Positions 1 through 64,000 of a stretch of 64,000 bases of DNA are shown here, one piece after another. Source of the stretch: Desulfosporosinus nitroreducens (GTDB lineage: Bacteria > Bacillota > Desulfitobacteriia > Desulfitobacteriales > Desulfitobacteriaceae); contig NZ_JAMHFY010000008.1 of NCBI RefSeq assembly GCF_023897015.1, forward strand, positions 1 through 64,000. The letters run 5' to 3'. Below the pieces are notes generated by a model. The model saw only the letters and a list, made by a program, of their open reading frames with translations. It was not told where the DNA came from and did not search any database. The translations under genes were made by a program, and so were the position numbers. Numbering within the stretch: position 1 is the first letter of the stretch; each line of letters opens with the position of its first letter.

Positions 1-221
1 GTTTGGATCTTCTCAGGGCTAAGATTATATATTAGCTTTTTATTTTGACCATACATACTCAAATATGCGGAAGAACCGCTATCACACCGAAATATTCAGT
101 CAGGATTACAAGGGCATAAAGGTGCTATTGATTTATACTGAAACCTGACCCCAAAAAAGGGGTCAATTTTCATTGACAATCAACAGGTGCCGCCGGGAAG
201 GGAATTTCACGGCGGCATACG

Positions 222-249
222 AAAGGAGAGCTTAGTTGCTCTCCTTTTT
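222..249 (+). terminator. Rho-independent terminator
   Basis: A 9-bp perfect stem (AAAGGAGAG at 222-230, CTCTCCTTT at 239-247) is followed by a T run. It would end transcription arriving from left of the window on the + strand. A second GC-rich stem, TGCCGCC (188-194) with GGCGGCA (211-217), lies just upstream. I see no gene in 1-310. Confidence 0.6.
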
Positions 250-310
250 GGTTGCTTCCATCTTAATTTCGTGGACATCATGTTCAATTCTTTGTATCGA
301 CTCAATAAGG

Positions 311-697
311 CTATTTAAGATTCTTGAATATCTCACTGGCCTTATCGTCGCTTGATTCTAATACAAACATTCCATTAATCGGCCAGTCTTTCATTACATT
401 GACAAAGTCTTTCTTTGCTTGGTCTAAATCCTTATTAGAATTATATTCGTAAATTACAATTTTAGCCTTAGGGTTCTCATCTGTTCCGAAACCTACACCA
501 TCTTTCGCTCCGATCATTGTGAAAAATGGTTTCTTCTCGGCATCTTCTTTAATCCCAGCATCGGCGAATGTCTTAATAAAGTCCGCCATCGTTAGATCTT
601 TCCTCACAGGACTGGATGTCCCTGTTGATCCGCACCCTAACAACATAAACATAAGTCCGATTAATAATAAGTACGTGATTTTTTTCAATCGGTTCAA
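311..697 (-). CDS. Small predicted lipoprotein, hypothetical
   Basis: A 128-residue protein with an N-terminal basic and hydrophobic signal (residues 1-21) ending in a clear lipobox, LLGC, with Cys22 as the lipidation site, so it is probably anchored to the outer face of the membrane. The mature part is soluble and charged (a repeat-free mix of Lys, Asp and Glu), with no domain I recognise. It stands alone between the left-edge terminator and an XRE regulator on the same strand. Function unknown. Confidence 0.7.
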   Translation of the reverse strand: MNRLKKITYLLLIGLMFMLLGCGSTGTSSPVRKDLTMADFIKTFADAGIKEDAEKKPFFTMIGAKDGVGFGTDENPKAKIVIYEYNSNKDLDQAKKDFVNVMKDWPINGMFVLESSDDKASEIFKNLK

Positions 698-790
698 CCC
701 TTTTTCTCGAGTTTCTAATTTATTTGCTTAGTTCAACTAATTGATGGCATTTCCTGCTTTCCGACATTCTTAATGGTTTTGCGACAAACT

Positions 791-818
791 AAGACCCCGG
801 CATTTATGCCGGGGTCTT
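791..818. terminator. Bidirectional hairpin terminator
   Basis: Perfect 13-bp palindromic arms (AAGACCCCGGCAT with ATGCCGGGGTCTT) around a 2-nt centre directly abut the stop codon of the XRE gene on the minus strand. The minus-strand side continues into a T-rich tract, as expected for a terminator of that gene. Confidence 0.75.
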
Positions 819-1027
819 CATTCATGGAAATAATCTGGCCAAAGATAATCCACTTTCTCGCCTACAGCAATTGCTATTTCTTGGGCGGTAGATAAGTAAA
901 GATCCTTGCCGTTCACAATTTGAGATATGTGCGACTGAGAATACCCAGTTATTTCTTTCAGGTCTTTTTGTGTGATACCTTTTTTTGTCATAACTTCATA
1001 GAGTCTACATCGTCTGTGTTGCTTCAA
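818..1027 (-). CDS. XRE-family helix-turn-helix regulator
   Basis: A 69-residue single-domain DNA-binding protein. The HTH is visible as GITQKDLKEITGYSQSHISQ (about residues 18-37), followed by the typical INGKDLYLSTAQEIAIAVGE helices; it ends with the VDYLWP segment common in small Cro/CI-like regulators. It has no sensor or dimerisation domain, which is usual for phage or accessory-element regulators. It is divergent from the gene at 1250 and may act in the shared intergenic space, but its target is not shown by the sequence. Confidence 0.85.
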   Translation of the reverse strand: MKQHRRCRLYEVMTKKGITQKDLKEITGYSQSHISQIVNGKDLYLSTAQEIAIAVGEKVDYLWPDYFHE

Positions 1028-1195
1028 TACTCATCACCGATGATTTGAATTCGGCAAAAATATGTTAACTCCTGCGACGAAGAGGTTATACATGGTAATA
1101 TATACTTAAGTGAATAAATTGTTTCTGATAATAGAAATACTAGTTGTAAGCTAGCAGCAAGGAAGGATTTCGACAAAATACCCCTTGAAGATAAA

Positions 1196-1211
1196 TAGAA
1201 CATATGTTCTA
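1196..1211. promoter_or_regulatory. Perfect LexA-like (SOS) palindrome
   Basis: TAGAACATATGTTCTA is a perfect palindrome containing GAAC-N4-GTTC, the core of the Gram-positive SOS box (known consensus CGAACATATGTTCG). A second half-site, ATATGTTCT (1225-1233), follows 15 nt later. It lies about 40 nt upstream of the gene starting at 1250, where a promoter would sit. Inference: DNA-damage (LexA) control of that gene. Confidence 0.6.
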
Positions 1212-1249
1212 ATATTTAAAGATTATATGTTCTGAAGGGAGTAATTGTC

Positions 1250-1558
1250 GTGGAAATGCAAGAGCAAGAATTGAATAAGGATGAATTTAAGTATGAGCAT
1301 GAGCTAGTGGAAGAAAGTTATGAGGATCTGGACATAGCGGATGCGCTGGTAGAAGCTAAGGTAAGCGACGATGGCGGAGAAACGTGGACTAGGCGAAAAA
1401 TCAATCTTGGAGGCGACATAGACGAATCGGGCCTTTCGGCTGGGGAGATCTTTCAGCTCAATGGGGAGAAGTATAAGGTGCTATCTGGAGATTTTGGCAT
1501 AACGATTGAGCTAATGGGGAAACCAGCCAGTGGAAAAAAAGTATCAAAACGAAAGTAA
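1250..1558 (+). CDS. Hypothetical acidic protein, possibly SOS-regulated
   Basis: A 102-residue protein starting at GTG 1250, 9 nt after a GAAGGGA ribosome site. The first 35 residues are very acidic; the middle has an Asp-box-like turn (SDDGGETW, about residues 39-46) followed by a small beta-rich stretch and a basic C-terminus (GKKVSKRK). The isolated Asp-box motif is not enough to call a sialidase-type propeller. A hairpin (GGAAGCCCG with CGGACTTCC, one mismatch, about 1567-1601) follows the stop. Its promoter region carries the LexA-like palindrome. Function unknown. Confidence 0.6.
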   Translation: MEMQEQELNKDEFKYEHELVEESYEDLDIADALVEAKVSDDGGETWTRRKINLGGDIDESGLSAGEIFQLNGEKYKVLSGDFGITIELMGKPASGKKVSKRK

Positions 1559-1620
1559 AATAATAAGGAAGCCCGTGCACCCTGGAGAGAGTCCGGACTT
1601 CCCATCACAAAAACACTTCC

Positions 1621-1695
1621 GAAGAAGGGTTCTTATGCCTGTATTATATCCAGTTTTATCCTTCTTAGGCAAGTGGTAAATGAAGGAGAAATGAA
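1621..1695. repeat. Dispersed 75-bp repeat, copy A
   Basis: This stretch is nearly identical to 20385-20460, including the block ATATCCAGTTTTATCCTTCTT. Both copies can form a hairpin (AAGAAGG pairing with CCTTCTT) and both end with a ribosome binding site just before a start codon. In copy A that is the TTG at 1698. It is either a structured 5' leader or the trace of a decayed repeated element. Confidence 0.65.
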
Positions 1696-1697
1696 AT

Positions 1698-1976
1698 TTG
1701 TTTAAGGTAAGATTAAGGCGTCATTCAAGATCTAGCAAATTTACAAAGTCATTTAGTGTAATAGAAAAACTCTTTAACGATGTGAATAAGAGTGTTAATA
1801 TTTCAGGAATGGAATCCAAAACAAGAAAATTGGGACGGCAGATATTAAACCTCCTAGGTCCTGACCATGGGTTATTATTCCTCGAATACGAAAAATCGAT
1901 TTACTTAGCAGAAAGTTATTGCATAGAAAACGCTTATCGCTTAGGGTTAAAGGCTAGAAATGGGGATAAAAAATAG
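1698..1976 (+). CDS. Small hypothetical protein
   Basis: A 92-residue basic protein. The start is TTG 1698, set by GAAGGAGA at 1682-1689. The C-terminal half (about residues 45-92) is helical and resembles the layout of small Firmicute proteins that end in an acidic helix followed by an 'AF/AYRLGLKA' turn, as in the DUF6809 group, but the match is only by eye. The gene is preceded by repeat copy A and followed by island-type debris. No function can be assigned. Confidence 0.45.
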   Translation: MFKVRLRRHSRSSKFTKSFSVIEKLFNDVNKSVNISGMESKTRKLGRQILNLLGPDHGLLFLEYEKSIYLAESYCIENAYRLGLKARNGDKK

Positions 1977-2163
1977 ACCAAATTCATGACCTCCATACCT
2001 ACCAAAAAACCTACCATCCAATTTTACTATATTTATAACTCTTAAAGTATATTGTAAGAGTTGAATATACGAAACAAATTTAAGTAAAGTCAAGGTGTTA
2101 GAAAGTCTGCATCCGTGGTAAAATGATTAAAGTTTCGCTTAGGCCAACTTTTTACCTTGGGGT

Positions 2164-2201
2164 GGTAGAGGTCGCATGTTCAAATCATGTCGCTCCGACC
2201 A
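2164..2201 (+). other. tRNA 3'-end fragment, likely old attachment site
   Basis: The stretch ends with a T-stem GCATG, T-loop TTCAAAT, T-stem CATGT, then acceptor strand CGCTCCG, discriminator A and CCA: an exact tRNA 3' half. No matching 5' acceptor (CGGAGCG) is found in the preceding 90 nt, so the gene is incomplete. Such duplicated tRNA 3' ends are left by integrases of phages and islands, and an integrase relic lies 125 nt downstream. The isoacceptor cannot be named. Confidence 0.6.
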
Positions 2202-2282
2202 GTAAACATGCGGGTTTCAGCCTTACTGAAAAAGGCAAAACCGTGAAATAATGCAACCGTTTTTTAGTTAGCTTTTCCAATT

Positions 2283-2314
2283 AGATTCCTCCCATTTTGG
2301 GGGGATCTTTTTTT
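2283..2314 (+). terminator. Rho-independent terminator
   Basis: AGATTCCTCCC pairs with GGGGGGATCT (one bulge) and is followed by a seven-T run. It lies between the tRNA fragment and the integrase relic. Confidence 0.5.
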
Positions 2315-2325
2315 ATCTTTTTTTA

Positions 2326-2560
2326 GTAGGCCATTAATATTTACACCAGCTGTGACTTTTACTTTAGGCATGACATGCGTGTAGGTATTACCCGTAGTAG
2401 CTATATCCGCATGACCCAGTAATATTTGGCTGTCTTAAGACTTTCGCCACGTTCTAGGAGTCTTGTGGCGAAGTGAATGTACCGTTATATCCGTCGAGAG
2501 TTTTGCAGCTTTTCTAATTTCGCGAAACTTTCTATGAGGCTCCGTGGATTAATTGGGGTA
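2326..2560 (-). pseudogene. Decayed phage-type tyrosine integrase, C-terminal part
   Basis: Reading the minus strand in three frames gives successive pieces of a tyrosine recombinase catalytic domain: FREIRKAAKLSTDITVHSLRH (about 2465-2530), then ATRLLERGESLKT (about 2430-2465), then GHADIATTGNTYTHVMPKVK (about 2355-2415). HxLRH, the LGHA-type histidine and the final Tyr region (NTYTHV) are the family signatures. At least two frameshifts and stops mean it is inactive. Nothing else coding is seen from about 2560 to 2837. With the adjacent tRNA 3' end it marks a former integration site. Confidence 0.8.
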
Positions 2561-2856
2561 CAACGCCTGGACCCACAGCTTTTAAAAAGTAATGCAACGA
2601 GGGTAATAATAGGTAATAAAGCATAACAAAATAAGAAAAGGCACCGGTATGACCGATGCCTGATACCCTTGGTACTAAAGGGTTTTAACAGAATAGACTA
2701 AGTTAACAAGGTGGTACGTGTCTTTACTTGAGGGCAAACACTTCCCCGATTTCTTAGTGGCAATTTACGCCCCGTGCAGGGCTTTTCCCCTTAATGGCAT
2801 CGTGGAGCATAACCTTTAAGGAGGAGGGGCTTATAAAGTGAAATTTACAAACCTTC

Positions 2857-3042
2857 TTGAAAACGGACCGTTTTAAGAAGATACTTATCTTTTATGATGC
2901 CGTAACGAAGCACCCCGAGCTTATGCTACTTCCCTATAAGGAACAAGCGGAAAGTTTACAATTCACACTATATGAGGTTAAAATGGTATGGGGATTCTTT
3001 CATGGAGCCTTTGGATCTCCATATAAATTGGGGATAAATTGA
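2857..3042 (+). CDS. Small ORF, uncertain start or frameshifted
   Basis: A 61-codon frame starting at TTG 2857 encodes a basic, helical peptide with no recognised domain. It has no ribosome site of its own. A strong AAGGAGGAGGGG (about 2818-2829) instead serves GTG 2838, whose frame stops after 12 codons (VKFTNLLENGPF). A one-base shift near 2868 would join both into one protein of about 67 residues, so this may be a frameshifted gene or a leader peptide plus coupled ORF. It precedes the corrinoid operon on the same strand. Confidence 0.35.
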   Translation: MKTDRFKKILIFYDAVTKHPELMLLPYKEQAESLQFTLYEVKMVWGFFHGAFGSPYKLGIN

Positions 3043-3161
3043 AGTCATTATTTTAATACTCATCACATAAATAATCCTTAATTCTGCAAGTTTGTACCCC
3101 CCAAACCCGCCGGGCTGGCTGTCTTGATACATGCAGTAAAACTTAACTAAGGGGTGATGGA

Positions 3162-3794
3162 TTGTTGAATAACCTAGATACCCTAGTGGAGTCAGTAATC
3201 CAAGGAAGACATAGGGATGCAGTTGCTCTTGCTGAACAATTGCTTTCTTCTGGGATTGATGTATACACCATCGTAGAACATGGTTTATCACCCGCTTTAA
3301 AGGCGTTAGATGTAAAATGCACATCCGATGAGTTCAATTTATTGGAAATCATGTTAGCCGGGAGAGCCATGCTGGAAGTGATGAATAACGTTATTGCCAA
3401 ACACTTAGATCAGGATCAGCCTGTGAAACAACTGGACACGATTATCCTAGGATCCATCAAGGGGGATATCCATGAGTTAGGAAAACACGTGGTGCGGATC
3501 CTACTTAGTTGTGCCGGGTATAAAGTTATTGATTTAGGCCAAGACGTGGAGCCTAAGCGATTTGTAGAAGCGGCCGTTGAAGCAAAGGCAGATTATATTT
3601 TCATTTCAGGTCTGATTAGTGTTATCGTTCCACAGGTCAGAGAAGTTAGGGCATTTCTTCTGCAGCAAAATTTGACGATCCCGGTTGTAGCTGGAGGCGC
3701 AGCTCTCCAGCAAATGAAGGCAGAGGATTTAAATGTCGATTATGTGGCCAAGAATGCTTTTGATGGCCTGCACTATGTCCAACGGATGAGGTGA
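3162..3794 (+). CDS. Methyltransferase cognate corrinoid protein (MtaC/MtbC type)
   Basis: A 210-residue cytoplasmic cobalamin-binding protein. Residues 1-85 form the helical cap domain (B12-binding domain 2) and 90-210 the Rossmann B12 domain, with the DxHxxG motif GDIHELG giving Asp102, the lower axial ligand His104 and Gly107, then the SGLI and AGGAA (GG) cofactor-contact motifs. Such proteins carry a methyl group between a substrate-specific methyltransferase and MtaA/MtbA or tetrahydrofolate. The start is TTG 3162 after AAGGGGTG. Five bases separate it from the UroD-like gene, and the operon continues into a two-component system. No MtaB/MttB-type partner is present, so a sensing role is possible. 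Confidence 0.9.
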   Translation: MLNNLDTLVESVIQGRHRDAVALAEQLLSSGIDVYTIVEHGLSPALKALDVKCTSDEFNLLEIMLAGRAMLEVMNNVIAKHLDQDQPVKQLDTIILGSIKGDIHELGKHVVRILLSCAGYKVIDLGQDVEPKRFVEAAVEAKADYIFISGLISVIVPQVREVRAFLLQQNLTIPVVAGGAALQQMKAEDLNVDYVAKNAFDGLHYVQRMR

Positions 3795-3798
3795 GAGA

Positions 3799-4818
3799 AT
3801 GAGATCGTTAGCAAGGGTTTTAGGCACCTTGAATTTTACAGACGTTGACTGCGCTCCAGTTTTTCTCGAACATAGTGGGTTTGTCGCTAGATTGGCGGGG
3901 ATATCCCTTGAGAGATATCTTACAGAGGCCGATATCATGGTTGCTGTGAAATTAGAGGCAGTCAAAAAGTTTAGGACCGACATTATGAGCTTAGGCCTGG
4001 ATTCGTGTGTAGAAGCTGAAGCCTTGGGCTCCAAAGTGGTGTTTTCTAATTCCGCTTATCCATACATTTCGAGCTCGCTGATCACAGATTGGCATCAGCT
4101 TGATCGCCTAACTGTGCCGGATCCATGGTCATCTGGACGGATGCCACTGATACTGCAGGCTGCTAAGGTTATTGTAGAAAAGGATGCGGGAGAGCACTTT
4201 ATTGTTGGACAAGTCTTAGGACCCGTGACCATCGCCTCCCAAATTTATGGAATTGAGAAGCTTATTTACTTAATTGTCGATGATCCTGAGGGATTTATGG
4301 AGCTCTTAAAATTCACTTCTCAGGTTACCGAACGCTATTGTGAAGCCCTGGGTGAAACTGGTATACACGCTATTATGCTACATGACCCTTCGGCCTCACC
4401 AGATGTTTTATCAAAAGGAGTATTTACTAGTTTCATAGCACCTCAGCTTAAAGCAATGTTCGAGCGTATTAAGAAACGGCAAGAGACTTATCTGTGGCTC
4501 CAAATTATCGGCAATACCACTTCGGTATTGCATCATATGGCTGACTTTAATCTCGAAATGGTGACGATTGATACGGCAGTTAAACTTCCGGATGCCTTTC
4601 ACAGTCTTCAGAACAAAGTTGTCGTGGGGAATATGAATCCCATGTTGTTCCGAAATGCAACGTTTAATCAATTAGCCAGCACCTTAAGACAGATACTTGA
4701 GCAACGTCGAGAGTTTGGTTATGTCATGGGTACAGGCTGTGAAACCCCTCTAGATGCCAGTGAAGAAAAGATTACTTACTTTCTAGAGTTAATAGAGAGC
4801 ATAAAGTGCCACGGCTAG
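3799..4818 (+). CDS. MtaA/UroD-family methyltransferase homolog, zinc site degenerate
   Basis: A 339-residue TIM-barrel protein of the uroporphyrinogen decarboxylase/MtaA-MtbA group, full length for the family. Members that move methyl groups between corrinoid and coenzyme M or folate bind zinc through HxC...C. Here the HxCGN segment reads LQIIGNT: residue 235 is Gln instead of His and 237 is Ile instead of Cys, while the C-terminal Cys314 (GTGCETP) remains. Catalytic zinc binding is therefore doubtful. It is translationally close to the corrinoid gene and to the downstream kinase, which suggests it reads the state of the corrinoid rather than turning over substrate. Family call is firm; loss of activity is inference. 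Confidence 0.85.
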   Translation: MRSLARVLGTLNFTDVDCAPVFLEHSGFVARLAGISLERYLTEADIMVAVKLEAVKKFRTDIMSLGLDSCVEAEALGSKVVFSNSAYPYISSSLITDWHQLDRLTVPDPWSSGRMPLILQAAKVIVEKDAGEHFIVGQVLGPVTIASQIYGIEKLIYLIVDDPEGFMELLKFTSQVTERYCEALGETGIHAIMLHDPSASPDVLSKGVFTSFIAPQLKAMFERIKKRQETYLWLQIIGNTTSVLHHMADFNLEMVTIDTAVKLPDAFHSLQNKVVVGNMNPMLFRNATFNQLASTLRQILEQRREFGYVMGTGCETPLDASEEKITYFLELIESIKCHG

Positions 4819-4859
4819 TCCGTATGAAGCAAAGCATGGGTTTTAAAGGGAGGGGAAAA

Positions 4860-6167
4860 ATGTCAGGTCAAACTGTGAATACAGGGTCTGAACAATTATA
4901 TGAGCAGTTGCAGCGGGAGATGGCGGTACTCATCAAGATCAACAATCTAACGGGTTTTTTGCCAGTCAAGCTCGACAATCTACTGAGTGCAATAATCAAA
5001 GAAATTGATAATATATTTTTTCCCTATAAATGTGAACTTCATCTCATCACTGAGGGGCGTTTGGAAACTTGTTGCACATATATTAAAGATGATTGCTGTA
5101 AAGCATTAAATGATCAACTTCCTTTGACTTTAGAACAAGGAGAAAGACTTTGTTGTGAGGCCGAATTCTGTGCTAATTGCTATCAATTCCATGTTTGCGT
5201 ACCCCTTATTGCAGGAGTTGACAAGCTCGGTGTAGTTACTCTCAAAAGTAAGCAGAAAACAGAGTTTCATCGTGATTCTATGGAATTGCTATTAGCGGTT
5301 GTAAGTCAGATTGCGGCTACAATTCAAAGGGCTCGGCTCTTTTCACGTTTAGCCCAGGAAAAGGCAAATCTTGAAAAAGCCAATACCGAAATCAATCAGC
5401 TCAATCAGGAGTTGCAAAAATCGATTGAGCAATTGAATAAAGCTCAAGAACAGCTTGTTATATCTGAGCGCTTAGCGGCGGCTGGCCAATTGTCGGCCAA
5501 TTTGGCTCATGAAATCAACAACCCCATAGGGGTTATTCTTTCGAGGCTAGAATGGTTGTTATTAGAGGCTGAGGAGAATAGTTTGCCAGATCAAGTGATT
5601 GAGGATATGCAAATAATGGTGAAGCATACTGAGCGGATTGCCAGAACGACTAAGGGCTTGCTTTCATTCTCACGTCAAACGGTGGATTGCATGTCGCCCC
5701 TAGACCTAAATACCATGATTATCGAAACCACCGATTGGCTGAGAAGTCAATTCCTAAGTAAGAATATCCAGTTAGACTTAAAATTGGCGAGCAATGCGTG
5801 GGTCCTTGGGAATCCCGGGCAATTGGAGCAGGTCTTAGTGAACCTTCTTAATAACGCGAAAGATGCGATAGTTGAAGGTGGGGAAATTAGTATCTGTTCA
5901 AAGGTTGATCTAGATCAAAAAATGGTTCAAGTTGAGGTCAGCGATTCGGGGACAGGGATCTCTGACGAGATAAAGAATAGGATTTTTGACCCGTTTTTTA
6001 CGACCAAGGAAAAAGGAGTAGGAACGGGTCTTGGGCTTTCTATTAGTTATGGAATTCTTGAAAACCATGGTGGAAGTTTAAAGGTCGAAAGCGAACTAGG
6101 TAAGGGAAGCTGTTTCAGTCTATTGTTGCCGTTATTCATTGAGGCAAAGGCGGGTGATGCGTCATGA
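4860..6167 (+). CDS. GAF-type sensor histidine kinase, Cys-rich
   Basis: A 435-residue soluble kinase with no membrane segments. I chose ATG 4860 because GGGAGGGG precedes it; longer starts upstream lack a ribosome site. Order: N-terminal helix, GAF-like domain (about 30-160), coiled coil (160-205), HisKA with His217 in LAHEINNP, then HATPase_c with [16 protein letters not shown] and GTGLGLS. The GAF segment holds ten cysteines between residues 58 and 113 (including CC at 71-72, 79-80 and 98-99 and CANC at 104-107), which suggests metal, Fe-S or redox sensing. It overlaps the response regulator gene by 4 nt, so the two are a pair. Confidence 0.92.
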
Positions 6168-7558
6168 AGGAGGAACGCACAATCCTTGTAATCGATGACG
6201 AAAAGGATATGTTAGAGATTTGTTCTCGAATTATCAAACGCATGGGTTATAGGAGTGTTACTTTTAATGACAGTGTGGAAGCCCTGAATAAGATGCTGGA
6301 TATTACTCCAGACCTGATCATTACAGACCTGCAAATGCCCGGGGTTGATGGATTCCGAATTTTGGAGTGGATCAAAGAAAATCTACCCGAAACACTCGTG
6401 GTGGTGATCACAGGTTTTTCCTCCATTGATTCAGCGATCATTGCCATGAAAAATGGAGCCTTCGATTATTTGCCAAAACCGTTCAAGCTTGACCAGCTAC
6501 AGTTTACGATTACTAAAGCATTTCAACAGATCGAATTAAAGGCAGAAAACCAACTCTTGCGCAATCAGCTCCAGGAAGTGATTAATAGCGAGAATCTTAT
6601 TGGAGCCAATGGTGGGTTGCAAACTATTTTCAAGCAGATTGGTAAAATTGCCAAGACAAACGTAACTACATTAATCTTAGGCGAAAGCGGTACAGGTAAG
6701 GAGCTTATTGCCCATACTATTCATAAGAATAGTCATCGTTCGATCGGGCCATTCATTCCTATTGACTGTGCTTCCCTTCCAGAAAACTTGCTCGAAAGCG
6801 AGTTGTTCGGTTACGAAAGAGGAGCCTTTACAGGAGCTAATCGAACGAAAGAGGGGCTCTTCGAACTGGCAAGTGGCGGAACCTTATTTTTAGATGAGAT
6901 CGGGGAGTTAAGTCTCGCCTTACAGGCGAAACTTTTAAGGGCCTTAGAAGAGAAAGAATTTCGGCGGGTAGGCGGTCATCAACTGATCAAAGTTGATGTG
7001 CGAATTGTGGCAGCCACTAACCGAGACTTAGAACAAATGGTTGCTAGTAAGGAATTTAGAGAAGATCTTTACTATCGCTTGAATGTCATTAGCTTACAAC
7101 TTCCGCCCTTAAGGGAGCGGAAAGAAGATATTCCGTTATTTGTTTTGCACTTTTGTGCTAAGTTTGCACGTAAAACGGGAAAAGTAATCAAGGGTTGTGA
7201 ACCAAGGGTTATGGAGCTACTTACTCAGTACTCGTGGCCGGGTAATGTGCGTGAATTACGGAATATCATGGAAAGAGCGGTTACCCTTGCCGAAAATGAA
7301 GTTGTGGGGACTCAAGATTTGGTCCAGCAGGTGTTGGAAGTAAATAGAGAGCCTATGAAGGGTAATGAGATCTCCACGAACCTTCCCTATCGGGAAGCGA
7401 AAGAACTATGGATGAATCATCTTGAAGCTCATTATCTGCCAACGTTATTAGACCGCTTTGATGGAAATATTACTCGTGCTGCAGAATGGGCTGGGATCGA
7501 TCGGAAAACCATTCATCGCCTTCTAAAGAAACACCACTTGTCTAGGATTGCTGAATAG
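6164..7558 (+). CDS. NtrC-family sigma-54 response regulator
   Basis: A 464-residue regulator: receiver domain (1-120) with Asp11/Asp12, phospho-acceptor Asp55 in TDLQMPG and Lys105; AAA+ domain (about 145-380) with Walker A GESGTGKE, the sigma-54 contact loop GAFTGA and Walker B LFLDEIGE; C-terminal Fis-type HTH (AAEWAGIDRKTIHRLLKKH). The cognate kinase gene overlaps it by ATGA. It should activate sigma-54 promoters when phosphorylated. I found no convincing -24/-12 site just upstream of its own operon, so its targets may lie elsewhere. The 3' end overlaps the convergent lipoprotein gene by 17 nt. Confidence 0.95.
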   Translation: MKEERTILVIDDEKDMLEICSRIIKRMGYRSVTFNDSVEALNKMLDITPDLIITDLQMPGVDGFRILEWIKENLPETLVVVITGFSSIDSAIIAMKNGAFDYLPKPFKLDQLQFTITKAFQQIELKAENQLLRNQLQEVINSENLIGANGGLQTIFKQIGKIAKTNVTTLILGESGTGKELIAHTIHKNSHRSIGPFIPIDCASLPENLLESELFGYERGAFTGANRTKEGLFELASGGTLFLDEIGELSLALQAKLLRALEEKEFRRVGGHQLIKVDVRIVAATNRDLEQMVASKEFREDLYYRLNVISLQLPPLRERKEDIPLFVLHFCAKFARKTGKVIKGCEPRVMELLTQYSWPGNVRELRNIMERAVTLAENEVVGTQDLVQQVLEVNREPMKGNEISTNLPYREAKELWMNHLEAHYLPTLLDRFDGNITRAAEWAGIDRKTIHRLLKKHHLSRIAE

Positions 7559-8099
7559 GGATGACCAGCCTATGATCGTCACCGAGAGGCTGGTCTTTTT
7601 CATTCTGAGGTGCTTTGATAAGAATTGTAATCTCACTAATATCAGTGGGGCTTGATTTCTGGAGTGGAAACATTACGTAGCCCTGTAAGATTCGTTTCGG
7701 TGGGAAGACCCCTCCCAAAAGACCTCCTAAGTCTGCACTCTCAGGCATATCGGCTAAAAGTTGTTCCCCGGTATTCGTCGTCACAACAATTTGTTCCGGA
7801 TAGAAGCGGACGCTTTCAGACGAGATATTTCCGACTTCTAATCCAAGGGCAAGATGGCCTTGGAGGTCAGGTTGAGACTCTGTAGTATTTTTGATCATGG
7901 AAACACTATCGATTCTGATTTTGATTGAGCCAAGGTTGACGATGGTATCAAGTTGTTGGGTCTTACTATAGCTTGGAATGTTCGTGGGTGGTTCTTGACC
8001 TTTTTCAACCATTGAAGTGGCAGAGCAACTAGTCAGAGTTAGCGTTGCTGCAGTAATGATAGTCATCAGAGCTAAATTTACTATCCTAAAGCGTTTCAT
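7542..8099 (-). CDS. Predicted lipoprotein, DUF4352-like
   Basis: A 185-residue exported lipoprotein: signal peptide 1-24 with lipobox LTSC (Cys25), then a beta-rich domain including a 'VGNISSESVRFYPEQIVVTT' stretch typical of the Ig-like DUF4352/telomere-repeat-like extracellular domains of Firmicutes. It runs convergent to the response regulator and shares 17 nt with it. The function is unknown; a link with the corrinoid operon is not implied by orientation. Confidence 0.7.
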   Translation of the reverse strand: MKRFRIVNLALMTIITAATLTLTSCSATSMVEKGQEPPTNIPSYSKTQQLDTIVNLGSIKIRIDSVSMIKNTTESQPDLQGHLALGLEVGNISSESVRFYPEQIVVTTNTGEQLLADMPESADLGGLLGGVFPPKRILQGYVMFPLQKSSPTDISEITILIKAPQNEKDQPLGDDHRLVIPIQQS

Positions 8100-8252
8100 A
8101 ATAAGTGGCCTCCCCAGTATGTATTTAAATAGACAGCTTCCTTAGATCGGTGTTAAAAAGGATTATATGCAATTTATATACCATACTTAGTAAGGGCAGG
8201 TTGTCTAGTTTATAGTCTCAATAATCCTTCTTCTCAGCAAATTGTGACATAA

Positions 8253-8296
8253 AAGCCACAGGTGAAGGGACATTAACGTCTCTAAACCTGTGGTTT
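8253..8296. terminator. Bidirectional hairpin upstream of the nos region
   Basis: AAGCCACAGGT pairs with ACCTGTGGTTT (one G-T pair) across a 21-nt loop, followed by a T run on the + strand. No + strand gene precedes it closely, so it may be an attenuator in the leader of the 8425 operon rather than a simple terminator. The remainder of 8100-8424 shows no gene. Confidence 0.5.
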
Positions 8297-8424
8297 TTAC
8301 TGTTGCCACAGTTCTTTTGTTAATGAAACCTTGAATTAGGCGGAGTTGACGCATCCATGGAGCCTGGCATGGGATTTGCAAAAGCTATGATTGTACCTAG
8401 GCCATGAAGGATAGGAGTGATGAG

Positions 8425-9624
8425 TTGCTATTAAAACTAGTTTGGAGGAATTTAGTACGACGACCCTGGCAATCCTCCTTGACAATTTTTGTTGTGGCAG
8501 CTTGTAGTGCAGCGTTAGTTTCAAGTTTGCTGATGTTATGGAGTATCGAGAATGGTGCAAAAAGTGCGCTTAACCAATGGGGGGCAGATATTCTGGTATT
8601 ACCAGCTCAGGCAGAGTATAGCCCTGAAGAGGTGCTATTTACGGGTTCCCCTGCCAACATTTACATGAAGGCACAAGTTATTGAGGAGGTTTCAGAGATT
8701 GACGGTGTGGAGAAAGCGACTCCTCAATTTTTCAGTCAAACGCTCAATCAAAGTTGTTGTAGCCTGCCGGATGAATATCGATTAGTCGGATATGATCCTG
8801 CCAGTGATTTCTTAGTTAATGGCTTAGCCCAAGGGATTGGAAGAGAGTTAAATCAGGAGGAAGTGATTATCGGCAGCGAAATTCCTGCCTTCCTAGGGGA
8901 CCGGGTCGTCATTCTAGGGCAACCTTTTGATGTTGCTGGTTATCTAAAGCCAAAAGGAGGGAGTATTGATCGGACAATTTTTGTTCCTATTGCTACAGCC
9001 CGTCAAGTCGCCTTCCAAAGTCCTTATTTGCAGGAAATTTGGCATGGTGCCGGAAACCCTCAAGATTTGATATCCGCCGTTTTAATCAAAACGAGTGAGA
9101 GTGTATCACCTGAGATTATTGGGCAAACGATCTCGAATATTCCTGGCTTAAAGGCTGTGACGGCAGGGAAACTCATGCAAGACTTGCAGGAACAATTGGT
9201 GGCTTTTCGTTCAGTAATATGGGTTCTAGTACTTATCATAGGTGCCATTACGTTAGCTTCCCTTTGTACGAGGTACTCCTCTTTGATGCTTGAAAAACGG
9301 GAAGAAGTGGGATTGTTGCGGATCCTAGGGGCGAGGAGAAACCAAGTTTTCAAGATGATTTTGGCGGAGTCCTTCATTACGGTACTGACTGCTTCATTCT
9401 TAGGGTCACTATTTGGTTTAGGCTTGCTCATACATTACAAGTTAATGCTCAAGGAATATAGTTCATTTCCTTTTCTCATGCCCAATTTGTCACAAATAGT
9501 GATTGCCCTAAGTGGTCTCATCCTAGCAACACTCGTTATTAGTCTTTTAGCCGCGCTTTGGCCAGCAAGACGTTCGGCGTTCATTGATCCAGTGCTTGCC
9601 TTATCTGAAGGCCAGCTTCGTTAG
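8425..9624 (+). CDS. ABC transporter permease, FtsX/MacB type
   Basis: A 399-residue permease with one N-terminal transmembrane helix (about 12-35), a large extracellular MacB-PCD-like domain (35-260) containing a Cys pair (NQSCCSLP), and three C-terminal helices of the FtsX domain (about 265-395). TTG 8425 is favoured because TAGGAG lies 7 nt upstream; the ATG at 8404 has no ribosome site. It pairs with the ATPase 11 nt downstream. MacB-type systems move substrates from the outer membrane leaflet or cell surface rather than through a channel. Its place at the head of the nos cluster suggests a role in building or supplying NosZ or cytochromes; that is inference. Confidence 0.85.
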   Translation: MLLKLVWRNLVRRPWQSSLTIFVVAACSAALVSSLLMLWSIENGAKSALNQWGADILVLPAQAEYSPEEVLFTGSPANIYMKAQVIEEVSEIDGVEKATPQFFSQTLNQSCCSLPDEYRLVGYDPASDFLVNGLAQGIGRELNQEEVIIGSEIPAFLGDRVVILGQPFDVAGYLKPKGGSIDRTIFVPIATARQVAFQSPYLQEIWHGAGNPQDLISAVLIKTSESVSPEIIGQTISNIPGLKAVTAGKLMQDLQEQLVAFRSVIWVLVLIIGAITLASLCTRYSSLMLEKREEVGLLRILGARRNQVFKMILAESFITVLTASFLGSLFGLGLLIHYKLMLKEYSSFPFLMPNLSQIVIALSGLILATLVISLLAALWPARRSAFIDPVLALSEGQLR

Positions 9625-9635
9625 GAGGATATACT

Positions 9636-10343
9636 ATGCAACTCAAACTATCAAAGGTTAGTCATCAGTATGCCAATAAGTTCGGAGAGGTCATTATTCC
9701 TCTCCAAGACGTTGATTTAAGCATAGATCGGGGGGAAGTACTGACTATTTTAGGACCATCAGGTTGCGGTAAAAGCACGCTTTTATTCATTTTAGGGTGC
9801 CTGCTCAAACCAACTCAAGGTGAGGTAGTGATTGATAGTATACCTACTTATAGGTTAGTAGAAGACGAGCTAGCAGAGCTACGCTCACGCAAGATAGGAT
9901 TCATTTTACAACAGAGTGTTCTCCTCCCAACCCTTACGGTTCGGGAAAATGTACTCCTGCCATTATGGATCGGGCCTAAACCTTTTAATAAAAAAAGCGC
10001 AGAGCAGAAAGTGACATCACTCCTTGAAGAATCAGGATTACTGGAACGAGCAAAGTTTTTACCGCATCAGTTAAGCGGGGGGCAAAGACGACGGGTTGCT
10101 ATTGTGAGAGCATTAGTTCACGATCCAGAGCTAATTTTAGCAGATGAACCAACAGCGGAGCTTGATGATGTCAATCGCTCCCTAATTAGTACGTGGTTAT
10201 TAGAGTTAGCGGATAAAGGTAAATCAGTCGTTATTGCAACCCATGACCCTTTTCTTACGGGTGTGGCGAGTCGTGTTTACACTTTAAACAAAGGACTGCT
10301 ACTTCTAAAAGCGAAGCCGGGGAAAAGCCATGAGGCTCTATAG
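9636..10343 (+). CDS. ABC transporter ATP-binding protein, LolD/MacB type
   Basis: A 235-residue cytoplasmic ATPase with Walker A GPSGCGKST, Q-loop (FILQQSVLLP), signature LSGGQRRR, Walker B LILADEPTAELD and H-loop (IATHDP). Size and signature fit the MacB/LolD class that partners FtsX-type permeases, and AGGAGG precedes ATG 9636 immediately after the permease stop. It energises the permease at 8425. Confidence 0.92.
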   Translation: MQLKLSKVSHQYANKFGEVIIPLQDVDLSIDRGEVLTILGPSGCGKSTLLFILGCLLKPTQGEVVIDSIPTYRLVEDELAELRSRKIGFILQQSVLLPTLTVRENVLLPLWIGPKPFNKKSAEQKVTSLLEESGLLERAKFLPHQLSGGQRRRVAIVRALVHDPELILADEPTAELDDVNRSLISTWLLELADKGKSVVIATHDPFLTGVASRVYTLNKGLLLLKAKPGKSHEAL

Positions 10344-10379
10344 GTGCTTGCCTAATAAATGTGTGAAAGAGGGGAAACC

Positions 10380-10808
10380 ATGATCACTCAAACTAAAGGG
10401 AATAAAGTAGCTGGTATTTTGGGTTCTATTATCGGTATGTTCATTATTTTTACGCCCTTTCATTTAGCCCCCGTGTGTCAGAAATTAATTGAATTGAAAT
10501 CTGGCAATATGACTCATATGCGCTGTCATTATACAGGGCAGGCTGAGATTTATTTTGGCATATTGATAGTGATTGTTTCGCTGATGGTTCTGTTTAGCCA
10601 TGGTGTCGCACGTCGCTATCTTGGCTTTCTATTGGCAGTCCTTGGTGTGATGGTAATTTTGATGCCTACTGATTGGGGGATTGGGGTTTGTATGTCGCCT
10701 ATGGAATGCCATACAACAGCTAAATATTTGTATGGATTCGGAGGAGTGCTAACCTTAGTGGGTTTGGCCTTAGGATTGATGAAAGGACCCTTTTCGGATA
10801 AACCTTGA
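10380..10808 (+). CDS. DUF4418 membrane protein
   Basis: A 142-residue protein with four predicted membrane helices (about 12-32, 60-80, 84-104 and 115-135). ATG 10380 follows GAGGGGAAA. Conserved-looking Cys, His and Met residues sit in the loops (PVCQK, MRCHY, CMSPMECHTT), which face the outside if the N-terminus is in. That pattern could form disulfides or bind a metal such as copper, fitting the neighbouring NosZ pathway, but no function is established for the family. It follows the ABC pair. Confidence 0.75.
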   Translation: MITQTKGNKVAGILGSIIGMFIIFTPFHLAPVCQKLIELKSGNMTHMRCHYTGQAEIYFGILIVIVSLMVLFSHGVARRYLGFLLAVLGVMVILMPTDWGIGVCMSPMECHTTAKYLYGFGGVLTLVGLALGLMKGPFSDKP

Positions 10809-10879
10809 ACCAATAACGTGAAAAGAGATTTGAATAGAGACAAATAAGTCCCACCGCTATTTTAAGGAGGTGATGAAAT

Positions 10880-11185
10880 TTGGCAAAAGGATTTTCCACT
10901 AAGATAGCTACAGGAATAACTCTAATGATGGTAGGCACGGCAATAGGGCTGTCGGCGATGTCGTCTTATGCGCAACCAATGCCTAAAGAAAATCATGGAG
11001 GGAGAGAATACTTAACTTTTCAATCAGTCTGTACCACTTGTCATGAGGCTACTACCGTGCAAAATTCCAGCGGTACCGAGTCGTGGTCTGAGGTTATCAC
11101 CCAAATGCGTGGGTTTGGGGCCTTTGTTACGGAGGATCAAACTAAGGAAATAGAGGATTATCTGCAAAAAACATATCCAAGATAA
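10880..11185 (+). CDS. Exported monoheme c-type cytochrome
   Basis: A 101-residue protein with a signal peptide (1-32, ending SSYAQ) and a single heme site CTTCH (about residues 51-55). TTG 10880 is set by AAGGAGGTGAT. It lacks a lipobox, so it may stay anchored by an uncleaved signal or act outside the membrane. It sits just before the Rieske/cytochrome b genes and presumably carries electrons toward NosZ. Confidence 0.85.
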   Translation: MAKGFSTKIATGITLMMVGTAIGLSAMSSYAQPMPKENHGGREYLTFQSVCTTCHEATTVQNSSGTESWSEVITQMRGFGAFVTEDQTKEIEDYLQKTYPR

Positions 11186-11214
11186 AATTAACCGGATGAA
11201 AGGAAGTCGTGCAT

Positions 11215-11451
11215 ATGAGTCTTGATCAGGAAGATCAGTCTTCTTATGGGTTAGTGTTACTTGGCTTAGACGCGTGGGCAGCTCTTATGTTCGCCATGAT
11301 GCTTGTTAAAAGCTATATCGCTGGGAATTCCCGTTGGGTTGCCATATTAATTGGCTTGATTTTTATTAGTACCGCTATTTCCATTTATATATGGCGATTT
11401 TTTGTTTTAGAGAAGGGGGAGGGGATGAAAAGCCATGGAGAATTCCAGTAA
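11215..11451 (+). CDS. Small two-helix membrane protein of the nos cluster
   Basis: A 78-residue protein with two hydrophobic helices (about 14-36 and 42-64) and no cofactor motif. ATG 11215 is chosen over GTG 11209 for spacing from AAAGG. Its end overlaps the Rieske gene start by 17 nt, which implies translational coupling. It could be an assembly or small accessory subunit of the cytochrome b-Rieske complex; I do not recognise the family. Confidence 0.7.
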   Translation: MSLDQEDQSSYGLVLLGLDAWAALMFAMMLVKSYIAGNSRWVAILIGLIFISTAISIYIWRFFVLEKGEGMKSHGEFQ

Positions 11452-11884
11452 TAATCGAAAACTATCCCGACGCCAATTTATAACCATAACCGCGAGCATA
11501 CCAGCGTGCTTAGCCGTTCTAACCCCTATGACTTTGCTGGGTGGAACCCTTTACCCCCCGAAATCATTAATGCCTGCTCCTCCCAAAATGGCGGTAATTA
11601 AAGAAGTAGATCTTCAGGACGAGCCAGTGGAGTTTGTCTATGATGGGGCTCCAGCCATGCTATTTAAGCGAGAAGATGAAATGATCGCTTTCTCTCGAGT
11701 CTGCACACATCTTGGCTGTATTGTGCTTTGGAATGCTGAAGGTCAGCAGTTCGAGTGTCCGTGCCATGGCGGAATTTTTAATGCCAACGGAGATGTGGTA
11801 GAAGGACCGCCTCCCAAACCTCTGCTCAAATTGGCAACTTGGTTGGAAGAAGGGGTTGTCATGGCTCAACTGAAGGAGGTTTAA
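11435..11884 (+). CDS. Rieske [2Fe-2S] protein of a bc/b6f-type complex
   Basis: A 149-residue Rieske subunit. The N-terminus has a twin-arginine motif (SRRQFI) before a hydrophobic anchor; the fold contains both cluster-binding motifs, CTHLGC (about 90-95) and CPCHGG (about 109-114), whose two Cys and two His ligate the cluster. It is followed by cytochrome b6-like and subunit IV-like genes, so the three form a quinol:cytochrome c oxidoreductase. Here its electron acceptor would be the cytochromes that feed NosZ. Confidence 0.95.
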   Translation: MENSSNNRKLSRRQFITITASIPACLAVLTPMTLLGGTLYPPKSLMPAPPKMAVIKEVDLQDEPVEFVYDGAPAMLFKREDEMIAFSRVCTHLGCIVLWNAEGQQFECPCHGGIFNANGDVVEGPPPKPLLKLATWLEEGVVMAQLKEV

Positions 11885-11887
11885 ATT

Positions 11888-12544
11888 TTGGCTATCGAAC
11901 CTAAGGGAATTGCAAAAAAAAATGAACAAAGCTTATCAGAAATGTTTAAGGAACTTGGGAGCCATCCCGTACCGAAACATGCCCGTAGTTACATGTATTG
12001 CTTCGGAGGAATTACATTTTTACTCTTTTTAATTCAGGTCATTACGGGGATTTTGCTCGCTATTTACTACAAGCCGACACCCGAGCTGGCCTATGAAAGT
12101 GTGATGTTTATCGAGCAAGACGTATGGATGGGAGCAGCAATTCGTTCAATCCATAATGTTGCCGCGAACCTGATGGTTATCGCTGTGCTGATGCATATGT
12201 TTCGAGTCATCTATACGGGTTCATATAAACCCCCGCGTCAATTAAACTGGATTATCGGAGCGTGCTTGTTGATTATTGTCCTCGCTTTTTGCTTTACGGG
12301 TTATCTTTTACCCTGGGATCAGTTGGGGTATTGGGCTGCTGTCATAGGTACAAAAATAATGGGCTCGCTCCCTTGGCTCGGTGAACAGTTACTGCTCTTG
12401 AGCCAGGCAGGCAGCAAAATTACCGGGTACACCTTAACTAGGTTTTATGCTCTTCATATTGTGATCTTACCAGTGGTTGCAATTGTTTCGATGGTTATTC
12501 ATTTTCTGATGATCCGTAAGCAAGGAATTTCTGGTGGGCTATAG
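11888..12544 (+). CDS. Cytochrome b6-like subunit
   Basis: A 218-residue, four-helix heme protein (N-terminal half of cytochrome b), starting at TTG 11888 after GGAGGTTT. Heme-ligating histidines are visible in RSIHNVAANL and LMHMF (helix B) and in LHIVIL and VIHFL (helix D). A Cys in MYCFGGITF occupies the place of the b6f Cys that binds the extra heme c-i. With the separate subunit IV gene this is the split b6f-like arrangement found in Firmicutes. It oxidises menaquinol in the membrane. Confidence 0.95.
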   Translation: MAIEPKGIAKKNEQSLSEMFKELGSHPVPKHARSYMYCFGGITFLLFLIQVITGILLAIYYKPTPELAYESVMFIEQDVWMGAAIRSIHNVAANLMVIAVLMHMFRVIYTGSYKPPRQLNWIIGACLLIIVLAFCFTGYLLPWDQLGYWAAVIGTKIMGSLPWLGEQLLLLSQAGSKITGYTLTRFYALHIVILPVVAIVSMVIHFLMIRKQGISGGL

Positions 12545-12558
12545 GAGGGGAAGTTAAA

Positions 12559-12960
12559 TTGGAGCGTGATCAAAAACTAAGTTCTTTGGAGTCTGATGAG
12601 ATACCTTTTTTCCCTGGTCATCTATTAACGGAAGTCGTGATGGCCTTTGCGGTCCTTGGATTAGTGTTTATCTTAGCTGGAGTATGGCCCAAGGAGTTAG
12701 GCCCCCCGGCAAATACGATTATGACTCCGTCACGGATTGTTCCGGAATGGTATTTCCTTTGGCTGTTCGGGCTTCTGAAAATCGTACCTGAGCTATTAGG
12801 ATTATTTCTTTCGGGGTTGTTGATCATGGGAGTCCTACTTCTTCCGTGGCTTGATCGCAGTAATAATAATACCTTAAAGGGAAGGCGTAAGATTCTCATG
12901 CTCATAATATTGACCGTGTGTTTCATGATCGTACTGTCGGTGATCGGTGTAAAAGAATAA
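12559..12960 (+). CDS. Cytochrome b subunit IV-like protein
   Basis: A 133-residue membrane protein with three helices, equivalent to the C-terminal part of cytochrome b (PetD-like). It carries the quinol-site motif PEWY (in VPEWYFLW, about residues 58-65). TTG 12559 follows AGGAGGGG. It completes the Qo site together with the preceding b6-like subunit and the Rieske protein. Confidence 0.92.
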   Translation: MERDQKLSSLESDEIPFFPGHLLTEVVMAFAVLGLVFILAGVWPKELGPPANTIMTPSRIVPEWYFLWLFGLLKIVPELLGLFLSGLLIMGVLLLPWLDRSNNNTLKGRRKILMLIILTVCFMIVLSVIGVKE

Positions 12961-12989
12961 GTTGTTAGGATGTACTAGGAGGTGCAAGC

Positions 12990-13448
12990 GTGTTCAATCT
13001 TTTCAAGAAGGGTGTAGGACCAAACTTTGTTTTATGGTTGGGAATCGGTTTTCTAACTATGGTTAGTTATAATGTTTTGGCCACACCAAGCAATCCTCCA
13101 ACCGTTGATAATACCGTCCAAACCGTCTACAATACAGGACTTCAGCCTCAGGCCCAAGCTCCGACGGACGCCATTGATCCTAAAACTCTCGAAGGAGATA
13201 TCTTTAAGCAAAAAGGGTGTATTCAGTGCCATTCTGTTTCCTTCTACAATATCTTAGGTGGAGCGACAGGGCCAGATCTTTCCGTTGCTTATTCGGATGC
13301 TCCGAAACGATTTGGCAAAAGCCTTGAGGAGTTTTTGGAAAAACCTGAAGGGACTATGGGCGATTTGCTTCCCCAGCGCACTACCGCTGAGGATAGGAAA
13401 CAAATCCTTGATTTGTTGAGCAAGGCGGCAGAAGTAAAGGCTAAATAA
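12990..13448 (+). CDS. Exported monoheme c-type cytochrome
   Basis: A 152-residue cytochrome with an N-terminal hydrophobic anchor or signal (about 9-30), a Pro/Thr/Gln-rich linker (30-65), and a heme domain with CIQCH (about 76-80) and a distal Met candidate in EGTMGDLL. GTG 12990 follows AGGAGGTG. Its position directly before nosZ and after the b6f-like genes makes it the likely immediate electron donor to the CuA site of NosZ. Confidence 0.88.
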   Translation: MFNLFKKGVGPNFVLWLGIGFLTMVSYNVLATPSNPPTVDNTVQTVYNTGLQPQAQAPTDAIDPKTLEGDIFKQKGCIQCHSVSFYNILGGATGPDLSVAYSDAPKRFGKSLEEFLEKPEGTMGDLLPQRTTAEDRKQILDLLSKAAEVKAK

Positions 13449-13494
13449 ATAGAATCATTAAGCTAGAGATAATTAATCTTGGAGGTGAGAGTAT

Positions 13495-15378
13495 ATGCAT
13501 AAAATAAAGCTAAAAACTCTATTCGTTGCTGTTGCAGGGCTTTTTGTCGGCTTATTATTGGCTTATTCCATATCGTCTCAAATAAGCCCAACTACTACGG
13601 GAGGATTGAAGGCTTCTAAAGAGGGCGTGTCAGAGGATCTCATCGACGCTGCCCTGAAAACCTATGTCCCACCCGGTCAATTAGATGAATATTATCTCTT
13701 CGCATCGGGTGGACACTCTGGTCAACTGTTTGTGTATGGGGTGCCATCCATGAGACGTATTCGTTCAATTCCAGTCTTTAATAAGGAGTCCGCCGTTGGT
13801 TATGGCTGGACGACAGAAAGTAAAGAAATGCTCGGGGATTTTGCTTGGGGGGATGCACATCATCCGGCCCTCAGCGAAACTAAAGGTGATTATGATGGAC
13901 GGTGGCTTTTCATGAATGATAATGCCAACAGTCGGGTTGCCCGCGTTAATTTAGATTCTTTCACAACTCAACAGATCCTTGGGCCAGTACCTAACGTATA
14001 TGGTCCTCATGGTTCGGTCTTTCTAACGCCAAATTCAGAGTATTTCATGATGGCTTCACGTTTTGCTGGTCCGATTCCCTATGGTACCTACTCGGAGCTT
14101 GATAACTTCAAAGAGGACTATAAAGGCGTTATGGCTGCCATAGCCATTGATCCCAAAGATGGCGAGATGAGTGTCGGGTGGGAAGTGTTACTTCCTCCTT
14201 GGTCTTACGACCTTTCAGATGCTGGTAAGGGTGTCAGTGACGGCTGGTGTTTCCTGACAACTTATAATACAGAAGAAGCGTACCACCTATTAGAAGTGGA
14301 ATCCTCCCAAAGAGAACGGGACTATATCATGGCAATTAACTGGAAGATGCTCGAACAAGCGGCTAAGGACGGAAAGGTAAAAGATATTGGTGGAGCAAAG
14401 GTCATTGATCCCATGGATGTTCCAGGTTCAGTCTACCTCGTTCCTTGCGCAAAAAGTCCACATGGGGTGGATGTTACCCCTGACGGCAAATATTTTATTG
14501 GAAATGGTAAACTTGCTCCTACTGTCACTGTTTTTAGTTTTGAAAACTTCATGGAGTGTGTTAACACTAAGGATTTTCAGGGGGAAGAAAGGGGCTTCCC
14601 AATTGTGAATTATGAAAAGACGCGGGTCGCTGAAGTAGAAGTTGGCTTAGGACCTTTGCATACTCAATTTGATGACAAAGGCAATGCTTACACGAGTTTG
14701 TTCGTTGAAAGCGCCGTCGCCAAATGGAGTTTAACTGACTTTAAAGTCACTGATAAAACACAAGTACACTATTGCCCAGGACACCTAGCTTCGGCCGAAG
14801 GGGATACCGTGAATCCTGATGGGAAATACCTAGTCTCCTTGAATAAGTTAGCCAAAGATAAATACCTCTCGGTTGGACCTTCCCATCCAGAAAGTATGCA
14901 GTTGATTGATCTCACTAGTTCTAAGATGAAAGTTCTATACGATAGTCCAACAGATCCAGAACCACATTTTGCACAAATGATTAAAGCGGATAAAATCAAA
15001 ACCTTTGAAGTCTATCCTAAGGATGAAGCAAGAGAAGGCGCTGTCTATGCGAAGGAAGATGCCAAGGTTGTCCGGGATGGCAATAATGTGACGGTGTATA
15101 TGATGGCCTTCCGGAGCCGCTACTACCCTGATGCGGTTGAAATCAATGAAGGTGATCATGTAACTTGGTATATCACGAATACGGATTTTGACGAGGATAT
15201 TACCCATGGCTTTGGGATCATGTTCTACGATATCAACTGTGAGTCACAACCAGGACAGACTCAAAAACTTGAATTCGTGGCAGATAAAGCGGGGGTATAT
15301 CCGTACTATTGTACGAATTTCTGTTCAGCCTTACATCAAGAAATGCAAGGATATCTGTTAATTAAACCAAAATCGTAA
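13495..15378 (+). CDS. nosZ: Nitrous oxide reductase, clade II (Sec type)
   Basis: A 627-residue copper enzyme that reduces N2O to N2 outside the membrane. It has a Sec-type signal or anchor (1-30) with no twin-arginine motif, which marks clade II. The seven-bladed propeller holds the CuZ histidines (for example DAHHP at 120-124, YGPHGS, KSPHGVD, LGPLHTQ), and the cupredoxin domain has the CuA signature C606-x3-C610-x3-H614-x2-M617. All key ligands I can see are intact, and the length is right for clade II. It lies in one block with electron-transfer genes upstream and nosB-like, nosD, nosL, nosY and nosF downstream. Confidence 0.98.
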   Translation: MHKIKLKTLFVAVAGLFVGLLLAYSISSQISPTTTGGLKASKEGVSEDLIDAALKTYVPPGQLDEYYLFASGGHSGQLFVYGVPSMRRIRSIPVFNKESAVGYGWTTESKEMLGDFAWGDAHHPALSETKGDYDGRWLFMNDNANSRVARVNLDSFTTQQILGPVPNVYGPHGSVFLTPNSEYFMMASRFAGPIPYGTYSELDNFKEDYKGVMAAIAIDPKDGEMSVGWEVLLPPWSYDLSDAGKGVSDGWCFLTTYNTEEAYHLLEVESSQRERDYIMAINWKMLEQAAKDGKVKDIGGAKVIDPMDVPGSVYLVPCAKSPHGVDVTPDGKYFIGNGKLAPTVTVFSFENFMECVNTKDFQGEERGFPIVNYEKTRVAEVEVGLGPLHTQFDDKGNAYTSLFVESAVAKWSLTDFKVTDKTQVHYCPGHLASAEGDTVNPDGKYLVSLNKLAKDKYLSVGPSHPESMQLIDLTSSKMKVLYDSPTDPEPHFAQMIKADKIKTFEVYPKDEAREGAVYAKEDAKVVRDGNNVTVYMMAFRSRYYPDAVEINEGDHVTWYITNTDFDEDITHGFGIMFYDINCESQPGQTQKLEFVADKAGVYPYYCTNFCSALHQEMQGYLLIKPKS

Positions 15379-15404
15379 CTGAGATCCGAGCCTTATTCGG
15401 AGTG

Positions 15405-15434
15405 CAGACCGATGGGAATTACCCAGACGGTCTG
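15405..15434 (+). other. Intercistronic stem-loop after nosZ
   Basis: CAGACCG (15405-15411) pairs with CGGTCTG (15428-15434), enclosing a second small TGGG/CCCA stem. No T run follows, so it is more likely an mRNA-stabilising or processing hairpin that lets nosZ be made in excess over the downstream accessory genes than a full terminator. Confidence 0.5.
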
Positions 15435-15500
15435 TTGCTCCTCTTGAAAAAATTAAAGGGGATTGGGTTTCACTAGGGAGAAAAACTTGGAGGGGTTAAG

Positions 15501-16112
15501 ATGAAATTTTTGCAAGGCAAGCTGAGTCTGTCAGGAAGAATTTTGCTGCTAGTTGCAGGGCTTTGTCTGATTGCGAGTACTTACTTTCCTTTGTGGTATA
15601 TGAGTTTGGATGCGCCGCAGTATCCTGAAGGGTTATCGATGATTGTTTTCATGGATCATATCGGGGGTCGCATCGATATCATTAATAACTTGAACCATTA
15701 TATTGGCATGAAGGAAATTGCAGAATCGGATTTCCCGGAAATGCAATATATGACCTACATAGCATTTGGCTTAGCAGGGTTGGCGTTTATCGCAGCGTTG
15801 GTAAGAAGAGTATGGTTTGGGCTAGGCACCTTGGTACTGCTCATAATTGGTGGGGGGTTGGGAATGTATGATCTTTGGTACTGGTTACACCGCTTTGGAA
15901 CAGAATTAGATTCTAAAGCGCCCATTATAATCCCTCCGTTCGTACCTCCAATGATTGGGAGTAATGACGTAGCGAATTTCGTAACCCATACAGGCTTTGG
16001 TATCGGGGGTTACCTCTTAGGCCTAAGTATTTGTTGCATGATTATTGCGCTTTGGAGGTTTAGGACATGGGAAAACAAAGAAAACGATTCCAAGCCAACT
16101 ATCCAGGCTTGA
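15501..16112 (+). CDS. NosB-like membrane protein of clade II nos clusters
   Basis: A 203-residue protein with about five hydrophobic segments (15-35, 93-110, 116-136, 150-175 and 177-197) and no cofactor motif. A membrane protein gene at exactly this place, between nosZ and nosD, is the hallmark of clade II clusters, where it is called nosB; its role is unknown. GGAGGGG precedes ATG 15501. Its last 46 nt overlap the nosD start. Confidence 0.7.
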   Translation: MKFLQGKLSLSGRILLLVAGLCLIASTYFPLWYMSLDAPQYPEGLSMIVFMDHIGGRIDIINNLNHYIGMKEIAESDFPEMQYMTYIAFGLAGLAFIAALVRRVWFGLGTLVLLIIGGGLGMYDLWYWLHRFGTELDSKAPIIIPPFVPPMIGSNDVANFVTHTGFGIGGYLLGLSICCMIIALWRFRTWENKENDSKPTIQA

Positions 16113-17536
16113 TCCTTGGGGTTCTTTTTTGGGCATTAGTTTGGACTAAGCCAATTCAAGCTCAGACTATCGAAGTGAGCCCAAATGGAGCGATTACCTC
16201 GATAAACGAAGCCATAGCCAAGGCTGAACCAGGTGATGAAATCACGGTTCAGCCTGGTGTTTATAAGGGCCAAGTACTGATCGATAAGAGTGTAAAGCTG
16301 ATTGGTTTAAACTATCCTAAAATCGAGGGAGGAAATATTGGGGATGCCATAACTATCAAAGCGGATAGTGTCACTGTTCAGGGTTTTGAGGTGAGGGGCA
16401 GTGGAAGGAGATTAGAGCACTCGGATGCTGGAATCAAGATTTATTCTAAAAAGAATATTATCAAAGATAACCATATCCTAGATAATTTGTTTGGACTATA
16501 CCTCAATAAAGCATCCCAAAACATTCTGGAAGGGAATCTTATTCAAGGGCTGCCCGTTCAGAAAAAGCTTGAAAAATCCCAAGCTGATGATAATCAATAC
16601 GCTGGATTGCATCCTGCCTTTGAAGGGGATGGCGGAGACGGAATTCATTTGTTTGCAGCCTCTGAGAATATGGTTATCAATAATACGATTAAGGATACGC
16701 GCGACGGGATCTACTTCAATTATGCCAGCGATAATCAACTGATTGGGAACCGGATTTCTAATGTCCGCTACGGAATTCACTATATGTACTCTGATAGTAA
16801 TACCTTTCAAGAGAATACTTTATTAAACAATGTCGCGGGTGCGGCCTTGATGTTTTCAAAAGATATAACCTTTACAGAAAATATTTTTGCTCATAGCCGA
16901 GGGCACCGATCATATGGACTCCTATTTGCAACCTGTGATGATAGCTTAGCCGAAGGAAATATTTTCATTGATAATACGCGTGGAGCCTTTTTTGATGTTT
17001 CCCTGCGCAATGAGTTTCGTAACAATCTAGTCGCGTCAAATGATGTCGGCATCGATCTTATCTCGAGTTCTACGGATAATCTTTTCGTGGGTAATAATTT
17101 GATTGACAACTTGCAACAAGTGGCGATGATTGCCGGTCAAGTTGGTGATGGAAACGCGTTTGCTAAAGATGGTCAAGGAAATTATTGGAATGATTATCGG
17201 GGCTTTGATTTAGACCGCAACGGGATTGGAGATATTCCTTACCTAAGCGGGGATCCCTTTACGTATTTGATGAAAAAGGCGCCTGCCGTGCGACTATTTC
17301 TCAATAGTCCAGCAGCCACCGCTCTAGAATTTTCAGAGAGAATGTTTCCGATTATCAATGTTCCGAAGGTAAAGGATTCGTACCCATATGTCGAACCTAT
17401 TAACTTGCAGCTTCCGAATCTAGCTGAGTTTTCGGTGCCAGCAAGTAGCAATAAAGTATTAGGTGGTTATTCGATGGCTATGCTGCTCGTTGCTGGGTTG
17501 ATATTTTATCGGGTTAGAAAACAAAGGGGGGTCTGA
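16067..17536 (+). CDS. nosD: Copper-site assembly protein NosD
   Basis: A 489-residue exported protein with an N-terminal signal (about 12-33), a long right-handed beta-helix made of PbH1 repeats (carbohydrate-binding/CASH fold, about 45-400) and a C-terminal membrane helix (about 465-483). NosD works with NosF and NosY to mature the CuZ centre of NosZ. Its start overlaps the preceding gene by 46 nt and its stop is 1 nt from nosL, so translation is probably coupled. Confidence 0.95.
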   Translation: MGKQRKRFQANYPGLILGVLFWALVWTKPIQAQTIEVSPNGAITSINEAIAKAEPGDEITVQPGVYKGQVLIDKSVKLIGLNYPKIEGGNIGDAITIKADSVTVQGFEVRGSGRRLEHSDAGIKIYSKKNIIKDNHILDNLFGLYLNKASQNILEGNLIQGLPVQKKLEKSQADDNQYAGLHPAFEGDGGDGIHLFAASENMVINNTIKDTRDGIYFNYASDNQLIGNRISNVRYGIHYMYSDSNTFQENTLLNNVAGAALMFSKDITFTENIFAHSRGHRSYGLLFATCDDSLAEGNIFIDNTRGAFFDVSLRNEFRNNLVASNDVGIDLISSSTDNLFVGNNLIDNLQQVAMIAGQVGDGNAFAKDGQGNYWNDYRGFDLDRNGIGDIPYLSGDPFTYLMKKAPAVRLFLNSPAATALEFSERMFPIINVPKVKDSYPYVEPINLQLPNLAEFSVPASSNKVLGGYSMAMLLVAGLIFYRVRKQRGV

Positions 17537-17537
17537 T

Positions 17538-18008
17538 ATGAGTCGAAAAATAGCAGCGATCATCTTTGTCTTAGCCATGAGTCTACTATTGATGGGATGT
17601 TCTAAGCAGGTGGATACATCTCCTCAGCTGATTGACTCGAGCCTTGATATTTGCCCGACTTGTAATATGAGCATTATCGACCTGCACTATGCTGCTGAAA
17701 TTGTTACTCAAGAAGGTCAGGCGGAGAAATTTGATGACATTGGTTGTTTGGTGCTATACCTCAAAAAGCACAGTCAAGAGCCAGCCTTAAAAGAGAGCGT
17801 GGTCTATGTCAAGGATTATAATACCATGGACTGGATTATTGCTTCCGAGGCCACGTATATTAAAGCGCATATTAATACTCCCATGAATTTTGGAATCGTG
17901 GGGTTTGGATCTCAAGAAGCAGCTCAATTGTTTGGGGGCGAGTTAGAAGACGCCACATTAATGAATTGGCAAGAAGTCTTATCAGCAAAGCAGACGGTGA
18001 GCTTTTAA
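17538..18008 (+). CDS. nosL: Copper chaperone lipoprotein NosL
   Basis: A 156-residue lipoprotein: signal with lipobox LMGC (Cys21) and the Cu(I)-binding motif CPTCNM (Cys39, Cys42, Met44), followed by the NosL/MerB-like fold with FDDIGCLVLY and VKDYNTMDWI. It delivers copper to apo-NosZ. It lies between nosD and nosY in the same operon. Confidence 0.93.
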   Translation: MSRKIAAIIFVLAMSLLLMGCSKQVDTSPQLIDSSLDICPTCNMSIIDLHYAAEIVTQEGQAEKFDDIGCLVLYLKKHSQEPALKESVVYVKDYNTMDWIIASEATYIKAHINTPMNFGIVGFGSQEAAQLFGGELEDATLMNWQEVLSAKQTVSF

Positions 18009-18066
18009 GAAATCTGCAGATAGGGACTAGTTTATATTGGCAACAGGCAAAAAGGGGGTGAAATGT

Positions 18067-18906
18067 ATGATGAGCGGAGCTAACGTAATGGTCATTGCTG
18101 AAAAAGAACTTCTGGAGTCCATGCGAAGTCGCTGGTTGGTTACCTTTACGATTATTTTCGGCTTATTAGCCTTGCTTATCTCGTTCTTTGGTCTATCTGG
18201 GATGGGGGTTGGGGGCTATCAAGGGTTTAATCGCGTTACAGCAAGCCTCTTGAATCTAGTGCTATATCTTCTGCCCTTGATCGCTTTAGTGATCGGCTCT
18301 TCGACAATCGCAGGCGAGAAAGAAGTGGGCTCACTTCACGTTCTCTTAACTCAGCCAGTTAGCAAAAGCGAAGTGATTATTGGTAAGTTCCTGGGACTAG
18401 CCTTGGCTTTAACGGCTTCCATCTTAGCAGGGTTCGGAAGTGCTGGGGTAGTTATTGCCTGGAAGACAGGGACCATAAATATTGTCGACTATTTGGTATT
18501 TGTGATTTTGTCGATTGTCTTAACGCTTGTTTTCTTGAGTATGTCCTTGCTGATATCGGTAGTTACTACTAGGCGTTCTCAAGCAGTAGCCTTAGCCATC
18601 TTTGTATGGTTTTTTACCATTTTAGTTTATGATTTTTTGGCCATTGGAATTGCCTCTTTGCAACAAGTTACGGTAGTCGTTCCCCTATTGCTAACCCTTC
18701 TTCTCCTGAACCCAGCCGATATGGTCAGAGTCTTGGTTATTTTGCAATTGGGTGGAGAAGAGACATTTGGTCCGACCCTGGCAGCTCTTACGCGAATGAT
18801 GGGGAGTGGTTCAGGTGAAGTATTACTGGGTGTGGTTCTTTTCCTGTGGCTCTTTGGACCTTTGGGTTTATCTGTTTGGATATTTAGCCGAAAACAAGAT
18901 TATTAG
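18067..18906 (+). CDS. nosY: ABC transporter permease NosY
   Basis: A 279-residue integral membrane protein with six helices of the ABC-2 class. ATG 18067 is preferred over TTG 18037 because AAAAGGGGGTGAA precedes it. The N-terminal amphipathic part (EKELLESMRSRWL) and the segment VIGSSTIAGEKEVGSLHVLL are typical of NosY. It forms a complex with NosF and NosD needed for CuZ assembly. Confidence 0.93.
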   Translation: MMSGANVMVIAEKELLESMRSRWLVTFTIIFGLLALLISFFGLSGMGVGGYQGFNRVTASLLNLVLYLLPLIALVIGSSTIAGEKEVGSLHVLLTQPVSKSEVIIGKFLGLALALTASILAGFGSAGVVIAWKTGTINIVDYLVFVILSIVLTLVFLSMSLLISVVTTRRSQAVALAIFVWFFTILVYDFLAIGIASLQQVTVVVPLLLTLLLLNPADMVRVLVILQLGGEETFGPTLAALTRMMGSGSGEVLLGVVLFLWLFGPLGLSVWIFSRKQDY

Positions 18907-18917
18907 GAGAGAATGCT

Positions 18918-19844
18918 ATGGGATATATATTAGAAGTAAATAATTTGGAAAAGAACTATGGAGATTTCGTCGCTGTCAATAAAATTAACATGCGAGTCAA
19001 TCAAGGCGAAGTATTCGCTCTACTTGGGCATAATGGAGCAGGTAAATCCACTCTGATCAAGATGATTCTAGGCTTGGTGAATCCTACGGCGGGTGAAATT
19101 CTAATTGATGGGCTTCAATACGGACCAAAAAGTAAAGACATTAAGAATCTTATTGGGTATCTGCCAGAAAGGATGAACTTTTATGATAATTTAAGCGCTT
19201 GGGAGACATTAACCTTTTATGCAAAGTTAAAAGGAGTTTCGTCTGCCCGTTGTAAAGAGGCTTTGGAACAGGTAGGACTCGCAGAGGTCAAACACAGGAG
19301 AGTCGGGGCGTTTTCTAAAGGGATGCAACAAAGGCTTGGCCTTGCCCAAGCCATTATTCACAGACCTAAATTGCTCGTCCTCGATGAACCGACAACGGGG
19401 CTAGACCCTATTGGAATCCTCGAATTAAAAGAGATGATACGAACTTGGAATAGGGAAGGAACAACGATTTTCTTTTCCTCCCATAATTTATCAGACGTTC
19501 AAGAGCTTGCCGAAAACATGGCGATAATGAACAGCGGTTCTATGGCTGCTGAAGGGTCTTTAGCAAAGCTTAAACATGATTACAAGTTAATGACGAGAAT
19601 CGAAGTGAGAGTTTCTACCGATCAGATAGCCATGATTTCTAGCCTGGAACAGGGTGCTAATACTATGGGGCAATTTGAGATCCAAGATAATACGCTGAGC
19701 TGTTATTGTGAATCGCAGGAGAAAATGGCGATACTGCAAAGCCTCCTTAAGGAGGGTGTTGAGATCGAAGATTTTACGGTTGAAGAACCAGGATTAGACC
19801 TTGTTTATCAGCAGGTCATGAAACAGCTGCACTTCTCTGGTTAA
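18918..19844 (+). CDS. nosF: ABC transporter ATPase NosF
   Basis: A 308-residue ATPase with Walker [10 protein letters not shown], signature [11 protein letters not shown], Walker [14 protein letters not shown] and H-loop SSHNL, plus a C-terminal domain of about 90 residues. It powers NosY/NosD. It is the last gene of the nos block; 19845-19975 holds no gene. Confidence 0.93.
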
Positions 19845-19975
19845 CTATAGATAAGAATACCCTCAAGGTAGCGTAATAAGAATAATCCTGCGAAGTAGCG
19901 GAAACATAGGGCATAATACGAACTTGATTATAGAAAAAAATTGAGCATAAGTTTTAAGACAAAAATCAATAATGA

Positions 19976-20150
19976 TTAATGTAATGCTTTTAGCATTTCT
20001 TTGATTTCTGCTTTAGTGTTTTACGAGCTGCATTTTAATATGTTGCTGAACCAATTACTAAAGAGTTCTATGGAGGAAAACTGAAACAGTACCAACGACC
20101 TCCTCATACATATCCCTTAATCTCGCACAGCAAAAGCTGATTTCATCCAT
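19976..20150 (-). pseudogene. Decayed small gene, unidentified
   Basis: On the minus strand AAGGAGGTTTT precedes an ATG at 20150 and a frame beginning MDEISFCCARLRDMYEEVV; after a frame change near 20040 it continues as ELFSNWFSNILKCSS, a stop, then NTKAEIKEMLKALH and TAA. The ribosome site and helical ending look like a real gene that has collected a frameshift and a stop. No family recognised. Confidence 0.4.
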
Positions 20151-20211
20151 ACATAAAACCTCCTTAGCATGCCTATTTATCGAACACGTCAAAGTTTAAG
20201 AATAATGTGAA

Positions 20212-20437
20212 TCACAGCTTTTCTCTTAGTTTCATGATGCCTTTTAAAATTTCATCCCAATTTTGAGTTCTGTACCCATTTGGGCAGTCTACTGGCAATA
20301 CTTTGATTATGCCATCCCAATTCGTCTCGGACCTGTTCTATTAAAACTGCCTTCACAAAGCATTCAATGTACTCTAAATGGTCTGAAGAAGGGGTTCTTA
20401 TGGGTCTGTAATATCCAGTTTTATCCTTCTTCAGCAA
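20212..20437 (-). pseudogene. Frameshifted gene relic, unidentified
   Basis: The minus strand reads LKKDKTGYYRPIRTPSSDH... through EYIECFVKAVLIEQ, then after a frame change near 20330 continues as NWDGIIKVLPVDCPNGYRTQ, NWDEILKGIMKLREKL and a stop. The second part is compact and protein-like, so this is likely a broken gene. It overlaps repeat copy B and precedes another relic on the same strand. No family recognised. Confidence 0.45.
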
Positions 20438-20460
20438 GTGGTGAATGAAGGGGAATGAAA
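20385..20460. repeat. Dispersed 75-bp repeat, copy B
   Basis: Near-identical to 1621-1695. CTGAAGAAGG (20383-20392) pairs with CCTTCTTCAG (20425-20434). Like copy A it ends in a ribosome-site-like GAAGGGG; here it leads to ATG 20463, whose frame stops after 17 codons. Confidence 0.65.
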
Positions 20461-20570
20461 ATAATGACAGAGACGTTGAATAATAGGAAGCTGACTAACA
20501 TTATAATTAACCCCTGACCATAAGTTCCCTACTAACTTTCTGATAATCACTCTGCGATTATAATAATTAC

Positions 20571-21037
20571 TTATAATGATTTTCTGAATAAAACCCTGTC
20601 TTCCCCTGGACCATCATAATTAGCATTTATAGCTACACCACCTTCATTGCAGTTTCATCTTCAATACGAAATCCAATATGCATATGAAAAGCAATAGCAT
20701 TTTTATTGCGGGGAAGTAACAAGATATACTACATAACATCCTTTTTGTTTTACAACATCAAAGAATCTTTGGCACAATAGTCCGCCAAAACCTCGTTTCC
20801 TGAATTCCAGATGAACTCCGGTAAAATGAACATAAGCTTGGTTCGGATAGACCTGTGATATAAATCCGATTAAAAAGGCAATTAATTTATTGTCTTTTTC
20901 CATTATATAGCTTTTATATTAAAATGCTTAAAGAATAACCTCGGTAACATATCAGTCATATGGAGTTCACCCCACCAACCATTCGGCACAGAAATTATTG
21001 TGTTATAGTCGGATTCTTTAAGCATTCTTTTTGACAT
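20571..21037 (-). pseudogene. Broken GNAT-family acetyltransferase
   Basis: The minus strand starts at ATG 21037 after AAGGGGTG with MSKRMLKESDYNTIISVPNG and runs to FFKHFN, shifts frame near 20905 into MEKDNKLIAFLIGF...VHLEFRKRGFGGLLCQRFF (the acetyl-CoA-binding RxxGxG/A loop), then shifts again near 20705 to NKNAIAFHMHIGFRIEDE and ends with YDGPGEDRVLFRKSL and TAA. All parts of a GNAT fold are present in order; two frameshifts and a stop inactivate it. Confidence 0.8.
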
Positions 21038-21072
21038 TTAAACACCCCTTAAAAATCTTTGGAACTTTATTT

Positions 21073-21621
21073 TTAATTTAACCCTTTAATCCAATCATCT
21101 GTAGAAATCACCTTGGAGAACCGCATAGCTTGCGTAACAAGAATGGCGTTGTGAAGTTCCTTCGCTGTTATTTTTCCAGCATAATTTGATACATCCATAG
21201 TGCCGGTGGCATCTGACAAAAATTCAACTGAGAAACCGAGATGAACTGCCTGTCTTGCAGTCGTATCGCAGCACATCTGAGTCATGTATCCACAGATGAC
21301 AACTGTATCTATACCCATTTTCTTCAATAAATCCTCAAGTTCGGTATCTGTAAAGCTTCCTGGCAATTTTTTATCAATAATGCATAAATGTTCTTTTTTG
21401 AGGAGCTCCTCAAGAATATTCCATCCTCTACTGTTTTTAACAAAAGTAGTAGCATTCTTTTGCGGTGCTTCATGTCTGATTAGAATTACTTCTATTTTAC
21501 TTCGATCGGCTGCATCTATAGCTTTAAGGACATTAGCGAAACTACCTTCAGGATACGTAACCGGCATCTTTCCTGTAAAGTATTCATATTGTACATCAAC
21601 CACCATTAATGCTCTCTTCAT
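21073..21621 (-). CDS. Isochorismatase-like cysteine hydrolase
   Basis: A 182-residue cytoplasmic hydrolase of the isochorismatase/nicotinamidase superfamily. The catalytic triad is visible as Asp9 (VVDVQ), a Lys in IDKKLPGSF and Cys in the MCCDTTARQA segment, with the preceding cis-peptide region ICGYMTQ. Members hydrolyse amides or vinyl ethers; the substrate cannot be told. It is divergent from an Lrp-type regulator, which may control it. Confidence 0.88.
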   Translation of the reverse strand: MKRALMVVDVQYEYFTGKMPVTYPEGSFANVLKAIDAADRSKIEVILIRHEAPQKNATTFVKNSRGWNILEELLKKEHLCIIDKKLPGSFTDTELEDLLKKMGIDTVVICGYMTQMCCDTTARQAVHLGFSVEFLSDATGTMDVSNYAGKITAKELHNAILVTQAMRFSKVISTDDWIKGLN

Positions 21622-21763
21622 TTATAATTCCTCCAAACTTTTCCCTTAAATTTTTGTGTATTCCTGCAAAGTCCGTTGCTATAATTATTATACAGACTAA
21701 TGTAATTGTGCCGGGAAAGTATCGGACGTTTTTTGCTTTCTCCAGGAAAGGATTTAATGAGAA

Positions 21764-22177
21764 ATGCTTGATAATACTGATTTGAAGATTTTAAAACTAT
21801 TAAAATCAAACTGCAAAATGCAATTTAGAGACATTGGCGAAGTAGTTCATTTAACCGGACAAGCAGTTTCCAATAGAATTTCAAGAATGGAAAATTTAGG
21901 AGTAATAAAAGGTTATACCGTTTTGCTTGATGAAAAAATGCTTAATAAATCCTTAACCGCTTACATAACCATTTTTATGAAAACAACTAATCATGAAGTA
22001 TTTTGCGAATTTTTATCCAATAATGAATCAGTAATGGAAGCTAATCGGATCAGCGGAGAGGGATGTTATATGCTAAAAGTCCAAGTTAATTCCCAAGAGG
22101 ATTTAAATGATTTTTTAGATTCCGTTTTGAAATACGGAAATTACCGAGTTAATATTTCTATCGGAAAAATCAAATAG
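21764..22177 (+). CDS. Lrp/AsnC-family transcriptional regulator
   Basis: A 137-residue regulator: N-terminal winged HTH (LDNTDLKILKLLKSNCKMQFRDIG through AVSNRISRMENLGVIKGY) and a C-terminal RAM-like ligand-binding domain of about 75 residues. It is divergent from the isochorismatase-like gene and upstream of an EamA transporter, the usual layout for a local amino-acid-type regulator. ATG 21764 follows AGGAAAGGA. Confidence 0.9.
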   Translation: MLDNTDLKILKLLKSNCKMQFRDIGEVVHLTGQAVSNRISRMENLGVIKGYTVLLDEKMLNKSLTAYITIFMKTTNHEVFCEFLSNNESVMEANRISGEGCYMLKVQVNSQEDLNDFLDSVLKYGNYRVNISIGKIK

Positions 22178-22413
22178 GGGTTGGTGTTTTGCGAATTTTC
22201 ATTTTTGGCACGGGAATTTAATGAAAGTCTAAACAATATGATAATTAATTAACATGAATTGTTCTATGGGTACAATGAACTTGGAAGGTTCCCTTAATAG
22301 CAAATTAAAAAAAATAATTTTAAAAAAATATAATTTGGCTACACAATAGCAAGATGGCGTGTTAGATTAGTTATATTCGGTGAAGCAAAGGTTTCGAAAG
22401 GAAACAAGAATAA

Positions 22414-23304
22414 ATGATGAAATCGTATGTAAAATACATATTATCTCTGCTTATTTTTGGCTCAAATGGCATAGTAGCCAGTTATATTTTACTCAGCAGT
22501 TCTGAAATCGTATTATCAAGAACCATAATAGGTAGCTTGTTCTTGGGACTCGTTTTTATATTCGGAAGGAAAAGACCACAATTCCAGCAAATAAAAAAGC
22601 AATGGTTTTATCTGTTGGGTTCCGGTATTTCTATGGGGTTAAGTTGGATTTTTTTATTTGAGGCCTATCGGCTAACCAGTGTTAGTACTGCAACTCTTGT
22701 ATATTATTGCGGACCTGTTATTGTGATAGCAGTTGCGCCTTTCATATTTCATGAAAAAATGACAATAAACAAAATGATCGGTATTATCTTAGTTGCTGTG
22801 GGTATGGTGTTAGTAAACGGTTCGGATTTTTTAACAGATGGTATGTCTTGGGGACTTATGTGTGGAATAATTTCCGCATTGCTTTATGCCACAATGATAA
22901 TTTCGAATAAAAAAGTGGTAAGGCTTACTGGCCTAGAAATTACCCTGGTTCAACTTGTTACAGCCTGTGCTGTAGTAGCTGTTTACACCTTGCTGATGCA
23001 CAAAGGAACAATTTCAATATCTGGTACAAATATTATCCCAATTTTATTTCTCGGGGTGGTAAATACAGGGGTTGGATGTTATTTATATTTTTCTTCTATT
23101 AATGAACTTCCAGCGCAGTCAGTGGCTATATGTAGTTATATTGACCCTTTATCCGCTCTGGTTTTCTCGGCAATCATTCTTAACGAACATCTGAGTATGG
23201 TTCAAATCGTCGGTGCGTTTTTGATTTTTGGCGGTGCTGCATTTGGCGAATTATATCATTTTAGGAAAAATCAAATATTCAATGCAAATACCGGGATATT
23301 CTAG
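22414..23304 (+). CDS. EamA/DMT-superfamily transporter
   Basis: A 296-residue permease with ten membrane helices in two EamA repeats (about 8-130 and 145-280). Typical motifs are the conserved glycine and proline positions and LNEHLSMVQIVGAFLIFGG near the end. Such carriers export amino acids or other metabolites. The Lrp regulator lies upstream on the same strand with a 236-nt AT-rich gap, so regulation by it is plausible. Confidence 0.9.
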   Translation: MMKSYVKYILSLLIFGSNGIVASYILLSSSEIVLSRTIIGSLFLGLVFIFGRKRPQFQQIKKQWFYLLGSGISMGLSWIFLFEAYRLTSVSTATLVYYCGPVIVIAVAPFIFHEKMTINKMIGIILVAVGMVLVNGSDFLTDGMSWGLMCGIISALLYATMIISNKKVVRLTGLEITLVQLVTACAVVAVYTLLMHKGTISISGTNIIPILFLGVVNTGVGCYLYFSSINELPAQSVAICSYIDPLSALVFSAIILNEHLSMVQIVGAFLIFGGAAFGELYHFRKNQIFNANTGIF

Positions 23305-23371
23305 GAATTTCCTTCGGAGATAGAATATTACGAGCATTATCTTTAAATAAGCTTTACCGGAGGGATAAGTT

Positions 23372-23545
23372 ATGGATGCAAATCAAATAGTAAATCAATA
23401 CGCAGTGGGATGGGGTACGTTGTCATTAATAAACGCTGGAATAGCACAGGGCAAAAATAGATCAGGCTTTAATTGGTTTTTATTAACGCTATTTTTAGGG
23501 CCATTAGCTACATTAATTTTGGTCTTTTCTAATAAAATAGAGTGA
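23372..23545 (+). CDS. Small membrane protein, 57 residues
   Basis: ATG 23372 follows CCGGAGGG. The peptide has a soluble start (MDANQIVNQYAVGWGTLSLI), a Gly/Lys turn (GKNRSGFNWF) and one strong membrane helix (LLTLFLGPLATLILVF). The 'RSGFxWFLLxLxxGP' pattern recurs in small Firmicute membrane proteins of unknown role. Confidence 0.6.
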   Translation: MDANQIVNQYAVGWGTLSLINAGIAQGKNRSGFNWFLLTLFLGPLATLILVFSNKIE

Positions 23546-23614
23546 ATATTATTTGCTATGGCACATTCTTATTTAAGCATAGGATATTCCGGCAACTGAG
23601 CTAAGGAGACCGGG

Positions 23615-23650
23615 CAGACTACTGACAAATATGACTTTGTCAGCAGTCTG
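23615..23650. terminator. Strong hairpin
   Basis: CAGACTACTGACAAA pairs with TTTGTCAGCAGTCTG, interrupted by one mismatch, around a short loop. No clear T run follows on either side. It separates the small membrane protein from the convergent DUF2922 gene. Confidence 0.5.
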
Positions 23651-23700
23651 TTCATTGGTTCAGCCGGGGGTTGAATTAACGCTGTCTTAAAAGCTGCCGC

Positions 23701-23937
23701 TTAAGCTTGCGGGTCAAAAAGGTCGTTTGTTGTGGTATCTATAACCTTAATGTCCCGTATTCCGGTCAGCGCGCCGCTGGACGTAAGGAATAGATCACTG
23801 GCAATAATCGAGTCCATCACAGCCATAACCTCTGCCTGCTGCAGGTCTTGCTTCGGATTGGGGATTGTAATCGCAAACGTTTTGCTGCCGGCTGTTGTGA
23901 AAGTTAACCTTAACACACTACTTGTTATGAGGGCCAT
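23701..23937 (-). CDS. DUF2922 family protein
   Basis: A 78-residue protein with the family pattern LRLTFTTAGSKTFAITIPNPK and an acidic ending (IKVIDTTTNDLFDPQA). DUF2922 proteins occur widely in spore-forming Firmicutes, nearly always next to a DUF1659 gene, as here. Their function is unknown. Confidence 0.85.
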   Translation of the reverse strand: MALITSSVLRLTFTTAGSKTFAITIPNPKQDLQQAEVMAVMDSIIASDLFLTSSGALTGIRDIKVIDTTTNDLFDPQA

Positions 23938-23972
23938 GCCTTCCCCTCCTTTCCATCAGATTTTTCGGCCGG

Positions 23973-24206
23973 TTATTCATCGACCAGCTCAAAGTTTTTC
24001 CTATAGAGTACGTCGATCACCGGATGCACCGCTAGACCGAATAAAGCGTGCGCCGCCTCATAAACAGCCTGTTCCGCGGCGTCGGATCTCACATCACTCA
24101 GGCTTTTCTGCCTGAGTATCGGGCCGCCGGCGGGGGTGAGCCCGGTCTGGTATACGACAACCAGCGTCGAATTTAAAGGCATCCCTACTACCGCCATCTT
24201 TTTCAC
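23973..24206 (-). CDS. DUF1659 family protein
   Basis: A 77-residue protein with LNSTLVVVYQTG and RQKSLSDVRSDA, matching the DUF1659 layout, starting at GTG 24206 after GGAAAGGA on the minus strand. It precedes DUF2922 by 35 nt and the two form an operon. Function unknown. Confidence 0.85.
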   Translation of the reverse strand: MKKMAVVGMPLNSTLVVVYQTGLTPAGGPILRQKSLSDVRSDAAEQAVYEAAHALFGLAVHPVIDVLYRKNFELVDE

Positions 24207-24222
24207 ATCCTTTCCTCTGCAT

Positions 24223-24357
24223 GGACAAGTCGCTTGAATTTCGGCTTGTCCGTATAGCCTATGATTTTGCTTGTCCGAAGGTTATTATTTGTGGACCGTT
24301 TTTTTAAATTTTATTAGCTTGTCCCAAATACGACAACGTTTTCGCATTTGGGACAAG
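24223..24357. repeat. Array of five GGACAAG/CTTGTCC heptamers
   Basis: The heptamer occurs at 24223-24229 (GGACAAG), 24245-24251, 24270-24276 and 24318-24324 (CTTGTCC), and 24351-24357 (GGACAAG). The last two are the ends of a perfect 13-bp inverted repeat (24317-24329 with 24346-24358). They occupy the divergent gap between DUF1659 and the DUF3102 gene and look like protein-binding sites. Confidence 0.6.
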
Positions 24358-24436
24358 CCGTTTATAGGAGGCTGTCACGCTTTTCAAGCTAATCCCATAT
24401 GATGTGAATAAAGTACAAGAAGGGATTGGCATAATC

Positions 24437-25183
24437 ATGAACGTTTTGATAACAGAACGCACGCCGCTCGTCATCGCGGCTGAAATTAATATGATTAAAG
24501 AGCAGACCGAAAAAGTAGTACTTAACAACGCCGTCGAGGTTGGGCGGCGGCTGAAGGAGGCCAAAGAGATGCTTCAGCATGGGGAATGGCTGAAGTGGCT
24601 GGAGGAGTCGGTGAGTTACACGGAGAGAACTGCTCAAAGATTTCTGCTCGTCTTTGATGCGTACGGGGACAAACAGCCTGTTGCCCTCAACGCCGGCGCT
24701 CAAACGCAGCGACTGCCGAACATGAGCTATTCTCAGGCGCTCATCCTTCTCGGGGTTCCGGAAGAAGAACGGGAGCAGTTCATCGCTGAGATGGATATTG
24801 AAAACATGTCCGTTCGGGAACTCCAGAAGGCAGTGAAGGCTCGGGAACAAGCTCTTCAGGATCGGGAACAGGCATTTCAGGATCGGGACCGGGCCCTTCA
24901 GGAAAAAGCCGATCTCCAGAAGGTTCTGGACGGTGAAAAGGCCATAAACACTCAGCTGACTAAGGAGCGCGACAACCTGAAGACGAAGGCGGGCGATCTG
25001 CAGAAGTCCAACCGGGCACTTGAGCAGGGTGTCGAGAAAAAGCAATTGGAGTATGACAAGCTCAAAGAAAAGGCAGGTTACAAGAGCATCCAAAGGATGA
25101 ATGATAATCTTACTGCCGCGTATAACAAGGTGGCCGCCAATAAAATCGCTTTTTTATACGAGAACCTGGACAAAGCATTTTAG
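24437..25183 (+). CDS. DUF3102 coiled-coil protein, ends at in-frame TAG
   Basis: A 248-residue protein. ATG 24437 follows AGAAGGG; the upstream GTG 24404 has no ribosome site. Residues 1-110 are the DUF3102 domain (EVGRRLKEAKEMLQHGEWLKWL...YTERTAQRFL), found on plasmids and mobile DNA next to ParB/KfrA-type proteins; residues 125-220 are a charged coiled coil with tandem heptads (REQALQDREQAFQDRDRALQ). The frame ends in TAG at 25181 but is open for 39 further codons to TAA 25303. A divergent array of heptamers lies upstream and may be its operator. A DNA-binding role is inferred. Confidence 0.8.
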   Translation: MNVLITERTPLVIAAEINMIKEQTEKVVLNNAVEVGRRLKEAKEMLQHGEWLKWLEESVSYTERTAQRFLLVFDAYGDKQPVALNAGAQTQRLPNMSYSQALILLGVPEEEREQFIAEMDIENMSVRELQKAVKAREQALQDREQAFQDRDRALQEKADLQKVLDGEKAINTQLTKERDNLKTKAGDLQKSNRALEQGVEKKQLEYDKLKEKAGYKSIQRMNDNLTAAYNKVAANKIAFLYENLDKAF

Positions 25184-25303
25184 GAACTGGCTTATGAGAT
25201 GACCAAGTTTGCTTCAATTGACGAGGATGTGCATGCAGCGTATAAAAAAATGGTGAATGATTTTTTGATCAAAGCGATGCAGGAGAGAATGGGGGGCAGA
25301 TAA
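25184..25303 (+). other. In-frame continuation of the DUF3102 gene beyond TAG
   Basis: The same frame continues after TAG with ELAYEMTKFASIDEDVHAAY and then KKMVNDFLIKAMQERMGGR before TAA. The composition matches the preceding helical protein, so the TAG either truncates a formerly longer gene or is read through. Confidence 0.6.
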
Positions 25304-25309
25304 TTCAAA

Positions 25310-25519
25310 ATGCGTTTTAGGTCTGCTTGGCGGAAAAACCAATACAAAGCATTTACGGTTAAAGATTTCGGGGGAGATGTAGCGTTAATAAACTATTGCC
25401 AGAAAGATGAAGATGTCACGGATTTTATGAACATAATGGTCATCGAATTCGAGAAGAGGGATAAATGCCGTAGTTATCTCTATTTTGACGAGCATTTTCT
25501 GAGGGAAACTGGAAGCTGA
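25310..25519 (+). CDS. Small hypothetical protein
   Basis: A 69-residue frame starting 7 nt after the extended DUF3102 frame, on the same strand. The peptide is charged and mixed alpha/beta (AFTVKDFGGDVALINYCQKD) with no recognised domain; the ribosome site is poor. It may be a coupled gene or a fragment. 25520-25646 shows nothing. Confidence 0.4.
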   Translation: MRFRSAWRKNQYKAFTVKDFGGDVALINYCQKDEDVTDFMNIMVIEFEKRDKCRSYLYFDEHFLRETGS

Positions 25520-25646
25520 AAATGCCGATGGCCTAAAACAGTACATAAGATTCTTCGAGTAGGTGTAGAATTCGGCCGGAGAATAATATTGAGGTTAGAG
25601 ATAAAGTGAAACAGTATGTAGTTCAAAAGTTAATAACAAGGAGGGG

Positions 25647-25680
25647 GCCGTTACTTTGATAAAAGGTAGCGGCATTTTTT
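25647..25680 (+). terminator. Rho-independent terminator
   Basis: GCCGTTAC pairs with GTAGCGGC (one G-T pair) and is followed by six T residues. It closes the DUF3102 region. 25681-25892 has no convincing gene. Confidence 0.7.
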
Positions 25681-25892
25681 ATGGAACATTAAAAGCATGA
25701 AAAGGAGGAGTAATTACATTTTTTCATCTCTCAGACAAGTAATAATTGCTTCATTGAATTATAATCCTTCGGATATTATTTGGAATTCCTTTGGATACTG
25801 GAGGAATAAAAGGAAACATGTGGAATATTTATATTTAGTGACAAATCAGGCAAGTGGGATTGCTTGTTAGGACTGAAGAGAGGAGGTTAAAC

Positions 25893-26165
25893 GTGGGCAA
25901 ATGGAAGTCTCTAAAAGCACTAATTCTATTGGGGGCTATTGAGGCTCTTACCAAAGCGACCAATGATCCGAAGGCTGACCCAAAACTTTTAGAAGAGGCT
26001 CGTCAGCTTCATCGCGATGCTAGTTTCAACTGGGATTTTGTGGCTTCAGAAAATAGTATGGGCTTCCATAATCCAACTGAAGCCTTGCGTGTGCTTGGGG
26101 AAGCAATTAACTTAGGTCATCAGGCTACCCAAAAAGCGACTCAGGCCATGAGTCACGTTCAGTAG
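25893..26165 (+). CDS. Heme-less NrfA C-terminal-like protein
   Basis: A 90-residue protein starting at GTG 25893 behind GAGGAGGT. Residues about 37-80 (LHRDASFNWDFVASENSMGF and HNPTEALRVLGEAINLG) resemble by eye the C-terminal helices of cytochrome c nitrite reductase NrfA, where the same segment carries an ENSxGFHxP motif. There is no CxxCH or CxxCK and no clear signal peptide, so it cannot be a nitrite reductase. It lies 262 nt before the hybrid cluster protein gene. It could be a stand-alone NrfA-derived domain or a remnant that kept a good start. Confidence 0.65.
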   Translation: MGKWKSLKALILLGAIEALTKATNDPKADPKLLEEARQLHRDASFNWDFVASENSMGFHNPTEALRVLGEAINLGHQATQKATQAMSHVQ

Positions 26166-26300
26166 TCCTCCTCTCGCCGGCAAGAAGACGGGTCCAATTA
26201 GATGAAGCTAATCAAGCATTTGGTTTCTCTCTACAATTGATAACGTAACTTCCTTTGCAAATCGTCATAAAAGGGTTGAGAAGAAAATATTGTAAATAGT

Positions 26301-26329
26301 TGTGTCTTTTATCACACTGAAAAGACACA
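26301..26329. promoter_or_regulatory. CRP/FNR-type palindrome upstream of hcp
   Basis: TGTGTCTTTTATCACA (26301-26316) fits TGTG-N8-CACA, the spacing of CRP/FNR-family sites. The same region has a 10-bp inverted repeat, TGTGTCTTTT with AAAAGACACA (26320-26329). Genes for hybrid cluster proteins are commonly controlled by CRP/FNR-family NO sensors such as HcpR, but the exact factor here is unknown. Confidence 0.45.
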
Positions 26330-26427
26330 TCAAATCACAGAATAACTTTTTGATTTGATCTAAACTAAAGCAAGTGAACTTGAGTTGTCAAAAATTTATA
26401 TAATAAAAAAATTAGGGGGAAACAAGA

Positions 26428-28071
26428 ATGAGTATGTTTTGTTATCAGTGTCAGGAAACAGCTAAAGGAACCGGTTGTACAATTAAAGGGGTTTGTGGGA
26501 AACCCGAAGATGTTGCCAAATTGCAGGACCTTCTGATCTACACCTTAAAAGGGATTGCCGTTTACGCGGTTCAAGCGCGTGAACTCCACCTCGAGCGCAA
26601 AGATGTTGATAAGTTCATTATGGAAAGCCTCTTTAGCACGATTACAAATGCTAACTTTGATAGCAGCCGATTCGTAGAACGAATTCAAGACGGTCTCAAG
26701 CTTCGCGAAGATCTTAAACAAGCAGTCCTTGAAGTGGGCGGGTCAATTCCAGCAAACTTACACGATGCCGTAACATGGACGGCTCCAGCAGAGGAATTTG
26801 AAGCGAAAGCCGCACATGTGGGCGTCTTAGCGACAGAGAATGAAGATGTTCGCTCACTGAGAGAATTGCTCACCTACGGCCTAAAAGGGATTGCCGCTTA
26901 TGCTGAGCATGCGTATACTTTAGAATACAAAGAGCCGGGCATTTTCGCCTTTATCGAAAAAGCCTTAGCGTCCACCCTCGATGACACACTTGTTGTAGGT
27001 GATCTCGTGGCACTCGTCTTAGAAGCTGGGAAATACGGAGTTGATGTAATGGCCTTACTGGATAAAGCTAACACCACCTCCTATGGTAATCCAGAACTCA
27101 CTAAGGTGAATATTGGGGTTAGAAACAACCCAGCTATTTTGATCAGCGGTCATGATTTGAAGGATCTAGAAGAGTTGCTCATCCAAACTCAGGGTTCCGG
27201 TGTGGATGTCTATACTCACGGAGAAATGCTCCCGGCCCACTACTATCCTGCCTTCAAGAAGTATGACAATTTTGTCGGCAACTACGGAAATGCTTGGCAT
27301 AAACAAGTGACAGAATTCGAGTCGTTTAACGGCCCAATTTTCTTAACGACCAACTGCCTCGTGCCGCCGAAAGATTCCTATAAAGATCGCGTCTACACCA
27401 CTGGAGTGGTTGGCTTCGAAGGCGTTAAGCATATTGCTGACCGTGCAGATGGAAAGCCTAAAGACTTCGCAGCACTTATCGCTCACGCTAAGAACTGCCC
27501 GGCACCGACGGAAATCGAGAAGGGTGAGATCATCGGGGGATTTGCTCACAATCAAGTCATGGCTCTGGCAGACAAAGTCGTCGAAGCCGTCAAAACGGGA
27601 GCCATTAAGCGATTCTTCGTTATGGCTGGCTGCGACGGACGGATGAAGAGTCGTAACTATTATGCAGAATTCGCGCAAGCACTACCCAAAGACACCGTAA
27701 TCCTGACTGCAGGGTGCGCAAAGTATCAATATAACAAACTGGATTTAGGAGACATCGGCGGGATTCCGAGAGTGCTTGACGCTGGACAATGTAATGACTC
27801 CTATTCCTTAGCTGTGATCGCTTTAAAACTGAAAGAAGTGTTTGGTCTAGAAGACATTAATCAACTACCGCTCTCCTTCAACATCGCATGGTACGAGCAA
27901 AAAGCCGTGATCGTCTTACTGGCACTACTCCACCTTGGAGTGAAAAATATTCACTTAGGACCGACACTACCTGGCTTCTTGTCCCCTAATGTGGTGAACG
28001 TTCTAGTTGAAAACTTTGGTATTGCAGGCATTTCAAGTGTTGAAGAGGATATCAAACTGTTCATGGCTTAA
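26428..28071 (+). CDS. hcp: Hybrid cluster protein (hydroxylamine/NO reductase)
   Basis: A 547-residue cytoplasmic protein. The N-terminal cluster motif is [20 protein letters not shown] (Cys5, Cys8, Cys17, Cys23), the class found in strict anaerobes. Hybrid cluster ligands lie in [31 protein letters not shown] and CNDSYSL. Hcp reduces NO to N2O in the cell, which links it functionally to the nos cluster of this window. Its upstream region has a CRP/FNR-like palindrome and a strong terminator follows. Confidence 0.97.
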
Positions 28072-28122
28072 AATTCTCATTTAAAAATACAACTCTGTTT
28101 TTTGACTTAGATTAATTCGGCA

Positions 28123-28161
28123 GAAGGGGTACCGTTACATTAAGTTGTACGGTACCCCTTC
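28123..28161 (+). terminator. hcp terminator
   Basis: A perfect 13-bp stem, GAAGGGGTACCGT with ACGGTACCCCTTC, about 50 nt after the hcp stop. The 360 nt to the next gene (28162-28522) hold nothing I can support. Confidence 0.75.
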
Positions 28162-28522
28162 TTCAATAGTTAGAAAGATATATAAGATGAACTGTTACAT
28201 ATGGACTTGACACGATTATAGACATGTCTAGGCTGTAAGTACCTTTTTATTTGAAAGTGAGTTGCAGAGTCATACAAAACCAGCAAAAAATTATAGACCA
28301 TCAGAACAGAAAACCTTTTTATGGCTAGCTCTGGAATTCTTCCGGTATTGAGTTTGGAGAAATAGAACTATGGGCTATGAGTGATGAGATAGATCCCTAT
28401 ACTCTGACGTAAAAGAGGCAAGAGTAAAACATGTTGCGACGCTAAACGATGGTGATGATTTTTCTACTGTGCGAGTACCTCTCTCAAAACATCTTTCCCG
28501 TGTATGATACTCAACAACTCAT

Positions 28523-28954
28523 CTAATCCTTTTTCGACGAGTGAACCCCATTGACGATTGCCTTGGTTATTCTCGATTCAGCAATTAACTGACCTTTCGA
28601 GTCCGTGATTTTGACATTGATAAAGGCTAAACGACGGGTGCGTCTGGCAACCAGTGCTTGAAAGGTCACTTCACCTTCAGTCGTGCCTCGATAAATACTC
28701 GTCTGAGTGTCTATCGTGACGGCATGCTCGTCACTGGATAATGATGTTTCAATGGCGACGGAAGATGATACATCTGCCACGAGGTAAATTACGCCTCCAT
28801 GCAACGAACCCGCAGGATTAATGGTGGAGTCCCCGACGACAATGATCAGGCTGGCTTCTAATTCCCCGACTGAAGATATCTTTAGTCCTAAAAATTTATG
28901 AAGGGGCAATTCCTCGATCGTGCGTTTAAATGATCCAGCTAAAGCCTCATCCAA
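28523..28954 (-). CDS. PaaI-type hotdog thioesterase
   Basis: A 143-residue hotdog-fold protein. The family signature NPAGSLHGGVIYLVADVSSS (about 46-65) contains the HGG turn and the catalytic Asp. Members hydrolyse acyl-CoA thioesters, often aromatic. It is a lone gene on the minus strand, upstream (by genome order) of the acyl-CoA oxidation block, which makes CoA release a sensible role. Confidence 0.88.
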   Translation of the reverse strand: MDEALAGSFKRTIEELPLHKFLGLKISSVGELEASLIIVVGDSTINPAGSLHGGVIYLVADVSSSVAIETSLSSDEHAVTIDTQTSIYRGTTEGEVTFQALVARRTRRLAFINVKITDSKGQLIAESRITKAIVNGVHSSKKD

Positions 28955-29133
28955 ATCCTTTACCTCCTCTTGGCGATTATTGATTCACTGGTACCCCTTG
29001 CACCTTAAACATCGCGTTTAGATGCAAAGGGGAATTAGAAATCTTTGCCAACAGGTTGATAATACCACAAAAAGAAAAATATTGAATACTCAAAATAGTA
29101 AATTAAATTATATCAGCCGGAGCGTTTGCAGCG

Positions 29134-29153
29134 AAAACGACGCCAGTGCCAAG
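29134..29153. other. M13/lacZ-vector-like 20-mer
   Basis: AAAACGACGCCAGTGCCAAG equals the M13-forward/lacZ-alpha vector stretch (AAAACGACGGCCAGT then GCCAAG) apart from one missing G. It lies directly before a perfect palindrome in a 700-nt gene-free gap (28955-29683). It may be chance or an assembly artefact. Confidence 0.4.
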
Positions 29154-29162
29154 AATTAGGGT

Positions 29163-29213
29163 TAGTGCCTTAGTTCATGACAGCAGCGGCTGCTGTCATG
29201 AACTAAGGCACTA
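29163..29213. repeat. Perfect inverted repeat, 23-bp arms
   Basis: TAGTGCCTTAGTTCATGACA plus GCA (29163-29185) is repeated exactly in inverted form at 29191-29213 around GCGGC; the centre can pair further, so the DNA could extrude a cruciform. No T run follows, and no coding gene sits close on either side. Confidence 0.8.
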
Positions 29214-29322
29214 CTAAGAAACTTGTTTTTATGATATTATGAACCTATATTAATCCTAATTGAATTACTATTTTATTATATATTTCAAGACAAAAAGGTA
29301 AATTTATGACTCTAATGACTTT

Positions 29323-29365
29323 AAATGACCACCCAATTCTTTTTCCAAGAATTAGGTGGTCATTT
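29323..29365. terminator. Long hairpin with T run
   Basis: AAATGACCACCCAATTCTT pairs with AAGAATTAGGTGGTCATTT with a single mismatch, followed by TT. The 12-mer CCAAGAATTAGG of its right arm also occurs at 29149-29160, next to the palindrome. Confidence 0.55.
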
Positions 29366-29556
29366 TTGAACGTCAATTTTGACCTTTTTAATCTTCTCAT
29401 CTCTCTTTTTAGGACTGTTCAATTAGACGATATCAAATAGAGACTGCTAACCATGAGGCTTGAATTATGGTCCAGCAAAAGAATATGACCCCACACAGTA
29501 CAAGAACTTACTAACTCTGATGAGCGAACAAGGAGTGTTGACACACATAATTATCA

Positions 29557-29572
29557 TGGCACAAAAATTGCA
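29557..29572 (+). promoter_or_regulatory. Sigma-54 promoter of the acyl-CoA oxidation operon
   Basis: TGGCACAAAAATTGCA matches the -24/-12 consensus TGGCAC-N5-TTGCW exactly. It lies 112 nt before the acyl-CoA dehydrogenase start. The PAS/sigma-54 activator at 34808, downstream of the operon, is the natural regulator. Confidence 0.88.
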
Positions 29573-29634
29573 TATATTTAAAATATACTGAATAATGAGA
29601 AATCTTATCTCGGAAAAATAAAGAAGGAGGTATA

Positions 29635-29667
29635 ATGGAGTTCATATCCTATAATTATTCTCAATGA
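29635..29667 (+). CDS. Ten-residue leader peptide ORF
   Basis: AAGGAGG (29623-29629) is ideally placed for ATG 29635, which opens MEFISYNYSQ and stops at TGA 29665. The acyl-CoA dehydrogenase start at 29684 has a weaker ribosome site, so the leader may couple or modulate its translation. It lies between the sigma-54 promoter and the first gene. Confidence 0.4.
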   Translation: MEFISYNYSQ

Positions 29668-29683
29668 AAGTGAGAGTGAGCCA

Positions 29684-31438
29684 ATGAGTAGCTTACCTAA
29701 AGGGGGAAGTTTTCTCTTCGGGCAAACCAACCCCCAAGATATATTCACGCCCGAGGATTTCACGCTTGAGCACAAAATGATTTATAGGACGACGGCGGGT
29801 TTCATAACGGATAGCGTTCTGACCAGAATGGATGAACTGGAAAACAAAAAAGAAGGTCTAATTAATGAACTTTTGGAGGCAGCCAGTGAGTTAGGTCTTA
29901 ATGGTGCTGATATTTCGGAAGAATATGGCGGCATGGAGATGGATAAAATCAGCACTACCATCATTGCCGAATGTATAGGAAGAGCAGGTTCCTTTGCTCA
30001 GACCCAAGGTGGCCAAGCAGGTATTGGCAGTATGCCTATTGTCATGTTCGGAACCCATGAACAAAAGAAGAAGTATCTGCCGGGATTAGCCAACGCTGAA
30101 AAAGTCGGGGCCTATGCTTTGACTGAACCGGGAGCGGGGTCGGACGCTTTGTCTGCTAAGACTAGAGCAGACTTAAGTCCTGATGGAAAGTATTATATCC
30201 TAAACGGAACCAAACAGTTTATTACCAATGCCGGAATGGCCGATATATTCATTGTTTATGCCAAAATAGACGGGGATAAGTTCACTGCTTTTATCGTTGA
30301 CGGAGATTCTGAGGGTCTTTCTACCGGGGCGGAAGAGCACAAAATGGGTATAAAAGGCTCCTCCACCCGATCAGTAATCTTCGAAGATGTAAAGGTGCCG
30401 GTAGAAAACTTGTTGTTTGAGATCGGTCGAGGTCATGTGGTGGCTTTTAATATACTGAACCTGGGCCGTTTTAAACTGGCAGCTACTTCTGTTGGTATGG
30501 CTAAATTTGCTTTGGAGCTAGCAGCAACCTATGCTAATGACCGCAAGCAGTTTGGCACACCTATTGAAAATTTCGGTCTCATTAAGGAGAAACTGGCCGA
30601 AATGGCGATTAAAATTTACGTCACCGAGAGCATGGTCTACCGGACTGGTGGCATGTTAGAGAACATGATGAACAGTCTGGATACTTCGGGTAATGACGGG
30701 GGCCTGGTAGCTGCCAAGGGTATTGAGGAATATGCCCTGGAGTGCTCGATGAACAAGGTTTTTGGCACAGAAACATTAGGCTATGTTGTAGATGAAGGGG
30801 TACAAATCCATGGCGGGTATGGATTTAGTTCCGAATACACTATCGAAAGACTATATAGGGATGCAAGGATTTACCGTATTTTCGAAGGGACCAATGAAAT
30901 AAACCGGGTTTTGATTCCTACTACCCTGCTGCGTCGAGCGGCTAAAGGGGAGTTACCCCTTCAGGAAGCCATCGAAAAACTTAAGGGAGAGATCGCCGCC
31001 GGAAGCTTGGTCAGAAAAGGGGAAGCGGGGTTAGTACAGGCAGCAAAGGATATCTTCCTGCTGACCACGGGTGCAGGGCTTCAAAAGTATGGGAAAGACT
31101 TGCAGAAACATCAAGAAATACTTGGCAGACTGGCTGATTTAGCGATTAGAGCCTTTGCCATTGAAAGCGCCTGGCTTCGGTCTCAAAAGGCAGCAGCCAA
31201 TGATGGTGGGACCAAGGCAAAACTTAACCAGAATATGGCTATGGCCTACATTAATTCTACTGTTGGCCTGTTGGAATATTCGGCGAAAGAAACCCTGACA
31301 GCTCTTGCTGAAGGTGAGGAATTGGCAAGCCTACTGGATAATTTGCAGAGGTTGACCAAATATACTACTCGGAACACGGTATCTCTAAGACAGGAGATTG
31401 CTGCAGCTATTTCCGAAGACGGTAAGTATGCAGTGTAG
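29684..31438 (+). CDS. Acyl-CoA dehydrogenase, long form
   Basis: A 584-residue flavoenzyme that introduces the alpha-beta double bond in acyl-CoA. The first 400 residues are the ACAD fold, with the FAD/substrate motif YALTEPGAGSDALS, the segment QIHGGYGFSSEYTIERLYRD and the catalytic Glu in IFEGTNEINR. An extra C-terminal helical region of about 180 residues makes it longer than the usual 380 and similar to VLCAD/ACAD9-type enzymes common in Firmicutes. It heads an operon with hydroxyacyl-CoA dehydrogenase, crotonase and thiolase, driven by a sigma-54 promoter. Confidence 0.95.
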   Translation: MSSLPKGGSFLFGQTNPQDIFTPEDFTLEHKMIYRTTAGFITDSVLTRMDELENKKEGLINELLEAASELGLNGADISEEYGGMEMDKISTTIIAECIGRAGSFAQTQGGQAGIGSMPIVMFGTHEQKKKYLPGLANAEKVGAYALTEPGAGSDALSAKTRADLSPDGKYYILNGTKQFITNAGMADIFIVYAKIDGDKFTAFIVDGDSEGLSTGAEEHKMGIKGSSTRSVIFEDVKVPVENLLFEIGRGHVVAFNILNLGRFKLAATSVGMAKFALELAATYANDRKQFGTPIENFGLIKEKLAEMAIKIYVTESMVYRTGGMLENMMNSLDTSGNDGGLVAAKGIEEYALECSMNKVFGTETLGYVVDEGVQIHGGYGFSSEYTIERLYRDARIYRIFEGTNEINRVLIPTTLLRRAAKGELPLQEAIEKLKGEIAAGSLVRKGEAGLVQAAKDIFLLTTGAGLQKYGKDLQKHQEILGRLADLAIRAFAIESAWLRSQKAAANDGGTKAKLNQNMAMAYINSTVGLLEYSAKETLTALAEGEELASLLDNLQRLTKYTTRNTVSLRQEIAAAISEDGKYAV

Positions 31439-31501
31439 TTTTTTTGAGGAACTGTGTTATGTCTTAAAGTGTAAAGGTTAATTAATAAAGGAGGATGTAC
31501 A

Positions 31502-32356
31502 ATGGAATTCAAGAAAGCAGCTGTTATTGGCGGGGCAGGCACTATGGGATCTGGTATTGTACAAACCATTGCTCAAGCTGGGATCGAAGTCTTACTCTTT
31601 GAAACAAATCTGGAAGTAGCTCAAAAGGGAAAGATAAAGCTGGACAAGGTCGTCCAAAAACTAGTGGATAAAGGTAAAGTATCCGCTCAAGATAAGCAGA
31701 ATATGCTGGACAGGATCATTTTATGTGACAATTATCAAGCAATGGCTGAGGTAGATTTGGTAATTGAAGCAGTTTTTGAGAATATCCAGTTGAAAAAAGA
31801 TATCTTTAAACAACTTGATGAAATTGTTAAGCCTGAGGCTATCCTTGCTAGTAACACATCCGCTTTGTCTCTGACGGAAATAGCCAGTGCTACCAAAAGA
31901 CCGGACAAAGTTATAGGGTTGCATTTCTTTAACCCAGTGCCCGTAATGAAGTTGGTCGAGTTGGTAATGGGTTTGGCGACCAGCGAAGAAACTTATCAGG
32001 CTTCAGCGGCTTTTTGTGAACAAATTGGCAAAAAGGTGATCAAAGCAAAAGATACCACGGGTTTTTTAGTGAACTATCTTCAGATTCCCTTGCTTAACGG
32101 GGCGGTAGCAGCGTATGAGGCAGGACTATCCTCGGCTGAGGATATCGACAAAGCATGCGTACTAGGGATGAATCATCCTATCGGTCCTTTGGCTTTATTA
32201 GATCTGATAGGGCTCGATACTGCTTTAGACGTATTCAACGTTATGTATGAGGGCACAGGAGATATGAAGTTTTGGCCACGTACTGTTCACAAGCGGCTGG
32301 TTCAAGCGGGACATCTGGGCCGAAAAACCGGCAAAGGCTTTTTTACCTACAATTAA
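31502..32356 (+). CDS. 3-hydroxyacyl-CoA (3-hydroxybutyryl-CoA) dehydrogenase
   Basis: A 284-residue NAD(P)-dependent enzyme, standard size for the single-function bacterial form. It has the Rossmann motif GGAGTMGSGIVQTIAQAG, the catalytic region HFFNPVPVMKLVELV and the C-terminal dimer domain (NHPIGPLALLDLIGLD). It oxidises 3-hydroxyacyl-CoA to the ketoacyl form. AAAGGAGGATG precedes ATG 31502. Confidence 0.95.
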   Translation: MEFKKAAVIGGAGTMGSGIVQTIAQAGIEVLLFETNLEVAQKGKIKLDKVVQKLVDKGKVSAQDKQNMLDRIILCDNYQAMAEVDLVIEAVFENIQLKKDIFKQLDEIVKPEAILASNTSALSLTEIASATKRPDKVIGLHFFNPVPVMKLVELVMGLATSEETYQASAAFCEQIGKKVIKAKDTTGFLVNYLQIPLLNGAVAAYEAGLSSAEDIDKACVLGMNHPIGPLALLDLIGLDTALDVFNVMYEGTGDMKFWPRTVHKRLVQAGHLGRKTGKGFFTYN

Positions 32357-32380
32357 TAGGTAACGGGAGGAAAAAATATT

Positions 32381-33163
32381 ATGGCTGAGAATAAGGTCGT
32401 TGAACTTTTGATTACTGAAGGTGTTGGGATTATTACCATTAATAATCCGCCTGTAAACGCTCTTACCTTGGATGTTAGAGAGCAATTGAAACAGGTACTG
32501 CAGGAAGTAGAAGGAAATGCGGAGATCCGTGCCTTGGTAATTACCGGGGGTGGAGCAAAGTGTTTTGTTGCAGGTGCAGATATTAAAGATTTTCCCAAGC
32601 AGATGGAAAGCGGTCCGAGAGAAAATGCGACGATCTATAAAGAAATGTTTACTTATCTGGAGGAAACGCCCAGGCCTGTCATCGCAGCCTTAAATGGCCT
32701 GGCTTTGGGCGGAGGGTGTGAGTTGGCTTTAGCCTGTGACATTAGAATAGCCGATGAAAAGATGAAGATCGGTTTGCCGGAAGTGACCCTGGGCTTGATT
32801 CCCGGACTCGGCGGTACGCAAAGACTGGCGAGGTTGATCGGGCCATCTAAAGCTAAAGAATTGATGTTTACAGGAACATTCATTTCTGCTGATGAGGCTT
32901 TACGGATTGGACTGGTCAATCAAGTTGTGCCTCAAGGTACAGCGTTAGGAGAAGCTCTTAAGCTGGCTCAAAAGCTTGCTAAGGGGGCCGGTGTGGCCAT
33001 GGGTTATGCAAAGCATCTAGTTAATAAGGGGACTGAGATTCCGTTGCAGGATGCAATGGAAATGGAAATGCAACATGTTGAAAAGATCTTTGGTTCAGAG
33101 GATCTGCAAGAGGGCATTGAGGCATTTATCAATAAACGCCCTGCAGTGTTTAAGAACAAGTAA
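32381..33163 (+). CDS. Enoyl-CoA hydratase (crotonase)
   Basis: A 260-residue crotonase. The oxyanion-hole segment (KCFVAGADIKDF) and the paired catalytic Glu region, LALGGGCELALACDIRIADE and GLPEVTLGLIPGLGGTQRL, are intact, so hydratase activity is expected. It hydrates the enoyl-CoA made by the dehydrogenase at 29684. It begins 24 nt after the previous gene with GGGAGG upstream. Confidence 0.95.
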   Translation: MAENKVVELLITEGVGIITINNPPVNALTLDVREQLKQVLQEVEGNAEIRALVITGGGAKCFVAGADIKDFPKQMESGPRENATIYKEMFTYLEETPRPVIAALNGLALGGGCELALACDIRIADEKMKIGLPEVTLGLIPGLGGTQRLARLIGPSKAKELMFTGTFISADEALRIGLVNQVVPQGTALGEALKLAQKLAKGAGVAMGYAKHLVNKGTEIPLQDAMEMEMQHVEKIFGSEDLQEGIEAFINKRPAVFKNK

Positions 33164-33241
33164 ATATCAGACAGGGATCATCTCGAGTTCCAGTGGGAGA
33201 ACCGAGGGGTTTTGACTTATAGAATATAGGAGGTTTTTTAA

Positions 33242-34435
33242 TTGTATTCAAAGGCTTATATTCCATATGGCGGTTACTACAGTACACCCTTTGCTCGTTG
33301 GCAGGGGAGTTTGCAAAATGAACATGCTGTTGAACTGGCAGGGTCGACGGCTAAAAAATGGCTCGCCACCAAAGAAATTGATCCAAAGATATTTGAATAC
33401 CTTGTTTTTGGTAAAACCATCGGACAACTGTATACATTTTACGATGCTCCTTGGGCTGCATCTCTAATGGGTGCCCCAAATATTTCAGGTATGCATATTA
33501 GTCAGGCCTGCTCTACTTCCACGACAGTTTTAAATCAAGCCGCTGCAGCGATCGAAACAGGTCTTTACGAAACCTCATTTTGCTTGCTGACAGACCGTTG
33601 TTCTAATGGCCCTTTCACAATTTGGCCTAACCCAAAGGGTCCAGGAGGCGAAGTGATTAAGGAAAGTTGGATGATGGATAACTTTGACGGTGGTCCCTGG
33701 GGCGGGGTTGCCATGATTCAAACTGCTGAAAACGTGGTCAATAAGGCCGGCGGAATTACAAAGGAAGACGTTGATAGGGTTACTGCCAGACGTTACGAGC
33801 AATATCAGGATGCTTTGGCTAATGATCGAGCGTTTCAAAAACGTTATATGATACCCGCAGAATATAAAATAAGCAAAAAGAAAATGGGCATTGTTGAAGC
33901 AGATGAAGGGATTACTCCCACGACTCTGGAAAGTTTGACTCCCTTAAAACCAGTTATTCCAGGCGGGGTACACTCATTTGGCGCTCAAACCCATCCGGCG
34001 GATGGCAACTGCGGGCTTATTGTAACCACAAGAGATAAAGCGCGGGAACTGAGTACAGATAAAAACCTGGAAGTTCAGATAGTATCCTATGGTTATGCCC
34101 GTGCCGAACAGGCGCATATGGCTATGGCTGTAGTCCCCTCAGCAAGAATGGCTCTAGAAAGAGCCGGGATTGGCATCAAGGACGTCAAAGCAATTAAGTC
34201 TCATAATCCATTTACGGCTAATGATTTGTACATGGCTAACGAAATGGGTCTTGATGTTATGACCATGAATAATTACGGTTGTTCACTTGTTTACGGGCAT
34301 CCCCAAGGGCCTACCGGCGGTCGGGGAATTATGGAAATGATTGAGGAACTGGCTATTCTAGGCGGAGGGTATGGTCTGTTCACTGGATGTGCGGCCGGAG
34401 ACACTGGTGCAGCCATGGTTATCAAGGTTTCTTAA
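33242..34435 (+). CDS. Divergent thiolase
   Basis: A 397-residue thiolase-fold protein that should cleave 3-ketoacyl-CoA. The nucleophile Cys lies in SQACSTSTTVLNQA, where common thiolases have CASG/CGSG; the NEAF loop is replaced by SHNPFTAND; the His motif is GHPQGPTGGR and the last active-site Cys GCAAGDTG. All catalytic positions remain but their surroundings differ, suggesting an unusual acyl substrate. TTG 33242 follows AGGAGGTTTTTT. It closes the operon; a hairpin follows. Confidence 0.85.
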   Translation: MYSKAYIPYGGYYSTPFARWQGSLQNEHAVELAGSTAKKWLATKEIDPKIFEYLVFGKTIGQLYTFYDAPWAASLMGAPNISGMHISQACSTSTTVLNQAAAAIETGLYETSFCLLTDRCSNGPFTIWPNPKGPGGEVIKESWMMDNFDGGPWGGVAMIQTAENVVNKAGGITKEDVDRVTARRYEQYQDALANDRAFQKRYMIPAEYKISKKKMGIVEADEGITPTTLESLTPLKPVIPGGVHSFGAQTHPADGNCGLIVTTRDKARELSTDKNLEVQIVSYGYARAEQAHMAMAVVPSARMALERAGIGIKDVKAIKSHNPFTANDLYMANEMGLDVMTMNNYGCSLVYGHPQGPTGGRGIMEMIEELAILGGGYGLFTGCAAGDTGAAMVIKVS

Positions 34436-34484
34436 ACAGGATATAAGAAGCCCAGGAACCGGTTAATACCATAATTGTGAATTC

Positions 34485-34529
34485 TAGCCTTCTTGGGGTT
34501 AAAGCAATCATTTAACTCCAGAAGGCTAT
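34485..34529 (+). terminator. Hairpin after the thiolase gene
   Basis: TAGCCTTCT pairs with AGAAGGCTA, extended by GGTTAAA with TTTAACTCC-type pairing. No strong T run follows. The rest of 34530-34807 holds no gene. Confidence 0.55.
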
Positions 34530-34807
34530 ACAATTCTATAAAAAACATAAGTTCCTTGTGACATAAAACCTTCATATAGATCCTAGTACCTTGTACACAG
34601 TCCTGACACTAAATATTAAAACAAATATAACAACGTCTCATACAAATGATATTTTTGAACCCTAACCATGCAAATACTACGATCTAGGCAAATTTCATGA
34701 CCTACTATGCAACATTGGTTTATGAAAGATTAGAATCGTTCAAATATAAAGGATTGATAAAATCTTGGTCTAGCTTGTTGTTTAGTCTCAAAAAAGGAGT
34801 GGATTGA

Positions 34808-36265
34808 ATGGGATCGTCAGAAGAAATAAGTAACCAGGAACTGCCCGAACAACTTCAGAAACGAATTATGGAATTAGAGCACCTAAATCGGGACTATTTG
34901 GGAATGCTTGAAAACTCTTATGATGGGTTGCTTATAGCGGATGGAGAAAGCAGGATTTTATACATCAATCCCTCGATAGAACGAATTATGGGGCTTAAGT
35001 ACCCGGATTCCATTGGTAAAACAACAAAAGGACTGACCGAAGCGGGGATAACTGACGCCAGTGCAACGTTGAAGGTTATTGAGTCCGGTCAGAAAGAAAC
35101 TGTAGTGATTAATACGATTAATGGCAAAATTGCTCTAAGTACTGGTGTTCCAAGTTACGATAGTAACGGAAAAATCCACAGGGTCTATTGTAACGTGCGG
35201 GATATCACGGATTTAAATCAACTAAAGCAAAAACACCAGCAAACTCAAGTGCTTGCCTCGAAATATTTAGCAGAACTTAATCAACTTAAGAAAAATAATA
35301 ACTCGGAGATCATCGCCCATAGCAAAGAAATGCGCAAGGTTATTGATTTGGCGTATCGAGTAGCTAATGTCGACAGTTCGGTGCTGTTGCTAGGCGAGTC
35401 TGGGGTGGGGAAAGACTTAATTGCTAAAATAATTCATAAGGCAAGCCCGCGTAATGAAGCGGGTTTGTTTTTAAAAATTAATTGTGGAGCTATTCCTGAG
35501 AATCTTTTGGAATCTGAGTTATTCGGATATGAAACAGGGGCCTTTACCGGAGCCAGCAAAGAAGGTAAAGCGGGATATTTTGAATTTGTTAATAAAGGCA
35601 CACTTTTTTTGGATGAAATAGGGGATTTACCAAAAAACATGCAAGTCAAACTCTTGAATGTTATTCAGGATCAAAAAGTAACCAGGGTGGGAGGGGTTAA
35701 GCCAAAAGAGATTGATGTACGGATATTGGCTGCCACCAATAAAAACCTTGAGGAAATGGTTATGCATGGACTTTTCCGTGAAGATTTGTATTATCGATTA
35801 AATGTTTTGCCCATCACAATTCCCCCCTTGCGAGAGAGAAGAGAAGACATACTTTTAATTGCTCAACATTACGCGGATCATTTCAACAAAAAATATAATC
35901 TCAATGTGAAATTCAGTAAAGAAGCAATTGAAATCTTGTCAAAATACGATTGGCCGGGTAACGTGCGAGAGTTAACCAATTTAGTAGAGCGCTTGATCAT
36001 TATTGCTCAAGAAACAGTGATAACTCCTGAACACATCCCCCCTAAATACCATTCGGCTTGCGAACCTCTAACATTAGAATATAATTATCAAGCTAAGACC
36101 CTTAATGATGCTATGGAAGAATTCGAAAATAAATATATCGCTCAGATGATTTCACACTGCGGGAGCAGGGAAGAAGCAGCTGTACAGCTGGATATCAGTT
36201 TATCCAGTCTAACTAGAAGGATTAGAAGACTAAGAAAGTCAAAATTGACGCTCGTAAATGACTAA
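34808..36265 (+). CDS. PAS-domain sigma-54 enhancer-binding activator
   Basis: A 485-residue activator: N-terminal coiled region, PAS domain (about 28-140, with DGLLIADGESRILYINPS), linker helix, AAA+ domain (about 165-400) with GESGVGKD, GAFTGASKEGK and LFLDEIGDLP, and a C-terminal Fis-type HTH (EEAAVQLDISLSSLTRRIRRL). There is no receiver domain, so it senses a ligand or redox state directly through PAS. Lying between the oxidation operon and the MFS gene, both with sigma-54 type promoters, it probably switches on both. Confidence 0.93.
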   Translation: MGSSEEISNQELPEQLQKRIMELEHLNRDYLGMLENSYDGLLIADGESRILYINPSIERIMGLKYPDSIGKTTKGLTEAGITDASATLKVIESGQKETVVINTINGKIALSTGVPSYDSNGKIHRVYCNVRDITDLNQLKQKHQQTQVLASKYLAELNQLKKNNNSEIIAHSKEMRKVIDLAYRVANVDSSVLLLGESGVGKDLIAKIIHKASPRNEAGLFLKINCGAIPENLLESELFGYETGAFTGASKEGKAGYFEFVNKGTLFLDEIGDLPKNMQVKLLNVIQDQKVTRVGGVKPKEIDVRILAATNKNLEEMVMHGLFREDLYYRLNVLPITIPPLRERREDILLIAQHYADHFNKKYNLNVKFSKEAIEILSKYDWPGNVRELTNLVERLIIIAQETVITPEHIPPKYHSACEPLTLEYNYQAKTLNDAMEEFENKYIAQMISHCGSREEAAVQLDISLSSLTRRIRRLRKSKLTLVND

Positions 36266-36366
36266 TAGAGAGTTCTCAAACTAATAAGAATCAGGAAGTA
36301 AAGAGAAGAAAGGGCCAAATACTGCTTTAATTATCTGAAAATATTGAATATAAATTCTAATTGAAT

Positions 36367-36382
36367 TGGAATGAATATTGCA
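36367..36382 (+). promoter_or_regulatory. Putative sigma-54 promoter for the MFS gene
   Basis: TGGAATGAATATTGCA keeps the essential GG (-24) and GC (-12) with correct spacing but deviates at CAC. It lies 300 nt before the transporter start; 36266-36688 contains no other gene. Confidence 0.5.
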
Positions 36383-36688
36383 ACTATTGAATCATGCCTG
36401 GCCATGACTGGTCAGGAAAAAGGAATCGTCTGGGTCGATAGGAGTTACAAAAATTTATGCGAAAAGAGGTGAGCGCCAAGAACAATGTCGGAGTTAAAGC
36501 GGAGGGACGTACATCTATCTATCTCTCTGGTAAAAGCGTTGAACGATATTTAGTGCTTGAGATCCAGCGTGTCAATTAATTCATCGGAATTATTAAAGAG
36601 AACGTTATAAGGAATGTTATAAGGAACGTTAGGGATGGTTTTAAACCATCAGCCCTATATGGTATTTATAAGGGGAGGTTACAAAGGA

Positions 36689-38035
36689 ATGGATAAAAAA
36701 TCCACAATTTCTGAGATTGTTGATGATTTAGGCGTTTCAAAATATACTTGGACTGTTTATTTTTTAGTTGGTCTGGCGCTTCTTTTTGATGGGTTTGATT
36801 ATATGATTGTTGCGTATACAATGCCGCAGATGGCCAAAGAATGGGCGCTGACAAAGATCCAAACAGGAAGTCTTTCTTCCTGGAGCGTTATAGGTTTAAT
36901 ATTTGGGGGAGTGATGTCAGGGCTTATCTCTGATTTCATTGGCAGGAAAAAGACGCTTATTTTCTTTGTGGCCTTTTACTCCTTGTTAACATTGCCTATT
37001 TATTTTGCGCAAAGTTTCCAAACATTTGCCTTGCTAAGGATACTTAGCGGTATTGGTCTTGGTGCGTGTATCCCTATTGCCATAACAATGATGTCGGAGA
37101 ATGCACCGACCAAAAATAGGGGCTATTTTATAGGATCAGTCATGAGTTTTTATGTCTTTGGCTGGGTAATTGCAGGTATTGTGGCTATCTACGTAGTTCC
37201 TACCTTTGGCTGGAGGGTTGTCTATCTTATCGGAGCGCTTCCTGCTCTGTACTCTTTATTATTGGTTTTCAAACTTAACGAATCTGCACACTGGCTTTTA
37301 GGCAAAGGGCGAGAAAAAGAAGCTTTAGGAATAATCAAAAAGATGGAGATAGCTGTTAAGGGTGTAGGAACTGAACGGGCTCTGGGTAGTTTAATTGCAC
37401 CACCTGCTCGTAAAAAAGTTGGTGTGAGTGCTATCTTTGGTCCAGAATATCGCAAAGTGACTATGACTATTTGGGTATTGTACTTCTTTGGCACAATGGT
37501 GATATATGGAATATCAGGCTGGCTGCCTACCCTTCTTGTTGAAAAAGGATATGGTTTGGTTAAGGGTTATTCTTTCGCCATTTTACAAAATATATTTGGA
37601 ATGATTGGCGGGGCGGCTACCGGTTTTGTAGCAGATATAGTTGGACGCCGGAAAAATGTTATTTTTGGTTGGATATTCACAGCCATAGCAATTCTCTTGC
37701 TGGGAGTTGCCGGAAACCAATGGCAAGTTGTTGTTTGCGGTGTGATAGTGGGTTTTGCCATAAATTGGGCGATAAGTGGTACACAGCCGATCATGGCGGA
37801 AGCTTACCCAACCGAATTTAGAAATACCGGTGTTTCTTGGGCTCAGGCATTCGGTCGCGTTGGAGGATTCATTGGCCCTATCGGTGCTGGTTGGGTACAA
37901 CAAATGGGTTTCGGATTTACTGGGACTTTCGTATACTTTGCCATTCCATCAGTAATGGCTGCAATGGTTGCATATCTCTTTGTTGTTGAGAGTAAAGGAA
38001 AAAGCATCGATAACATTTCCGGTGTTAAAGCCTAA
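36689..38035 (+). CDS. MFS transporter, aromatic acid:H+ symporter type
   Basis: A 449-residue, 12-helix permease. ATG 36689 follows AGGGGAGG; longer starts lack a site. The motif LLFDGFDYMIVAYTMPQM in helix 1, GLISDFIGRKK in loop 2-3 and GFVADIVGRRK in loop 8-9 are typical of the AAHS group that imports benzoate-like or other carboxylic acids. Lying between the activator and the CoA-transferase, it likely imports the acid that the CoA-transferase activates. Confidence 0.9.
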   Translation: MDKKSTISEIVDDLGVSKYTWTVYFLVGLALLFDGFDYMIVAYTMPQMAKEWALTKIQTGSLSSWSVIGLIFGGVMSGLISDFIGRKKTLIFFVAFYSLLTLPIYFAQSFQTFALLRILSGIGLGACIPIAITMMSENAPTKNRGYFIGSVMSFYVFGWVIAGIVAIYVVPTFGWRVVYLIGALPALYSLLLVFKLNESAHWLLGKGREKEALGIIKKMEIAVKGVGTERALGSLIAPPARKKVGVSAIFGPEYRKVTMTIWVLYFFGTMVIYGISGWLPTLLVEKGYGLVKGYSFAILQNIFGMIGGAATGFVADIVGRRKNVIFGWIFTAIAILLLGVAGNQWQVVVCGVIVGFAINWAISGTQPIMAEAYPTEFRNTGVSWAQAFGRVGGFIGPIGAGWVQQMGFGFTGTFVYFAIPSVMAAMVAYLFVVESKGKSIDNISGVKA

Positions 38036-38095
38036 AACATTCCGAATTATTTAGTTGCTTGGAAGACTATATCTGCAAACATTTAGTGAATTTAC

Positions 38096-38140
38096 ATGCA
38101 ATATATAGTGTTTAAAATTAATCGGCACTATATATTGCAT
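38096..38140. repeat. 15-bp perfect inverted repeat
   Basis: ATGCAATATATAGTG (38096-38110) and CACTATATATTGCAT (38126-38140) flank a 15-nt loop. It lies between the MFS and CoA-transferase genes; it may be an operator or a weak terminator. Confidence 0.6.
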
Positions 38141-38221
38141 CATAAAATCACAAATTGGGGTTTAGCAGCAGAACACCTAATTATTTAACTAACTGTCATG
38201 TATCATAAGGGGGAGTTTCTT

Positions 38222-39556
38222 TTGTATTCGAAATTCAAAGAACAATATAAAGGAAAGTTAAAGTCACTGGAAGAAGCCGCGAAGCTGATTCAATCTGGAG
38301 ACAAGATTGTGGCAAATCAATTCGTCAGCGAACCGATAGGTATCTTAAATGCAATCGGTAAACGGGCTGAAGCAGGAGAATTTGATGATGTTGAGGTCCT
38401 TGGGCTTGGGCCTACATCATCGACAGATTGGATAACACCCGAAATTTACCCTCACCTAAGAGCAAGTTCTGTGTTCATTAATTCTGCGAAATTGAGAGAA
38501 GGTGTAAGTAAAGGTTACGCTAATTATATTCCGGATAATGTAAGCGGTAATGCTGCTTCTTTTAAGTACAGGATTCAAGACCTTGAGCCAGGTAAGGCCA
38601 AGGTAATATCCGCTTCAGCTCCAATGGATAAGAATGGGTATTTCTGTACTGCAACTGCACCTCTATACTTTCACGATGTGGCAAAGATGGACAATACAAC
38701 TATCATCATGGAAGTTAACGAGAATCAACCGTATGTATTTGGTGATAACTTTATGCACATATCCCAGGTTGATTGTATCGTAGAAAGCAACCGACCACTC
38801 TTTACGATTCCTCCGGTGACAGAGGGCACTCCAGAGGAGATTGCTATTGCGGATTTGTTATTAGACATGATTGAGGATGGGTCTACAATACAGTTGGGCA
38901 TTGGTGGGATGCCTAATGTACTGGGAAGACTCTTGGCAAATAAGCATGATTTAGGAGCCCATACGGAGATGTTGGGAGATGCCTATAAATATCTATGGGA
39001 ATTAGGCGTCCTAAACGGAAGAAAGAAAACCTTGTGTCCCAATAAAATATGTGCATGTTTTGCTATGGGGTCAGCTGAAACCTATAAGTGGATGCACGAG
39101 AATCCGTCCATAGAGATGCACAGCACATCTTGGACTAATAATTCCTATGTAATAGGTCAAAATAATAAACTTATTGCCATAAATCAAGCGGTTGAAGTGG
39201 ATCTCACAGGTCAGGTGGCGTCTGAAAGCATCGGTCCCAGGCAACATAGTGGTACTGGCGGTCAGTTGGATTTCGTCCGGGGAGCACAACTTTCGTCTGG
39301 AGGAAAAGCCTTTATATGCCTTCGTTCAACAGCCAATACTAAGAAGGGCCGAGTTTCTAAAATTGCTCCATTGTTAAACCACGGTACTACGGTTACCGTT
39401 CCCCGTCACGAAGTTAATTACGTTGTAACTGAATACGGAGTTGCCCAACTGCGAGGGAAGACTATGAGAGAGCGTGCGCAAGAGTTAATGGGCATTGCAC
39501 ATCCTGATTTTCGGGCCGAACTCCGCGAAGAGGCCAAAAAATTAAATTTAATATAA
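38222..39556 (+). CDS. Acetyl-CoA hydrolase/transferase-family CoA-transferase
   Basis: A 444-residue class I CoA-transferase of the butyryl-CoA:acetate/4-hydroxybutyrate type. TTG 38222 is set by AAGGGGGAG. Catalytic Glu is expected in IIMEVNENQPYVFGD, and the CoA-binding glycines in QLGIGGMPNVLG. It would move CoA from acetyl-CoA to the imported acid, starting the oxidation and regenerating acetate. Its terminator lies at 39662. Confidence 0.92.
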   Translation: MYSKFKEQYKGKLKSLEEAAKLIQSGDKIVANQFVSEPIGILNAIGKRAEAGEFDDVEVLGLGPTSSTDWITPEIYPHLRASSVFINSAKLREGVSKGYANYIPDNVSGNAASFKYRIQDLEPGKAKVISASAPMDKNGYFCTATAPLYFHDVAKMDNTTIIMEVNENQPYVFGDNFMHISQVDCIVESNRPLFTIPPVTEGTPEEIAIADLLLDMIEDGSTIQLGIGGMPNVLGRLLANKHDLGAHTEMLGDAYKYLWELGVLNGRKKTLCPNKICACFAMGSAETYKWMHENPSIEMHSTSWTNNSYVIGQNNKLIAINQAVEVDLTGQVASESIGPRQHSGTGGQLDFVRGAQLSSGGKAFICLRSTANTKKGRVSKIAPLLNHGTTVTVPRHEVNYVVTEYGVAQLRGKTMRERAQELMGIAHPDFRAELREEAKKLNLI

Positions 39557-39661
39557 GACGGATACATCAATTCCATATTCCAATTATTAATATTAATGTT
39601 CGAAAGACGGGTCTTAGAGGACCGCTATTGATAGAAACTGGTAATAACAAATTTTCGAGAG

Positions 39662-39705
39662 ATAGCCTTTTGGGGGTGGAAGCTAACCTAAAAGGCTATT
39701 TTTTA
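39662..39705 (+). terminator. CoA-transferase terminator
   Basis: ATAGCCTTTT pairs with AAAAGGCTAT, followed by TTTTTT. Confidence 0.85.
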
Positions 39706-39778
39706 TTCCTTTTGCAGAAGCAACAAAAGATTGCGATTGTTACATGTTACATCAAGCAGTCGTAAGATTACTAGTTGA

Positions 39779-40018
39779 TCGTTTCCTGCGATCACTTATA
39801 TTCTTTGGAACAAGGGTATTCAAGCGGTAGGTCCTACTAAAGCTGGTTATTTCTATAACCTTCTTCCTATTTATACGGCAATTTTGGCTGCGGTTTTTCT
39901 AGGCGAAAGTATCAGTTGGTATCATTTAGCCGGAGGACTGCTCGTCCTGTCAGGCGTATATTTGGGCTCTGTCGTCGTCGTCAGAAATCAGACTGAGTCC
40001 GTACGTTCTTCGACTTGA
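39779..40018 (+). pseudogene. Truncated EamA-type transporter fragment
   Basis: The frame encodes the last three helices of an EamA carrier (LWNKGIQAVGPTKAGYFYNL, LPIYTAILAAVFLGESISW, LLVLSGVYLGSVVVV) and ends with TGA at 40016. Everything upstream of 39779 is missing and the frame is closed by a stop, so this is a 3' remnant left by a deletion. Confidence 0.8.
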
Positions 40019-40114
40019 GGGAGCTCGATGCTATGGGTAATCGATGTCTGATTGTGTTAAAGGTTATAATGGGTCACTTAAGTCCTTTTAAGGGCTTGTT
40101 CAGCACAAGTATTT

Positions 40115-40148
40115 TAGATGTCTTTCTCATACATGAGAGGGACATCTA
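40115..40148. terminator. Hairpin after the EamA fragment
   Basis: TAGATGTC pairs with GACATCTA, with inner TCTCAT/ATGAGA pairing. A short T stretch follows. It is probably the old terminator of the transporter gene. Confidence 0.55.
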
Positions 40149-40201
40149 TTTTAAGACTTTTCTAAAAAAAATTATGTGGTATTGTACTTTTTAACAGGAG
40201 A

Positions 40202-40312
40202 ATTACAATTTATGGAGAAAGAGTAAAAGAAACTGCTATTGGGCATATGCTCAAACTGGCAGCTAAGATATTAGACATAACAGGTTACAGATTAAGTTTG
40301 AGGAGGGAATAA
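40202..40312 (+). other. Open frame before the DsrE gene, possible gene remnant
   Basis: The frame reads ITIYGERVKETAIGHMLKLA then AKILDITGYRLSLRRE and stops at TAA 40310, 2 nt before the next start. It is protein-like and helical but has no standard start codon before the internal ATG 40247. It could be the tail of a lost gene or a short coupled ORF. Confidence 0.3.
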
Positions 40313-40314
40313 CT

Positions 40315-40671
40315 TTGGAGAAATTTTTATTTATCCTCAGTCGCGGACTTGAGGATCCGGTTCGTGCAACCCGGGCATTTCAACTTGCGAAGGTCGCCAA
40401 AGAAAAGGGTCATGAAGTTAATGTTTTCTTAGTTGATGATGCTGTGGTTTATGGAGTTTTGGGCTTAGCTGATAATGTTAAGGCACCGACTGGAGATGAT
40501 GCAAAAGCTTATATCGATTATTTAGTCGAGAAGAAGGTAGCATTTTATATTTGTACACCTTGCGCAAGGTACAGGCTTTTCGGGGAGGACGAATTTATCG
40601 AGGGCGCAAAATTATCTACAGCCGCACACCTAATCGATTTAGCTGCCGACTCGAAAGTGTTTACATTCTAG
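40315..40671 (+). CDS. DsrE/DsrF-family protein
   Basis: A 118-residue soluble protein with the DsrE fold: beta strand FLFILSRGLEDP, helix AFQLAKVAKEKGHEV, strand NVFLVDDAVV, and a conserved-type Cys region IYICTPCARY (two Cys, about 80-83). DsrE-like proteins carry sulfur or act as small redox partners. TTG 40315 follows GAGGAGGG. It is transcribed alone and ends at a hairpin terminator. Confidence 0.82.
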   Translation: MEKFLFILSRGLEDPVRATRAFQLAKVAKEKGHEVNVFLVDDAVVYGVLGLADNVKAPTGDDAKAYIDYLVEKKVAFYICTPCARYRLFGEDEFIEGAKLSTAAHLIDLAADSKVFTF

Positions 40672-40740
40672 TTTAACGGTTTACAGCGGGATGCAATAAT
40701 GGTTTCAAAATGGCAGTATAGCAGTATTATTAAAGCAACT

Positions 40741-40783
40741 AAAGGAAACTCGCTTTAACGTTTAGTTTAATCCGGGTTTCTTT
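40741..40783 (+). terminator. DsrE gene terminator
   Basis: AAAGGAAAC pairs with GTTTCTTT, followed by a T-rich tract. Confidence 0.7.
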
Positions 40784-40950
40784 TATGTTGCCTTAATAAT
40801 ATAGTTGAATTTAGTCAAAATTTAACACAAATTTCACCGAAACTTCACCAAATAGGAAGGAATTAGTAGTAAGCTTGAGATGTGGCTAAGCCACATGTTT
40901 TCATTCGAAAATTGAAAGGAGAGAAGTACAGCTTTGGCTAGTACGATTAA

Positions 40951-42147
40951 GTGAGACATTTTAACTATCTGACAAAAGAGGGTGCAGAAGCCACCTTCTT
41001 TAGAGCTCCAGAGGTTTTCGATAATAATACTCCTCGAGGGATTCTTTCCCATGCACTTGGTGCGACGCTTTATATGCCTGGAACCAGAGAAACAATAGCG
41101 AAAGATATAATCTCTAAAAAAAATAGGGGACTTGCATCAACCGTGTTTTGCCTGGAGGATTCCATCGGGGATGCAGAGGTGCCTCGTGCCGAGCAGAATA
41201 TTACAACCCAAGTACAAGAAATTTATAAGGCTTTGAACGAGCAGGAGATCGAACCGATTGATCTTCCCCTCATTTTTATAAGGGTTCGCAGTGCAGAACA
41301 GATCCTCAGACTAACGGATAAGATGGGTGACAGTTCAAAGCTTATTACAGGTTTTATCTTTCCGAAATTTACGTCGGAAAGTCATGAATATTTTGAAGCT
41401 GTTAAGAGCCTCAATCAACAATCAGTCGGTCCTTTTTACGGAATGCCGATTATTGAAAGTACTCAAGCCATTTATCGCGAATCACGCATCCATGAATTGA
41501 TGGAAACCAAGCGGCTCTTAGACAGCTATCATGACTTAGTTTTAAATGTTCGAATAGGGGCAACAGATTTTTCCGGGTATTATGGTATCCGTCGAGGACC
41601 AGATGTAACCATCTATGATATCACGGTGATCCGTGATTGCATCGCAGATATAATCAACATTTTTGGACGTGTTGAAAGCGATTATGTAATCTCGGGACCC
41701 GTTTGGGAGTACTTCTCAAATGGAGGAAGAGTTCTTAAACCTCAGCTTCGTAAGAGTCCCTTTGAACAGTTCCATGATACTCAGGGGAATAATAGAACTA
41801 AGATTAGAAGCCAGCTTTTAAATAAATATGTTGATGGTCTAATCCGAGAAGTGATTTTAGACAAGGAAAATGGAATTATTGGGAAAACCATCATTCATCC
41901 GAGTCATATCATACCCGTACAATCTTTGTACATTGTCGGGCATGAAGAATATTTAGACGCATTAAGTATCATTGAAAACAGTAATGGCTTGCAAGGCGTG
42001 ACGAAAAGCCATTATACTAATAAAATGAATGAAGTTAAACCCCATTATAAATGGGCCCAAAAGATCTTGTTAAGAGCAAAGAATTATGGAGTGTTTCATG
42101 AACAACACAATTTCATCAGCCTCTTCACCGAAGATATATACGTATAA
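40951..42147 (+). CDS. Citrate-lyase-beta-like (HpcH/HpaI) protein of a Ter cluster
   Basis: A 398-residue TIM-barrel lyase-like protein. Family motifs visible are YMPGT, the Mg-binding region VFCLEDSIGDAEV and IRVRSAEQ. Paralogs of this kind are constant members of Ter stress clusters together with PRTase and TerD proteins (established family association). GTG 40951 has no close ribosome site: AAAGGAGAGAAG serves TTG 40934, which opens the hexapeptide MASTIK ending in a TGA that overlaps this GTG, so translation is likely coupled. Substrate unknown. Confidence 0.82.
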   Translation: MRHFNYLTKEGAEATFFRAPEVFDNNTPRGILSHALGATLYMPGTRETIAKDIISKKNRGLASTVFCLEDSIGDAEVPRAEQNITTQVQEIYKALNEQEIEPIDLPLIFIRVRSAEQILRLTDKMGDSSKLITGFIFPKFTSESHEYFEAVKSLNQQSVGPFYGMPIIESTQAIYRESRIHELMETKRLLDSYHDLVLNVRIGATDFSGYYGIRRGPDVTIYDITVIRDCIADIINIFGRVESDYVISGPVWEYFSNGGRVLKPQLRKSPFEQFHDTQGNNRTKIRSQLLNKYVDGLIREVILDKENGIIGKTIIHPSHIIPVQSLYIVGHEEYLDALSIIENSNGLQGVTKSHYTNKMNEVKPHYKWAQKILLRAKNYGVFHEQHNFISLFTEDIYV

Positions 42148-43528
42148 CCTTGAAGGGCAAAGGGTATCCGTTGCCCTGGAAAGCAACCCCTTTGATTTTG
42201 ACCCTCAGACTTTATTTTCATTAGCGGCTAGAAAGAATAAGAAACGAGGGTTCTTATTTGTAAGCAACGTTCTTGGTAAACATGTGCCTGTTGATCCTTT
42301 CGTCCCTTTGCTTGCAGGGTTTGCGCTTGCTGTACAATTCATGAGTAAGATACATAACATCAATCATGTCCATACCCAAGCAATTATACAGGCCCTGAAG
42401 AAGAATGAGGATACGAGAAAGGTTTATGAATCCGTAATCACAAAATCGCGCTTTGCCTTGCCCCTGGAAACATTATTTATTGGCTTCGCCGAAACAGCGA
42501 CAGGACTGGGGCATGCAGTGTTTAGTTTGTTTGATAATGCATATTACCTTCATACAACACGTGAAGAAATACCGCTGTTGCCGGTTGAACTTGACTTTAG
42601 TGAAGACCATTCCCATGCTGTTAATCATCGGTGTTATCCGATAGACTCTGAGTTACTTAGAAATCCAAAAACTGTCGTTCTCGTTGATGATGAGATTACG
42701 ACGGGAAATACTGCTTTAAATATAATTAGGGCAATTCATTTGAAATTTCCCAAAACGAATTATGTTGTCTTATCCCTCTTAGATTGGAGAACGAGAGAAG
42801 AAAGGGACAATTATAAAAAGCTGGAGCAACAGTTGGATATTAGAATTGATACTATTTCCCTTTTAGAAGGGGAAATAGAGGTTAGCGGCCAACCCTTTTG
42901 TGAGCAAATGGGTCAAAGGGACCTTGTGTCAGAGACTGATTTCCCATTCCCAGAAGGTTTCCCTTTGAATCAAGAACAAAAATTCCTCAACATGCAGGAT
43001 GTGATTTCGGTTTTTTCCGTAGATTCAAGGGGTAACAGCAGCCTGTCACCGTATCTAAGGTTAACAGGGAGATTTGGACTGTCAAGCAGGGAGGACCGGG
43101 AAATTCTGCCTTTGGCAAAGAGGATTGCTGAATCACTAAAGTGCGATAGGGCAGGTGGAAAAACTCTTTGCCTGGGAACCGGCGAATTTATATATTTGCC
43201 CATGCTCATCTCAGCTTATATGGGAAATGGAATAAGGTATCATTCCACTACGAGGAGTCCAATCTATCCCTTTCCTAAAGCTCAGTATGGGATTCAAAAT
43301 GGTTTTGCCTATAACTGTCCTGACAATGAGAGTATCACTAATTACGTTTATAATCTCCCCTTAAACTATTATGATGAGGTGTATTTGTTCCTTGAAAGAG
43401 AAGTTAGTCCCGAGGGATTAAATTCCTTGTTGAATGTCTTTCATAAGATAGGTATACCACGACTGGTTTTAGTTATTAGTTCTTCCAGAGCCATCCAAGA
43501 CTATTTTGTTAAGCAGCAATTAGCATAA
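42098..43528 (+). CDS. Phosphoribosyltransferase-TRSP domain protein of a Ter cluster
   Basis: A 476-residue cytoplasmic protein. The N-terminal half is an orotate-PRTase-related domain with the PRPP loop VVLVDDEITTGNT (about 200-212); the C-terminal part (about 290-476) corresponds to the TRSP module that accompanies it in Ter operons. ATG 42098 is preferred since ATGGAGTG supplies its ribosome site. It overlaps the previous gene by 50 nt. It is proposed in the literature to make a nucleotide-like metabolite; the product is unknown. Confidence 0.82.
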   Translation: MNNTISSASSPKIYTYNLEGQRVSVALESNPFDFDPQTLFSLAARKNKKRGFLFVSNVLGKHVPVDPFVPLLAGFALAVQFMSKIHNINHVHTQAIIQALKKNEDTRKVYESVITKSRFALPLETLFIGFAETATGLGHAVFSLFDNAYYLHTTREEIPLLPVELDFSEDHSHAVNHRCYPIDSELLRNPKTVVLVDDEITTGNTALNIIRAIHLKFPKTNYVVLSLLDWRTREERDNYKKLEQQLDIRIDTISLLEGEIEVSGQPFCEQMGQRDLVSETDFPFPEGFPLNQEQKFLNMQDVISVFSVDSRGNSSLSPYLRLTGRFGLSSREDREILPLAKRIAESLKCDRAGGKTLCLGTGEFIYLPMLISAYMGNGIRYHSTTRSPIYPFPKAQYGIQNGFAYNCPDNESITNYVYNLPLNYYDEVYLFLEREVSPEGLNSLLNVFHKIGIPRLVLVISSSRAIQDYFVKQQLA

Positions 43529-43555
43529 TGAAAAAAGAAAAGAGGTGACTGTTAG

Positions 43556-44674
43556 GTGAACGATAAGCTCTTCACTCATCCCATTCCTGAACCCGTGCCA
43601 ATAGGATGTTATAACCCTAAAGATGTCGTTTTTTTACTTAAAAATCTTAATGGCTTATTGACAGAGACTGATCTTCAAACTCGTGAGCAAAAAATTCAGT
43701 CTGGCGGTCATTATTCAGAAATGTTGCCGATAGAATATGAACCAACCAAGGACTATCTCGATCTTTTCTATCAAACACTTCATGAGAGTGCGACTAAAGT
43801 TGCCAAGGCAGTGGGTATAGTGTCAGAACGTATTTTTCAGAATAACGGACCAAAGATGGTGCTTGTTTCTTTGGCACGTGCAGGAACTCCCATTGGAATC
43901 CTTATTAAACGTTACCTCTTAGAAAAAAAGGGCTTAGATCTGCCTCATTACAGCATTTCAATTATTCGAGGCAGAGGTATTGATGAGAATGCGATACTAT
44001 ATATTCTTCAGAATCACAGGGGTGCAAAAATTCAGTTTGTTGATGGTTGGACGGGCAAAGGGGCAATAACCGAAGTTTTAAGGCAAGCGTGCGCAGATTT
44101 TAAAGCTAAATACCAGTTCGAATTAGATAGTGATTTAGCAGTCCTTGCAGATCCAGGGCACTGTGTGAAAACATTTGGAACAAGAGAGGACTTTTTAATC
44201 CCTAGTGCTTGTCTGAATTCAACCGTCTCGGGGCTGGTTAGTCGCACTGTATTTCGGACTGATCTAATTGGAGATAAAGAATTCCACGGGGCAAGATTTT
44301 ATGAAGAACTTCTAAAAGGAGAAGTGTCTAATCTTTTCGTAGATACAATTTCTAAGGAATTTAAAGAGCTGAAACTGCAAGATGCGAAATTCCAGAATAT
44401 TGATGACAATGCTGAGGTCTCTTGGCAAGGCTTAAAATCATTAACAACGATCAAAGAGAAGTATGGGATTAAAGATATCAACTTTATTAAACCTGGTATT
44501 GGAGAAACAACGAGAGTTCTTTTAAGGCGATTACCGGATAGGGTTTTAGTAGATAGTATTGAGAACACCAAATTGAAACATATTATGTTGCTTTGTGAGG
44601 ATAAAGGAGTTCCGGTTGAAGAGTATCCTTATCTTACCTACTCGTGTTGCGGCATAGTTAAACAAATATCATGA
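43556..44674 (+). CDS. StiP-like PELOTA/PRTase-fold protein of a Ter cluster
   Basis: A 372-residue protein matching the 'cysteine protease StiP' family that is found only in Ter-type operons. Visible are LVSLARAGTPIGILIKRYL, IIRGRGIDENA, FVDGWTGKGAI and a C-terminal PELOTA-like RNA-binding module ending in TYSCCGIVKQ. GTG 43556 follows GAGGTGAC. It overlaps the HAD gene by ATGA. The name implies protease activity, which is not shown. Confidence 0.8.
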   Translation: MNDKLFTHPIPEPVPIGCYNPKDVVFLLKNLNGLLTETDLQTREQKIQSGGHYSEMLPIEYEPTKDYLDLFYQTLHESATKVAKAVGIVSERIFQNNGPKMVLVSLARAGTPIGILIKRYLLEKKGLDLPHYSISIIRGRGIDENAILYILQNHRGAKIQFVDGWTGKGAITEVLRQACADFKAKYQFELDSDLAVLADPGHCVKTFGTREDFLIPSACLNSTVSGLVSRTVFRTDLIGDKEFHGARFYEELLKGEVSNLFVDTISKEFKELKLQDAKFQNIDDNAEVSWQGLKSLTTIKEKYGIKDINFIKPGIGETTRVLLRRLPDRVLVDSIENTKLKHIMLLCEDKGVPVEEYPYLTYSCCGIVKQIS

Positions 44675-45507
44675 TGAATAAAAAGATGTTTGCGAGCGAT
44701 CTTGATCAAACTTTGATTTATTCATACCGATCAATTATCAACGAAAAGGTTGAGGTGCAAACCCGTCCGGTTGAATGGTTCGAGGATCGATATATTTCTT
44801 ATATGACTGAAAGCGCCCTAGCTAAATTACAGCAGATTTCTCGAGAGTTTCTTTTCGTGCCAGTAACAACTCGAACTAAACTTCAATATCAGAGGATAAA
44901 CTTTCTTGAATATAACATTTCATATCAATACGCTGTAACTAGTAATGGCGGAACAATCTTTTATAACGGGATTGAAGATCAAGACTGGATGCGAAAAATT
45001 TCTGCTTCTAAAGATAATTGTTTGGAAGCAGAGGATCTCATCAGTAGGTTTAATGAAATAAGACATCCTTCATGGGTAAATCCGGATTCCGGTAAATTAG
45101 CGGATGACTTATTTTTTTACTGTTTAATAGAACGTGAAAAAATTCCCATAGCCGAGTTAGCAGCCTTTAAACTATGGGCGAGGGATAAAAACTGGGAGTT
45201 ATCTATTCAAGGGAGAAAGCTTTATTTAGTTCCCATGAATGTCAATAAGAACGCGGCTGTCCAATATATCAGAGCAAAGGAAGGGATTGACCTGGTTATA
45301 GCAGCGGGAGATTCCTTGCTGGATCTGGATATGCTAAAAGCTGCAGATTTTGCTGTCGCACCAGCACATGGAGAATTATATTCCCTTTATTCACAGAGAA
45401 ATTCTGACTTGGAAATGATAAGATTTACTGAGAAAAGTGGAATTAAAGCTGGAGAAGAGATTTTAGATTGTGTTGATGGTACCCTGTCCCAGGGGTTAGT
45501 AGTATAA
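44671..45507 (+). CDS. HAD-superfamily hydrolase of a Ter cluster
   Basis: A 278-residue phosphatase-like protein of the Cof-type HAD group: motif I FASDLDQTLIY with the nucleophile Asp, motif II region VPVTTRTKLQ, and motif III/IV LVIAAGDSLLDLDML. It is the last of four genes that always travel together in Ter systems and may dephosphorylate their nucleotide-like product. 45508-45794 has no gene. Confidence 0.87.
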   Translation: MMNKKMFASDLDQTLIYSYRSIINEKVEVQTRPVEWFEDRYISYMTESALAKLQQISREFLFVPVTTRTKLQYQRINFLEYNISYQYAVTSNGGTIFYNGIEDQDWMRKISASKDNCLEAEDLISRFNEIRHPSWVNPDSGKLADDLFFYCLIEREKIPIAELAAFKLWARDKNWELSIQGRKLYLVPMNVNKNAAVQYIRAKEGIDLVIAAGDSLLDLDMLKAADFAVAPAHGELYSLYSQRNSDLEMIRFTEKSGIKAGEEILDCVDGTLSQGLVV

Positions 45508-45794
45508 AATTCATATTAATTGTAAAATATATAATGGTAAACATTGGGTGGAGAGGTAAAATAACTATGTAATAATAAAGGTGATTACTAATTAATGAAT
45601 TATTAATTGCTGGTTGCAAAATATGTGAAAGTTATGTGAAACATTATGTTTTGGGTTTTTCCCCAAAGCTTTCCTGTGGTAAGATACAAGTATTCCATTA
45701 TTTTCACATTTTGCTTGAAGAAATAAAGGAAAAAATGAAGAAGTAGAGAAGACAGATGATATAATACCTGGTATCTAAAAAAGGGGGATTCATA

Positions 45795-46412
45795 GTGGGA
45801 ATTAATTTGCAAAAAGGGCAAAAGATTGATTTAACAAAAGGAAATCCTGGCTTATCAAAAATAATGGTAGGCTTAGGATGGGATGAAGTATCGAAACCGA
45901 AATCGGGAGGACTCCTTGGAGGCCTTTTCGGAGGGGGCAGCGGCGGAAGCGCTTCAATTGACTGTGACGCATCTGCAATCCTTCTCGATCAACAAGAAAA
46001 GCTTACTTCTAAAGATCGCTTGGTCTACTTTGGTAATCTGCAAAGCGGTGACAAGAGTGTAAAACATAGTGGAGATAATCTAACGGGTGCTGGGGATGGA
46101 GACGATGAGCAAATTAATGTGGAACTAAGCAGTGTCCCTAGCAGTGTACAAAAAATTGTTTTCGTGGTGAATATTTATGATTGTATTAAACGCAAACAGG
46201 ACTTTGGGCTGATTTCCAATGCCTTTATTAGGGTAGTTAATCCAGTAAATGGGCAAGAATTTTGTCGTTACAATCTAACTGAAAGCTATGCTGGCAAAAC
46301 GAGCTTAGTGGTTGCAGAAGTATATCGTCACAACAATGAGTGGAAATTCGCCGCCATTGGTGAAGGTACGAATGATGCATCCTTAAGTGAACTTATCCGT
46401 CGATATCAATAG
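45795..46412 (+). CDS. TerD-family protein with Gly-rich insert
   Basis: A 205-residue TerD domain protein. It starts with [18 protein letters not shown] and holds the calcium-binding signature [15 protein letters not shown]. Unlike its two neighbours it has an insert around residues 35-55 rich in Gly and Ser ([15 protein letters not shown]), and the usual DLD at the first metal site is changed to IDCDAS. TerD proteins are linked to tellurite and general envelope or DNA stress. GTG 45795 follows AAGGGGG. Confidence 0.93.
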
Positions 46413-46441
46413 TTTCAAAAAATATTAAGGGGGATAATAAA

Positions 46442-47020
46442 ATGGCAATTAGTTTACAAAAAGGTCAAAAAGTAGATCTTACCAAAACAAACCCGGGTCT
46501 AACGAAAATTATTATTGGATTGGGTTGGGATGTCAACAAGTATGATGGCGGTAAGGATTTTGATTTAGATTCCTCTGTCTTTATGTTAAATCCTGAAGGA
46601 AAAGTCACAGATGAAAAAAACTTTGTCTTTTTTAACAACCCAAAGAGTCCTGACGGTTCAGTGACACATACTGGCGACAATCGTTCTGGTGCTGGTGATG
46701 GGGATGATGAGCAAATCAAGGTTGACTTAGCACTCGTCTCTAGTAATGTATCCAAGGTTACCTTTGCGATTACAATTCATGAAGCCCAAGAGCGCAGTCA
46801 AAATTTTGGACAAGTTTCCAACGCCTATGTACGAGTTTTAAATGAAGCATCTGGTGAAGAGTTAATTCGTTACGACCTCGGTGAAGACTTCTCAGTTGAG
46901 ACAGCCGTTGTGGTGGGTGAGCTTTATCGGAATAATGCAGAGTGGAAGTTTAATGCCATCGGCAGCGGTTACCAAAACGGCTTAGCCGGATTGTGTAAAG
47001 ATTTCGGATTAGACGTATAA
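46442..47020 (+). CDS. TerD-family protein
   Basis: A 192-residue canonical Ter[28 protein letters not shown] and the calcium-binding loop [15 protein letters not shown], ending with [11 protein letters not shown]. It lies 29 nt after the first TerD gene. The gap after it (47021-47166) has a short tandem GGAGGTC repeat and no gene. Confidence 0.95.
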
Positions 47021-47166
47021 ATCGGAGGTCGGAGGTCAGAAGCCAGAGGTCGGATGAGTAACAGCTTTATTTCATCTAAAGATTTGATATTAAGCTTTAG
47101 TCAATTGGTTTTCTAACTTCAATTTGATATAAAGTATGTCCTAAATGAATAATAAGAGGTGTTTTT

Positions 47167-47751
47167 ATGGCAGTCATTAGTCTTCAAAAAGGACAAAAGA
47201 TTGACTTAACTAAGGGAAACCCTGGTCTAACGAAGATCATTGTCGGATTAGGTTGGGATACCAACAAGTATTCTGGCGGGTCGGATTTTGACTTGGATGC
47301 CTCGGTGTTCTTACTTGATAAAAATGGTAAAGCCGGTGGTATTGAAGATTTCATATATTACAACAACCTCGTTGGGGGTAACGGATCAGTACAACATACA
47401 GGCGACAATCTTACTGGAGCAGGTGATGGAGATGATGAACAAGTTAATGTTGATCTGGCCACAGTACCTGCCCATGTAGAAAAGATTGCTTTTACAGTTA
47501 CAATTCATGATGCAGCACAAAGATCGCAGAACTTTGGTCAAGTATCAAATGCATTTGTGCGCGTTATAAACGAAACCAATGGACAAGAAGTCATGCGATA
47601 TGATTTAGGAGAAGATTTCTCGGTTGAAACAGCGCTTGTAGTTTGCGAACTTTATCGTCACCAAGGAGAATGGAAGTTTAATGCTATCGGCAGTGGTTTC
47701 TCAGGGGGATTGGCTGCCCTTTGCGCAAACTATGGTTTACAAGTAGGTTAA
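47167..47751 (+). CDS. TerD-family protein (TerE-like)
   Basis: A 194-residue TerD paralog, strongly similar to the preceding one, with [25 protein letters not shown] and [18 protein letters not shown]. The three paralogs probably arose by tandem duplication and act together with the upstream metabolite genes in one stress response. Confidence 0.95.
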
Positions 47752-47762
47752 ACGTATATATT

Positions 47763-47797
47763 AAGAGACGCATCCATGATTTGGGGGCGTCTCTTTT
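47763..47797 (+). terminator. Ter operon terminator
   Basis: AAGAGACGC pairs with GCGTCTCTT and is followed by a T run. Confidence 0.85.
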
Positions 47798-48073
47798 CAT
47801 TCGGTCGTTAACCAAAGAGACATTCCAGCTGGCGTCAAAAGGCTTGAGCTAAAGGATTTTACAAATATCTTAGGAAGATTGTCTTGAAAATGTTGATAAC
47901 ATGGGAAATAAGCTGTTATACGCGCAAATACGACGGAATATTATGATTTTTGGCTTAGAAAGGCTATTTTTGCTGATTGATCTTTATGAAGTAGTTGCTT
48001 ATGATTAAATTCACATTATCTGCTAATATTAGGATAAATATATTAATTTATACAATTTGGAAGGGGGGTAGAA

Positions 48074-50125
48074 ATGCCAGTATCTGATGAATTATTATTT
48101 GTATTTATGTTAGGATCTCTGTTATTAGGAGCCATACTCTCTTATGTCCTGCAAAAGAAACCACACATAAGTATTTTAATGGGTTATTCGTTTGCCAGTT
48201 TGGCTAGCCTGTCTGGTATAATTTTAGGTCCGACACTCTTGTTGTCTGAGCGCTCGTTAGAAATAATCTTGCCTTGGTCAATTTTTGGGACTGCCCTTCA
48301 ATTTAGTGTTGACCCTTTAACAGCGTTTTTTATTACGGTTATCTCGGTCCTCGGTCTATCGGCGTCTATCTTTTCTTATGGCTATGCCAGAGCTTATATT
48401 GGCAAACAAAATGTAGGAGTTTTGGGGTTATTTTATAACCTTTTTATCTTATCGATGTTAGCCCTAGTGTCCAGCAGTAATACATTTATGTTTCTGTTTT
48501 TTTGGGAGATAATGTCTCTAGTGTCTTATTTCTTGGTAGTATTTGAACATCAGGATTCTCGAGTTCGCCGGGCTGGTTTTATTTATATAGTGATGACACA
48601 TATTGGCACAGCGTTTTTAATTATCGCATTTTTACTTTTATATAAAGAAACAGGCAGTTATCTTCTTTTTAGTCAATACGCTGGTATATCGCAAAATCTT
48701 TCCCCAACTATGAAATCTGTTATCTTTATTCTAGTCACCCTTGGATTTGGGACTAAAGCAGGCATTGTACCCTTACATATTTGGTTACCTAAAGCTCACC
48801 CTGCTGCTCCAAGCAATGTTTCAGCCCTCATGTCCGGAATAATGCTAAAAACAGCGATTTATGGATTTATTAGAATCACCTTTGGGGTCTTAGGGACCGG
48901 CCCTCTTTGGTGGGGGGTATTAATCCTCATTATTGGGGCAGTATCAGCCTTACTGGGGGTTATGTATGCCTTAATGGAGCATGATATTAAACGTTTGTTG
49001 GCCTACCATAGCGTAGAGAATATCGGAATAATTTTATTAGGTATCGGCTCCGCTCTTATTTTTGTTAGCGATGGCCGCCATCATCTTGCTATGATCGGTT
49101 TGACAGCGGGCTTATTTCATACGTTCAATCATGCGGTTTTCAAAGGTTTACTCTTTTTAGGAGCCGGAGCGGTTCATTATGCGACACATACGAGAGACAT
49201 AGAAGAAATGGGTGGGCTTTTAAAAAGAATGCCATGGACGGGATTCTTTTTTCTTATTGGGTCAATTTCAATCTCCGCTATCCCTCCTTTCAATGGTTTC
49301 GCCAGCGAGTGGATGACTTTCCAATCATTATTGGGCTTGGGTACGGCAAATCTGGGAGCGGGCATTAATATTATGGGACCAGTTCTAGCAGCTGCTTTAG
49401 CCTTAACAGGTGCTCTGGCCGCTGCCTGTTTTGTCAAAGCCTTCGGGATTATGTTTCTTGCCTTACCTCGCAGTACCAAGGCGGAAAAGGCCAAAGAAGT
49501 ACCTCGCACAATGCTGGTTGGCATGGGTCTATTAGCTTCATTATGCTTTCTCTTTGGGGTTGTGCCCTCGTTGGTTATTGACCTATTGAGTCCTGTTACG
49601 GCTAGCCTCCTTAGTGTAGTAACGATTCAGATGGGTGGGTATCGTTGGCTGGCCATTACTTCGCTTATCGAGCAGGGGACAGTTCTTGGAGCCACTTCCA
49701 TATCCCCTGTAATTATACTGACTGTTTTGATGTTAAGTGCTTTGTCAGTTTATTTAATTTTCAATAGATTTGGCAAGTTTAGAAATACTCGAATTGATGA
49801 AACCTGGAATTGCGGGGTAGCTCAAACTTCCAATATGGAGTATACTGCCACCTCTTTTTCTAAACCCATCCGAATCATGTTTCGAGCAATATTGCGGCCA
49901 ACTAGAAAGATCGAGAAAGAATATGTTCTTAAACCGTATTTTACCAGTCGTATCAAATATAAAGGGGGCATTAAACCCTTTTTTGAAGATACTCTTTACA
50001 GACCTCAATTTAAATTTTTCTTAAAATTGGCAAATAAATTTACGGTATTACAATCCGGAAGTATTCAGCTTTATTTATCGTATATCTTTGTTACCTTGGT
50101 TGTACTGCTTATTTTTGCGAGATAG
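48074..50125 (+). CDS. hyfB: Hydrogenase 4 subunit HyfB-like (NuoL/M-type ion pump)
   Basis: A 683-residue antiporter-like membrane protein with about 15 helices, related to NuoL and MrpA. Key ion-path residues lie in FWEIMSLVSYFLV (Glu), LGFGTKAGIVPLHIWLPKAHPAAPS (Lys/His) and LMEHDIKRLLAYHSVENIGII (Lys). It starts the hyf operon with AAGGGGGGT before ATG 48074. The C-terminal 90 residues form a soluble or amphipathic tail typical of HyfB. No clear sigma-54 site upstream (47798-48073). Confidence 0.93.
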   Translation: MPVSDELLFVFMLGSLLLGAILSYVLQKKPHISILMGYSFASLASLSGIILGPTLLLSERSLEIILPWSIFGTALQFSVDPLTAFFITVISVLGLSASIFSYGYARAYIGKQNVGVLGLFYNLFILSMLALVSSSNTFMFLFFWEIMSLVSYFLVVFEHQDSRVRRAGFIYIVMTHIGTAFLIIAFLLLYKETGSYLLFSQYAGISQNLSPTMKSVIFILVTLGFGTKAGIVPLHIWLPKAHPAAPSNVSALMSGIMLKTAIYGFIRITFGVLGTGPLWWGVLILIIGAVSALLGVMYALMEHDIKRLLAYHSVENIGIILLGIGSALIFVSDGRHHLAMIGLTAGLFHTFNHAVFKGLLFLGAGAVHYATHTRDIEEMGGLLKRMPWTGFFFLIGSISISAIPPFNGFASEWMTFQSLLGLGTANLGAGINIMGPVLAAALALTGALAAACFVKAFGIMFLALPRSTKAEKAKEVPRTMLVGMGLLASLCFLFGVVPSLVIDLLSPVTASLLSVVTIQMGGYRWLAITSLIEQGTVLGATSISPVIILTVLMLSALSVYLIFNRFGKFRNTRIDETWNCGVAQTSNMEYTATSFSKPIRIMFRAILRPTRKIEKEYVLKPYFTSRIKYKGGIKPFFEDTLYRPQFKFFLKLANKFTVLQSGSIQLYLSYIFVTLVVLLIFAR

Positions 50126-50136
50126 GAGGGGATTAT

Positions 50137-51084
50137 GTGCTTCGGGAAGCAGCTGTCGGTGCTTATCAAATGCTCTTGATTGTATTATTTGCACCTTTAC
50201 TCACAGGAATAATCAAGAAGACTAAGGCTTTTTTTCAAACACGTAAGGGGCCTAGTGTTTTTCAACCCTATTATGATCTTTATAAATATATGCAAAAAGA
50301 GTCGGTGGTATCAGAACATGCTTCATGGATTTTTAGAGTAACTCCTCATATTTATCTCACTTCGATGTTAATGGCAGCCGCAATAGTTCCGGTAGTAGCA
50401 ACTAAAAGCTTTTTAGGCTTCACTGGGGATCTCATTCTTATCATTTACCTCTTCGCTCTTGCTCGATTTTTCTTGGCTCTGGCAGGTTTAGATGCCGGAA
50501 GTGCTTTTGGCGGAATGGGCAGCAGCAGGGAAATGGCCGTTGCCGCAATCTCAGAGCCAGCGTTTATGTTGCCGCTCTTTACTATGGCAGTTGCTGCGGG
50601 GACGACAAACCTGACGGGAATTGTACAAAGTGTTATCAATGGCGGAGAGGGGGTCTTAACCCTCGCTCATCTAATGTCGTTTGTGGCTTTATTTATTGTG
50701 GCTGTTGCGGAAACCGGGCGAATTCCGGTCGATAATCCAGATACTCATTTAGAGTTAACCATGATCCATGAAGGCATGATGTTGGAATACTCAGGTAAGA
50801 ATCTAGCGTTGCTGTCAGTGGCTGTTTCGATTAAACAGTTGCTGATCTTTACATTGCTGGTTAATATCTTTTTCCCCTGGGGAATAGCTTCCGTCTTTGG
50901 GATAGGAGCTTTGATTTTAGGCACCCTGGTGTTTATTTTAAAAGTAACAGTCATAGGGATAATCATGGCTATTGTAGAAACTTCTTTCGCTAAAACCAGG
51001 TTATTTAAGGTACCCGATTTACTCCTGGGATCCTTTTTAATAGGCTTAATAGGACTCGTTTCTAAGTTTGTGTTCAGGGGGTAA
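50137..51084 (+). CDS. hyfC: Hydrogenase 4 subunit HyfC-like (NuoH-type)
   Basis: A 315-residue membrane subunit with eight helices, homologous to NuoH. The loop QTRKGPSVFQPYYDLYKYMQKE and the acidic motif VAETGRIPVDNPDTHLELTMIHEGM are diagnostic. It links the hydrogenase module to the ion-pumping arm. GTG 50137 follows AGGAGGGG, 11 nt after hyfB. Confidence 0.95.
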   Translation: MLREAAVGAYQMLLIVLFAPLLTGIIKKTKAFFQTRKGPSVFQPYYDLYKYMQKESVVSEHASWIFRVTPHIYLTSMLMAAAIVPVVATKSFLGFTGDLILIIYLFALARFFLALAGLDAGSAFGGMGSSREMAVAAISEPAFMLPLFTMAVAAGTTNLTGIVQSVINGGEGVLTLAHLMSFVALFIVAVAETGRIPVDNPDTHLELTMIHEGMMLEYSGKNLALLSVAVSIKQLLIFTLLVNIFFPWGIASVFGIGALILGTLVFILKVTVIGIIMAIVETSFAKTRLFKVPDLLLGSFLIGLIGLVSKFVFRG

Positions 51085-51089
51085 TTTAC

Positions 51090-51749
51090 GTGGAAATGCA
51101 AAATTATCAGGGCCTCGTTAATTTCTTAATAGAGCTTGTCTTAGCAACTGTCTTTTTAATCATTATTGCCCGCCGGTTTAATAATGTGATTATGGCGGTG
51201 ATTATCCAAGGAGTTTTACTCGGGGTTTTATGTATTGCGTTGGGATGGGCGACTGGGAATTATGAGATGTATATCGCTGCGTTACTAACATTAGTGGTGA
51301 AAGCGGGGATAATTCCGTTTGTTCTAAATAAAGCTGTCCATAAAGTGGCAATCAACAGGGCAGTAGAATCCTTTCTAAGCTTGAAACTAATGTTTTTGTT
51401 TGCCTTTTGTCTCGTTTTCACATCTTATTTAGCGACTGGGCAAGTCATTGGAAACGGATCTGGTCTTATTCACGAGGCGTTGCCAGCTGCCATCTCCATG
51501 ATGCTGATTGGGTTGTTTCTCATGATAAATCTAAAGTTTCCAATTATGCAAATCGTAGGCTTAGTTGTCATAGAAAATGGAATCTTTTTGGCTGGGATTG
51601 GTACAACCCATGGTATGCCTTTGGTTGTTGAGCTGGGAATCTTCATGGATATTTTAGTAGGTGTTTTAATCATGGGTGTGTTAGTGTTCCAAATTAATAG
51701 GAGCTTTGACACGATTGACACAAAAAATCTAAGGAATTTACGGGGTTGA
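51090..51749 (+). CDS. hyfE: Hydrogenase 4 subunit HyfE-like (NuoK-type)
   Basis: A 219-residue protein of six to seven helices; the C-terminal half resembles NuoK (LMINLKFPIMQIVGLVVIENGIFLAGIG, with a membrane Glu). It lies 5 nt after hyfC. Part of the membrane domain, likely in proton translocation. Confidence 0.9.
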   Translation: MEMQNYQGLVNFLIELVLATVFLIIIARRFNNVIMAVIIQGVLLGVLCIALGWATGNYEMYIAALLTLVVKAGIIPFVLNKAVHKVAINRAVESFLSLKLMFLFAFCLVFTSYLATGQVIGNGSGLIHEALPAAISMMLIGLFLMINLKFPIMQIVGLVVIENGIFLAGIGTTHGMPLVVELGIFMDILVGVLIMGVLVFQINRSFDTIDTKNLRNLRG

Positions 51750-51753
51750 TTGT

Positions 51754-53217
51754 ATGCCGCTGATTTTACTTGCTCTACCCTTAGTTATAGCACTCTTAAG
51801 CATGATGGTTTCGAATAGAAGACTATTAGGGGCTATCAGTATAGTGGGCTCTGCGACGACCGTCTTAACGGCATTACTCATTGCTCGACAGGTTTTTGCC
51901 GGCTCTAGTGTGGTTTGGGGTCAATTTATCGTTATTGATGCATTAAGTGCTTTGATTCTTTGTCTGGTCGCCATTATTGGGTTGATGGTTGCTTTGTACT
52001 CTGTAGGTTATCTCGCTCATGATATTAGAATAGGGGAGTTTTCAGAAAGTCGAGTCAAATGGTATTATTTTTGGATGTATATCTTTGTATTTACCATGTT
52101 TCTCGCGCTAGTATCTGCAAACCTGGGCATCATGTGGGTAGCTGTCGAAGGGACGACGCTTGCTACTGCTTTATTAGTAGGTTTTTACAACAAAAAGAAT
52201 TCTTTGGAAGCTGCCTGGAAGTACATCATCATTTGTACAGTAGGCATTATTTTTGCTTTGTTCGGAACCCTCCTTTTGCATTATGCTGCTGTTTCGGTGA
52301 CTGGCGAAAGCGGTTCTTTGGATTGGCAGACTCTGAGACAGGTCGCCGAACGACTTGATCCGATGTTGCTTAAACTAGCATTCATTTTTGCCTTAGTAGG
52401 CTTTGGGACAAAGGTTGGTTTAGCGCCTATGCATACTTGGTTGCCTGACGCTCACAGCCAAGCTCCTTCTCCGATCAGTGCAATGCTTTCAGGGGTGCTT
52501 TTAAATTGTGCCTTTTATAGTATTGTTCGCTTTCACTTGGTTGTTTCGGAATCCCTGGGGCCGCAGTTCTCATCAAATTTAATTTTAATCTTTGGAGTAG
52601 TATCAATTGCTGTTGCCTTACCATTTATTCTTATTCAGCATGACATTAAGAGGTTGCTCGCTTATTCAAGTATTGAGCATATGGGAATTATCGCTGTTGC
52701 AGTAGGCTTTGGAAGTAAATTAGCCTTGTATGGTGCTTTCCTGCACATGATTAATCACGCCTTAACCAAATCATCACTTTTTTTCATAGCGGGTAATGTT
52801 AGTCAACATTATCACACCAAAAGGATTCTTAGAATAAAAGGATTACTTAAAACAATGCCCGTAACAGGTCCGGCCTTAATGATTGGGGGCTTAGCAATCG
52901 CTGGAGCGCCTCCATTTAGTATTTTTACCAGCGAATTTATCATTCTTAGTTCAGGCTTTGCTCAAGGGAGGTACGCGGTTACAAGTTTAATCTTAATCTT
53001 AATTACTTTAATCTTTACGGGATTTGTTTATGCGATTAGCAAGATGGCCTTGGGGACACCGCCGACCAGGGTTAAAGTGGGCGAGGATGGGAAATTCGGC
53101 AATGCACTTATTCTGATTTCACTAGTACCTGTAGTTGTTTTCGGGGTATACATCCCAGGATTTATAGAAGACATTCTGCAACAAGTAACGACCGTGTTTA
53201 TAGGGGGGAACCAGTGA
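51754..53217 (+). CDS. hyfF: Hydrogenase 4 subunit HyfF-like (antiporter-like)
   Basis: A 487-residue antiporter-like subunit with 14 helices; conserved residues in WVAVEGTTLATALLVGFY (Glu), GFGTKVGLAPMHTWLPDAHSQAPS and LIQHDIKRLLAYSSIEHMG. It is a second ion-pumping module next to HyfB. The start follows hyfE by 4 nt and the stop overlaps hyfG by 4 nt. HyfD is absent, which is common outside enterobacteria. Confidence 0.94.
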   Translation: MPLILLALPLVIALLSMMVSNRRLLGAISIVGSATTVLTALLIARQVFAGSSVVWGQFIVIDALSALILCLVAIIGLMVALYSVGYLAHDIRIGEFSESRVKWYYFWMYIFVFTMFLALVSANLGIMWVAVEGTTLATALLVGFYNKKNSLEAAWKYIIICTVGIIFALFGTLLLHYAAVSVTGESGSLDWQTLRQVAERLDPMLLKLAFIFALVGFGTKVGLAPMHTWLPDAHSQAPSPISAMLSGVLLNCAFYSIVRFHLVVSESLGPQFSSNLILIFGVVSIAVALPFILIQHDIKRLLAYSSIEHMGIIAVAVGFGSKLALYGAFLHMINHALTKSSLFFIAGNVSQHYHTKRILRIKGLLKTMPVTGPALMIGGLAIAGAPPFSIFTSEFIILSSGFAQGRYAVTSLILILITLIFTGFVYAISKMALGTPPTRVKVGEDGKFGNALILISLVPVVVFGVYIPGFIEDILQQVTTVFIGGNQ

Positions 53218-54797
53218 TGATAAGGCAAGACAGGGTCATTGCTATGATTTCTAGTTGCTTTGGGGAAGGGGTAATCATCGCTAAGGCCCATTTTAATGAG
53301 CTTCATCTGGAAATTGATAAGAACGAAATTCCTATCCTGGCTGTTAAATTACGGGATTGGGGCTTCCCTTTAATTCAACTTACGGCTGCAGATGAGCGGG
53401 GCAATACCGGGCATTTTCGTCTGTTTTATACTTTTGCCAATGACCTCGAAAATTTTCTGATTGTTGTGAGTGTGTCCATAGCTGAAACCGAGCTGTCTTT
53501 TCCTTCGATAACGGAGGTAGTTCCAGCAGCTCATTGGTATGAACGCGAGATTCAGGATCTTTTTGGCTTGGATCCTATTGGGCACCCGGACAAAAGGTGC
53601 TTGGCTGTCCATGAAGATTGGCCGGAGGGATTGTATCCCTTGCGTAAGGATTTCAGTTTCGATTTTGAGGTCCCAAGGACGGAGGGCCGGCAATCCTACG
53701 ATAGGGTTGAAGGTGAAGGAGTAATGCAAGTTCCCGTTGGGCCTATTCATGCGGGAATCATTGAACCAGGGCATTTTCTATTTAGTGCTGTGGGAGATAC
53801 TGTCATTAATTTGGAGGCCAGGTTATTCTTCACTCATAGAGGAATGGAGAAATTAACTGAAGGAAAAACTCCTTTAGATGCATTTCCAATCGTGGAACGA
53901 ATCTGCGGGGCTTGTTCTTTTTCTCATGCCACATCTTATTGTCAGGCCATAGAAAAACTCTCTGGAACTGAAGTTTCCACAAGGGTCAATTATATCAGGA
54001 CGGTAGTTCTGGAACTTGAGCGTTTATATAATCACGTCGGGGATGTTGGAAATATTTGTGCAGGGGTTGGTTTCGCTTTCGGAACGATGCATGGAGCACG
54101 TCTGAAAGAAGATATCATGAGACTCAACGAAACAGTTTTTGGAAGCAGGTTCTTGAGAGGAATTAATACCCCCGGTGGGGTTAGAAGGGATATTTCAGTT
54201 CTAGACAGTGACCTCATTTTAGCTACGTTAGATAAACTTGAACTTGAGTTTAGAGAGTTAGTTGAAATTCTGTTAGATACTAATTCCTATATGGATAGAG
54301 TCCAGACTACCGGTATATTATTCAATCAGATTGCCAGGGACTTGCATGCAGTCGGACCAGCAGCAAGAGCTTCAGGCGTTGATCGGGATGTGCGGCGGGA
54401 CCATCCTTATGCCGCTTACAATTGCGTTTCATTCAAAGTGCCAGTTTATGAGCAAGGGGATGTTTTAGCCAGGGTCAAAGTGCGGATTGATGAAACCTAT
54501 GAATCCATCAACATCATTAGACAGATTCTAGCATCGATGCCCAATGGTAAATTAATTCAAACCTTAGGAGAGATGATTCCCTACAATTATGCTGTAGGAA
54601 TGACAGAGTCCGCTAGGGGAGAAAATGTACATTTTATCATGATAGGTAAGGATCAAACAATATATCGCTATATGGTGCGATCAGCGTCCTATGTTAATTG
54701 GCCGGTGATTCCTTCAACGGTACCAGGAAATATCATTCCTGATTTTCCGGTAATTAACAAGAGTTTTGAGCTATGTTATTCTTGTCTGGATAGATGA
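53214..54797 (+). CDS. hyfG: Group 4 [NiFe] hydrogenase large subunit (HyfG type), no C-terminal extension
   Basis: A 527-residue fusion of a NuoC-like domain (about 1-150) and a NiFe large subunit (150-527). Both Cys pairs that bind the NiFe site are there: RICGAC (Cys231, Cys234) and CYSC (Cys521, Cys524). The usual DPCxxC reads ELCYSC, so Asp-Pro is lost. The protein ends right after CYSCLDR, exactly where HycE-type precursors are cut, so no cleavable tail is present. Found next to its small subunit in the operon; the role is H2 evolution or uptake with ferredoxin. Confidence 0.93.
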   Translation: MMIRQDRVIAMISSCFGEGVIIAKAHFNELHLEIDKNEIPILAVKLRDWGFPLIQLTAADERGNTGHFRLFYTFANDLENFLIVVSVSIAETELSFPSITEVVPAAHWYEREIQDLFGLDPIGHPDKRCLAVHEDWPEGLYPLRKDFSFDFEVPRTEGRQSYDRVEGEGVMQVPVGPIHAGIIEPGHFLFSAVGDTVINLEARLFFTHRGMEKLTEGKTPLDAFPIVERICGACSFSHATSYCQAIEKLSGTEVSTRVNYIRTVVLELERLYNHVGDVGNICAGVGFAFGTMHGARLKEDIMRLNETVFGSRFLRGINTPGGVRRDISVLDSDLILATLDKLELEFRELVEILLDTNSYMDRVQTTGILFNQIARDLHAVGPAARASGVDRDVRRDHPYAAYNCVSFKVPVYEQGDVLARVKVRIDETYESINIIRQILASMPNGKLIQTLGEMIPYNYAVGMTESARGENVHFIMIGKDQTIYRYMVRSASYVNWPVIPSTVPGNIIPDFPVINKSFELCYSCLDR

Positions 54798-54826
54798 TGC
54801 TATGAGTATGTTTTAATAGGAGGGCT

Positions 54827-55543
54827 ATGATGCTCAGACTTTTTCGCAAGAGCTTAAAGACAGGTACAGTTACGACGGACTATCCGCAAACTCCAAGTGT
54901 TCCGGGGACTGGTTTTCAAGGGTTGCCGGTATGGCAGGTGCAAAGTTGCGTTCAATGTGGTCAGTGTGCAGACATATGTCCAACAAAGGCCATAAAATTG
55001 CAAAGCGGAAAGAAGGAAGCCTTTTGGATAGTAGATCCCAAGAAATGTATTTTTTGTGGGTACTGTGTTGAGGTTTGTACCCGCGCAATTGTTCAAGGTG
55101 AGCAATATGAATTCGTGGAAAGTGTTGATAGAGCTCCTCAAGTTCAGGCTTTTAAACATTCAGTTCACATACGACACCTTGATTCAGGGTCTTGTAATGC
55201 CTGTGACTGGGAAATGACGACTCTGACAGGGCCTGTTTACGATATACAACGTATGGGCTTTGATTTTGTGGCCTCTCCCCGTCATGCCGATGTGTTAATG
55301 GTAACTGGGCCAGTAACTAGAAACTTAGAAATTGCAGTGCATAAGACTTTTGCGGCGACCCCCGCGCCAAAAATTGTATTAGCTGTCGGGACATGTGCCT
55401 GCAGTGGGGGGATTTGCGGTAAAAGCTATGCCAGCTCCGGGGGAGTCAATAATATCATACCGGTAGATGTCTTTATACCAGGCTGTCCACCGCGGCCGCA
55501 AGCCTTGATTCAAGGCTTGCTCAAAGCTGTAGGCAGAGCTTAA
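54827..55543 (+). CDS. HyfH-HyfI fusion: ferredoxin plus hydrogenase small subunit
   Basis: A 238-residue protein joining two hyf genes. Residues 38-90 hold two [4Fe-4S] motifs (Cys41, 44, 47, 51 and Cys74, 77, 80, 84) as in HyfH; residues 110-238 are the NuoB-like small subunit HyfI with Cys123/Cys126 (SCNACDWEM), GTCACSGGICG and GCPPRPQ for the proximal cluster. The fusion passes electrons from the NiFe site to ferredoxin. AGGAGGGC precedes ATG 54827. It ends the operon at a strong terminator. Confidence 0.93.
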   Translation: MMLRLFRKSLKTGTVTTDYPQTPSVPGTGFQGLPVWQVQSCVQCGQCADICPTKAIKLQSGKKEAFWIVDPKKCIFCGYCVEVCTRAIVQGEQYEFVESVDRAPQVQAFKHSVHIRHLDSGSCNACDWEMTTLTGPVYDIQRMGFDFVASPRHADVLMVTGPVTRNLEIAVHKTFAATPAPKIVLAVGTCACSGGICGKSYASSGGVNNIIPVDVFIPGCPPRPQALIQGLLKAVGRA

Positions 55544-55579
55544 ATACAAGAAATTCCCTCTGTCCCCTCTGCATATAAT

Positions 55580-55624
55580 AAATAATCCCTGGAGCCCGCA
55601 AAAACTAGGCTTCCAGGGATTATT
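55580..55624. terminator. Bidirectional terminator between hyf and the AcoR-like gene
   Basis: AAATAATCCCTGGA pairs with TCCAGGGATTATTT, with a GCCC/GGC-type inner part, followed by T residues on both strands. It serves the convergent hyf operon and the minus-strand activator. Confidence 0.85.
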
Positions 55625-55661
55625 TGTTTTTAGGATTCTTTATTCACTGAAGATACAGGAC

Positions 55662-57539
55662 TTAAAACTTAATATCAAGCTCTTTTATCTTTCTGTAGAG
55701 CGTATTTCGTCCAATCCCAAGAAGCTTAGAGGCTGGCGCGATTTTTCCCTTGGTTTGGGTTAGTGCATAGAGGATTGCTTGTTTAGTATGTTGATCAAGC
55801 AAGGGTTCGGTTGAGGCTGACGATTCAGATTTACCCAGGTTCTGCACGATTTCGTCGGGTAAGTCAGCTACCGTTAGAAGAGGGCCTTCTGCTAAACCTA
55901 CCATGCCCTCAATACAGTTTTCCAATTCTCGGACATTACCAGGCCAGTGATGGGACAATAAATGAGTATATACTTCCTCTTGAACTCCTAGTGGAGGAAG
56001 ATCAAGGGATGTACATGTTTTATCGATAAAATACGGAACAAACTCTAAAATGTCTTCAGAACGTTCGCGTAATGGAGGTAATTCTAAAGTGACGACTTTC
56101 AGGCGATAGTATAAATCCAGACGGAATTTTTCCGCAGCGACTAGGGCAGTAAGATCCTTGTGGGTTGCTGCAATAACTCGTACATCTATTTTAATCGCCT
56201 TTGTATCTCCTATTCGAGAAACTTCTTTTTCTTGGAGTACTCGAAGGAGTGCAACTTGAACATTTAAGGGCATGTCTCCAATTTCATCAAGGAAAATAGT
56301 CCCTTTGTTTGCTAATTCAAATTTACCGGGTTTTCCTCCCCTGCGCGCTCCAGTGAAGGCACCCTCAACATAGCCAAATAACTCACTTTCGATGAGTGAG
56401 GCTGGGAGTGAGGCACAGTTTAAGGCGACAAAAGGTCCTTCGCTGCGTGAGCTAAGTTGATGGATTGTATGAGAAATAATCTCCTTGCCAGTTCCGCTTT
56501 CTCCATGAATGAGCACAGAAGAGTGGGTTGAGGCAATTTTGGAAGCTCGTGCCAAAGTTCGCTGGGAAAGCTGGCTGGTCCCTATCCACGTAATATTGGA
56601 CAGAGGAGCTTTCTTTGAGATTTGCAACGTTCCTACTGCGCCCAGTGATTGACCGGCTTCATTGACTACCTGATTTAAGTGGGAGGTAATTTCTTTCCCT
56701 GAGCTATCTTTTAAATGGAGATTCAGGGAATGTCCGTTCAACATCCATCCTTTTGGCGTACTAAAAACTTCGCCAGCGAGTCGCCCAATGATATCTTCTT
56801 GTCTGCGGCCAAGCAGTCCGGCACCGTAGGAGTTGATGTTAGTAATGACGCCATTTTGATCAATAGCCAGAAATCCTTGTTGCAATAGTGAGGAAGCTAA
56901 CTTGGAACCTTCTTGGTAAAATTTTAATTGGTTTTCCAGCTCGAAAAGTCGCAAGTTTTTTTCGATCATACTCGCACCCATCATGGCAATATTTAAAATC
57001 TTTTGACGGTCTGGATTAGCATCTCCGCTAATATCTAAAACCCCAAGCGGGGTACCCTGGCTACTTTGAATTGGGGCAGCCCAACAGGCCAAAAAATGAT
57101 TATCATGCACAAAGTGCTCCCAACCAAAGACGGACATGGGGGCATTATCGCGGAGGGCAGTTCCAATGGCATTAGTCCCTCGGATTTCCTCACTCCAACT
57201 GGCACCTGGACTTAGATTTACTTTTTGAGCTTTACTCATAAAGGGCGCATCTCCGACGGCCTCGATAATGTAGCCATCGTTATCACCCAACAACACGGTA
57301 TAATTAGTATTTCCAAGCAAGCTGAAAATGTATGGCAAAACGGGTTCACTCGCTCTGATCAGGGTGTCTTGTGCCTCGCGGCGTTCACTTAAGCGCGGAG
57401 TAGAAAGAATATCCTGATGAGAAATTAGAGTATGGTCTACATGATACTCAATGCTTCTTTGCCAGGAACGATAGATGGTAGGAGATACTTCGGATTCAAC
57501 GCTCTCGCCATTTATAAAACGTTTCCAATAGTTATCCAT
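55662..57539 (-). CDS. AcoR-like sigma-54 activator
   Basis: A 625-residue activator from ATG 57539 (AGGAAAGG upstream; longer starts have no site). Order: N-terminal helical region, GAF domain (about 60-190), PAS domain (about 210-300), AAA+ with GESGTGKE, GAFTGARRGGK and IFLDEIGDMP, and a Fis-type HTH (APASKLLGIGRNTLYRKIKEL). GAF/PAS domains imply a small-molecule or redox signal. It is divergent from the AOR gene, which has a sigma-54 promoter, so it very likely controls AOR, as AcoR does for its divergent operon. Confidence 0.92.
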   Translation of the reverse strand: MDNYWKRFINGESVESEVSPTIYRSWQRSIEYHVDHTLISHQDILSTPRLSERREAQDTLIRASEPVLPYIFSLLGNTNYTVLLGDNDGYIIEAVGDAPFMSKAQKVNLSPGASWSEEIRGTNAIGTALRDNAPMSVFGWEHFVHDNHFLACWAAPIQSSQGTPLGVLDISGDANPDRQKILNIAMMGASMIEKNLRLFELENQLKFYQEGSKLASSLLQQGFLAIDQNGVITNINSYGAGLLGRRQEDIIGRLAGEVFSTPKGWMLNGHSLNLHLKDSSGKEITSHLNQVVNEAGQSLGAVGTLQISKKAPLSNITWIGTSQLSQRTLARASKIASTHSSVLIHGESGTGKEIISHTIHQLSSRSEGPFVALNCASLPASLIESELFGYVEGAFTGARRGGKPGKFELANKGTIFLDEIGDMPLNVQVALLRVLQEKEVSRIGDTKAIKIDVRVIAATHKDLTALVAAEKFRLDLYYRLKVVTLELPPLRERSEDILEFVPYFIDKTCTSLDLPPLGVQEEVYTHLLSHHWPGNVRELENCIEGMVGLAEGPLLTVADLPDEIVQNLGKSESSASTEPLLDQHTKQAILYALTQTKGKIAPASKLLGIGRNTLYRKIKELDIKF

Positions 57540-57650
57540 ATATCGCTTTCCTTTCCTCTCTGACATGGTTTTTTTTGTCTTTAATATTTTCACAATACCA
57601 TATCTGTTCAATTCAAACAACTAGTCCAAAAAATATAAATATTCCATTAG

Positions 57651-57701
57651 TGTTCTATATTGGGACATATTATCCGAGTAAAATGCTCAAATAGGGAACA
57701 C
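57651..57701. promoter_or_regulatory. Candidate upstream activator sites
   Basis: TGTTCTATATTGGGACA (57651-57667) is a near-dyad TGTYC-N7-GRACA, and a further half-site GGGAACA follows at 57694-57700. They are placed 160-220 nt before the AOR sigma-54 promoter, in the divergent gap, as expected for the AcoR-like protein. Confidence 0.35.
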
Positions 57702-57856
57702 TTTTAGCGCAACATAATAATAATGGTCATCTACATATCCTTGGAGGGCACTTTAATGAAAATAAACTTGCTTGTTTTAATTTGTTTTAATTTGTTTTAT
57801 TTTGATATAGTTAGATTTATTAGAATATTTAAATCTATTTTTTTGATTGTTAAAAA

Positions 57857-57872
57857 TGGCATGAATATTGCT
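57857..57872 (+). promoter_or_regulatory. Sigma-54 promoter of the AOR gene
   Basis: TGGCATGAATATTGCT matches TGGCAY-N5-TTGCW. It lies 82 nt upstream of the AOR start and opposite the divergent sigma-54 activator gene. Confidence 0.88.
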
Positions 57873-57953
57873 ATATCTCTATATGAGAGAAAGATTTATT
57901 CTCTTAAGAAAAGGTTTAGTAAAAATATTTTATAGAAATAAGGGGGAAGATTC

Positions 57954-59747
57954 ATGGGTGGGTATACTGGGAAAATATTAAGAATTAATCTCACAGAAGG
58001 AAAAACTAGTACTGAGCCTTTAAGCATGGAACTTGCAAAGAAATATTTAGGCGGGCGGGGTCTTGCTGGCAAAATGTTTGCGGATGAGGTAGCTTCAGAT
58101 GTAGATGCGCTTTCTCCAGCGAACAAGTTGTTTATTGCTTCTGGAGTGCTGACTGGTACAAACGCCCCAACTCCATCAAGGTATATGGTTGTGACCAAGT
58201 CTCCTCTGAATGGGGTTATCGCATCTTCGAATTCTGGGGGATATTGGGGTGCAGAACTCAAATTTGCTGGTTATGATATGCTTGTCTTGGAAGGCAAGTC
58301 AGATCATCCTGTCTATATTTCCATTAAGGATGGACAAGTGGAAATCAAGGACGCAGGCAAGGTTTGGGGTAAGGATGTTTATGAGACAACTGATGCTTTA
58401 AAACAAGAATTTGGAGATGACAAAGCGAAAGTTTTAGCCATCGGACCAGCTGGAGAAAATCTTTCCTTAATGGCAGCGATTGTAAATGACCTCTATCGGG
58501 CTGCAGGGCGTACTGGGGTAGGCGCTGTTATGGGATCTAAAAACGTTAAAGGGATTGTAGTCCGTGGAACAGGAAAAGTAGAGAATGCGAATCCTGACCA
58601 AATGAAAGAAGTCGTTGCTAATTCCTTGAAGAAAATTCGGGAAAATGGCGTAACAGGACAAGGGCTCCCAACTTACGGATCGGCTGTGCTTGTCAATATT
58701 ATCAATGAAACAGGAGTATATCCGGTCAATAACTTCCAAGGTTCCTATGATCCTGAGGCAGATTTAATCAGCGGAGAAACCTTGACTGAGAAATATTTGC
58801 TTAAGAAGCATCCTTGTTATCGTTGCCCCATTGCATGTGGTCGCTATAGTAAATGGGATGGCAAAGAAGGGGCAGGCCCAGAGTATGAAACTGCTTGGGT
58901 CTTTGGTTCAGATTGTGGTATCCACGACTTTGATGCAATTCATGAGGCTAACGATTTATGTAACAAACTAGGTTTAGACACTATTTCTGTCGGTGGAACA
59001 ATTGCAGCGGGAATGGAACTCGTTCAGCGCGGCTACATTAAACCAGAAGAACTCGATGGTACACCGTTAGAGTTTGGCAATGCTAAAGGCATGGTTGAAT
59101 GGGTACGAAAAATCGCTTATGTTGAAGGATTGGGAGCCAAAATGGCGATGGGTTCTTATAATCTAGCAGAAAGCTATGGCGCCCCGGAACTTTCAATGAG
59201 CGTTAAGAAGCAAGAACTGCCAGCCTACGACCCACGTGGCATACAAGGGCAAGCCTTATCCTATGCAACAAGCAACCGTGGAGGATGTCACGTTCGCGGG
59301 TACATGATTTCTCCGGAAATTTTGGGGCTTCCAGAAAAACTTGATCGTAATTCCCTCGAAGGAAAAGCGACATGGACTAAGATTTTCCAAGATCTCACAG
59401 CCGTTATTGATGCTGTAGGACTCTGTTTGTTCTCTTCCTTCGCACTGGGCTTAACTGATTATACATCACTCGTAAATGCTGTGACTGGTTTTAATTATAC
59501 CGATGAGGAGCTTCTAGCTTGTGGAGAACGAATTTGGAATATAGAGCGTTTACACAACCTGAAAGTTGGATACTCTGCTGCCGATGACACCTTGCCTAAA
59601 CGTTTATTAAACGATCCAATTCCTTCCGGTCCTTCAAAAGGACAAATGCATAACTTGCCTGAGCTTCTGGTACAGTACTATGCTGAACGCGGATGGGATA
59701 AAGCAGGTGTGCCAACCCCAGAGCGTCTAAATATGCTGGGAATCTAG
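57954..59747 (+). CDS. aor: Aldehyde:ferredoxin oxidoreductase, tungsten/molybdenum type
   Basis: A 597-residue enzyme that interconverts aldehydes and acids with ferredoxin, using a bis-pyranopterin tungsten or molybdenum cofactor and one [4Fe-4S] cluster. The N-terminal motif GRGLAGKMFADEV, the pterin region and the cluster Cys motif CYRCPIACGRY (about 285-295) plus a later Cys (VGLCLFSSFALG, about 495) are present; length is normal for AOR. It is driven by the sigma-54 promoter and followed by pterin-cofactor genes. The acid or aldehyde it acts on is not indicated. Confidence 0.95.
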   Translation: MGGYTGKILRINLTEGKTSTEPLSMELAKKYLGGRGLAGKMFADEVASDVDALSPANKLFIASGVLTGTNAPTPSRYMVVTKSPLNGVIASSNSGGYWGAELKFAGYDMLVLEGKSDHPVYISIKDGQVEIKDAGKVWGKDVYETTDALKQEFGDDKAKVLAIGPAGENLSLMAAIVNDLYRAAGRTGVGAVMGSKNVKGIVVRGTGKVENANPDQMKEVVANSLKKIRENGVTGQGLPTYGSAVLVNIINETGVYPVNNFQGSYDPEADLISGETLTEKYLLKKHPCYRCPIACGRYSKWDGKEGAGPEYETAWVFGSDCGIHDFDAIHEANDLCNKLGLDTISVGGTIAAGMELVQRGYIKPEELDGTPLEFGNAKGMVEWVRKIAYVEGLGAKMAMGSYNLAESYGAPELSMSVKKQELPAYDPRGIQGQALSYATSNRGGCHVRGYMISPEILGLPEKLDRNSLEGKATWTKIFQDLTAVIDAVGLCLFSSFALGLTDYTSLVNAVTGFNYTDEELLACGERIWNIERLHNLKVGYSAADDTLPKRLLNDPIPSGPSKGQMHNLPELLVQYYAERGWDKAGVPTPERLNMLGI

Positions 59748-59831
59748 GATTTTCAAGCATAGGTTAGAAATCCGAAACTAAAACTGTTGTTACGAACTTA
59801 GACTAGACGGTAATCGATGAACAAATATTGA

Positions 59832-59858
59832 GGGGGGACCTTTTTTTAGGGTCTCCCC
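59832..59858 (+). terminator. GC-rich hairpin after AOR
   Basis: GGGGGGACC pairs with GGTCTCCCC (one G-T pair) around a T-rich loop. No clear T run follows, so termination may be partial and let the cofactor genes be co-transcribed. Confidence 0.5.
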
Positions 59859-59956
59859 TTGAAGTCATGGTATACTAGAACAAATAATCATCATCTGCAA
59901 GATGTGCAAATAACTATCGGCTTTCCAGGGTATATAACAGAGAGGGGGGTAGTGAA

Positions 59957-60181
59957 ATGCGTGTGACGGTTAAACTATTTGCGACGTTTCGAGATGGTCG
60001 TTTTAAAGTTGAAGAGAAAAATCTTTCAGAAGACAGTCGGGTTCTTGATGTCCTCCAACTGTTGAATATTCTGCCGGAAGAAGTGGCCATTTGTTTGGTT
60101 AATGGCCGGGATGTTAAGGAACAGCACCTCTTGAACGATGGAGATACTATTGCACTCTTTCCACCTGTGGGAGGGGGCTAA
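59957..60181 (+). CDS. MoaD/ThiS-family sulfur carrier
   Basis: A 74-residue ubiquitin-fold protein ending in VGGG, the C-terminal Gly-Gly needed for adenylation and thiocarboxylate formation. It could supply sulfur for pyranopterin dithiolene synthesis. It lies next to the HesA/MoeB-like gene (0-nt gap) that would activate it. AOR-linked copies are thought to serve the tungsten cofactor. Confidence 0.92.
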   Translation: MRVTVKLFATFRDGRFKVEEKNLSEDSRVLDVLQLLNILPEEVAICLVNGRDVKEQHLLNDGDTIALFPPVGGG

Positions 60182-60874
60182 ATGACGATAGAAGGTCGTT
60201 ACGTTCGAAACAAGAAAACTTTGACTGATGAGGATCAGCATAAACTGGCAAACTCATGTGTTGCAATCGTGGGCTGTGGAGGGCTTGGCGGTTATATAGC
60301 CGAAGAGCTCGCACGAATCGGAGTTGGTCGATTAGTGCTGATTGATGGGGACCGCTTAGAGGTTAGTAATCTCAATCGCCAGATTATGGCGACCGAACTG
60401 AATATCGGGCAGTGGAAGGTGGAAGCTGCCCGGGACAGATTGCGAAGTGTAAATTCTGAGGTGAAAGTGGAAATTATTAAAGAGTGGTTTAAGGAGGAAA
60501 AGGGACCGGAAATGTTTCGAGAAGTCGACTTGGTTTTTGATGCTCTTGACTCCCTAGCTACTCGAGTCGAGTTGGAAAGGGTCTGTCACCGCCTTAAGTT
60601 ACCACTGGTTTTTGCTAGCATTGCTGGGTGGTTTGGCCAAATAGGAGTTAGTTTACCCGGGGATTTTAGCGTCTCGCGCTTATTTGGGAATGGGGAACGG
60701 GGAGTAGAGAGTACGTGGGGCAATCCTGCGTTCACGCCCGCTGTCTTAGCAAGCCTAAGTGTAGCAGAGGGTGTAAAATTATTGGCAGGACGTATGCCTG
60801 CCCTGCGCAGGGCATGGTTGCAGGTGGATTTACTTACTATGGAATTTGAACGCTTTGAAATCAATAATACATAA
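60182..60874 (+). CDS. HesA/MoeB/ThiF-family adenylyltransferase
   Basis: A 230-residue E1-like protein: nucleotide motif VGCGGLGGYIAEELARIG, LVLIDGDRLEVSNLNRQI and the catalytic Asp in DALDSLATRVEL. It lacks the two CxxC zinc motifs and the C-terminal rhodanese of standard MoeB, matching the short HesA type. It activates the adjacent MoaD-like carrier. It begins at the base after the previous stop. Confidence 0.92.
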   Translation: MTIEGRYVRNKKTLTDEDQHKLANSCVAIVGCGGLGGYIAEELARIGVGRLVLIDGDRLEVSNLNRQIMATELNIGQWKVEAARDRLRSVNSEVKVEIIKEWFKEEKGPEMFREVDLVFDALDSLATRVELERVCHRLKLPLVFASIAGWFGQIGVSLPGDFSVSRLFGNGERGVESTWGNPAFTPAVLASLSVAEGVKLLAGRMPALRRAWLQVDLLTMEFERFEINNT

Positions 60875-60955
60875 TTTTTCATTTTGGGTTTAGTACTTTA
60901 AAATTCTGCCTTTTTCTATATGACAAAAATATGATCGTGGAAGGTGTAATAGAGC

Positions 60956-62197
60956 ATGGGAAGCAGCAGTGAATTATTTAAGGTCCAAACGTTGGCTGAG
61001 GCAATCGACTCATTAAAACCCTATGTTCTCTCATTTTATCAGCGGGTTGAAAAGATACCTTTGGCTGAATCACTGGGACGTATTCTAACGCAGGATATTC
61101 CAGCGACCTGTGCGTTACCTCATTTTCGTAAATCTACGATGGATGGGATGGCTGTTCGAGCGGCAGATACATTTGGTGCCAGTGAAAGTATGCCAGCCTT
61201 AATAGAGTGTTGTGGCGAAATACGAATGGGTGAAGCTCCCTCAAAAACACTGGAACAGGGGACGGGACTACTAATGCCCACAGGCGGAATGCTTCCTGAG
61301 GGAGCGGATGCAGTTGTGATGGTTGAACGGCTTGAACACTTTGGGGAAACTCTTTATGGTGTCACGAAGGCCGTTGCACCTGGAGAAAATCTCATTGACA
61401 TTGGGGAAGATCTGGTCGAAGGGGAAATTATTCTTTCTGAATTTACACGAATCAGAGCCCAGGAAATGGGACTCCTGGCGTCTCTTGGACTGGCTTATGT
61501 TCCGGTATTACCTCGTTTTCACGTCGGGATTCTTTCGACTGGGGATGAAATCATTCCTCCTGAACAAGAACCTTTGCCTGGTCAGTCAAGAGATATTAAC
61601 GGCTATACCTTGCTGGGTCAGGCCTTAGCAAGTGGTGCAGATGCTCGCTATTACGGAATAGTGAAAGATGATTTGGAAGAGCTCCGTAAAGTGCTTGCCC
61701 AGATGTTAAAGGAAAATGATGTTGTTTTGCTCTCCGGCGGGAGTTCGGTAGGGTTACGTGATCTATCCGCCCAACTTATCGGCGAATTAGGAGAGCCGGG
61801 ACTGCTTTTTCATGGTTTAGCACTTAAGCCAGGTAAGCCAACGATCGGTGGGGTGGTTGATGGCAAATTAATTTTCGGACTTCCAGGACATCCTGCCTCG
61901 GCGATGGTCGTTTTTGACACACTCGTTCGTCCGTTGTTGGATGGTTCATTGTTAAACCCCCAAGTTGATCCTCTGCCAAAAGGGGCCTTATCCCAAAACT
62001 TATATTCAGGAAGCGGGCGTGAGGAGTTTGTACGAGTTAGGATCATACCGAAGGGTGAAGGATGGCAGGTTGAGCCGGTTCGAGGAAAATCCGGCTTAAT
62101 AAGAACAATGGTACTAGCTGATGCCATAGTTCACATTCCCTTAGATACAGAAGGTATTGAAGCAGGGAAAGAGGTTTCTTTCCGGCTCTTGCGTTAA
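60956..62197 (+). CDS. moeA: Molybdopterin molybdenumtransferase MoeA
   Basis: A 413-residue enzyme that inserts Mo (or W) into adenylylated molybdopterin. The N-terminal domain has FRKSTMDGMAVRAAD; the catalytic MoCF_biosynth domain has LSTGDEI, DINGYTL, LLSGGSSVGLRD and GLPGHPAS; domain IV ends the chain. The first of two adjacent moeA-type genes here; one may be specialised for tungsten to serve AOR. GTG/ATG choice is simple: ATG 60956. Confidence 0.95.
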   Translation: MGSSSELFKVQTLAEAIDSLKPYVLSFYQRVEKIPLAESLGRILTQDIPATCALPHFRKSTMDGMAVRAADTFGASESMPALIECCGEIRMGEAPSKTLEQGTGLLMPTGGMLPEGADAVVMVERLEHFGETLYGVTKAVAPGENLIDIGEDLVEGEIILSEFTRIRAQEMGLLASLGLAYVPVLPRFHVGILSTGDEIIPPEQEPLPGQSRDINGYTLLGQALASGADARYYGIVKDDLEELRKVLAQMLKENDVVLLSGGSSVGLRDLSAQLIGELGEPGLLFHGLALKPGKPTIGGVVDGKLIFGLPGHPASAMVVFDTLVRPLLDGSLLNPQVDPLPKGALSQNLYSGSGREEFVRVRIIPKGEGWQVEPVRGKSGLIRTMVLADAIVHIPLDTEGIEAGKEVSFRLLR

Positions 62198-62230
62198 AAT
62201 ATAACTGTCTTGAAGAGGAGGTAAAGAAAC

Positions 62231-64000
62231 TTGGAACGACAAATATATCTTGAAAATACGGCTTGGCAAGAAGGTCTAAAGTTAATGATGGACAAGCTTG
62301 CCGGGCGTTGTCTTCCCCAAAACGAATCGATAGATGTTCGTCTAGCATTGCATAGAATCACGGGGGCAATTGTCAGAGCCAAAAAAAGTTCGCCTCATTT
62401 TGCGGCTTCAGCGATGGACGGATATGCTGTTAGGGCTAAGGATACCCATGGAATCTCGGAGCGTGAGCCTCGTTGGTTAGAACTTGGAGTTCAAGCAATT
62501 CAAGTAGATACTGGTGATCCGCTTCCTGAAGGAATGGATGCAGTCGTCATGCTCGAAGATGTCTTGGAATTGGGCGAAAAGGGAATTCTGCTCCAAGCAC
62601 CTATCGTTCCTTGGAATCATGTTCGCCCAGTAGGGGAGGATATTGTTGAAGGGGAAGTGCTGCTGCCTATTCATCACCGCATTCGGCCTCAAGACCAGGG
62701 GGCATTACTGGCTGCTGGGGTTATAGAGGTTGAAGTCCGATGCAAACCTAAGGTAGGAATCTTGCCGACTGGTGATGAAATCCGGCCCGTTGAAGCTGAT
62801 CTGCAGGTGGGAGATATTGTAGACAGTAATTCGACTGTGCTTGCTTCCTTAGTGGAAGAATGGGGTGGATCTGCAACGATATGGCCGATTACACCGGATA
62901 AACAAGAGCAACTGGAAGCTGCAATCTTGCAAATGGCAGCTTCTCAGGATATTCTAGTCATCATTGCCGGATCATCCCAGGGGCGGGACGATTATACGTC
63001 TCATTTAGTTGGCAAGCATGGAACCCTTTATCTGCATGGTGTTGCCATTAAACCAGGCAAACCTGTTGTCTTAGGAGAAGTTCAAGATAAGCCTGCTATT
63101 GGGATCCCGGGCTATCCGGTGTCGGCTTACTTGACCGCGCATTTATTTTTGGAACCTTGGGTGAAGCATTATCAAGGTTTGGGTAAAGATACTCAGACTT
63201 CGTTAGATGCTGTGATCAGTAAAAAAGTCTTTTCCTCACTCGGCAGCGAAGAGTTCGTGCGGGTTAAGGTGGGGAAAGTCGGAGAGCGTTGGGTTGCCGC
63301 TCCTTTGAGCAGAGGGGCGGGTGTCACGATGAGCTTGGTAAGGGCGGATGGGATGCTCCGGGTTCCTCGCTTACAGGAAGGGTTTCACGAGGGAGAAACA
63401 GTGCCAATAGAACTTTTGCGCCCTGTTTCGGAGTTGGAAGAAACTCTCGTATGCATTGGCTCCCATGATCTTACCCTGGATGTTTTAAGCAGTCATATGA
63501 AGGCTAGAGGCGGGTATGGGGGCATTGCTTCAGCACATGTAGGCAGTCTTGCTGGAATTCTGTCCTTGCGCAAAGAGGAAGCCCATTTCGCAGGAATTCA
63601 CTTGCTCGATCCTGAGACAGGGGAATACAATCACGCCTATTTAAAACGGTTTTTACCGGGAAGAGATATCGCCTTGATGAACTTGGTCTATAGGACTCAA
63701 GTTCTTATCGTACCCAAAGGTAACCCGCTGAATATTAAGACCCTGGCGGATTTTACTAAGCCGGGTGTTCGATTTATTAATCGTCAGGGCGGTTCCGGGA
63801 CCCGAGTGCTTTTTGATTTCTTGCTCCAGCAACAAGGGCTTAGCAAAGAGCAAATTTTAGGGTATGAGCGAGAAGAATTTACGCATTTAGCGGTTGCTAT
63901 AGCAGTTGCCTCGGGGGCAGCCGATGTTGGATTGGGTATTCAAAGTGCGGCGGAAGCCTTGGGCTTAGATTATGTTGTGATTGGTGAAGAACGATATGAT
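62231..64000 (+). CDS. MoeA-like protein fused to a periplasmic-binding-type domain, 3' partial
   Basis: 590 codons without a stop run from TTG 62231 (after GAGGAGG) to the window edge. The first 395 residues are MoeA-like: ASAMDGYAVRAKDT, LPTGDEI, DSNSTVLASLVEEWG, GSSQGRDDYTSHLV and GIPGYPVSAYL. From about residue 400 the chain becomes a substrate-binding-protein-like domain (IGSHDLTLDVLS, FINRQGGSGTRVLFDFLL, ASGAADVGLGIQSAAEALGL) as in LysR/PBP 'MoeA-LysR' fusions. The C-terminal domain may bind molybdate, tungstate or a pterin ligand. It lies 33 nt after moeA. Confidence 0.93.
   Translation, partial: MERQIYLENTAWQEGLKLMMDKLAGRCLPQNESIDVRLALHRITGAIVRAKKSSPHFAASAMDGYAVRAKDTHGISEREPRWLELGVQAIQVDTGDPLPEGMDAVVMLEDVLELGEKGILLQAPIVPWNHVRPVGEDIVEGEVLLPIHHRIRPQDQGALLAAGVIEVEVRCKPKVGILPTGDEIRPVEADLQVGDIVDSNSTVLASLVEEWGGSATIWPITPDKQEQLEAAILQMAASQDILVIIAGSSQGRDDYTSHLVGKHGTLYLHGVAIKPGKPVVLGEVQDKPAIGIPGYPVSAYLTAHLFLEPWVKHYQGLGKDTQTSLDAVISKKVFSSLGSEEFVRVKVGKVGERWVAAPLSRGAGVTMSLVRADGMLRVPRLQEGFHEGETVPIELLRPVSELEETLVCIGSHDLTLDVLSSHMKARGGYGGIASAHVGSLAGILSLRKEEAHFAGIHLLDPETGEYNHAYLKRFLPGRDIALMNLVYRTQVLIVPKGNPLNIKTLADFTKPGVRFINRQGGSGTRVLFDFLLQQQGLSKEQILGYEREEFTHLAVAIAVASGAADVGLGIQSAAEALGLDYVVIGEERYD

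Follow-up and report, generated by a model that had tools for sequence, protein, structure and literature searches.

A regulatory use of the corrinoid cofactor is known from CarH, a DNA-binding adenosylcobalamin photoreceptor, and from its relatives. The module described here, one copy of which lies in a 64-kb stretch of Desulfosporosinus DNA that was analyzed as a whole (hereafter the window), has this use in common with CarH but differs from it in possessing a methyltransferase corrinoid-protein fold, a separate kinase, and an activator. Several other described systems resemble its individual components. The MtaA/MtbA methylcobamide:CoM methyltransferases (TIGR01463; PDB entries 4AY7 and 4AY8) share with one window protein the UroD fold, the size, a corrinoid protein as neighbor, and the third zinc-binding cysteine, whereas the window protein lacks the HxC pair, falls below the family cut-off, and is surrounded by signal transducers rather than methylotrophy genes. 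Corrinoid proteins of the MtaC/MtbC type have a counterpart at 3162–3794, with B12-binding domains and the base-off DxHxxG motif. The activators RamA, RACo, and AcsV contain the same Fer2, Raco_middle, and RACo_C_ter domains as the activator of the module (RACE), although the latter has a zinc-less MtaA-like protein as its neighbor or fusion partner and is accompanied by a kinase or cyclase. The sigma-54 systems NtrBC and AtoSC are matched in their H-box kinase, receiver, GAFTGA-bearing AAA+ domain, Fis-type helix-turn-helix (HTH), -24/-12 promoter, and upstream dyad, but the input of the module is a corrinoid/MtaA-like pair from the same operon. Lastly, RdhUVWX of Desulfitobacterium also comprises corrinoid and UroD-family proteins beside a reductive dehalogenase cluster, but it includes a MeTr-like protein and no reported kinase, and its authors proposed a function in corrinoid biosynthesis and assembly (PMC9888536). 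The phrase corrinoid-based sensor was not found in the literature that we searched.

Most biological ligands do not react with N2O. The Co(I) corrinoid is one of a small number of sites for which a reaction is known, and a corrinoid switch on nosZ would explain a specific response. N2O is documented to react with Co(I) corrinoids and to disturb Co(I)-dependent enzymes (PMC10960958). Whether an N2O-sensing mechanism exists was still counted among the points to be established in work published in 2024 on an N2O reducer of clade II (PMC11539149). The present work describes a two-component system whose input is of a new kind, namely the corrinoid/MtaA-like pair; together, these two proteins appear to be the first candidate sensor of the greenhouse gas N2O in bacteria.

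Zinc-ligand loss in an MtaA-like clade

The open reading frame at 3799–4818 (+ strand) encodes a protein of 339 aa that was characterized using Pfam, profile alignment, and AlphaFold2. It matched the Pfam family URO-D (PF01208) with 196 bits, and its scores against TIGR01463 (MtaA/CmuA; 137.6 bits, curated cut-off 235.4) and against the MtaA family profile (114.9 bits, cut-off 400) were both below threshold. When a profile of its closest relatives was used, the best solved relative was MtaA of Methanosarcina mazei (4AY7). The earlier note had claimed that this protein lacks two of the three zinc ligands of MtaA-type methyltransferases and keeps the third, and the profile alignment bears out both parts: LHICGN of 4AY7 aligns on LQIIGN, placing Gln235 and Ile237 where the histidine and first cysteine would stand, and the second 4AY7 cysteine aligns on Cys314. 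Zinc ligands situated elsewhere in the clade were not visible, as the invariant columns of 60 members include one cysteine (C314) and no histidine. The AlphaFold2 model, built with 60 sequences, had a pLDDT of 96.3, and its top PDB match was MtaA (4ay8; TM-score 0.89), indicating a UroD-type fold.

Among relatives drawn from genome collections, no readable member of the module had kept the HxC pair, whereas each retained the cysteine of the GCE(I/L/T)P motif; outside the module, the same searches showed HxC to be present in nearly all members of the family. The commonest HxC-less forms among module members were WLHIAGP and WLNIAGP, and those of the closest relatives were WLQITGN and WLMITGN; many clade members retain the histidine and have lost the first cysteine alone, and the window protein has neither. 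A maximum-likelihood tree separated 13 zinc-type paralogues from 63 zinc-less proteins, which formed a single clade with support of 100/99, and one change suffices to account for the distribution of the two types. This clade of approximately 63 relatives extends over many phyla. All 63 zinc-less proteins share Y87, C314, and E315 without exception, and 60 of them have W233; neither Y87 nor W233 belongs to the residues commonly found in the zinc-type paralogues.

Zinc-ligand loss is thus a well-supported character as far as alignments can establish one, and on the same footing the pocket is conserved, although its conserved state is not that of a zinc-dependent thiol methyltransferase. The earlier note had put forward loss of coenzyme-M or folate methyl transfer; that transfer to thiols is lost can reasonably be inferred from the absent ligands, and the lack of activity and of zinc is itself inferred, without an assay. 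Residues E72, E74, D258, C314, and E315 could be putative ligands for another metal. Decay of the gene into a pseudogene was also considered and was ruled out by the conserved pocket, with its clade-specific invariants, and by the retained operon order.

Module composition, nos linkage, and promoters

In the window operon the gene order is corrinoid protein, zinc-less MtaA-like protein, GAF histidine kinase, and sigma-54 response regulator. The corrinoid-binding protein (3162–3794, + strand) contains the Pfam domains B12-binding and B12-binding_2 (PF02310/PF02607) and retains the base-off motif as GDIHELG; its nearest solved relative is 1y80, and its TIGR02370 score of 111 bits is below the curated cut-off of 215.3. 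DxHxxG was kept in all 85 module corrinoid proteins read, including that of Moorella stamsii (DDLHDLG). The kinase (4806–6167, + strand) has a GAF-HisKA-HATPase architecture with a Cys-rich GAF domain and the H-box AHEINN. Its open reading frame starts within the end of the MtaA-like frame, and the true start is possibly slightly downstream. Several cysteines of the GAF domain were conserved in an alignment of 13 kinases, and an Fe-S or thiol relay formed by them is possible. The regulator (6164–7558, + strand) is of the NtrC/AtoC type, with a receiver, a sigma-54 AAA+ domain (GAFTGA), and a Fis-type HTH. By Pfam and by motifs in the translations, the H-box, receiver Asp, GAFTGA, and Fis HTH are all present in this two-component pair.

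Across 80 non-redundant module loci, the corrinoid gene adjoins the MtaA-like gene in 78, and a gene for RACE, a corrinoid reductive activator composed of 2Fe-2S and ASKHA parts, lies nearby in 60. RACE is missing from the window operon; seven RACE genes, and a single sigma-54 gene, are found in the window's genome. The MtaA-like protein and RACE are fused into one polypeptide in L084 (10001–12829), L125 (9944–12877), L073, and L096, with fusions of this kind occurring in Nitrospirota, Nitrospinota, and Planctomycetota. In a deltaproteobacterial module (L053), an extra 222-aa protein, possibly DUF1638-like, is encoded between the MtaA-like gene and RACE (11013–11681). A histidine kinase or diguanylate cyclase gene was found downstream on the same strand in 59 of the 61 loci with at least 4 kb of downstream sequence, the only loci included in this count. 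The switch to a regulatory role suggested in the earlier note is strongly supported by this linkage to a kinase with its sigma-54 regulator or to a diguanylate cyclase, and further by the sigma-54 promoters and dyads that precede the linked operons.

The window also has a small lipoprotein gene (7542–8099, - strand), for which no family match was obtained in domain and profile searches. It is divergent from the presumed target operon, which begins with genes for an FtsX/MacB-like permease, an ABC ATPase, and a DUF4418 protein (8404–10808, + strand) and continues with those for a c-type cytochrome, a Rieske protein, cytochrome b, and cytochrome c (10880–13448, + strand; assigned from open reading frames and synteny in relatives). 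At the end of this run, approximately 6 kb downstream of the regulator, is nosZ (13495–15378, + strand), which encodes a clade II (Sec) nitrous-oxide reductase scoring 904 bits against TIGR04246 (cut-off 625). Accessory nos genes follow (a membrane protein, nosD, nosL, nosY, and nosF; 15501–19844, + strand), as identified from sequence, synteny with the annotated nos order, and relatives.

Besides the window, nosZ adjoins the module in L040, L042, L043, L044, L047, L048, L050/L107 (Acididesulfobacillus acetoxydans), and in L170 and L171, which are from other families of the phylum. One further genome (G036) has the module approximately 30 kb from nosZ, with a recombinase-bearing stretch in between. 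In G027 (locus L177), the kinase and regulator of the module adjoin a clade III lactonase-type L-NosZ (869 bits, cut-off 700), the sole L-NosZ above cut-off among 83 genomes of the class, and the clade II NosZ proteins of L042 and L107 are only ~46% identical to that of the window. The MtaA-like sensors of the window, of G027 (L041), and of L042 are each other's closest relatives in the tree, yet they serve three NosZ types, which points to N2O reduction, rather than one inherited operon, as the common factor. When A. acetoxydans was grown on nitrate, nosZ RNA rose 127-fold and NosZ protein 423-fold (PMC10949509), and the induced nos operon is the one downstream of the module.

Among the 83 genomes of the class, 12 had NosZ, 13 had the module, and 11 had both (Fisher p 5.7e-11; p 2.8e-4 when counted by genus), the module being called from a strong match of more than 400 bits, with the next match at 226. 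A phylum sample of 398 genomes gave seven with NosZ, six with the module, and five with both (p 1.5e-9). Two genomes of the class, G012 and G056, have the module without NosZ; both modules belong to the wider RACE clade, and the output of that in G056 is a diguanylate cyclase. The only class genome with NosZ and no module (G032) is represented by an assembly that is 79% complete. That the whole module family tracks nosZ was ruled out: outside Bacillota most copies of the module are not beside nos genes, and any NosZ match was obtained for only 14 of 50 module genomes, so that the wider family may respond to a different signal. Four of these matches are full-length L-NosZ-like proteins below the cut-off in Nitrospirota and Nitrospinota, whose genes, wherever their position could be checked, do not adjoin the module; in G111 alone do the module and a NosZ-like gene seem to share a contig, approximately 33 kb apart.

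The top-scoring sigma-54 site of the window, a -24/-12 promoter at 8364–8380 (+ strand; CTGGCATGGGATTTGCA; 17.7 bits), is 24 bp ahead of the FtsX gene with which the nos operon starts. Each of ten simulated windows contained at most one sigma-54 site of at least 17.5 bits. All 13 loci scanned had such a site ahead of the linked operon, namely the window and L040, L042, L043, L044, L047, L048, L107, L094, L170, L171, L176, and L177. At 8267–8282, 97 bp ahead of the promoter, a candidate upstream activating site was found (GGGACATTAACGTCTC; consensus GGGACA-N4-TGTCCC), for which there are no binding data; the space separating the regulator from the nos operon holds an imperfect palindrome of 50 bp (8250–8299; perfect in L040) with this site at its center. 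Dyads with 0–2 mismatches were present ~70–200 bp upstream in the window, L040, L042, L043, L044, L047, L048, L094, L170, L171, and L176. No clear dyad was found in L107, which had 3-mismatch sites only, or in L177, which had none. Matches to the pattern with three or fewer mismatches are not rare across the whole window, so that the case for a function rests on the recurrence of the dyad's position across loci and not on the rarity of the pattern. Taken on sequence grounds alone, the conservation of the module, its signaling output, its co-occurrence with NosZ, the promoter, and the dyad are well supported.

Other sites of these kinds were observed. The lipoprotein gene has a divergent, weaker sigma-54-like site at 8168–8184 (- strand), whose counterparts in the relatives L043, L044, L047, and L176 are stronger. 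A second GGGACA-type dyad precedes the cytochrome c gene in three genomes (window, 10837–10852; L040, 7924; L170, 9067–9103). The window copy was rejected as part of a promoter, as it has no adjacent sigma-54 site; of the three genomes, only L170 has one. A strong sigma-54 site at 29556–29572 (17.0 bits) precedes an acyl-CoA dehydrogenase operon, and close to the end of that operon is the gene of a PAS sigma-54 activator (34808–36265); this is probably another sigma-54 regulon.

Proposed sensing mechanism and rival readings

We propose that the genes at 3162–7558 form a single signaling device that turns on the N2O-reductase operon and has a Co(I)-corrinoid N2O sensor as its input, a reading that we consider reasonably probable. 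Its parts are not equally secure. Regulation of nos by the corrinoid/MtaA-like/kinase/regulator module seems to us very probable, in the absence of bench data; that N2O is the direct signal, read via cobalt, is inferred from genomic context and from the known chemistry of N2O with Co(I), and we regard it as evenly balanced. Under this proposal the corrinoid protein would be the detector and would be kept in the super-reduced Co(I) state, itself inferred, by RACE, supplied from within the module in many relatives and in trans in the window genome. The analyte would meet the Co(I) corrinoid over the cobalt, inside the pocket of the MtaA-like protein, which would have kept the corrinoid-docking fold (physical docking is likewise inferred) and lost the zinc site that activates the thiol methyl acceptor; with no zinc-bound thiol, the reaction would have no metabolic outlet and would therefore serve as a signal. 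N2O would oxidize Co(I) to Co(II) or Co(III), and the MtaA-like/corrinoid pair would pass this change to the GAF histidine kinase, which would in turn phosphorylate the NtrC-type regulator. The regulator would then bind the GGGACA-N4-TGTCCC dyad at 8267 and open the sigma-54 promoter at 8364, resulting in transcription of the FtsX-ABC-cytochrome-nosZ genes, although the direction of the switch is an inference.

The main rival is nitric oxide as the signal. NO binds the Co(II) corrinoid, and a module controlling nos might sense NO or nitrite by this route or by an Fe-S or thiol site in the Cys-rich GAF domain, to which the conserved cysteines of the kinases would lend themselves. Regulation by NO is common among denitrification genes (PMC11539149), and the induction in A. 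acetoxydans was measured on nitrate, with NO accumulating (PMC10949509), so that NO or nitrite could have been the inducer. We consider this unlikely, as a Co(I)-restoring RACE and an MtaA-like partner suit Co(I) chemistry better than NO binding and the module tracks three NosZ types, albeit without a comparison with NO-reductase genes; moreover, Desulfosporosinus strain PR is described as growing with N2O as its sole acceptor in the available part of a report whose comparison of nos clusters, to the same extent, does not mention this regulator (PMC11096178; the module of PR was not compared). The descent of all three proteins from methyl-transfer enzymes, together with the block that N2O imposes on B12-dependent methyl transfer (PMC10960958), would suit a sensor of methyl groups or corrinoid supply that reads methyl-Co(III) or cofactor occupancy and induces nos when N2O blocks one-carbon metabolism. 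Such a sensor is improbable in our judgment: no MtaB- or MttB-type substrate methyltransferase was seen as a fixed component of the module, the site at which zinc serves demethylation has been lost, and the close tracking of NosZ is left without a reason. Strong purifying selection on the pocket implies that some ligand or chemistry remains there, as would be expected if the protein were a working methyltransferase, with a new type of substrate, that is encoded near a regulator by chance, but the coupling to a kinase or cyclase in nearly all informative loci, and the lack of catabolic genes as constant neighbors, leave this reading with very little credit.

Organohalides, like N2O, react with Co(I). 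A general Co(I) sensor of electrophiles or redox state (N2O, alkyl and aryl halides), each branch of which is wired to a matching reductase or to c-di-GMP, is compatible with N2O sensing in the Bacillota branch, and we place it a little short of an even chance. It draws on the module of M. stamsii (L094; 9346–17059), which lies ahead of RdhA-RdhB-RdhC-like genes with a sigma-54 site of 19.9 bits, and on the RACE-containing modules with diguanylate cyclases in many phyla, archaea included; on the other hand, the dehalogenase linkage was seen only once, and no cognate reductase has been identified for most of the 41-member RACE clade. The broader idea of a sensor that uses Co(I) to detect electrophiles, N2O being one of them, is therefore attractive but rests on one dehalogenase case. 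We suggest only tentatively that the enzyme trio of corrinoid protein, zinc-less MtaA, and reductive activator has been turned into a widespread Co(I)-supernucleophile probe for electrophilic or oxidizing small molecules and that its analyte in Bacillota is N2O.

Wider family

If Co(I)-based N2O sensing were proven, the module would represent a new class of sensor, the first dedicated biological N2O sensor and the first Co(I)-based signaling device. A corrinoid switch on nosZ would offer a genetic handle on microbial N2O sinks and a biosensor part, and it would define a sensory family ranging from Bacillota to archaea, for which other analytes could be sought.

Several members of this family differ from the window in output or context. 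The M. stamsii module is diverged and is possibly an organohalide-responsive version. GGDEF diguanylate cyclases are the outputs of corrinoid/zinc-less MtaA/RACE modules in many phyla (L057, L058, L061, L062, L068, L071, L078, L088, L100, and others), and copies of the module are present on contigs binned as archaea (L081, L070, L079, and L124; Methanoregulaceae, Methanomicrobiales, Lokiarchaeota, and Methanothrix). In another Bacillota genome (G489; L172, 8761–13200), the module is accompanied by sigma-54 sites that precede a DUF1646 transporter gene and an antiporter/NADH-dehydrogenase-like cluster, not nos.
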